DNA from: a virus
Virus record (IMG/VR): IMGVR_UViG_3300017697_000111
Coordinates: 1-22,405 of that record
Reading direction: 5' to 3' (one strand)
DNA length: 22,405 nucleotides
The translations under genes were made by a program, and so were the position numbers. Position 1 is the stretch's first letter; the number at the start of each line of letters is the position of its first letter. The notes under the pieces are model-generated. The model made no database searches. It had not been told where the DNA came from and was given only the letters and a program-made list of their open reading frames with translations. Below, one piece after another: positions 1-22,405 of the stretch.

Positions 1-2072
1 GTAATGAAGTTGATTGATCGTGCTGGTTTAATATAGATATCTGCAATAAACTCGTTTCGGTCAATGACTTCGCCTGTGTTGTTTGTGCCATCAGCAACAA
101 CTTGGAAATCAGTAATACCTCTACGACCCTGCACATCCCGCAAGAAGGGTTCAACCAAGTTACGGAACTGGGCCCGTGTAAACTCATCGTTGAACTCAAA
201 GAGTTGGAACTTAGCAGCGGTGGCAATTGCTTTTTCCAGAACCAAGAACAATCTACGCACGTTAATGCGGTCAAATGCACTAGGTTTGGCAAGAGCAGTT
301 TTGTCTCCAAAGAGAACCACACCTTGGCCTGGGAAGTCAACTACTGGGTTGATCCGAGCCTTGTAGAGAATATCTCTTTCTGCCTGTTGTGGATTGTATG
401 CAAGTTTAATTGCACCACGAATGTTACCACGGTTATAACCACCCGGCGAGAACCACGGGTCAGCAACTCTGTCTGTGTTTGCACAAAGACCAGCAATGTC
501 ACCATTGAGCGGTACATAACGGAATACATCATTATACTTGTCATACATGTATTTGTAACCACTGTCATACACCACATAAGAGGATGACGGTAGAGTGTCA
601 AAACAATTTTTAACATTTGTTGTTTGTGTGTTTGAACTTTGAACGTTCACAACCGCCTGACGAGCAGGGGAAACAAATGCTACAAGGTCTTTGCGAAGTT
701 CTGCAAGATCGGTGAGCATTGTACCATGAGTATCAAACTCATCACCGGCCACACCAAATGAACTTCCTGTTATTGTAACAGAAGGTCCACCAAGAACAAA
801 GTTAATGTCATGAAGTTCAACATTTGCAAAGAGATCATAAGCAGTTCTCTTTTCACCAGCTGTCACAGCATAATCATCTGTTCCACCTGTAAGAGTGTCA
901 TATGTTGGTGTATTCACCGCTGTAAATGAACCAGCATCTGTGTTCAAAATGATGTTGTCTCCATCTGTTTCATCAACAACATTGTCACCTTCGTTTGATC
1001 CAGTTGAATCGGTTCCGTTCAAGATAACAGCATTTGATGCATCAAGGTCTGTTCCCCAGTTAGTACCGGCTCCAAGATGATCCATCCAGTAAATGAAAGC
1101 TGACTGAACATAAATTATTTCAGCATAGTAATTTGTTCCACCTTGTGCAGTTTTTGCATTTGGGTTCTTGGACAGTGCTGAATATGTTTCTAAAACTGCA
1201 AGTGTCCGTTGACCAGCAACGGGCTCTGCGAAACCAGAAATTTTACCTGTTGTATCATATACAACAACGTGCATTTCATCAGCTGTTCCCCGACTTTCTT
1301 GGGTTGTCCAATCAGACGTTCCTGGCGCAGAATCAAAGAGATCGTAGAACTTCCAACGTCTGCGAATGAAGGAATTGTCTGCAAGCGAAGCAGCAAGTCC
1401 TGACCCACTTACATTATCTAACTCACGAATCGTGATAGTATTTGCAGAAGTGTCACGAGCAGTTACTTCATATTCTTTACCAGCATGTCCTGTAGCTGGT
1501 GTTCCGAAACCACTATCGGTGAAGAATGATAGGATATCTCCAACGTTAATCGCATTATCTGCAAGATCAACATCGTCAACCGTGATTGAAGTAGCGCCAC
1601 TTGAAGCCGCCGCAGCAACTTGGTTTGCACCTGTGATATTTTGAGAGAATGCAGTAGCTGTTGCACAAACTGAAACGGCGACACTATTACCGTGTTCACC
1701 GGCTGTTCGTGCGGCCCAAGGACCAACACTACCTTGACCATCTCTGAAAGAGTTGGTGTAGTGATCTGCATCTCTAATTAAAAGTCCAAGGTTTGAAGCA
1801 GCGTTCAAAACGGCGGACTCACAACGCACCACCTTGAGTGCATTAGAATACTGCAAAAAGTTTGCAGCAGTGAAAAAATATTCAAAGTTACTTGAATTTG
1901 GTTTACCAAAGATAGAAACCAGTTCTGCTTCCGAACTAATATTTGTAACTGAAGCAACTGGGCCCTTTTCAAACGGACCCGCAACAGCACCTATGTTAGT
2001 TTGAAGAGCAGGAACAATATTCGTTAAGTCGATTTCTCTTACATGTACGCCTGGCGACACTAAAAAACCCAT
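1..2072 (-). CDS. 18: Tail sheath protein gp18 (T4-like), C-terminus cut by window edge
   Basis: Contractile tail sheath subunit that polymerises around the tail tube and drives DNA injection. The frame is open from an ATG at 2072 to the left edge, at least 690 codons, slightly longer than T4 gp18 (about 660). The N-terminus MGFLVSPGVHVREIDLTNIV is typical of sheath proteins. The visible end reads KPARSINFI, which matches the C-terminal strand of T4 gp18 that interlocks neighbouring subunits, so only a few codons are missing. The middle (about residues 150-450) is Ser/Thr/Asp-rich and resembles the variable outer domains of the family. A strong ribosome binding site, AAGGAG, lies 8 bases before the ATG. 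A minus-strand TATAAATA is placed to start an mRNA about 60 bases upstream. Identity is secure from both termini and from its place after gp17. Confidence 0.95.
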   Translation of the reverse strand, partial: MGFLVSPGVHVREIDLTNIVPALQTNIGAVAGPFEKGPVASVTNISSEAELVSIFGKPNSSNFEYFFTAANFLQYSNALKVVRCESAVLNAASNLGLLIRDADHYTNSFRDGQGSVGPWAARTAGEHGNSVAVSVCATATAFSQNITGANQVAAAASSGATSITVDDVDLADNAINVGDILSFFTDSGFGTPATGHAGKEYEVTARDTSANTITIRELDNVSGSGLAASLADNSFIRRRWKFYDLFDSAPGTSDWTTQESRGTADEMHVVVYDTTGKISGFAEPVAGQRTLAVLETYSALSKNPNAKTAQGGTNYYAEIIYVQSAFIYWMDHLGAGTNWGTDLDASNAVILNGTDSTGSNEGDNVVDETDGDNIILNTDAGSFTAVNTPTYDTLTGGTDDYAVTAGEKRTAYDLFANVELHDINFVLGGPSVTITGSSFGVAGDEFDTHGTMLTDLAELRKDLVAFVSPARQAVVNVQSSNTQTTNVKNCFDTLPSSSYVVYDSGYKYMYDKYNDVFRYVPLNGDIAGLCANTDRVADPWFSPGGYNRGNIRGAIKLAYNPQQAERDILYKARINPVVDFPGQGVVLFGDKTALAKPSAFDRINVRRLFLVLEKAIATAAKFQLFEFNDEFTRAQFRNLVEPFLRDVQGRRGITDFQVVADGTNNTGEVIDRNEFIADIYIKPARSINFI

Positions 2073-2078
2073 TTTCCT

Positions 2079-2087
2079 TACTCCTTT
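2079..2087 (-). promoter_or_regulatory. Ribosome binding site of the sheath gene
   Basis: The minus strand reads AAGGAGTAAGGAAA directly before the ATG at 2072. The AAGGAG core (2087-2082) is a near-consensus Shine-Dalgarno at 8-base spacing. It supports the chosen start and high expression, as expected for a sheath subunit. Confidence 0.8.
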
Positions 2088-2091
2088 TTCT

Positions 2092-2117
2092 GTAGAGAAT
2101 TCACTCTACGTTAGAGT
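2092..2117 (-). other. Two mutually exclusive hairpins in the sheath mRNA leader
   Basis: Three complementary arms lie in the leader: positions 2117-2112 (ACTCTA), 2109-2103 (TAGAGT core) and 2097-2092 (CTCTAC). The middle arm can pair with the first (6 bp, 3-base loop) or with the last (6 bp, 6-base loop), but not with both. The second hairpin ends a few bases before the Shine-Dalgarno. This could stabilise the mRNA or tune translation, but the stems are short and no function is shown. Confidence 0.35.
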
Positions 2118-2136
2118 TTATTCTTTTCATTGCAAT

Positions 2137-2144
2137 TATTTATA
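2137..2144 (-). promoter_or_regulatory. T4-type late promoter for tail sheath gene
   Basis: The plus strand TATTTATA is TATAAATA on the minus strand, the exact T4 late-promoter -10 element recognised by gp55-type sigma. Using T4 spacing, transcription would start near 2131 and give a leader of about 59 bases before the sheath ATG. The motif alone is expected a few times by chance in DNA this AT-rich. The intergenic position and orientation make this one credible. Confidence 0.75.
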
Positions 2145-2187
2145 AAAAACAGATTCCTAAAACACTCTTTTTATATGTTAGAATTCT

Positions 2188-2195
2188 TATAAATA
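2188..2195 (+). promoter_or_regulatory. T4-type late promoter for the plus-strand HNH-like gene
   Basis: An exact TATAAATA lies on the plus strand, five bases upstream of the ATG at 2201. With T4 spacing (element at -13 to -6), the predicted start falls on the A of that ATG, so the mRNA would be leaderless. It is divergent from the sheath promoter about 45 bp away. Confidence 0.55.
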
Positions 2196-2200
2196 AACAC

Positions 2201-2500
2201 ATGAATGAGCATTACGAAAAATATAAAGAAACGATCAAAAGCGTATCCAAAAGAAATTACCGTCAACGTCTTGTGTGGCTAAACGAATACCTTGCTGAAA
2301 AGTCATGTTCTCATTGTGGAGAAAGTGAGACAGTATGTCTGAAATTTTACCCTCACCACAATAAAATTAGAAAATTGACTCAACGCAAAGGTATGAATGA
2401 CGAAAGCCGCAAAGAAGCATTAGACTTAATCAAAGAATCTTCTATCGTTTGTTCAAATTGTTTCATCAAACTAGACCATGATCTTATAGAATTTATATAG
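2201..2500 (+). CDS. Small HNH-like zinc-binding protein
   Basis: A 99-residue protein and the only plus-strand gene in the window. It has two zinc-knuckle-like pairs, CSHCG (Cys36, Cys39) and CSNC (Cys84, Cys87), a central His pair in YPHHNK (His52, His53), and Asn86 and His93 near the end. This order is that of small phage HNH endonucleases (CxxCG, then HH, then CxNC with a following His). However, the usual DFHH and NCHRKxH signatures are degenerate, so it may be an active nickase, a weak one or only a DNA-binding zinc protein. The N-terminal 35 residues are basic and helical. It lies between the terminase and sheath genes and ends 4 bases from the convergent gp17 stop. It has no Shine-Dalgarno but a late promoter abuts it. 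HNH proteins next to large terminase genes are known helpers of packaging in other phages; that link is inference here. Confidence 0.65.
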   Translation: MNEHYEKYKETIKSVSKRNYRQRLVWLNEYLAEKSCSHCGESETVCLKFYPHHNKIRKLTQRKGMNDESRKEALDLIKESSIVCSNCFIKLDHDLIEFI

Positions 2501-2504
2501 GAAT

Positions 2505-4145
2505 CTACCAATCTGTACTATTGTCTCGTACTACAGGATTCCATTTTGTTCCATAATCATCCACCATATTACCAATATTTTCTTCCTCAAGGCCATCAAG
2601 GATAAATCCAAATGGTGCCATGTCCTGATCTAACATGTCCTGTTGTTCTTTCATCATAGTTGCACGAATATCTTGATCTGACAGTTCTTTGAAATATTGT
2701 TGATCTGTGGCCCAGGCAAACATAAACAGACATGCTACCAAGTCATCATTGCATCCTTCGTCAGCCTCAAACGATTGTCCTTTGACAATAAATGTGGATA
2801 GTTCTGTGATAATCTCCAAATCTTCTACGATTAGTTTATTATCTTCAACCATCTGTTTTAGATTAGAACAACCGATACGTTTGACAGCTTTAGTGGTTCT
2901 TACCCCCAACTGCGCTCGGCCACCAGAGAACCCACCTCCAAGGACTTGTCCGGCCCGTCCACGCATAGAAGCCATAATTAGGTTGTCATACTCCAAGTCA
3001 AACTGTAAAGCATTAGCAACCTGTTCTCCAATGTCATTAACCTCTACCATAACAAATGCTTGGTTATATGCTCTTGCAACATCGTATATCTTAGCGGGAA
3101 AAAGAAGGGGTTTAATCTCATTGTCTCTAAACTTTGCGACAATCTTGTATGGAATTTCTGTCACATCAACCACTACAAATGCTGAATAATCGTTTTGTGT
3201 GCCTCTAGAAACGTCAGCAGTTAGGAAATATGTGTGTCCATCTTCGGGTGATTCATGCATATCAAGACCAGCACTAGACTTTTTAGGGGCCCTATATGCC
3301 ATCTGTCTCAACTTGCCCGGCGTAATTAGTGTATCAATTGATCCTAAGAATTCACATTCAAATTCTGTATTAAACTGAGCTTCAGATGTATTTTTAATTG
3401 TTTGTTGTTTCCATGCCTCATCACGGCCGGGAACCTCACTCCAATGCACCTCAATTGGAATGTATTCGTTTCTTCCTTCCTCTGCATCTGTCCACAACTT
3501 ATAGAACATATTCATACCGTGTGGAGTTGAAACAATCATCACTTTAGTTGTTTTACCAGAACTGATTGTTGGATAAACTGAACTAAAGAACTGCTCTGCA
3601 ACGTTTGCTGGGACGTAGGCAAACTCATCCAGAAAGATAATGTTGTAAGAACCACCACGAACAGCGCTTGCAGAAGTAGAAGATGCCAGTATTTTACTAC
3701 CATTTTCCAACTCCAGACTGCCCTTGTTCCAAGACATAACGCCTTGTTGTAACCACTTCGGCAAATGCTCATATGCGAGTTGAAGCCTACCTAACAAATC
3801 CCTTGCAGTAGCAGCTTTGTTTGCAAGGATTGCCACATTCACACTTGGATTAAATAAAACATAATGAAGAAGATATGCAATGATCGTAGTTGATTTACCA
3901 GACTGTCTGGGTAGTTTGCATATCGTAAATCGGTTGTTATGAAACGTCCCTACCATCTCTTTTTGGAAGTCATAGAGCTTGAACGGCACCAGACCTTCAT
4001 CAAGAGAAACAATCATAATGTAGTTTTCTACAAAATATTGTGGATCATCCATACACCTCTTATACTCTTGAAGTTCCTCTTTTGTCCATTCTTGTTGAAC
4101 ATTGGCTTTCTTGAGGTTTGGATTTCCTAGATAATTCTGTTCCAT
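2505..4145 (-). CDS. 17: Terminase large subunit gp17 (T4-like)
   Basis: ATPase-nuclease motor that cuts concatemeric DNA and pumps it through the portal. It has 546 residues. The N-terminal ATPase domain carries Walker A RQSGKST (80-86), Walker B IIFLDEF with Asp173-Glu174, and the coupling motif STPHG (206-210). The C-terminal RNase H-fold nuclease has TADVSRG with Asp311, an acidic EVND (Glu368) and CNDDL with Asp467/Asp468. Residues 5-60 align by eye with T4 gp17 from YMGLPNLKRAN onward, so the protein lacks only the long T4 N-terminal extension. The ATG at 4145 follows the cupin stop by 8 bases with no visible Shine-Dalgarno, so translation probably relies on coupling or an AU-rich start. 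It is separated from gp16 by two accessory genes, unlike T4, where genes 16 and 17 are adjacent. Confidence 0.97.
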   Translation of the reverse strand: MEQNYLGNPNLKKANVQQEWTKEELQEYKRCMDDPQYFVENYIMIVSLDEGLVPFKLYDFQKEMVGTFHNNRFTICKLPRQSGKSTTIIAYLLHYVLFNPSVNVAILANKAATARDLLGRLQLAYEHLPKWLQQGVMSWNKGSLELENGSKILASSTSASAVRGGSYNIIFLDEFAYVPANVAEQFFSSVYPTISSGKTTKVMIVSTPHGMNMFYKLWTDAEEGRNEYIPIEVHWSEVPGRDEAWKQQTIKNTSEAQFNTEFECEFLGSIDTLITPGKLRQMAYRAPKKSSAGLDMHESPEDGHTYFLTADVSRGTQNDYSAFVVVDVTEIPYKIVAKFRDNEIKPLLFPAKIYDVARAYNQAFVMVEVNDIGEQVANALQFDLEYDNLIMASMRGRAGQVLGGGFSGGRAQLGVRTTKAVKRIGCSNLKQMVEDNKLIVEDLEIITELSTFIVKGQSFEADEGCNDDLVACLFMFAWATDQQYFKELSDQDIRATMMKEQQDMLDQDMAPFGFILDGLEEENIGNMVDDYGTKWNPVVRDNSTDW

Positions 4146-4153
4146 AATATTAT

Positions 4154-4786
4154 TTAGGTTAAATGTGTTCCATTAAACATAGGATGATTTTTTTCCATTG
4201 CTCCTACTGAACTGTAAATATGTAAAGGACTACACAACAAAGATTCTTCTTCTGTTACAAAATGATGAGGACACATTTTTTCTAAGATTAGAACATCTCC
4301 TTTTGTAATACTAATTTCTTTTTGGTCTTTACCGAGCCCATGTATACAAATTCCAGAACCATCCAATATATAGACTACTCTTACAGTCGAGTGTATATGC
4401 TCTTCCTGTTCTGAACTGCCAGCTGGCATATGTAACAATTGCATGGTAGGATCACCTAGGCGCACTGGAGGCAGTAAAGATTCGGTTGAGCACCCATTGA
4501 TATACGGTAGGTTTGTTCCCATAATTTGTACACTTCTATCAGCCGGAGCATATCCCCTTATGATAACACATAACTTATCACTATTTACCACACCATGACC
4601 TCTCTTAGTGTGTCCTGACCATCGGCCATTCATAAAACGGTAATACCATGCACTGTCACCAACTTCTACATCAACAACTTGTTCTCCGTAATAGACAGTA
4701 TAACTATACAAATCATCGTAACTATCCCAACTGATACCGCTTCCAATTACATTATCGTCCGAATGCTTATTTAAAATTTTAGGCAT
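4154..4786 (-). CDS. Cupin-domain protein
   Basis: A 210-residue protein. The C-terminal half (about 115-195) is a single cupin barrel. Motif 1 is seen as HMPAGSSEQEEHIHS with His130 and His132, followed by YILDGSG. Motif 2 is KGDVLILEKMCPHHF with His174 or His175. These His residues would form the metal site. The N-terminal 110 residues have no motif I recognise and contain several Gly/Tyr-rich strands that may form a second, degenerate barrel. It starts with ATG 3 bases after the PP-loop gene stops, so the two are probably co-translated and functionally linked. A dioxygenase, isomerase or sugar- or ligand-binding role is possible; the substrate cannot be inferred. Confidence 0.7.
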   Translation of the reverse strand: MPKILNKHSDDNVIGSGISWDSYDDLYSYTVYYGEQVVDVEVGDSAWYYRFMNGRWSGHTKRGHGVVNSDKLCVIIRGYAPADRSVQIMGTNLPYINGCSTESLLPPVRLGDPTMQLLHMPAGSSEQEEHIHSTVRVVYILDGSGICIHGLGKDQKEISITKGDVLILEKMCPHHFVTEEESLLCSPLHIYSSVGAMEKNHPMFNGTHLT

Positions 4787-4789
4787 AAT

Positions 4790-5920
4790 TTATTTTCCAA
4801 TCACATTATTGTCCATCATAATATCGTTGTAGATTTCATCTGGTACTTTTTCGTTTCTTTGCCAAAACCTACCATCATCTAACACAAGTTTTAATTGACT
4901 AGGATTATCTCTTCTTTTTTGTCGATGTTCATAATCATACTTACCTTCAACTGCCCCTGCCAAAACCTTAATTAGTGATGGTTCTTTTGTCTTATTTTTT
5001 CTGTAAGTTTCGTCTTTAATGTACTTGTTTATGTACTCTTTAGCTGGTTGTTTATATGACTCCCAAGTGCCTCCATGTTTTACATCATGGTTGACTATTG
5101 ACCATTTTTGAAAATCCTCTGTGTTAAAAAAACTTATTGTAGATTTCCACTCTGATGTACCACTAAATGTAAAAATCATACGACTATCCACATCTTGCCA
5201 CTTAAAACAAAAATTACACCACCAAAATAAATCAAATATTGTTTTTATTTCAAATGGACAATAGTCCACATGTTCAAACAGCAATTCAGCTAATTGAGCT
5301 CTCTTATATTCATAAGTTTCTTGTGTGTCTTTAGGAACATCTGATTTTGCGGCAAATAACTGTCCATTAGGCCAAGTAAGAATAGTTTCCCAATCATCTG
5401 CATGTTTATCTAAGTTTGCATGTAGAGCATCACTACCAAAACACTGATCTCCACATTCTCCAGTTATTTTGATAATGTCATGATTCTCAAATAAAGTATC
5501 ACTCAATATTTCTTTATGTGAAAGAGGATTGTTTTTATCCTTTACCATTTTCTCCCACATTAGAGGAAACTCATCTATAGAATCTTGGGTATATCGAATA
5601 TTCAATACATCTGAATCAGACTTGGTTTCCAGTAAAGCAATCAAGGCTCCACTGCTATCAATACCGCCACTCCAAAATAGTTCTATGGGGTTTCCTAATT
5701 TCCATAGTTCTTTGGCTGCATCCATGCAACACTCTTCCCAAGATTTATTAAATTTTACAACCTTTGGAATAGGGTCATATGTCATGTCAAATGGATTAAA
5801 ATTACCAGTTCTGTCTACAGGCATATATGCCTGTACCAATTGTCCTGTTTGAATGACAGAAGGGGTTATGTTGAGGTTGTCTAATTCAAAAATATCGGGT
5901 CTAAAATATTTCACCTTCAC
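4790..5920 (-). CDS. Asparagine-synthetase-like PP-loop ATPase
   Basis: A 376-residue adenine nucleotide alpha-hydrolase. The PP-loop SGGIDSS (84-90), preceded by the strand IELFW, binds ATP. TGECGDQCFGSD (153-164) is equivalent to the SGEGGDE-FGGY motif of asparagine synthetase synthase domains. These enzymes adenylate a carboxylate and replace AMP with an amine. The N-terminal glutamine amidotransferase domain of AsnB is absent: no Cys2, and only about 80 unrelated residues precede the PP-loop. Ammonia, an amine or another nucleophile may therefore be used. The start is a GTG at 5920 with AAGGA 8 bases upstream, overlapping the end region of gp16 (stop at 5922). With the cupin it interrupts the terminase pair. 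The product could be an amide in a tailoring pathway, but the substrate is unknown. Confidence 0.75.
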   Translation of the reverse strand: MKVKYFRPDIFELDNLNITPSVIQTGQLVQAYMPVDRTGNFNPFDMTYDPIPKVVKFNKSWEECCMDAAKELWKLGNPIELFWSGGIDSSGALIALLETKSDSDVLNIRYTQDSIDEFPLMWEKMVKDKNNPLSHKEILSDTLFENHDIIKITGECGDQCFGSDALHANLDKHADDWETILTWPNGQLFAAKSDVPKDTQETYEYKRAQLAELLFEHVDYCPFEIKTIFDLFWWCNFCFKWQDVDSRMIFTFSGTSEWKSTISFFNTEDFQKWSIVNHDVKHGGTWESYKQPAKEYINKYIKDETYRKNKTKEPSLIKVLAGAVEGKYDYEHRQKRRDNPSQLKLVLDDGRFWQRNEKVPDEIYNDIMMDNNVIGK

Positions 5921-5921
5921 T

Positions 5922-6326
5922 TTACTTATCCTTTAACATTTTCTGCAATTCAGCAGTACTCCCAACAAACAATGCGTTTGTAACATTTTTAGGTGCAGTG
6001 TTGGGCACCTCTTTTAACTTCCTCATTTTCTCTTGCAAGTCACCAAGTTTTTCAGTAACCTCAGCCACTTGTTTAATAAGGTTTCCGGCAACTTCGTATG
6101 CTCGTGGATGGTCCGATTCTTTGGCGAGTTCCAGAATGCCTTCCACTGCATTCGTTCCTTTTTCGACCAAATTGTAGAATTGTTGTCGTTGGTATTCATA
6201 ATCTCTCTCCACATGTTCATTCGCATCACCCCAATCTTCTTGAGATAAGGGTGATACTTCTTGTTTAATAATTTTTTTAGGAAGACTTTCTACCACACCT
6301 AAAGCTTTATCAATTTCATCACTCAT
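5922..6326 (-). CDS. 16: Terminase small subunit gp16 (T4-like)
   Basis: A 134-residue DNA-recognition subunit of the packaging terminase, which regulates gp17. It is almost wholly helical. The central segment around EGILELAKESDHPRAYEVA matches the conserved core of T4-like gp16, which forms the ring-assembling coiled coil. The C-terminal NALFVGSTAELQKML corresponds to NATVFMGSPTELM in T4. A GTG two codons upstream (6332) could also start it, but ATG 6326 has AGAGG about 9 bases before it and begins MSDEID. It overlaps the stop of the SPASM-like gene by 8 bases, consistent with translational coupling. It is followed by the PP-loop gene rather than gp17. Confidence 0.9.
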   Translation of the reverse strand: MSDEIDKALGVVESLPKKIIKQEVSPLSQEDWGDANEHVERDYEYQRQQFYNLVEKGTNAVEGILELAKESDHPRAYEVAGNLIKQVAEVTEKLGDLQEKMRKLKEVPNTAPKNVTNALFVGSTAELQKMLKDK

Positions 6327-6594
6327 CGTCACAATACCTCTTACATATACTAGGAGCTTGTTCTGGTCTATTTATTAGTGTATCAAACCAAGTTTGCCAT
6401 TCTTCCCCCTCGACAATATCCTCAATCCTTTCTACATTACTAACTTTCATACTGTCCTTATAGAATCGAGATATCTCTTTTTCTTCTTCTTCAGAACGAG
6501 TTCTTTGTAAACCACAGCATGGTAGCAGATGACCTGTGGCACAAAAAAATACATCGTTTCCATTTTCTCTAAGACAACGGGGATTAAGTGTCAT
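6319..6594 (-). CDS. SPASM-like cysteine-rich partner of radical SAM protein (copy 1)
   Basis: A 91-residue protein shaped like a stand-alone SPASM/twitch auxiliary iron-sulfur domain. Cysteines are at 7, 18, 26, 27, 84 and 88 in the arrangement C..C-ATGHLLPCC...ICKRYC. SPASM domains normally sit at the C-terminus of radical SAM enzymes and hold auxiliary 4Fe-4S clusters. Here the domain is a separate gene whose ATG overlaps the TGA of the radical SAM gene (ATGA at 6591-6594), so the two proteins are probably made together and form one enzyme. It is clearly related to the protein at 14485-14805: same AxGxLLPCC core, same IED(I/V) segment before a Trp, and same C-terminal CxxYC. The substrate is unknown. 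Confidence 0.75.
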   Translation of the reverse strand: MTLNPRCLRENGNDVFFCATGHLLPCCGLQRTRSEEEEKEISRFYKDSMKVSNVERIEDIVEGEEWQTWFDTLINRPEQAPSICKRYCDDE

Positions 6595-7277
6595 TCTTTA
6601 TTATCGTTGATGAGGCTGTCGCTCATCGGAGATACGATCCCTCTGCCCATGACATACACAGCACGGGGTTCAAATAAAAGTTTATCCCACATCTCATCTT
6701 TCCACTCACCATATCTATACAACTCACCCCACCTACTTGACATTACTGGTTTAAATTTTATTCCATTATGTTTTGCCAACTCTCTTGCCTCGGCAATATC
6801 ATTTTGATTATATTTAAATACAATATATTTCCATACAGGAGTTAACCCATAGTTTAATGCAAGTTTCATCATATCAAACAAATGTTCACCGTCTTGGTTT
6901 ATCCTATACTTATGACTGTCCTTGGGAAGTCCATCAATTCCAAAAATCCACTTTGCATTTACGTTAGCCTTAAATGCTTCTGTGTACCTAGTTGAAGATT
7001 TGTGGGATGCAGCAGTGTGCAATACAGTCTTTTTATTTTTTTCATAAGTTAGTTTAAGAAAGTCTATTAAATTTGTAGCAAAAATAGGATCAGAAATGTT
7101 TCCTATAAGATGTATGCTATCATAATATTCCACAACCTTTTCAAAGTCAGATACCGACATATCACCACCTAAAAATGGTAAATTATTTGTCAGTAAATAT
7201 TTTCTTTCACATTTAGGGCATTCTAGGTTGCATCTAATAGATGTTTCTAGATTGATAGACTTACGTTGATCATACAC
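6591..7277 (-). CDS. Radical SAM core protein (split enzyme, copy 1)
   Basis: A 228-residue radical SAM domain that would reductively cleave S-adenosylmethionine to make a 5'-deoxyadenosyl radical. The CxxxCxxC cluster motif is CNLECPKC (Cys16, Cys20, Cys23) right after the start. The later motif FGIDGLPKDSHKYRINQDG is shared with its paralogue at 14786-15373. The frame stays open upstream to 7463, but that part is the antisense-phase shadow of gp15. The paralogue begins at the same point (ILDRKSINLD versus VYDQRKSINLE), so I place the start at the GTG at 7277, with AAGGAG 12 bases upstream and 1 base after the gp15 stop. No SPASM domain is fused; it follows as a separate overlapping gene. 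It is inserted between gp15 and gp16, a place where T4 has no such gene. Confidence 0.85.
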   Translation of the reverse strand: MYDQRKSINLETSIRCNLECPKCERKYLLTNNLPFLGGDMSVSDFEKVVEYYDSIHLIGNISDPIFATNLIDFLKLTYEKNKKTVLHTAASHKSSTRYTEAFKANVNAKWIFGIDGLPKDSHKYRINQDGEHLFDMMKLALNYGLTPVWKYIVFKYNQNDIAEARELAKHNGIKFKPVMSSRWGELYRYGEWKDEMWDKLLFEPRAVYVMGRGIVSPMSDSLINDNKE

Positions 7278-7278
7278 A

Positions 7279-8055
7279 CTACTCGTCCACTCCTTGGAAG
7301 AATGAAGATGTTTCATTAAATCCAAAGTCATCATCAGCATCAGCTGTAGTAGGATTAGGTGTAACAACAAGTCTTTGCTCTCTCTTAGGAGCAGTGTCCT
7401 TGAGGTCTGTAAACTGATCAACCTGTACAGTCTTAATAATAGATTGTGAGGTAACAGGTCCATACAGATAGAATTTTGCTGTAAAACTCAATGTATAAAT
7501 TAAGGATCGTCTTGCTGTAAAGTCTCCTTCATAATCATCTTCATAGGAAATACTATTCAAGACTATAGGAACATCTCGTTTAATTCCCATCTCAGCCATA
7601 TCATTGATTGTCAAAGTATAGTCTGGTTGGAAGTATGGTAAAATTTGTTCAACAATCTGTAATGCATCGTCAGAATTTTTTGCGAGTACATACAATTCAA
7701 ATCCAACATTATATGGTACTGGCATAAATTGTGTTTCAAGAGATTTGCCTTGAGTACCAGATTTTGTCTTTTTAAATTGTTGAATACGATTTAGTTTTCT
7801 TGATGGGTCATATGAAAGACCATTGATTTCAAAACCAATTCGTGGCAATGTAACCGCAACCTGTTTTGTCAAGTTTGGGTCTTCAGCAAGACGAACCAAA
7901 AATTTCTGCCTCGGACCATAAGCCAAAGGAACTTTCATTGATTGAACTACTTTACCATCGCTGTCTTTACGAACCAACGATATATTATTGAACATTGTAC
8001 CGAATGCAACAACCACTTTTCTGATTGTCTCATGGTAATATTGTGTGCCTAACAT
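7279..8055 (-). CDS. 15: Tail terminator / sheath stabiliser gp15 (T4-like)
   Basis: Hexameric protein that caps the tail tube and sheath and connects the tail to the neck. It has 258 residues, close to T4 gp15 (272). The signature IVEQILPYFQP at 134-144 is essentially identical to T4 gp15. The N-terminus LGTQYYHETIRKVVVAFGTMF parallels the T4 start, MFGYFYNSSFRRY. It also shares the KRDVPIVLNS segment and the C-terminal ITYTLSF-type strand. The last 50 residues are acidic and apparently disordered. Its ATG overlaps the gp14 stop by one base (TAATG), and it follows gp13-gp14 as in T4. Confidence 0.93.
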   Translation of the reverse strand: MLGTQYYHETIRKVVVAFGTMFNNISLVRKDSDGKVVQSMKVPLAYGPRQKFLVRLAEDPNLTKQVAVTLPRIGFEINGLSYDPSRKLNRIQQFKKTKSGTQGKSLETQFMPVPYNVGFELYVLAKNSDDALQIVEQILPYFQPDYTLTINDMAEMGIKRDVPIVLNSISYEDDYEGDFTARRSLIYTLSFTAKFYLYGPVTSQSIIKTVQVDQFTDLKDTAPKREQRLVVTPNPTTADADDDFGFNETSSFFQGVDE

Positions 8056-9059
8056 TAACCTAAACTCCCTGCATCACCAAATGGATTATTCTCACTAAAA
8101 TCAAGGATCGTATCGTCTAACCTATCGAACAATTCATTCTGCGCTGACGGATCAGCGTCAGTAGATAATCTACTACCTTCTCCTAGTATATAGTCTTCTT
8201 GTAACAACCACTCACCAGTTTCAAGTAACAAGCTCTCACCGACTGAAGTTGAGTCATCCTCACCAATGATATTGTCATTATCTGTCTCATCCTTCAGCAG
8301 ACCCCTTGTTGTGGCCGTATCATGTATACGAACAGATTCATTAACGGCGGAAGACTGTTCCAATGTAACTTGATACACTAATGTATCTACAGACAACGCA
8401 TCTTCAATTGCATCAACAGCTGAAATACCAGTATCCAAACGTTCCGAACTGTAATCGAATGTGCGACACGATAATTTATAAACTGGATTATTGTCTAATT
8501 GATTAAAAGGTTCGTCATCATTTACAAAATTAACTTCAAACAATTTTTTTAGAATAGGATGAAAAACTAAATCCCCCTCTAGTGGACGGTCTGCACCTGT
8601 AGCATCTGTCTCTGATAACAAGTAAAAATCAGACCCCTCAAAAGTAACTGCATTACCTGACATATCAATAGTATCAGCTTCCAATAAAATAGAACCACCC
8701 GAATCTGTATCTGTTGCATCTTCAATAGTAAATTGTTTTGTTAATTCTTGAAATCTATGTTTTGCAACTACAAATGTAATTTCGCTCAAGTCTTGAAGCC
8801 CAAACTTTGTCATAAGCTCTCTTTCTCCGGCGTATCCTCCACCAGAGTTTTCAACATACATTTCTATTTTTGCAGAGTTTCTGAATTTAGAAAGTGTATC
8901 TTCACCAAATACAGTGTCTTCTGCAACAAGTGTTCTATCAAGATAATGAACATCGTGCCCATAAATTTGAATTACTTCAGCAACCAAATTCTTGTATAGG
9001 TTTTGTTCAGTCGCAAGAGCAGCAACATTATTTGTGTGGAATGCTGAATTAACGGCCAT
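8055..9059 (-). CDS. 14: Neck protein gp14 (T4-like)
   Basis: Head-completion (neck) protein that, with gp13, forms the connector to which tails attach. It has 334 residues, longer than T4 gp14 (256). The N-terminal third matches T4: GHDVHYLDR at 34-42, VFGED at 50-54, then KFRNSAKIEMYVEN and GYAGE. A later DLVFHPILKKLFEVNFV corresponds to GDLIYFPMDNSLFEINWV in T4. The extra length lies in Asp/Ser/Gly-rich insertions around residues 118-160 and in the acidic C-terminal 110 residues. The end NPFGDAG resembles the SSPFDNDFMD tail of T4. It follows gp13 by 4 bases. Confidence 0.92.
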   Translation of the reverse strand: MAVNSAFHTNNVAALATEQNLYKNLVAEVIQIYGHDVHYLDRTLVAEDTVFGEDTLSKFRNSAKIEMYVENSGGGYAGERELMTKFGLQDLSEITFVVAKHRFQELTKQFTIEDATDTDSGGSILLEADTIDMSGNAVTFEGSDFYLLSETDATGADRPLEGDLVFHPILKKLFEVNFVNDDEPFNQLDNNPVYKLSCRTFDYSSERLDTGISAVDAIEDALSVDTLVYQVTLEQSSAVNESVRIHDTATTRGLLKDETDNDNIIGEDDSTSVGESLLLETGEWLLQEDYILGEGSRLSTDADPSAQNELFDRLDDTILDFSENNPFGDAGSLG

Positions 9060-9063
9060 TAAA

Positions 9064-9879
9064 TTATCCTATCATGTAGTTAACTGGCAATTCAAAATGC
9101 AATTGAATTTGTTCTTCTAACTTAGTAATCTCTTCTTGTGCTTGTGAATAAATTTCGCCCCCATTCATAGTAACTCCACCAAGCATTTCTACTCCGCTGA
9201 ACTTAGATAAATTTGCACCCCACTGTCTTTTAATGAGAGCAGATGTATATCGTTTCAAATACATGTCATTAAAAATATCTGTAAATTGTGTCGGGTCAAG
9301 TTTTCTGTAACACTCTATGACAATGAACTCATCTACATGAATATCATTGTTCCAATCCATATCCAGATAGAGTCTCTGTTGGTGTTGACTAAAACGAATT
9401 GGAACCTCACCAACCAAAATATGCTCTAAAAAGTCAAGATGCTGAAGCGTCATTTGGTATTCCATAATAGAAGTGGATGAAAAATCATACAAGTCATTCA
9501 ACCTCAGCTGATACCTTAGATCAAACATATTTGACGTAGAACTATCTGTAAAAGGGAAAACTTGTACAACTGAAATAACTGCATCGGGTGTAGGTATATA
9601 TCCTGCTCCATCAAGCCAAGTAGCTGTTACTGAATTATCAACGGTATCAGTTGCAGATGAGGTGTTATCAGTTACAGCTCGATCAATATCTGCCTGTGTT
9701 ATCTGGTGTTTTAGATAGACACGCTCAATTCCATCGTAATGATACTCAGCAAAAAATTGAAGTGCCTCATCAATACGGTCATCAACCTGATCATCAGACA
9801 CGTTAATGTCGATCACACCGAAACCTAGTGACCTGAGACAGTATGATTTAAGTGTAGCTTTTGTTGCTGGAATTGCCAT
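9064..9879 (-). CDS. 13: Neck protein gp13 (T4-like)
   Basis: Neck protein that binds the portal after packaging and prepares the head for the tail. It has 271 residues against 309 in T4. The N-terminal segment from LRSLGFGVIDINV to AEYHYDG (16-50) matches T4 LRRLGAPIINVELT...GEYHFDG. The C-terminal MLGGVTMNGGEIYSQAQEEI parallels MLPGGVTIDGQRLIEEA. ATG 9879 has a strong AAGGAG at 7-base spacing and an exact late promoter just upstream, marking the return from accessory genes to virion genes. Confidence 0.93.
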   Translation of the reverse strand: MAIPATKATLKSYCLRSLGFGVIDINVSDDQVDDRIDEALQFFAEYHYDGIERVYLKHQITQADIDRAVTDNTSSATDTVDNSVTATWLDGAGYIPTPDAVISVVQVFPFTDSSTSNMFDLRYQLRLNDLYDFSSTSIMEYQMTLQHLDFLEHILVGEVPIRFSQHQQRLYLDMDWNNDIHVDEFIVIECYRKLDPTQFTDIFNDMYLKRYTSALIKRQWGANLSKFSGVEMLGGVTMNGGEIYSQAQEEITKLEEQIQLHFELPVNYMIG

Positions 9880-9886
9880 TACATCA

Positions 9887-9892
9887 CTCCTT
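9887..9892 (-). promoter_or_regulatory. Ribosome binding site of gp13
   Basis: AAGGAG on the minus strand, 7 bases before ATG 9879. It is a consensus Shine-Dalgarno that fixes the start and lies inside the very short leader predicted from the late promoter at 9901-9908. Confidence 0.75.
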
Positions 9893-9900
9893 ATACACTC

Positions 9901-9908
9901 TATTTATA
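9901..9908 (-). promoter_or_regulatory. T4-type late promoter for neck genes gp13-gp14-gp15
   Basis: Exact TATAAATA on the minus strand (plus strand TATTTATA). The element uses the last codons of the acetyltransferase gene: its TAA stop at 9906-9904 lies inside the motif. With T4 spacing, transcription starts near 9895, leaving about 16 bases including the Shine-Dalgarno before gp13. The position, ahead of the first virion gene after the accessory island, makes it a convincing late promoter. Confidence 0.75.
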
Positions 9909-10398
9909 AGTATTTAGATGCGATACAGTTTGGACCATACTGCCCATCTTCAAACCAATCAGATTGTTGAACAAATCCGACACTTTTATATGCCGCTAAC
10001 GCACTTTCTCTAGGAACTGTCCACATCCAGTGGCCACCTTTGCGTTTTGCGTATTCTAAACACCAAATTAACACCACACTAGAATATTTTTGTCCTCTAA
10101 AATTTGGATGAACCCATAATCCTCTTGATCTCCAATACTTAAACATACCTTGAGTATTACTATAATAACAACTGTTCACTGCAACTAACTCTTGTCCAGA
10201 CCTAATACCAATAAATGTAGGTTCGACTTCTTTGGCCATTTGTTTGTCTTTACCAAGTTTTCTCTTGCTCCGAACTACGGACCATTCCCATGTCCACTCA
10301 TTTGCTTTTGCAACTCCATTCTTCTTGTCAGGCCACAGTTCTTTCTCCCATACCTCTTTGATTTCCTCGAAACTTATTTCCTCGACAAAATCAAGCAT
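9904..10398 (-). CDS. GNAT-family N-acetyltransferase
   Basis: A 164-residue protein with the GNAT core. GLWVHPNFRGQKYSSVVL (93-110) is the motif A strand and pyrophosphate-binding loop (R/Q-x-x-G-x-G/A class, here NFRGQKY). AAYKSVGF (135-142) is motif B near the C-terminus. Such enzymes move an acyl group from acyl-CoA to an amine or hydroxyl. An upstream ATG at 10455 is in frame, but the start at 10398 overlaps the glycosyltransferase stop by only 8 bases and has GGAAGGG about 10 bases before it. It is the last gene of the accessory chain and could acetylate a sugar or peptide amine made by it. The substrate is not evident. Confidence 0.8.
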   Translation of the reverse strand: MLDFVEEISFEEIKEVWEKELWPDKKNGVAKANEWTWEWSVVRSKRKLGKDKQMAKEVEPTFIGIRSGQELVAVNSCYYSNTQGMFKYWRSRGLWVHPNFRGQKYSSVVLIWCLEYAKRKGGHWMWTVPRESALAAYKSVGFVQQSDWFEDGQYGPNCIASKYL

Positions 10399-11092
10399 TG
10401 TTTTTGAACCCTTCCCATTCGTGTGGTTTGTTGAAACGGTGTGAGAAGTGAACAAACTTTATGTCAGGATGAAACTCATCACCCAAACATATATAATCGT
10501 TTCCAGTTATCTCTCTATATTTTCTTGTTAGCTGAACATTAAATTTCATCATGCTCTTTCCGTAGATTATGTCTTCACCAGTTACCCAACGAGTAAACCA
10601 TTGAGGTGGTAATACTGTTAGTTTTAATTTCTCCCTAACTGAGTCCTCAACAAAATATTGCTCTCCATTTACAGGACCATTTGTTGTACCATTCAGAATA
10701 TAATACCTCTGCCAGTGTTTCATATCTTTCATGAATTTCTCATAGATGTATTCGCAGTCGGTTGGGTAGTATTTGAAAAACCCACCGTTTATTTTGTAAC
10801 CTTCCTTATCGGTATCTCTCCACCAACCTGGCATCGCAGCAAATTCACCCCGCTCGATAGGGAACTCAAATATTTTCTTGTAATCATTTATGAGCAGCAT
10901 GTCAATGTCAATTACACAAACAGGTTCATCAATGCCTGTATGCATAGCGTACATCTTGTTCCATTGCAACTCTACCTCTGGATGATAGGGTTCTCGTATC
11001 CAGACTATTTCGTAGTCTGAAAGTTTTTTCTCCAAGTATGTTTCGTATTCCGGCCCATACTTGTCACCGATTCTAACTGCAAATATCTTCAT
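10391..11092 (-). CDS. Glycosyltransferase, GT-A fold (copy A)
   Basis: A 233-residue protein resembling nucleotide-sugar-dependent GT-A (GT8-like) glycosyltransferases. The N-terminal strand MKIFAVRIGDKYGPEY is followed by the acidic metal motif VIDIDMLL (Asp62, Asp64; D-x-D). An aromatic MPGWWRD (87-93) and KINGGFF (100-106) follow where acceptor or sugar contacts occur in the family. The C-terminal FVHFSHRFNKPHEW may hold the metal-coordinating His. The ATG overlaps the TGA of the preceding oxygenase (ATGA). It shares the GDKYGxEY start and the D-x-D and GWW arrangement with the protein at 17246-18088, so the two probably descend from one ancestor. The target could be a virion protein, host surface glycan or island product. 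Confidence 0.75.
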   Translation of the reverse strand: MKIFAVRIGDKYGPEYETYLEKKLSDYEIVWIREPYHPEVELQWNKMYAMHTGIDEPVCVIDIDMLLINDYKKIFEFPIERGEFAAMPGWWRDTDKEGYKINGGFFKYYPTDCEYIYEKFMKDMKHWQRYYILNGTTNGPVNGEQYFVEDSVREKLKLTVLPPQWFTRWVTGEDIIYGKSMMKFNVQLTRKYREITGNDYICLGDEFHPDIKFVHFSHRFNKPHEWEGFKNNA

Positions 11093-11907
11093 GTTGCGTA
11101 AGGAAAAATCATTTTTGATTTTATCATGTCCATAGGCTGTACTCCAAAGTATTTATTCTGTTTCCAATCATCACCATCTTTTTCAAACCAAGGAATGAAT
11201 GCAGCGACAATGTGAATTCTTGGTTTAGTTCCACCACCTGTATCTCTAACTCTATGTTTTATTCTTGTGTTCCACATATAAGCTTTACCTACCTCTAAGT
11301 GTTTTGTTAGTGTCAAAGAATTACCGTAATCATCTGTTCCATCAATCTCCAAAATATAAGATGGTTCCGTAACCAGTGGAATATTAAATCTTATCGAACT
11401 CCACAAAACTTCATCTATATGCCAAGACTGTTTGTGGCCAGGATAAGACCACATAACTCTAGACCTAGTTGGAAGCAAATCTACACAATCTAAAAATTTA
11501 TCATAATATTTTTTCACCACTGGATGAACTTCAGAAAAACCATATGTATCATAATAGGTATCTCTGTCAGATTCCCAAGGAGGATTTGGATTGTTCATTC
11601 GAGAATAAGCCCAGTTTAATTTTGGATGACCAAGACTTGCATATGGACTTTGTAAGTGTTCGTCACCGTTTGGATTCACACAGATACTAAACCCTCTATA
11701 TTTCTCTGCCTCTTTGTTATCCCTTTGCCATCCTTTGATGCCACCAATCTCATCCACAATTTTTAAAGTTTGTTTGTGCAACTCATTTGCAGTCGGTAGA
11801 CCCAATTCTTCCAAGGTAAACTCTAGAAAGTTTTCATCTAGTTTTTCTTTGTAATAATCAAAAGCATTATACTTATGATTTAATTCTGTAAATTTATCAT
11901 TTAACAT
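11089..11907 (-). CDS. Aspartyl/asparaginyl beta-hydroxylase-like 2OG-Fe(II) oxygenase
   Basis: A 272-residue protein with a C-terminal jelly-roll oxygenase domain. Iron ligands are visible as WHIDE (His163, Asp165) and KHRVRDTGGG (His218), with Arg230 in KPRIHIV as the 2-oxoglutarate anchor. SSIRFNIPLV and YMWNTRIKHRV are the strands typical of the Asp/Asn hydroxylase family. The N-terminal 140 residues are unlike any domain I know and may bind the substrate. It overlaps its neighbours by 11 and 4 bases. It would hydroxylate a peptide side chain or a small molecule; the substrate is unknown. Confidence 0.8.
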   Translation of the reverse strand: MLNDKFTELNHKYNAFDYYKEKLDENFLEFTLEELGLPTANELHKQTLKIVDEIGGIKGWQRDNKEAEKYRGFSICVNPNGDEHLQSPYASLGHPKLNWAYSRMNNPNPPWESDRDTYYDTYGFSEVHPVVKKYYDKFLDCVDLLPTRSRVMWSYPGHKQSWHIDEVLWSSIRFNIPLVTEPSYILEIDGTDDYGNSLTLTKHLEVGKAYMWNTRIKHRVRDTGGGTKPRIHIVAAFIPWFEKDGDDWKQNKYFGVQPMDMIKSKMIFPYAT

Positions 11908-13234
11908 ATTTGTCTTTCGTAGGTTTTGTACCTCTCAAGTAATAGTGTTGAGTGTGTGTATCCAATAGTTCAATTAGTTTATTAAAACTTTTAATCAAGT
12001 CTGGAAAGGTATAACAAACATGAGATACATGATAGCCGTATATGTTACTAATATCCATGAACACCCGTTTATCTTTGATTTTTTCCACGAACCATTTGTT
12101 CCCAACAAGGCAGCTATCTATAACATCAAATACTTTATACTCTATATCACATTCTTCGTACATATTCAGTTGTAGTTTCCTTAGCTCCTCATGAGTTCCA
12201 AAGGTCATACCTCGTTTTTTCAATTCATCTGTGTGTGGTATATCCCCACCATAATCATTAAAAATAAACATCTGTGTTTCATTTTTTGAATATAATTTTA
12301 TATCACCCATAGTCATATTCATTTCAACTATATTTTGTTTTATATCTATATTTTCACTACAATAATCATAGAATACAATATCACCATCAAAATTTAACCT
12401 ATCAGCAAATACCTCACCACTATATCCAGCTGTAGGAGTAATAATTAAATTAAACTCATCGTCAGGAAGTTTACCTAAATTTTCCGTATTCTCTACATAA
12501 AACGTTTCATACATCCTAGTCATCAATATTTTAAAGTAATTGTCAGTCATATCTAACTGATCACGCCAACCAAAGGTTCTATCTACTGCGATATTCCAAT
12601 TTAGATCGTGAAGTTTTTTACGATCTTCCATATGACCATAAGACCAAGCTTTATGTTTTCTTTCTCCAACAGAAAAATTTGTGATAGTAGGAAACCCTGA
12701 TACTTTTAATGTAGATGGTGTGTAGTCATCATGAAAATTATCAGACGATCTTGTGTATTTTTCCCATTTATTTTGAAGGTTGGGTTTTCCTTTCCTCCTC
12801 CAAATATCAAGATTTAATTCTATATGTTGATAATGTAGAAACGCTGGTTTATTTGGATGTGCAATTATATGAGCTCTACAAAATTCATCACCCTTAGTCC
12901 ACTCACAAAAACTTTCAATTGATGTTGGATAGTTTACCATATCAAAAACCATACCAGTAGAAACAATCATGGCATGAGTATAATCATCACAAGTTTCTAA
13001 CACATCATATAGTTCTGTCAGATAACATATTTTCTGATCATGACCTGTCCCTGCTCCAGTGAAACCACCAGAGGTTTGTAGCAATGTTGTTTGCAGTTGT
13101 TTTTCTGATCCAAAATTCCAACCCAAATTTTCTGGATGCACAACAATGAAAACCAAATGTTCAAAACCTTTTTTGATTTTTATCTTGTTTGTTTCATTTA
13201 ACCAAAGGTCTTTAAATTCCTCAAAGTTTTTCAT
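11897..13234 (-). CDS. Unknown 445-residue protein of the accessory island
   Basis: I do not recognise this protein. The first half has strands and loops loosely like a GT-A glycosyltransferase (LVFIVVHPENLGWN near the start, THAMIVSTGMVFDM, then AHIIAHPNKPAFLHYQ) but no D-x-D where a metal site would be. The second half has a Rossmann-like pattern (FNLIITPTAGYSG, GDIVFYDYCSENIDI) that could be a degenerate SAM-methyltransferase-type domain. These resemblances are weak and by eye only. An ATG at 13261 is also possible, but the start at 13234 overlaps the upstream radical SAM gene by only 14 bases. No signal peptide or membrane span is seen. Tight overlap on both sides says it belongs to the same pathway. 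Confidence 0.7.
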   Translation of the reverse strand: MKNFEEFKDLWLNETNKIKIKKGFEHLVFIVVHPENLGWNFGSEKQLQTTLLQTSGGFTGAGTGHDQKICYLTELYDVLETCDDYTHAMIVSTGMVFDMVNYPTSIESFCEWTKGDEFCRAHIIAHPNKPAFLHYQHIELNLDIWRRKGKPNLQNKWEKYTRSSDNFHDDYTPSTLKVSGFPTITNFSVGERKHKAWSYGHMEDRKKLHDLNWNIAVDRTFGWRDQLDMTDNYFKILMTRMYETFYVENTENLGKLPDDEFNLIITPTAGYSGEVFADRLNFDGDIVFYDYCSENIDIKQNIVEMNMTMGDIKLYSKNETQMFIFNDYGGDIPHTDELKKRGMTFGTHEELRKLQLNMYEECDIEYKVFDVIDSCLVGNKWFVEKIKDKRVFMDISNIYGYHVSHVCYTFPDLIKSFNKLIELLDTHTQHYYLRGTKPTKDKYVK

Positions 13235-14492
13235 AATAGGGTTTCCATTCGGGAAACACATCAGTCAAACATGTTCCCCGAAACTTGTCTCGTTTTGCAA
13301 CATCAATCATCATTTTTTTATGTAGTTTCTCATCCCACTCCATATCAGTAAGATAATTAGCCAACTTCATAAACGTTTTTGTGTGATGCGGTTTTACTAA
13401 AGTATAAATTCTTTCAAGATATTGTTCTCTAATATCTAATGGAACTGCCGTAACAATATACAAATTGTCTCCACCAAACACAAGACTACCAGTAGCAAAA
13501 TTATTATAGATATCTGGCTCCTGTTCTTGTAAAATATCTACACCGTCTGCCACCTCATTCAAATAACCAATATTAAGAGAGCTAACACAAGTAGCAAATA
13601 ATATCCTAGTGTCAGGCATCTTTGAGAATCGTCCTACGTTCTCCATTATTTTTTCCCACTTTGACGGGAACCTTATGTAATTATTTTTATCTCCCCAACA
13701 CTCCACCGAAATGTTCATCTGACAACCATTGAACTCTGGAACATAATTAAATATGTCACCTAACTTACCCATCTCTGGAGTTAAAGTTGCATTTGTGGTT
13801 ATGGTAAGATGCATGTTTTTCGCAACACCCATCTCAATAGCTTTGTCCATCATTTCATAATTTTGAGGCAATGCTAACGTTTCACCACCTACGAGTTTCA
13901 TTTGAACAGCTGTCTCTAACACCTCCTCGAACTTTGTCATATCATCTTCTTCATTAACCCAAGTTCTACCTTTGAGCCAAGAACTGCTAGCACCTTTACC
14001 CTTATCAATACCTATCGCTTTGTTTTCTCTCGCATATGTTGAAGAGTTAAACGGGCCGCACATATTACATTTCAGATTACAAAAATTATTTGGAGCATTA
14101 TATTCCATAGTTAAGTAAAATGGTTCACTGTGATCTGTATCAATATACTCCTCTAATTTTTCTAAATGTTCTCTGTGTTCACCATGATTTTCATCAAACT
14201 TGTCAAGGTACATAATCCTATGACTTTCTGTAGCAGAGTGTTTTTCTTGTTCTTTACAAACTTGACAATACTTATCTTGCAACGGGCCACCACCAGTAAG
14301 AAACTCTTTCCGAAAATCTTTCATCAATTGAGATTCGTGCAAAGCCTTTGGACCAATAATTCCTTCATTTACTAAATGTCTACTTGGCCACTCTTTTAAA
14401 ACACAACATGGTTTAGATGAACCGTCTTGTGTAGAAACAGTATTCATAAATGGTTGAGGACAAAACCACTCTAAGTCTGTTAATTTAGTCAT
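13221..14492 (-). CDS. Twitch/SPASM radical SAM protein
   Basis: A 423-residue enzyme with both auxiliary and radical SAM regions in one chain. The N-terminal 85 residues carry Cys11, Cys29-Cys30, Cys76 and Cys79 (a C..PCC..CQVC pattern), a twitch/SPASM-like cluster site placed before the core. The radical SAM core follows with CNLKCNMC (Cys138, Cys142, Cys145) and GGETL (202-206), the SAM-binding GGE motif. TITTNAT and NISVECWG are typical later strands. Proteins of this layout are common in marine phages; their reactions are not known to me. The ATG overlaps the stop of the SPASM-like gene by 8 bases, so three radical-SAM-related genes are read in a row. Confidence 0.87.
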   Translation of the reverse strand: MTKLTDLEWFCPQPFMNTVSTQDGSSKPCCVLKEWPSRHLVNEGIIGPKALHESQLMKDFRKEFLTGGGPLQDKYCQVCKEQEKHSATESHRIMYLDKFDENHGEHREHLEKLEEYIDTDHSEPFYLTMEYNAPNNFCNLKCNMCGPFNSSTYARENKAIGIDKGKGASSSWLKGRTWVNEEDDMTKFEEVLETAVQMKLVGGETLALPQNYEMMDKAIEMGVAKNMHLTITTNATLTPEMGKLGDIFNYVPEFNGCQMNISVECWGDKNNYIRFPSKWEKIMENVGRFSKMPDTRILFATCVSSLNIGYLNEVADGVDILQEQEPDIYNNFATGSLVFGGDNLYIVTAVPLDIREQYLERIYTLVKPHHTKTFMKLANYLTDMEWDEKLHKKMMIDVAKRDKFRGTCLTDVFPEWKPYYEKL

Positions 14493-14805
14493 GAACTTCT
14501 ACCTCTCTAGTTCCTTTATCATCACTACAATATTTCATACAGATTTTAGGAACAGATGTTCCCTTGGTTAGTCCATTAAAAAAATCAAGCCATTCTGTTG
14601 ACAGTATAATATCTTCAATCGTATCGACATTTTCTATTTTTAATTCTTCTTTAAACAAATCGTCCATACCGTCCATGTTTCCATCGTAGTTTGATTTTAA
14701 TTTTCGCAAGGGGTCTGTCCAACAACAGGGTAATAGATATCCCTCAGCATTTAACGCAAACGATTTACCTTTAGCACATTTTGGTTTAAGCACAATTATA
14801 CTCAC
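14485..14805 (-). CDS. SPASM-like cysteine-rich partner of radical SAM protein (copy 2)
   Basis: A 106-residue protein with cysteines at 10, 27, 28, 89 and 93 in the pattern C-A(x)GYLLPCC...ICMKYC. It is homologous along its length to the 91-residue protein at 6319-6594, and like it directly follows a radical SAM core gene. It begins with GTG at 14805, overlapping that gene by 20 bases. The most likely role is to supply auxiliary iron-sulfur clusters to the separate core. One cysteine of copy 1 (position 18) is Leu or Asn here, so the number of clusters may differ. The C-terminal 12 residues are extra and charged. Confidence 0.75.
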   Translation of the reverse strand: MSIIVLKPKCAKGKSFALNAEGYLLPCCWTDPLRKLKSNYDGNMDGMDDLFKEELKIENVDTIEDIILSTEWLDFFNGLTKGTSVPKICMKYCSDDKGTREVEVHD

Positions 14806-15373
14806 TTGGTTTGTATTGATCGTCTGGACCAGACCACCGTGAAGACTTGTTTATATGAATAGGAATTTTGTGACGTTGAGCAAGGTCTATAGCTTCTGGT
14901 ATGTCATTCTCATTATACTTAAAAATTATATACTGCCACCTAATATCATTACCAAGTTCAACACCAGTTTTCATCACATTAAACAAATATTCACCATTCT
15001 GATTTATCCTGTATTTAGGACTGTCCTGTGGAAGCCCATCAATACCGAACTCCCATGTGGCATTTTTATTTGCGAGAAATGCATCTCTATACCAATCCAT
15101 AGGTTTATGAGAAGCAGCAGTATGTACAAAGACTCTTTTATCTTTGGTAAGCTCAAGAAACTCTATGAACTGTGGGTGAAAGATTGGGTCAGATATTTGA
15201 CCACAAAATTCTATCTGATCAAAATGACTTATGATCTTCTTGAAACTATCTAAAGATAAATCACCAAGATTGTTAGTGGGAACAGAACGTCTAAGACACT
15301 TTGGACATTCTAATGTGCATCGGTGGGTTATATCAAGGTTGATACTTTTTCTATCTAGTATGGTTGAAAGCAA
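14786..15373 (-). CDS. Radical SAM core protein (split enzyme, copy 2)
   Basis: A 195-residue radical SAM domain with CTLECPKC (Cys19, Cys23, Cys26). It shares long stretches with copy 1: TNNL after the cluster, ISDPIF, HTAASHK, FGIDGLP-DS-KYRINQ and FKYN-NDI. Copy 1 runs about 40 residues further at the C-terminus. The start is probably TTG at 15373: an in-frame TAA lies two codons upstream and no ATG or GTG lies before the cluster motif. The weak start and 23-base overlap with the oxygenase gene suggest translation by coupling. It lacks a fused SPASM domain, which follows as its own gene. Confidence 0.83.
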   Translation of the reverse strand: MLSTILDRKSINLDITHRCTLECPKCLRRSVPTNNLGDLSLDSFKKIISHFDQIEFCGQISDPIFHPQFIEFLELTKDKRVFVHTAASHKPMDWYRDAFLANKNATWEFGIDGLPQDSPKYRINQNGEYLFNVMKTGVELGNDIRWQYIIFKYNENDIPEAIDLAQRHKIPIHINKSSRWSGPDDQYKPSEYNCA

Positions 15374-15863
15374 TGCTTATTCTCTTTTTGTTACTTTCAT
15401 TCGGTTCTACTGAATGGAAACAGTCGGAAGGAAATAACAACAGCCTGTTTGTTTTAGGACTAAACTTTTTAGGTGGATCATAAAGAGTTGGATTTGATCT
15501 CATTACTGTGCCTTGAAAAACAACATCGCCCATATTATCCTCTGGAACAGAAACATAAAAGATGCCACTAACTCCTATTGGCTCTGCTGGTGGAGTTCTG
15601 TCATAATGATCATGTGTGGTATTTGAATGACCATTTCCGTTTACATTGATCCACCAGTGAACCATATTCACTGTATTGTCTATTAAATGCACATAATGAT
15701 CAATACATTTCTTGAGAGAATCTGGCATGTCTTCTGGTTCAAAAAGTGCGCTTTGATATCCACCTTTGTTAGATTTAACTCGGCCGATCTGTGTGTAGTC
15801 TCCAACAATTCGTGTCATAGTATCTGTATAGTCAGGTAGTTTTACTGTGTAGTCTTTAATCAT
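15351..15863 (-). CDS. 2OG-Fe(II) oxygenase, small phage type
   Basis: A 170-residue double-stranded beta-helix oxygenase. The iron site is NTTHDHYD (His84, then Asp85 or His86) and LLLFPSDCFHSV (His150). Arg161 in KKRISIAFN would bind 2-oxoglutarate. GVSGIFYVSVPEDNMGDVVF is the hallmark strand pair of the putative 2OG-Fe(II) oxygenase family that is frequent in marine T4-like phages. The length suggests a minimal catalytic domain. It overlaps the hydroxylase-like gene by 8 bases, so two different oxygenases are translated back to back. It would hydroxylate a protein side chain or metabolite; the substrate is unknown. Confidence 0.85.
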   Translation of the reverse strand: MIKDYTVKLPDYTDTMTRIVGDYTQIGRVKSNKGGYQSALFEPEDMPDSLKKCIDHYVHLIDNTVNMVHWWINVNGNGHSNTTHDHYDRTPPAEPIGVSGIFYVSVPEDNMGDVVFQGTVMRSNPTLYDPPKKFSPKTNRLLLFPSDCFHSVEPNESNKKRISIAFNHTR

Positions 15864-16548
15864 TTAATTCCCTCAATACATCCTTACCAAACTGTTTAAC
15901 CATAGACCGTTTCATTAACTCAATTCTTTCTTTGTTTGATCCACCGTGGACAATAAAGTGAAAACGATTTTCATCAGAGCTGTTTAGTGCCTCATGTGTT
16001 ACACCATTATCAAACCAAAATCCTGTGCAGTTTTCAAATGGTAGTTCTTCCTTTGTGTCTACTCTTCGTAGATAACAATTGTCTGGCTGGTAGATTGCAA
16101 GATTGATTGCAGCAGATATGTTTCTCTGTCTTCCCTCGTTTATTCTTTCATCCCCAGCGTCATGATGTGCAGTGATACTACCGCCTGGTTTTATCAGCAT
16201 GAACCGACAACGCCTATAGTGTTTATGTGGAAAGTCTTCTAGCCATCTCTTCATCTCTGGTGCGACCTCAGCCACTTCAGTCCATCCCCACTTCACTGTA
16301 TTTTCAGAATACCCGTACCCAGACGGGTTCATAGTATTTCTCCATCCAAGTGAAGTATCAGCTTCATCCTCATGAACAAATCCATGTATAGATGCTGACC
16401 ACCACTCATCACCATCCTGTAGTCGATGCGGTACAAAGAACCCCTCGTCATAAACTGCCTGAGCTTCTTTGATGATAATCTCTGGTATCTCTAGATCAAT
16501 TTTTAAATACCATATATCATTTTTTCTACACCACTGAACAGGATTCAT
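15856..16548 (-). CDS. Asp/Asn beta-hydroxylase-like 2OG oxygenase
   Basis: A 230-residue protein. The catalytic half has RFMLIKPGGSITAHHDAGDE (His128, Asp130 as the HxD pair), NISAAINLAIYQPDNC, GFWFDNGVTHEALNSS (His185) and Arg195 in ENRFHFIVHGG, the layout of Asp/Asn hydroxylase-type jelly rolls. The N-terminal 110 residues are Trp- and Glu-rich (DEWWSASIHGF, VKWGWTEV) and probably recognise the substrate. Its ATG overlaps the TGA of the methyltransferase-like gene (4 bases). It is distinct in sequence from the oxygenase at 11089-11907, so the island holds three oxygenases of at least two families. Confidence 0.8.
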   Translation of the reverse strand: MNPVQWCRKNDIWYLKIDLEIPEIIIKEAQAVYDEGFFVPHRLQDGDEWWSASIHGFVHEDEADTSLGWRNTMNPSGYGYSENTVKWGWTEVAEVAPEMKRWLEDFPHKHYRRCRFMLIKPGGSITAHHDAGDERINEGRQRNISAAINLAIYQPDNCYLRRVDTKEELPFENCTGFWFDNGVTHEALNSSDENRFHFIVHGGSNKERIELMKRSMVKQFGKDVLRELND

Positions 16549-17252
16549 CTACCAATCACCATAAATCTTGTACTCTTATTAGAGAGAATTTTTGATCCAG
16601 AATATATTACATGCTTAATTCTAGCCTGATCAATCAGTTCGTCCTCTGATTCAACACAATTTATATGATCTTCGTGTTGATCATCATTTGATGACTGCAA
16701 CACAAGCAAGGGATTTTTCTGCACTGCATTGTTTAGTTCTCTAAATTTCCACATAGGATACATGTGTTCACAAGCACAGTTTATAACAACATCATAGATA
16801 TCGTCCTTTGGTATTGGAGTGTTAGGGTTTTGTACAAACTTGAGAGGTTTAATCATCACGTTTCTCATATTAATTTTGTATCTATTTTCATCCTTATATC
16901 GTTTATTGAACTTGTAACTTATAGGTGCTACATCATTATCAATCTCAAAATTTTCAATCCACTCACACTTCGGAAATGTATCGAACATGAGAGGAACAAT
17001 ATATTGAGCAAACCAACCAGCAAGTAGAGCTACTCTTTTCGGTTGCACATCAAATTTTTCTAATGTCTCTACCAACCAAATTTTACTTTCTAATTGAGAA
17101 GCGTTCATACTGTCAAAAACTCTTTTTGTCAAGTATTGATAATTTCCAGCTTCTAAATTCACGCCAGCTGAGATTGCGTTCTTCCAATCCTCTGCTAATT
17201 TTGGTCTAAATTCTAAATGCACGTTATGACCCTCCGCTGCAATTGCTACCAT
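16545..17252 (-). CDS. Class I SAM-dependent methyltransferase-like protein
   Basis: A 235-residue protein with a Rossmann methyltransferase pattern. Strand 1 is KRVALLAGWFAQYIV, where the usual GxGxG is degenerate. Next come WIENFEIDND, with the acidic residue that binds the ribose, and IYDVVINCACEHM as strand 4. LLVLQSSND and FMVIGR form the final strands. The degenerate glycine loop means cofactor binding is not assured. ATG 17252 overlaps the glycosyltransferase stop by 7 bases. A sugar or peptide methyl transfer in the island pathway is plausible; no acceptor can be named. Confidence 0.6.
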   Translation of the reverse strand: MVAIAAEGHNVHLEFRPKLAEDWKNAISAGVNLEAGNYQYLTKRVFDSMNASQLESKIWLVETLEKFDVQPKRVALLAGWFAQYIVPLMFDTFPKCEWIENFEIDNDVAPISYKFNKRYKDENRYKINMRNVMIKPLKFVQNPNTPIPKDDIYDVVINCACEHMYPMWKFRELNNAVQKNPLLVLQSSNDDQHEDHINCVESEDELIDQARIKHVIYSGSKILSNKSTRFMVIGR

Positions 17253-18088
17253 AATGATTTTAGCTCCTCAACATCATTTGTATCTGCACTGTTGTTGAAC
17301 AAGCAGATTTTATGATCTGGCCTTAATTTTTTTTGTTCCATGTCTGAGGGAAAAATGTTACCTGTATAATATGAATAAATGTCTCCTTTTGGAAATACAT
17401 TAAAGAAACTTTCATCTGTCCGACCACTATCTTCATACCACATATTATACCAAAAGTGATTAAGATAATTATCAATGGTAGGATATGTAAAAAATAAAAC
17501 GTCTAAGTTCTTAGCAATGTGTTTGTATATCTCTATGAGTTGTCCTCTATTCCATCGAATGACAGATGAATTTATAGGAGTTGATCCCATAGCAGCATAG
17601 TTCTTACGACACAAATTCATATCGTTCCACCATCCCCTAACGATCCACGGTTTACCATGTACAGCGGTGACTTTAGTCTCTGCTGTCCATGATTGTTTCA
17701 TATCAAGATCAAAGAAATATTTTAGGTCTTGGTGGATGATAACGTCTAAGTCGAGATAAAGAAAATTATTTCCCTGTATAGTTTTAAAATCTCTTTCAGA
17801 TTCATTCCATCCACCTGTAGATGTGTAATAATCAAGTTGAAACATGTAGAGTTTTCTGTATGCCCACATGTTAGAAGGAGCCTGTTTATTACGAAATCTA
17901 CTATGCAAACCTTCGTACTTATCCCAAGATGAAGGAAGCAGTATATCATAATCTTTTTCTTTTTTGTCAGTGAGACAGTAAAAGTTGAAAGGGACTGAGC
18001 AGTTATCTTCACACTGTTGTTTCAACTTCTCCACATATTCTCGGCCGTACTTGTCTCCCCACTTAACGCATAATATTGTATTATCCAT
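17246..18088 (-). CDS. Glycosyltransferase, GT-A fold (copy B)
   Basis: A 280-residue protein. The N-terminus MDNTILCVKWGDKYGREYVE matches the start of the glycosyltransferase at 10391-11092. FLYLDLDVIIHQDL gives the D-x-D metal site (Asp113, Asp115). WIVRGWWNDMN and NSSVIRWNRG follow as acceptor-side motifs, and FFTYPTIDNYLNHFW lies in the position of the donor-specificity helix. An ATG at 18121 is in frame, but 18088 overlaps the SGNH gene by only 8 bases, has GGAGAG close upstream, and gives the conserved N-terminus. With copy A it would supply two sugar-transfer steps. Confidence 0.75.
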   Translation of the reverse strand: MDNTILCVKWGDKYGREYVEKLKQQCEDNCSVPFNFYCLTDKKEKDYDILLPSSWDKYEGLHSRFRNKQAPSNMWAYRKLYMFQLDYYTSTGGWNESERDFKTIQGNNFLYLDLDVIIHQDLKYFFDLDMKQSWTAETKVTAVHGKPWIVRGWWNDMNLCRKNYAAMGSTPINSSVIRWNRGQLIEIYKHIAKNLDVLFFTYPTIDNYLNHFWYNMWYEDSGRTDESFFNVFPKGDIYSYYTGNIFPSDMEQKKLRPDHKICLFNNSADTNDVEELKSLW

Positions 18089-18764
18089 AAATCTCTCCGT
18101 ATCTTTTATATATAATGTCACTTACATGGTCATGATCATCTTGGGTTGGGTGGCCGTTGTCAGGACAATCAACAATCTCAAAGAAATTAAATCCGCCCAT
18201 AGATTGCAGAAATGGCCAACCAATAATATTCTGATTATCCAAATCCATTAATGGTTTATATTGTAACATCAGCTTTGCTATGTCTTTAGAAACAAGCGGC
18301 ATACATCGTATTAAACTTGCTATTTGCAAGTATGGTATTTTCTTATCTCTACAAAAACTGGACAAAGACAACATATTTCTAATGCCTTTTTCAATCATGT
18401 ATCTTGGGTATTTACGAGATTGAGTTACATTTCCAGCAGATTTTAAATTTGTTTTCACATCCACAACATTGTAATCACCAAAAGGACATTCTGGTTGGGG
18501 GGTATCAATAAAAGGCACTACTGAAGCATCAAGAGATATTGTCCTATCAAATCCAGACCATGCAGATACGACCAAACCTATATTTTTACTTTCATATATC
18601 GTGTCAATGGTTATATCATGAATGTACTGATTACTTGCTCCACCTCTACCAATATTAATAAAATCCATATCTAATTTTTCTGCAAGAAGTTCTGGCCAAA
18701 ATTTTAGGTCTTGAAATTTGTTTTTAGTAAAACTACAACCAGATGCAATGAGTAATTTTCTCAT
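18081..18764 (-). CDS. SGNH/GDSL-like hydrolase (copy 1)
   Basis: A 227-residue alpha/beta protein of SGNH type. KLLIASGCSFT puts the nucleophile at Ser11. NIGRGGASNQYI has the Gly and Asn45 of the oxyanion blocks. PDNGHPTQDDH near the C-terminus gives the D-x-x-H pair (Asp202, His205). Members are esterases, or acyltransferases that add or remove O-acetyl groups on sugars. I chose the ATG at 18764, next to an in-frame GTG at 18767, because it overlaps the stop of the tiny upstream gene (TGATG) and gives the usual short start before the first strand. It is paralogous to the protein at 18846-19649. No signal peptide is present, so it acts in the cytoplasm or on the virion. Confidence 0.7.
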   Translation of the reverse strand: MRKLLIASGCSFTKNKFQDLKFWPELLAEKLDMDFINIGRGGASNQYIHDITIDTIYESKNIGLVVSAWSGFDRTISLDASVVPFIDTPQPECPFGDYNVVDVKTNLKSAGNVTQSRKYPRYMIEKGIRNMLSLSSFCRDKKIPYLQIASLIRCMPLVSKDIAKLMLQYKPLMDLDNQNIIGWPFLQSMGGFNFFEIVDCPDNGHPTQDDHDHVSDIIYKRYGEIYG

Positions 18765-18871
18765 CACTCATCTTTCTCGTATATGAAGTTATGGGGTTCA
18801 GGCAACTTTCTTCTCATGATAACAGTTGACCAGAAAAGTTTCAACCTAAGAATAATTCTTTTTATAACCAT
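18764..18871 (-). CDS. 35-residue mini-protein linking the two SGNH genes
   Basis: A short frame runs from an ATG at 18871 to a TGA at 18766-18764. The start lies inside the end of the first SGNH gene, and the stop shares its A with the ATG of the second (TGATG). The frame fills exactly what would otherwise be the only real gap in the accessory chain. The protein starts MVIKRIILRLKLFWSTVIM, a basic, hydrophobic stretch that could bind a membrane. It ends RRKLPEPHNFIYEKDE, a proline-containing acidic tail. Small phage proteins with a similar hydrophobic start and acidic tail are familiar in this group, but I can name no function. It may instead serve only to couple translation. Confidence 0.5.
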   Translation of the reverse strand: MVIKRIILRLKLFWSTVIMRRKLPEPHNFIYEKDE

Positions 18872-19649
18872 CTAACAATATCTCCATAATATATTCATGA
18901 CCCATTTCATTTGGATGGGTATCTTTTTTAGTTATCCTCATCTTATTTCTTGATGGGTCTTTTTGGTCCATTAGATAATCCCAACACCAACCGCCAATAT
19001 GTTCTGATATGGGCCAACCAAGAAATGTTGTATCTTCAATCAAAGAGAGGTACGGACTATTTATAAGTTCTTTCCCAAACCTCTGCATGTCTGTTATTGT
19101 ATCACCATCAGCATTAGGGTAACAAGCTTGAAAATGTAGGTGAGGAATTTTTAGAGATGTACAAAGAGACTGAAAATTGTAAATATATCTAAGTGTCTTT
19201 TGTGTTCCAGCAGTCAAATCCATCAAATGATACTTATCAAATATTTCAGAAATCTTGAAAGCTTTACCCTCTCGAAAGGTGTTTATCTCTACGTCACTTT
19301 TATTTTCGACCTCTTCTATTTTCCTACCAGGCTTGAAACTTTCCCATTGATGTTGATATACAGCCATCCTTCGATTGTATACCTCTGCAAAAAAACTGGT
19401 CCGTTCAACCTCTGACCAACCAACAACCACCAACCCAATATTTTTAGTGCTGACTATCTCATCAGTCACCTTGCTCCAAATCGCTTCGTTACCATCTCCA
19501 CAGTTGCCAAGATTCACTAACTCCATGCCAAGTTTATCAGCAAGAAGTTCAGACCATATAGGAAATTGTTGAATGTGAATTTTCATTGCGTAGTTGTCAG
19601 TATAACTGCAACCAGCAACTATAAGTTTTTTCTTAGAAAATAGCGACAT
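18846..19649 (-). CDS. SGNH/GDSL-like hydrolase (copy 2)
   Basis: A 267-residue protein. KKKLIVAGCSYTDNY places the nucleophile at Ser15. LVNLGNCGDGNEAIW carries the Gly and Asn54 of the oxyanion hole. VVVGWSEVER is the strand that follows, and KDTHPNEMGHEYI near the C-terminus supplies Asp243 and His245. The order and spacing match the neighbouring copy, with an extra helical insertion of about 40 residues after the GWSEVER strand. Its ATG overlaps the carbamoyltransferase stop by 17 bases. Two paralogues side by side suggest different substrates or a heteromer. It could edit acyl groups on a glycan, or be a non-hydrolytic SGNH-fold acyltransferase. Confidence 0.7.
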   Translation of the reverse strand: MSLFSKKKLIVAGCSYTDNYAMKIHIQQFPIWSELLADKLGMELVNLGNCGDGNEAIWSKVTDEIVSTKNIGLVVVGWSEVERTSFFAEVYNRRMAVYQHQWESFKPGRKIEEVENKSDVEINTFREGKAFKISEIFDKYHLMDLTAGTQKTLRYIYNFQSLCTSLKIPHLHFQACYPNADGDTITDMQRFGKELINSPYLSLIEDTTFLGWPISEHIGGWCWDYLMDQKDPSRNKMRITKKDTHPNEMGHEYIMEILLDGYKKNYS

Positions 19650-20997
19650 TATATAATTTTGAAAACTCCTTAGCGTCTTCCCAAGTATTCACCATTGGCT
19701 TACCCTTTATATTTAGGGAGGTATTCAGAAGCATTGGACAACCCGTTCGTTCATGCCACTCTTCTAGAACTTGTCTTATTAAGGATGAACAATCTTTTTT
19801 TACCACTTGAACTCTTGCAGTACCATCAACGTGTGTGACAGAACTGTAATCATGTTTTGCCTTGGCGACAAACTGCATATACTCGTTCATCGGTCCTTCA
19901 AAGTATTTGTCTGCATACTCCTCTAATATGGCAGGAGCAAAGGGACGGAACTTTTGTCGCCTCTTGATATCGTTCACAGTGTCCTTGATATCGTATCTTG
20001 GATCACCAAGTAGAGAACGATTACCTAGTGCTCGTGGACCAAACTCTGCTCTACCACTTGCAAAACCACACACTTTATTGTCCAACAATTCTTGCACAAC
20101 GTTGCTGACATTAACTGGATTGAAAATTGGAGTTCCAAGATATGGATTTTCCCATTTTAATTTTTGTTTTCTAACCAATGCAGCTGCACCCAATGCACTA
20201 CCCGCATCGCCTGGCGCAGGCATTATCCAAATGTTTTTCCCTTTAATCTTTGAATTTGCAACACAGTTCAAGGCACACCCACCCATGATGACTAAGTTTT
20301 CATGTGGACACATCTCTACCAGTTTAATCAACTCCCTCTCGTACAACGATTGTACGGACGCTGCGAGGTCTTCTGAGCGTGCTTTTGGAAATATGTTGCC
20401 AACACCCTTATGGTTGTTTTCCCATAACTGATCTTCCAAATTATATTTGGGTTCACCAAACGCAGCCATACCCATCGTGATATATTCATCTTCGTTAGGT
20501 TTCAGACCTATACGGTGTGTGATTGCTGAATAGAGAAGTCCAAGAGAATGTGGATATTTCCACGAAGTTATTTTTTTAAGAGTGTGAGTTGTGTGACCTA
20601 AATGTTTTTTCTCTGTGGTTGCTTTCCATATAGACATGGTATCCCACTCACCGATTGCGTCAATGACTAAGATGTTACAGTCATCAAAAGGAGAAGTGTA
20701 ATAACCAGCAGCTGCGTGAGATTCATGATGACCATAACACTCGTTATATGGCATACGAACTTTTTGCCATTTCTGTCCCGCATACAAACGTCTTAAATTT
20801 TTACGAAAGGGTTTTTCGTAATATGCAATTACATCAGGTTTATATCTTTGTGTTTTGGGAAGTTGGTCAGAATGAATCCACTTATCATTCTTAACCCCAC
20901 TAAACCTTTCGGCTTGAGAGGCAAATATTATTCTGTTGTTTCTTAGAACGCATACTGCTGCGTCATGAAACCCTTCTGAAATTCCTAATATATTCAT
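19633..20997 (-). CDS. NodU/CmcH-family O-carbamoyltransferase
   Basis: A 454-residue enzyme that would make carbamoyl-adenylate from carbamoyl phosphate and ATP and transfer the carbamoyl group to a hydroxyl, as TobZ, NodU and CmcH do on sugars and antibiotics. The N-terminal Kae1-like domain starts MNILGISEGFHDAA and has the metal-binding HHESHAAAGYY (His90, His91, His94). APGDAGSALGAA (261-272) is the nucleotide site. The YrdC-like C-terminal part begins with GRAEFGPRALGNRS (315-328), the family signature, then FRPFAP and LNTSLNIKGKP. It is about 100 residues shorter than TobZ but has all core motifs. It is the first gene of the overlapping chain and has no Shine-Dalgarno; a -35/-10-like element lies just upstream. 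Confidence 0.92.
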   Translation of the reverse strand: MNILGISEGFHDAAVCVLRNNRIIFASQAERFSGVKNDKWIHSDQLPKTQRYKPDVIAYYEKPFRKNLRRLYAGQKWQKVRMPYNECYGHHESHAAAGYYTSPFDDCNILVIDAIGEWDTMSIWKATTEKKHLGHTTHTLKKITSWKYPHSLGLLYSAITHRIGLKPNEDEYITMGMAAFGEPKYNLEDQLWENNHKGVGNIFPKARSEDLAASVQSLYERELIKLVEMCPHENLVIMGGCALNCVANSKIKGKNIWIMPAPGDAGSALGAAALVRKQKLKWENPYLGTPIFNPVNVSNVVQELLDNKVCGFASGRAEFGPRALGNRSLLGDPRYDIKDTVNDIKRRQKFRPFAPAILEEYADKYFEGPMNEYMQFVAKAKHDYSSVTHVDGTARVQVVKKDCSSLIRQVLEEWHERTGCPMLLNTSLNIKGKPMVNTWEDAKEFSKLYNVAIF

Positions 20998-21002
20998 AAT
21001 TA

Positions 21003-21031
21003 ACCATACACCATATAGGATTATTTGTCAA
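21003..21031 (-). promoter_or_regulatory. Possible sigma-70-type promoter for the accessory island
   Basis: On the minus strand there is a perfect TTGACA (21031-21026), a 17-base spacer and TATGGT (21008-21003, four of six matches to TATAAT). It points into the carbamoyltransferase gene. The expected start falls on or next to the ATG at 20997, so the transcript would be leaderless, which is consistent with the absence of a Shine-Dalgarno. The match could be chance, but it sits in one of the few intergenic gaps and at the head of the gene chain. Confidence 0.4.
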
Positions 21032-21039
21032 GGGTTTAT

Positions 21040-21636
21040 TTAAAAGAAAGATGCGTATGCTTTTATCGCCTCCACAGGAGTTTCTGCCTTACGAATTTCA
21101 GTTTTTGCTTTTCGTTTCTTACTGCTCTTGACAGCATCTTGTTCAAACATTTTCAATTTCATCTTGAACAATACTTCTTTGTGTTCAGTATTATCGGGAT
21201 CAAAATCAAAAATAACATTCAAACTACCTTGACTTTCATCTTGGTTCTGACCAGCATCTAATCCATGGCCATACATATTATTCTGTGTGGCATAACGATG
21301 AAACGCATCTCTGAACTCTTGTCTTGTATTTTCATTTTTGTTACGAGTACACTCATCAATTGCTTCATAGGAAAATTCTTCTAACAATGCTGCAAGTCTT
21401 TCATCATTTTCAGCAACACTAATATTATAAACAGTTGCAACCAACTCACCACCATTAGGTGTGACTCCATCGGCGGCCGTGTGATGGCCATCGTCTGGAA
21501 CTTCATAGTTGTGTATAACACAAATATTGTCTAGTGCAGCGCTGGTATAGTATGCTTCAATAATCCTTCCCACAAATGGAAACTTAGGTTCCCCATCTGC
21601 AAAGTATGCCGCACTCTCTTTTCCTGTAAATGCCAT
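21040..21636 (-). CDS. Unknown 198-residue phage protein
   Basis: Not recognised. It starts MAFTGKESAAYFADGEPKFP after a clear GGAG at 6-base spacing. The first 80 residues are beta-rich, with a His/Gly loop (DDGHHTAADG). The middle is helical, with LLEEFSYEAIDECTRNKNEN. Residues 130-150 are Asn/Gln/Asp-rich, and the last 45 are very lysine-rich (KSSKKRKAKTEIRK). There is no signal peptide or membrane span. It follows the structural gene by 20 bases and precedes the island by about 40, so a virion or assembly role is possible, but nothing in the sequence proves it. Confidence 0.65.
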   Translation of the reverse strand: MAFTGKESAAYFADGEPKFPFVGRIIEAYYTSAALDNICVIHNYEVPDDGHHTAADGVTPNGGELVATVYNISVAENDERLAALLEEFSYEAIDECTRNKNENTRQEFRDAFHRYATQNNMYGHGLDAGQNQDESQGSLNVIFDFDPDNTEHKEVLFKMKLKMFEQDAVKSSKKRKAKTEIRKAETPVEAIKAYASFF

Positions 21637-21656
21637 TGTCTTCTCCTACCTCCTAT

Positions 21657-22405
21657 TTAGGAGTAATGTATCCGTAAATTATATAGACTGATATTCTGGG
21701 CCGTTCCATTCGGAAATTCTTGTGACCGATAATCATCAATGTTAACCTGTAACTGAGCATATAAACCAGCACCGTCCAATTTAGTATCTGTCATCGTAGA
21801 ACCACGAACCGAACCACTTCCACTTGTTCCAACATTATAAGATATTTTATATCCACTAGTATCATGAGCAGCAGTAAATCTCAACCAATCACCCACTAGA
21901 GTATTGATATCACTAGCAGCAAATTCTTGTAAATTGTTTGAGCCATTAATATATAACGGTATTCGTGCTGGAGTATTATCAGTACCGTCCCTTCTATGAA
22001 GATAATAATTTGTGATAGTAGATGGTTGATCCAACGTTTCTGGAATACCAGCAGCAGAATATGAACCTGTATCTGCTCGTGTATCTGTAAAGATTGCTGT
22101 ATCATCACCAGAAACTTTTGTATAGTTTGATGCAGCGGTAGCAGAGGCGGTGACTGTATATGTTCCAGCAGTCGCAGCAGATTCAGTGGAAGAGGACATA
22201 GTTATAACCGCTGGATATATAAAAGTATCCAAAAAGTCAGTTAGGTTCATTGCCCTGATCGCACCAGTACTGTTATCATAATAAACAGGAAAAGAAGTTC
22301 CTGTATCAGTTGTATGGCCAATACTACCACTTGCCGTGTATGCAAGGTTAACTTTATCATATGAGACTGTAACGGTTGCAGGCTCAGCAGTGCCACTCGC
22401 ATACA
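21657..22405 (-). CDS. Beta-rich structural-type protein, N-terminus outside window
   Basis: The frame stays open from the TAA at 21657 through the right edge (at least 248 residues). The internal ATG at 22250 is not the start, because the 51 codons upstream are open and read as protein of the same composition (for example TSFPVYYDNSTGAI). The sequence is rich in Thr, Ser, Gly, Ala and Asp with few charged helices, contains FIYPAVITMSS and TYTVTASATAA, and ends in ISLYNLRIHYS. It therefore looks like a beta-sandwich or fibre-like virion protein such as a tail-fibre or whisker-type component. I cannot assign it to a T4 gene. It is the most upstream gene of the minus-strand run visible here. 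Confidence 0.6.
   Translation of the reverse strand, partial: YASGTAEPATVTVSYDKVNLAYTASGSIGHTTDTGTSFPVYYDNSTGAIRAMNLTDFLDTFIYPAVITMSSSTESAATAGTYTVTASATAASNYTKVSGDDTAIFTDTRADTGSYSAAGIPETLDQPSTITNYYLHRRDGTDNTPARIPLYINGSNNLQEFAASDINTLVGDWLRFTAAHDTSGYKISYNVGTSGSGSVRGSTMTDTKLDGAGLYAQLQVNIDDYRSQEFPNGTAQNISLYNLRIHYS

Follow-up and report, generated by a model that had tools for sequence, protein, structure and literature searches.

A fixed-order glycosyltransferase-methyltransferase gene core with exchangeable add-ons in the host recognition cluster of pelagimyophage-related marine T4-like phages: a candidate late glycan operon

Marine T4-like phages commonly carry glycosyltransferases and 2OG oxygenases, to which the literature assigns proposed roles in altering the host O-chain, in DNA modification or in nitrogen signalling, or no role beyond that of stuffer DNA. 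The closest described setting is the host recognition cluster of pelagimyophages, which the accessible part of its description (PMC7029224) presents as a hypervariable, non-syntenic island that runs from VrlC to the neck genes and holds tail fibres, glycosyltransferases and radical SAM cassettes. Large sugar-enzyme clusters, described as LPS clusters, are also known in the marine T4-like cyanophages P-SSM2, S-SM2 and S-SSM7 (PMC3037559). P-SSM2 and S-SSM7 likewise carry carbamoyltransferases.

The window analysed here is the whole 22,405-nucleotide stretch that forms positions 1-22,405 of IMG/VR record IMGVR_UViG_3300017697_000111, a fragment from an uncultivated contig. Its gp13-gp18 genes are syntenic with those of HTVC008M and Melnitz at 34-71% identity, and TerL (71% identical to Melnitz, 68% to HTVC008M) makes the phage a marine T4-like relative of HTVC008M. 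The nearest isolates have SAR11 and OM43 as hosts. CsgG, a marker of pelagimyophages, was found in 0 of 11 related records, an uninformative count since these records are fragments. Enzyme ORFs, all on the minus strand, follow one another without a break across 9904-20997. The series is bounded by gpX and fibre-like genes (21040-22405) and by gp13 (9064-9879), as a preliminary description of this DNA had placed it among the virion genes of a T4-like phage. What that description took to be a surprising location is the island outlined above, a published hypervariable region by the accessible text of PMC7029224. The features, with the cassette genes lettered A to N, are these:

21660..22403, minus strand: fibre-like structural-type protein, Ser/Thr-rich (25%), 3' part; its 5' end lies off the contig
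21040..21636, minus strand: gpX, 198 aa; in relatives its gene directly precedes the conserved block
19633..20997, minus strand: N, O-carbamoyltransferase of NodU/TobZ type with both N- and C-terminal domains; accessory
18846..19649, minus strand: M, SGNH-hydrolase-like protein 2, DUF6071-like, GCS...DTHP motifs, below the Pfam cut-off; accessory
18768..18845, minus strand: non-coding gap of 78 nt between M and L
18081..18767, minus strand: L, SGNH-hydrolase-like protein 1, below the Pfam cut-off; accessory
17246..18121, minus strand: K, GT-A/GT8-like glycosyltransferase, invariant LDLD (DxD); core
16545..17252, minus strand: J, class I SAM methyltransferase fold by predicted structure; core
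15856..16548, minus strand: I, 2OG oxygenase of Asp/Asn beta-hydroxylase type (PF05118, 6e-9); core
15351..15863, minus strand: H, 2OG-Fe(II) oxygenase (PF13759, phrog_81); accessory
14786..15373, minus strand: G, radical SAM protein, stand-alone core domain, CTLECPKC; accessory
14485..14805, minus strand: F, SPASM/twitch-like mini-protein; accessory
13221..14492, minus strand: E, twitch-domain radical SAM protein (NF033640, 5e-73); accessory
11897..13261, minus strand: D, GT-A-like domain (residues 30-250) and class I methyltransferase domain (250-454) by predicted structure; core
11089..11907, minus strand: C, 2OG-oxygenase-like, invariant WHxDE...H...R, no Pfam match; accessory
10391..11092, minus strand: B, GT-A-like glycosyltransferase, invariant DID (DxD); core
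9904..10455, minus strand: A, GNAT acetyltransferase (PF00583, 7.5e-9)
9901..9908, minus strand: late promoter motif of T4 type, TATAAATA, opening the gp13 transcription unit
9064..9879, minus strand: gp13 neck protein, the downstream boundary

The series holds 14 ORFs, where the preliminary description had counted 15 genes and its own list summed to 16. The chain of overlapping genes that it reported stands for 12 of the 13 junctions, although the overlaps run from 4 to ~65 bases depending on the chosen start codon (41 nt for D/E), and the 78 nt between the two SGNH genes is a real gap, the only one in the chain; 24 nt separate the stop of the acetyltransferase from gp13. Tight overlaps are not special to this locus, as accessory genes in the corresponding islands of HTVC008M and Mosig overlap likewise. 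Sigma-70-like hits in both non-coding gaps (21031 and 18844) were dismissed, since the regional count of 79 matches a shuffled expectation of 77.6. No TM-like segment was found in any cassette protein. Three radical-SAM-related genes plus a SPASM partner had been claimed; the cassette contains two radical SAM proteins and one SPASM-like mini-protein, and a second radical-SAM/SPASM pair lies outside it, between gp15 and gp16 (6319 to about 7313).

The core consists of K, J, I, D and B. The GT8 likeness of K is a weak family match. The "methyltransferase-like" label given earlier to J agrees with its AF2 model (pLDDT 78, pTM 0.79), a predicted class I methyltransferase fold with Foldseek E 1e-7 to methyltransferases, though the family search gave no convincing match, and in I the HxD...H motif is intact in the alignment. 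D, formerly listed as unknown, now reads as a predicted fusion of GT-A-like and class I methyltransferase domains (AF2; pLDDT 80, pTM 0.83): the former aligns to LARGE1/GlyE, of GT8 type, with VIA-align Z 8.5 and has no visible DxD, the latter to OvoA (Z 10.1), SgvM (9.0) and WbdD (8.4). Searched against PDB sequences, the profiles for D, J, I, B and K returned nothing usable, and tblastn against cultured phages found relatives of J and B in Mosig only and none of D and I.

Among the accessory genes, N matches PF16861 (1e-49) and PF02543 (1e-42), both over the Pfam cut-offs, and phrog_1601 (1e-89); its PDB matches GdmN, NovN and TobZ are small-molecule O-carbamoyltransferases, and its HHESH and C-terminal blocks align to solved family members. 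E exceeds the curated cut-off of NF033640 (246 bits against 170), the TIGR04317 match of G (3e-12) falls below its own, and a PDB search with the second SGNH protein and the twitch radical SAM protein matched neither. An invariant in-frame GTG for F overlaps the stop of G, and this conserved start makes translational coupling a simpler account than programmed frameshifting, which was set aside.

We compared the locus across de-duplicated groups of related marine viral contigs, most of whose records are fragments. The order K-J-I-D-B (glycosyltransferase, methyltransferase, 2OG hydroxylase, glycosyltransferase-methyltransferase fusion, glycosyltransferase) recurs in 27 of 28 groups and, where the flanks are present, gpX lies upstream (24/24) and gp13 downstream (20/20); the D proteins of these groups are only 28-61% identical to that of the window. 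Twelve of 14 further groups have K-J-B alone in unchanged order. Around the core, genes for the carbamoyltransferase, SGNH proteins, radical-SAM/SPASM proteins, extra 2OG oxygenases and GNAT protein are variably present, A being found in 18 of 28 groups and retained in two loci from which the core is absent (L019 and L021). Even in these two, the fibre-like protein is about 67-68% identical to that of the window and thus shows no visible tuning to the core. One mosaic locus (L009) pairs F/G at 96-98% identity with K, J and E at 46-56%. Against its closest relatives, each cassette gene has a dN/dS of about 0.02-0.25: all are under purifying selection, which together with the recurring core order goes beyond chance. 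In another contig (L203) the C-terminal part of a phrog_358 protein, a 1029-aa tail fibre, the fibre-like gene, gpX and the core follow one another; from its length and place the phrog_358 part is taken as VrlC, which in the window lies off the contig.

These comparisons split the earlier proposal of one joint pathway. For the core it is supported: conserved order despite the divergence of D, loss of the core in two loci and purifying selection argue that these genes act together, and they are not scattered singly. The full 14-gene set is not fixed; the carbamoyltransferase, SGNH, radical-SAM/SPASM and 2OG (H) genes each come and go on their own, and the whole is better seen as a conserved core plus exchangeable add-ons than as one fixed pathway.

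Using the T4 late-promoter consensus of PMC2984593, we found the exact motif TATAAATA in relatives upstream of gp13 (19/20) and gp18 (12/12), and NATAAATA upstream of gpX in 11 of 19; the window's own gpX has a weak motif only, CCTAAATA. In the relatives, none of N, M, K, J, I, D, B and A has an exact TATAAATA in the 80 nt before it. With motifs before gp13, gp18 and often gpX and no exact one just before these cassette genes, the core sits between late promoters, a layout that suggests late expression of the cassette.

Our preferred reading, to which we give a probability of roughly 0.45, is a late-expressed operon for glycan assembly and capping within the host recognition cluster, its acceptor most likely a virion protein. 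Of the outcomes first suggested, a sugar decoration best fits the enzyme set, which comprises two or three GT-A-type domains, two methyltransferase domains, a TobZ-type O-carbamoyltransferase, a GNAT protein and SGNH-like proteins, and the product looks like a small sugar chain bearing modifications, probably carried by the virus particle or the host surface. The 2OG hydroxylase I, sometimes with C or H, would make or modify a hydroxyl; K and B, perhaps with the N-terminal domain of D, would use the host's nucleotide sugars to build a short glycan chain; and J and the C-terminal domain of D would cap it with methyl groups. The exchangeable genes may add carbamoyl (N), acyl or acetyl (A, L, M) and oxidised or epimerised (E, G/F) groups, so that each phage would make a different variant. 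Attached to an adjacent tail-fibre or neck-region virion protein, the chain could alter adsorption or shield the particle. We infer the single pathway, the sugar substrates, the reaction order and, above all, the acceptor. More tentatively, this may be a widespread and previously unrecognised late operon that puts a short glycan with methyl, carbamoyl and acyl groups on tail-fibre-region proteins, with the glycosyltransferase-methyltransferase fusion as its hallmark and add-ons that vary the coat from phage to phage.

A tail-fibre-region virion protein is slightly preferred as acceptor over the main rival, a host surface glycan (LPS/O-chain) remodelled during infection, for instance to block superinfection or keep progeny from sticking to debris, which we regard as a lesser but real possibility. 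It draws on the accessible text of PMC7029224, where this island is described as holding GT8-type glycosyltransferases together with radical SAM cassettes, with a proposed role in serotype conversion or host O-chain modification, on the weakly GT8-like K, and on a bacterial chromosome (L096) in which an I-D pair has a GT2, a YdjC homologue and a NodU-type carbamoyltransferase in its vicinity. Neither the Wzx-type flippase nor the nucleotidyltransferase required for a new polysaccharide was found (PF01943, 0/10 records; PF00483, 0/12) in searches whose positive controls did respond, although many of the records are incomplete and both functions could come from the host; one epimerase gene occurs in 4 of 10 related records. 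The cassette also has no membrane protein and is closely linked to fibre genes, and the late promoter layout suits superinfection exclusion poorly. That the island merely hitch-hikes, as stuffer DNA or unrelated auxiliary genes, is improbable: the mosaic accessories of L009 and the core-less L019 and L021 would fit, as would the stuffer possibility raised for cyanophage LPS genes (PMC3037559), but purifying selection, intact catalytic motifs and core order in 27 of 28 groups speak against it.

The remaining readings, DNA hypermodification, a RiPP and a secreted product, are less likely. 2OG oxygenases with glycosyltransferases (e.g. TET/GT systems) are a known DNA-modification pairing, and the oxygenases, glycosyltransferases and carbamoyltransferase would then act on phage DNA bases. 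A phage carbamoyltransferase of the same superfamily as N does carbamoylate 5hmC, with thymidylate-synthase-family genes as its co-occurrence marker (PMC8670742); 10 of 11 related records lack these genes, as do Mosig, HTVC008M and Melnitz, the window itself being a fragment. In that study, carbamoyltransferases beside glycosyltransferases were those on unmodified contigs, and here H and I match PF13759 and Asp_Arg_Hydrox rather than TET/JBP, and C has no Pfam match, all of which leaves modified DNA with a slim chance. A TET/JBP search of whole records gave no match with its controls equally silent and so carries no evidence of absence. The palette of carbamoyltransferase, radical SAM/SPASM, methyltransferases and GNAT does resemble an antibiotic cluster, yet a diffusible small molecule or RiPP is very unlikely: the 14 ORFs include no candidate precursor peptide (ORFs of at least 40 aa), exporter or scaffold-forming enzyme, RiPP-maturase models score far below their cut-offs, and the core is tied to fibre and neck genes. 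The peptide decoration and, with exporter and membrane protein absent from the cassette, the secreted compound of the preliminary description are thus not supported.

Set beside the known systems, the locus shares with the pelagimyophage host recognition cluster the island, the phage family and the joint presence of tail fibres, glycosyltransferases and radical SAM cassettes; its accessories vary, but its core order is fixed. Neither this core nor the fusion is described in the accessible text of PMC7029224. The pre-gp13 block of HTVC008M has the same insertion site and several 2OG oxygenases but lies on the opposite strand, has no annotated glycosyltransferase and gives no cassette match at E 1e-5. 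The cyanophage LPS clusters are found in the neighbourhood of hli03/phoH and tRNAs rather than ahead of gp13 (PMC3037559). Glycans on mycobacteriophage virion proteins (Freeman 2023, as cited in the accessible part of PMC12619734) exemplify the type of outcome suggested here, in other phages with capsid and tail tube as acceptors, and the likeness is one of description. The nearest cultured counterpart is the Pelagibacter phage Mosig EXVC030M (MT647606), with a carbamoyltransferase, a J-like methyltransferase, a GT8-like protein and a B-like glycosyltransferase in a row and radical SAM, GNAT and 2OG genes in the same accessory cluster. That cluster differs in lying between tail fibres and VrlC, on the strand opposite to the structural genes, and in being only about 25% identical; a homologue of I was not found in it, and Mosig_00091, GT8-like by Pfam slightly below the cut-off, matches the K profile around DxD only. 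The fixed-order core gives one testable unit, and with a diverged version in a cultured phage the target could be decided experimentally; if virion proteins prove to be the target, the surface chemistry of ocean phages would vary among them and be traded by horizontal exchange.

Judged by its sequence, the virus record, 22,405 bases in its entirety, derives from a marine T4-like phage; in the terminase it shares 71% identity with Methylophilales phage Melnitz and 68% with Pelagibacter phage HTVC008M. Between gpX, which encodes a 198-aa protein, and the neck protein gene gp13 we found a cassette of 14 minus-strand ORFs, lettered N to A in order of transcription and bounded by the following features.

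21040-22405: fibre-like gene and gpX, flanking the cassette on its upstream side
9064-9879: gp13, the downstream flank
9901-9908: late-promoter motif of gp13

Cassette ORFs overlap at 12 of 13 junctions; only the two SGNH genes are set apart, by a gap of 78 nt. The preliminary description had seen an unbroken chain of 15 tailoring genes; its general picture stands, but neither the count nor the lack of a gap does.

Using D, gp13, J and I as queries, we obtained 226 usable loci and sorted them into 99 groups that have no identical 150-mer in common. All five genes of a core, K, J, I, D and B, occur in 28 of these groups, in identical K-J-I-D-B order in 27, although D is only 28-61% identical to its window counterpart across the 28. 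Where the flanks are present, gpX lies upstream (24/24) and gp13 downstream (20/20) of this core. A further 14 groups lack I and D but carry K, J and B, and 12 of them keep the order. At the closest relatives, dN/dS is about 0.02-0.25 for every cassette gene, overlapping the 0.03-0.15 of structural genes. Stuffer DNA, proposed as a possibility for cyanophage LPS genes (PMC3037559), is counted against by these low values throughout the cassette. The gene chain is real, under selection and more widespread than its first description could have recognized.

The encoded proteins form a varied enzyme set. N, an O-carbamoyltransferase, possesses both domains; M and L are SGNH-like from their motifs, with weak DUF6071 matches; K and B, each with an invariant DxD motif, belong to the GT-A-type glycosyltransferases; and J adopts a class I methyltransferase fold in its predicted model (pLDDT 78). 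I is a 2OG oxygenase of the Asp/Asn-hydroxylase type, H a 2OG oxygenase (PF13759), and C a 2OG-like protein whose expected metal and 2OG residues are invariant. E scores above the NCBIfam cut-off as a twitch-domain radical SAM protein, G supplies a radical SAM domain and F, as a separate gene, a SPASM-like mini-protein, and A is a GNAT. D, earlier listed as unknown, appears in its predicted structure as a two-domain protein: a GT-A-like domain (residues 30-250; best matches include LARGE1, GlyE and LH3, Z 8.0-8.5) that lacks the usual DxD, and a methyltransferase domain (residues 250-454; OvoA Z 10.1, SgvM 9.0, WbdD 8.4). Because these Z values are moderate, the predicted fold class is credible, yet a specific function does not follow.

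Around the core, accessories vary among the 28 five-gene groups: GNAT occurs in 18, SGNH in 12, the carbamoyltransferase in 11, E in 10, G in 8, C in 6, F in 5 and H in 2. Two related loci (L019, L021) have fibre, gpX, GNAT and gp13 while the core is absent. In another, L009, identity to the window is 96-98% for F and G but 46-56% for the adjoining E, K and J, and add-on genes therefore appear to move by recombination. Beside the near-identical F/G, H of L009 (7717-7878) bears a recombination scar: its central part, about residues 27-141, is gone. Two recurrent ORF clusters (20 and 18 members, most of them on the reverse strand; L203:16862-17767, L135:9719-10537 and similar) have no match in the window and lie among variable genes between gpX and gp13 of relatives; one representative carries an APH-type kinase domain. 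A viral contig of this phage group encodes the large subunit (DctM) of a TRAP transporter (L222:13283-14590), and L095, a contig from a Flavobacteriales MAG bin, holds the phage cassette, most of its genes 84-95% identical, together with gp13-gp15 and is evidently phage DNA in a bacterial bin.

The T4 late promoter is TATAAATA, with the form NATAAATA in cyanophage S-PM2 (PMC2984593). In 19 of 20 cassette groups TATAAATA precedes gp13 by no more than 80 nt, as it does gp18 in 12 of 12 loci, and in 11 of 19 relatives gpX has NATAAATA at promoter distance; the window's gpX has only CCTAAATA in its place. In every group with a placeable start, the 80 nt ahead of N, M, K, J, I, D, B and A are free of an exact TATAAATA. 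In some relatives, variable genes between B and gp13 carry late motifs of their own. From this layout we infer that transcription of the core would begin at a late promoter located at gpX or above it and end at the restart at gp13. Elsewhere in the window, a pair of divergent late-promoter motifs, at 2137-2144 (minus, for gp18) and 2188-2195 (plus), flanks a reverse-oriented gene for a 99-aa Cys-rich protein (2201-2500) that recurs beside gp17 in many relatives.

Most likely the cassette enzymes build a short glycan, methylate it and, depending on the phage, add carbamoyl or acyl groups. In a Halobacteriovoraceae MAG, counterparts of I and D overlap as a pair (hhalign E 3e-22 and 5e-17) and have a GT2, a YdjC-like gene and a NodU-type carbamoyltransferase nearby; a pair with such neighbours suggests that I and D act together and fits glycan chemistry. 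Since no cassette protein has a transmembrane-like segment, and neither a flippase (10 related records) nor a nucleotidyltransferase (12 related records) was found while positive controls matched, a newly made exported polysaccharide is less likely and the sugars are probably drawn from host nucleotide sugars.

Probable late expression and adjacency to fibre genes lead us to lean towards a virion component as the acceptor of this glycan. Modification of host O-chains, the published interpretation of such genes, is the main rival and only somewhat less probable. DNA modification is disfavoured: the cassette 2OG proteins have no TET/JBP match, and thymidylate-synthase-family genes, a marker of 5hmC carbamoyltransferase contigs (PMC8670742), are missing in 10 of 11 related records and in three cultured phages. 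A RiPP or secreted product, the latter raised in the preliminary description, finds no support, with no precursor seen among ORFs of 40 aa or more and no exporter or scaffold enzyme among the 14 ORFs.

Hyperplasticity of the g15-g18 region is known from cyanophages, and the stretch between gp16 and gp17 of the window falls within it. At 4154-5920 it encodes a cupin and an AsnB-like protein with a PP-loop (SGGIDSS); HTVC008M carries a 2OG oxygenase and a tryptophan halogenase at this place. Between gp15 and gp16 lies a second split radical SAM/SPASM-mini pair (6319-6594 and 6591-7313), paralogous to G/F and also present in L002, L015 and L041.

The cassette itself occupies the published host recognition cluster, a known kind of island, which Zaragoza-Solas et al. 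place between VrlC and gp14 and which holds glycosyltransferases and radical SAM cassettes (PMC7029224). In one relative (L203) the order runs from the C-terminal part of phrog_358 through a 1029-aa tail fibre, a fibre-like protein, gpX and the cassette to, further on, gp13. HTVC008M carries four 2OG oxygenases at the corresponding spot on the opposite strand, and Mosig has heme-oxygenase-type and 2OG genes ahead of gp13 plus a second cluster on the VrlC side, ordered carbamoyltransferase, J homologue, GT8-like protein and B homologue (hhalign E 5e-19 for J, 4e-13 for B). New here are the fixed order of the core, the predicted glycosyltransferase-methyltransferase fusion, the modularity of the accessories, the layout of late promoters and a cultured relative, Mosig.

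Follow-up and report, generated by a model that had tools for sequence, protein, structure and literature searches.

To our knowledge, in all known radical SAM-Twitch and radical SAM-SPASM enzymes the radical SAM core and the auxiliary cluster domain are parts of a single chain. Among those with a C-terminal Twitch domain are MoaA, BtrN, and SkfB, which the phage proteins described here resemble in the CX3CX2C motif of the core, in the C-x~16-C ... C-x2/3-C pattern of the auxiliary domain (PMC6231123), and in the arrangement of the two domains in a structural model. In those enzymes both domains belong to one polypeptide, whereas the phage proteins are encoded by two genes that occur in either order, with the auxiliary domain sometimes carried on a GT8 glycosyltransferase. 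The radical SAM/SPASM enzymes PqqE, SuiB, and anSME have the same layout of a core and a C-terminal auxiliary domain, but their SPASM domain has seven cysteines and two clusters, and the small phage protein has five cysteines. A further comparison is offered by the lipoyl synthase LipS1/LipS2, in which the task of one radical SAM enzyme is divided between two proteins (PMC9585515); both of these are complete radical SAM enzymes with two clusters each, while the phage proteins would be the separated halves of one enzyme. We found no description of a separate SPASM or Twitch subunit in the open-access literature, to which the search was confined.

Two split radical SAM pairs in a T4-like phage record

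The DNA analyzed is a virus record of 22,405 bases, the whole of which we refer to as the window. It carries T4-like genes on the minus strand, including those for the terminase large subunit (2505-4145, minus strand) and for head-closure and adaptor proteins (8055-9059 and 9064-9879, both minus strand). By position and sequence, we take the ORF at 7279-8055 to be gp15 and the ORF at 3-2072 to be the tail sheath gene.

Our analysis identified two pairs of genes in which a radical SAM core and its putative auxiliary domain are separate. In the pair that we call copy 2, a stand-alone core of 195 amino acids (14786-15373, minus strand; start TTG at 15373; CX3CX2C cysteines C19/C23/C26), for which 172 relatives were collected from IMG/VR, is followed by a Twitch/SPASM-like subunit of 106 amino acids (14485-14805, minus strand; start GTG at 14805 or at 14793). 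The two ORFs overlap by 20 nt, or by 8 nt if the alternative in-frame GTG at 14793 is used, so that the positions, the protein sizes, and the 20-base overlap reported in an earlier note on this DNA are correct. The same note had described a second split at 6319-7277, and this pair (copy 1) is present as well, with a core (6591-7277, minus strand; start GTG at 7277) and a subunit of 91 amino acids (6319-6594, minus strand) joined by an ATGA overlap. Copy 1 is embedded among the structural genes: its core adjoins the end of gp15, and the next gene of that block lies on the other side of the pair. Relative to its core, the small gene is in frame +1 in copy 2 and +2 (-1) in copy 1. The two cores share 53% identity and the two small proteins 35%, and the copies belong to different clades in both the core tree and the small-protein tree, which rules out a recent tandem duplication of one pair.

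The next gene after copy 2 (13221-14492, minus strand) encodes a third radical SAM protein, which the earlier note had described as having its auxiliary cysteines at the N-terminus. This protein is a member of a known NCBI family, N_Twi_rSAM (NF033640), of radical SAM proteins with an N-terminal Twitch domain (E = 5e-73; 246.4 bits against a curated cut-off of 170). Its Twitch-type cysteines (C, CC, CxxC) are like those of the adjoining small protein, but its Twitch domain is N-terminal and fused, unlike that of the split pair. Neither the core nor the small protein of the split pair was matched in a search with the NF033640 model, and the similarity between the small protein and the N_Twi_rSAM profile was weak (hhalign probability 34, E = 4e-4), and the reading of the small protein as a detached N_Twi_rSAM domain was rejected. 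An obligate third partner was rejected as well, as N_Twi_rSAM lies directly after the split pair in just 7 of the 28 relatives examined. Immediately upstream of copy 2 are two overlapping genes for iron-dependent oxygenases (15351-15863 and 15856-16548; 2OG-FeII_Oxy_5, Asp/Asn beta-hydroxylase-like).

A radical SAM core and a Twitch-type small protein

Pfam scores alone were weak for both proteins (Radical_SAM, E = 0.02; SPASM, E = 0.007; both under the cut-off). The radical SAM cysteines of the CX3CX2C motif are invariant in all 50 cores compared, and the model described below contains the six strands of a partial (beta/alpha)6 barrel, the two features by which membership in the radical SAM superfamily was judged. 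The top matches in the PDB were radical SAM enzymes (best E = 6e-9), and the best similarity in NCBIfam was to the maturase TIGR04317, far below the cut-off.

Invariant residues in all 33 split small proteins compared are five cysteines, a tryptophan, and a proline that precedes the CC pair. In copy 2 they form the pattern C-x11-G-x4-C-C ... C-x3-C (C10, C27, C28, C89, and C93). A SPASM domain has the seven-cysteine motif CX9-15GX4C-gap-CX2CX5CX3C-gap-C and two clusters (PMC6231123). The first half of the small-protein motif corresponds to the start of this motif, CX9-15GX4C (here CX11GX4C), and the remainder, CX2CX5CX3C-gap-C, is replaced by C-x3-C, leaving five conserved cysteines rather than seven in the 33 relatives. 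The earlier note had called the small protein SPASM-like, a description that is right in that the protein is cysteine-rich and that 20 of the 33 split small proteins match Pfam SPASM at E <= 0.01 (best 4e-5), and that fails on the number of cysteines. The spacing found here, C-x16-C ... C-x3-C, agrees with that of a Twitch domain, in which the four Aux I cysteines (C-x~16-C ... C-x2-C) are placed on a beta-hairpin and helices. In BtrN the second Twitch spacing is one residue shorter than the C-x3-C of the small protein. In the model, the small domain matched the Twitch portions of MoaA, SkfB, and BtrN. The five conserved cysteines and the C-x3-C in place of the SPASM remainder therefore suggest a Twitch-type, one-cluster domain, and the small protein is better named a Twitch-type domain, with one predicted cluster, than a full SPASM domain.

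Comparison of the split small proteins with the C-terminal domains of fused relatives gave an hhalign probability of 99.9 (E = 1.6e-34), which makes split and fused small domains one family. Searches of PDB sequences returned chance matches only with the small-protein profile, and chance matches apart from a weak match to GDGT-MAS with the fused homologue L096.

Gene arrangement and occurrence among relatives

Relatives in IMG/VR were collected separately for the core (172) and for the small protein (91), and the best 80 of each set were kept and their loci classified by profile models. Among the 77 non-redundant cores in this selection, the core precedes the small gene in 34 and follows it in 18, and the two are fused in one frame in 12. 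Two further cores have a small gene on both sides, 8 have none adjacent, and 3 lie at contig ends. In none of the 52 non-redundant split pairs is the auxiliary domain on the same polypeptide as the core, as it is in known radical SAM-Twitch/SPASM enzymes. Several of the 8 cores with no adjacent small gene are outside the family proper (Campylobacter phage enzymes and N_Twi_rSAM-like proteins), the clear cases being L022 and L031. The lone core of L022 (3980-4633) sits between gp15 and the next structural-block gene, the site that copy 1 occupies in the window. In L031, a radical SAM gene for a protein of 540 amino acids with a B12-binding-domain-like N-terminal part (3989-6457) is placed between the core and the small gene. 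In four other loci (L070, L071, L078, and L080), the operon contains one core and, after it, two small Twitch-like genes in a row.

The core tree requires a minimum of seven transitions between the core-then-small, small-then-core, and fused arrangements. Searching with the small protein itself gave 26 testable non-redundant cases (those with flanks of 900 nt or more at each end), and every one of these small proteins has a core, as a neighbor in 24 cases and by fusion in 2, so that a routine occurrence of the small protein without a core gene, the objection raised in the earlier note, was seen in none of them. In the 52 split pairs the frame offset is +1 in 31, +2 in 20, and 0 in 1, and nearly all overlaps are of 4-32 nt. 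The mixed frame offsets and short overlaps therefore point to translational coupling and not to one recoding site.

Both halves of the pair are under purifying selection. By the Nei-Gojobori method, dN/dS between copy 2 and L007 is ~0.16 for the core (0.073/0.447) and ~0.11 for the small protein (0.077/0.710), and between copy 1 and L018 it is 0.19 (0.112/0.589) and 0.11 (0.052/0.452), respectively; for the small protein from Hyphomicrobiales described below the values are 0.066/1.30. Core and small-protein distances are correlated (r = 0.62; highest value after shuffling, 0.17), a correlation that is weak beyond close relatives (r = 0.18). The many independent contigs, both gene orders, both frame offsets, and purifying selection agree with the view of the earlier note that this is a stable two-gene design and no accidental frameshift, and the fused homologues that were searched for do exist (the 12 non-redundant cases among the 77 cores). 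A sequencing or assembly error is ruled out by the recurrence of the split in relatives and by the dN/dS values.

The pair is also present in a cultured SAR11 phage, Pelagibacter phage Mosig EXVC030M, as Mosig_00084/00085, annotated as "molybdenum cofactor biosynthesis enzyme" and "hypothetical protein", respectively, the pairing being unrecognized in the record. In this phage (L157, 9880-20848) the pair belongs to a large modification island with several radical SAM genes, an aminotransferase, a carbamoyltransferase, hydroxylase genes, and nitroreductases; as part of a cultured phage, this island is tractable for experiments. Such radical SAM cassettes sit in the host-recognition cluster of pelagimyophages, according to a survey of these phages (PMC7029224).

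Bacterial genomes from 84,980 species were also scanned and yielded just 8 loci. One of them, 93% identical to a window protein, is for that reason probably phage sequence binned with a bacterium. Two others are split pairs with cellular neighbors on Hyphomicrobiales contigs of 227 kb (L160, 5312-6279) and 174 kb (L161, 5327-6279), found in 2 of 397 genomes of this order. In L160 these neighbors are presumably GMP synthase, IMP dehydrogenase, and EngA-like genes, as read from the sequence. The two pairs share ~90% protein identity in unrelated neighborhoods, and the similarity starts and ends at the pair; therefore, the split pair moves as a two-gene unit.

Predicted enzyme, glycosyltransferase fusions, and substrate

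For structure prediction, the natural copy 2 DNA was joined into one chain by a single +1 step in the overlap, and aligned with 19 fused relatives and with separate rows for the core and the small protein. AlphaFold2 returned a model with a mean pLDDT of 86.4 and a pTM of 0.87, with values below 50 at the artificial junction (residues 194-198). Its best PDB match was MoaA (Z = 17.7; 246 residues at 3.4 A, model residues 1-286), along with SuiB (Z = 17.4), BlsE (17.3), SkfB (17.2), PqqE (16.3), and BtrN (14.3), and most of these matches span both the core and the small part, that is, whole enzymes. In a viral structure library, the best match was another core-only phage protein, of 204 amino acids. 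In this single-chain model the small domain occupies the usual place of a Twitch domain, so that a structure lacking an interface, the other refuting result named in the earlier note, was not seen. The placement lends support to docking of the subunit on the core at the Twitch position, short of proof because the chain is artificially continuous and AlphaFold, which knows the fused enzymes, may set any Twitch-like domain in this way.

At the level of the genes, the two-gene organization is well established, as are its conservation and the relationship to fused forms, and we consider it likely that in T4-like marine phages each pair encodes a single radical SAM-Twitch enzyme composed of two chains. 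The cluster content, the heterodimer, and the electron role of such an enzyme are what we infer. In the core, CX3CX2C would bind SAM and the [4Fe-4S] cluster that forms the radical, for SAM cleavage and hydrogen abstraction. The small subunit would fold as a Twitch domain, use four of the five conserved cysteines to bind a single auxiliary Fe-S cluster, and dock at the mouth of the core barrel, like the fused C-terminal domain in MoaA, SkfB, and BtrN. The auxiliary cluster could provide a substrate-binding surface, as in MoaA, or act as an electron acceptor, as proposed for BtrN and anSME. The gene overlap would lead to coupled, near-equal synthesis of both chains. Such an enzyme would explain a set of unannotated small cysteine-rich phage genes and make many core-only phage radical SAM genes half-enzymes. 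The natural split also permits a direct test of the role of the auxiliary cluster, using the core with, without, or with a foreign auxiliary subunit.

Three other readings of the split were weighed. The overlap could be a site of programmed ribosomal frameshifting, with a fused core-Twitch protein as the functional product; fused homologues exist, and a single +1 step within the overlap connects the two copy 2 ORFs with no intervening stop codon. This is very improbable, however, as the shift needed varies among pairs (+1 in 31, +2 in 20, and in-frame in 1) and between the window copies, a plausible start codon for the downstream gene is present in every case close to where the upstream gene stops, and in the 18 non-redundant pairs with the small gene upstream no frameshift yields the core-Twitch order. 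The existence of fused relatives and the short overlaps might also be read as decay or mis-assembly of fused genes, the splits being recent frameshift errors, yet the same junction recurs in independent assemblies, dN/dS is far below 1 in both halves, both gene orders occur, and the invariant motifs are intact, so that we give this reading almost no credence. The small protein might instead be a free-standing Fe-S electron carrier or a chaperone for the radical SAM proteins of the island, and not a stoichiometric docked subunit. The core that lacks an adjacent small gene (L022), the radical SAM gene inserted between core and small gene (L031), the core-small-small operons, and the fusion of the small domain to a glycosyltransferase would all fit such a role, which is nevertheless improbable in view of the strict adjacency (26 of 26 testable cases), the homology to domains covalently joined to the same core, and the correlated divergence of the two proteins.

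The glycosyltransferase fusions are found in L129, L033, L131, L079, and L165 (the last in a bacterial bin), where the small domain runs into ~265 further residues (L129, 3992-5125; L033, 4609-5670; L165, 5998-7041; and others), with the core as a separate gene upstream. The added part is a glycosyltransferase by PHROGs (phrog_1962, E = 2e-13), and its predicted fold is that of GT8 enzymes (3tzt, Z = 17.4; GlyE, 17.3; LgtC, 16.7). In L129 and others the domain has the GT-A fold with the DxD motif that characterizes GT8, here an invariant D-I-D. A small domain fused to a GT8 glycosyltransferase with its core as a separate gene appears to be new here.

An alignment-based family search with the transferase part found 308 relatives, against 3 loci in a single-protein search. 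Among 60 non-redundant transferase loci, 7 have the transferase fused to the small domain, and a core is present within ~5 kb in 30 and a small domain in 21, a link that consists of gene fusions and neighborhood, the background frequency of GT8 genes in such islands being uncontrolled. In L212, N_Twi_rSAM, core, small protein, and transferase are four overlapping separate genes, and the last two are fused in L202, L216, and L267. The window itself encodes a GT8-like glycosyltransferase with a DID motif (10391-11092, minus strand; blastp E = 5e-18 to the L129 fusion domain in a single comparison) and a second glycosyltransferase-like protein (17246-18121, minus strand), the N-terminus of which matches the same GT8 family (E = 1e-9 in a single comparison; phrog_1962, E = 7e-4). 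Neighbor tallies elsewhere also include DegT-type sugar aminotransferases and carbamoyltransferases. The split enzyme probably belongs to a surface-decoration island of T4-like marine phages, which would tie radical SAM chemistry to glycosyltransferases in the host-recognition islands of abundant marine phages.

The fusion of the small domain to GT8 enzymes hints at a sugar-related substrate, which may quite possibly be a sugar, a glycan, or a glycosylated acceptor, handled together with GT8-type glycosyltransferases. On the question of substrate alone, the same two-subunit enzyme might modify a virion protein or, in RiPP-like fashion, a ribosomal peptide. Its structural neighbors SuiB, SkfB, and PqqE act on peptides, its best NCBIfam similarity is to a maturase (TIGR04317, far below the cut-off), copy 1 lies within the structural gene block, and Asp/Asn hydroxylase-like and 2OG oxygenase genes are nearby. 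We regard a peptide substrate as possible but less likely, since an RRE domain match is absent from both subunits, the Hyphomicrobiales pair has no conserved small precursor gene alongside (the similarity ends at the pair), and the GT8 fusions point to sugars. A RiPP precursor beside the Hyphomicrobiales pair was ruled out, as none is conserved between L160 and L161.

A more speculative and rather unlikely extension of the two-subunit enzyme is that the auxiliary-cluster domain is a detachable, exchangeable subunit, which would serve more than one core per island, stand on either side of the core gene, or be carried on a glycosyltransferase that delivers the radical chemistry to the transferred sugar. 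If true, radical SAM enzymes of this kind would form a modular system in which the cofactor subunit, the core, and the transferase are separate and can be exchanged.

Two other regions of the window encode proteins worth recording. A 376-amino acid protein with an SGGIDS PP-loop motif (4790-5920; ATP pyrophosphatase/asparagine synthase-like) adjoins a cupin gene (4154-4786); it had no match in Pfam and a weak, QueC-like match in PHROGs. The adjacent ORFs at 18081-18767 and 18846-19649 are paralogues that share an SGNH-like N-terminus (GCSFT/GCSYT) and match DUF6071 weakly.
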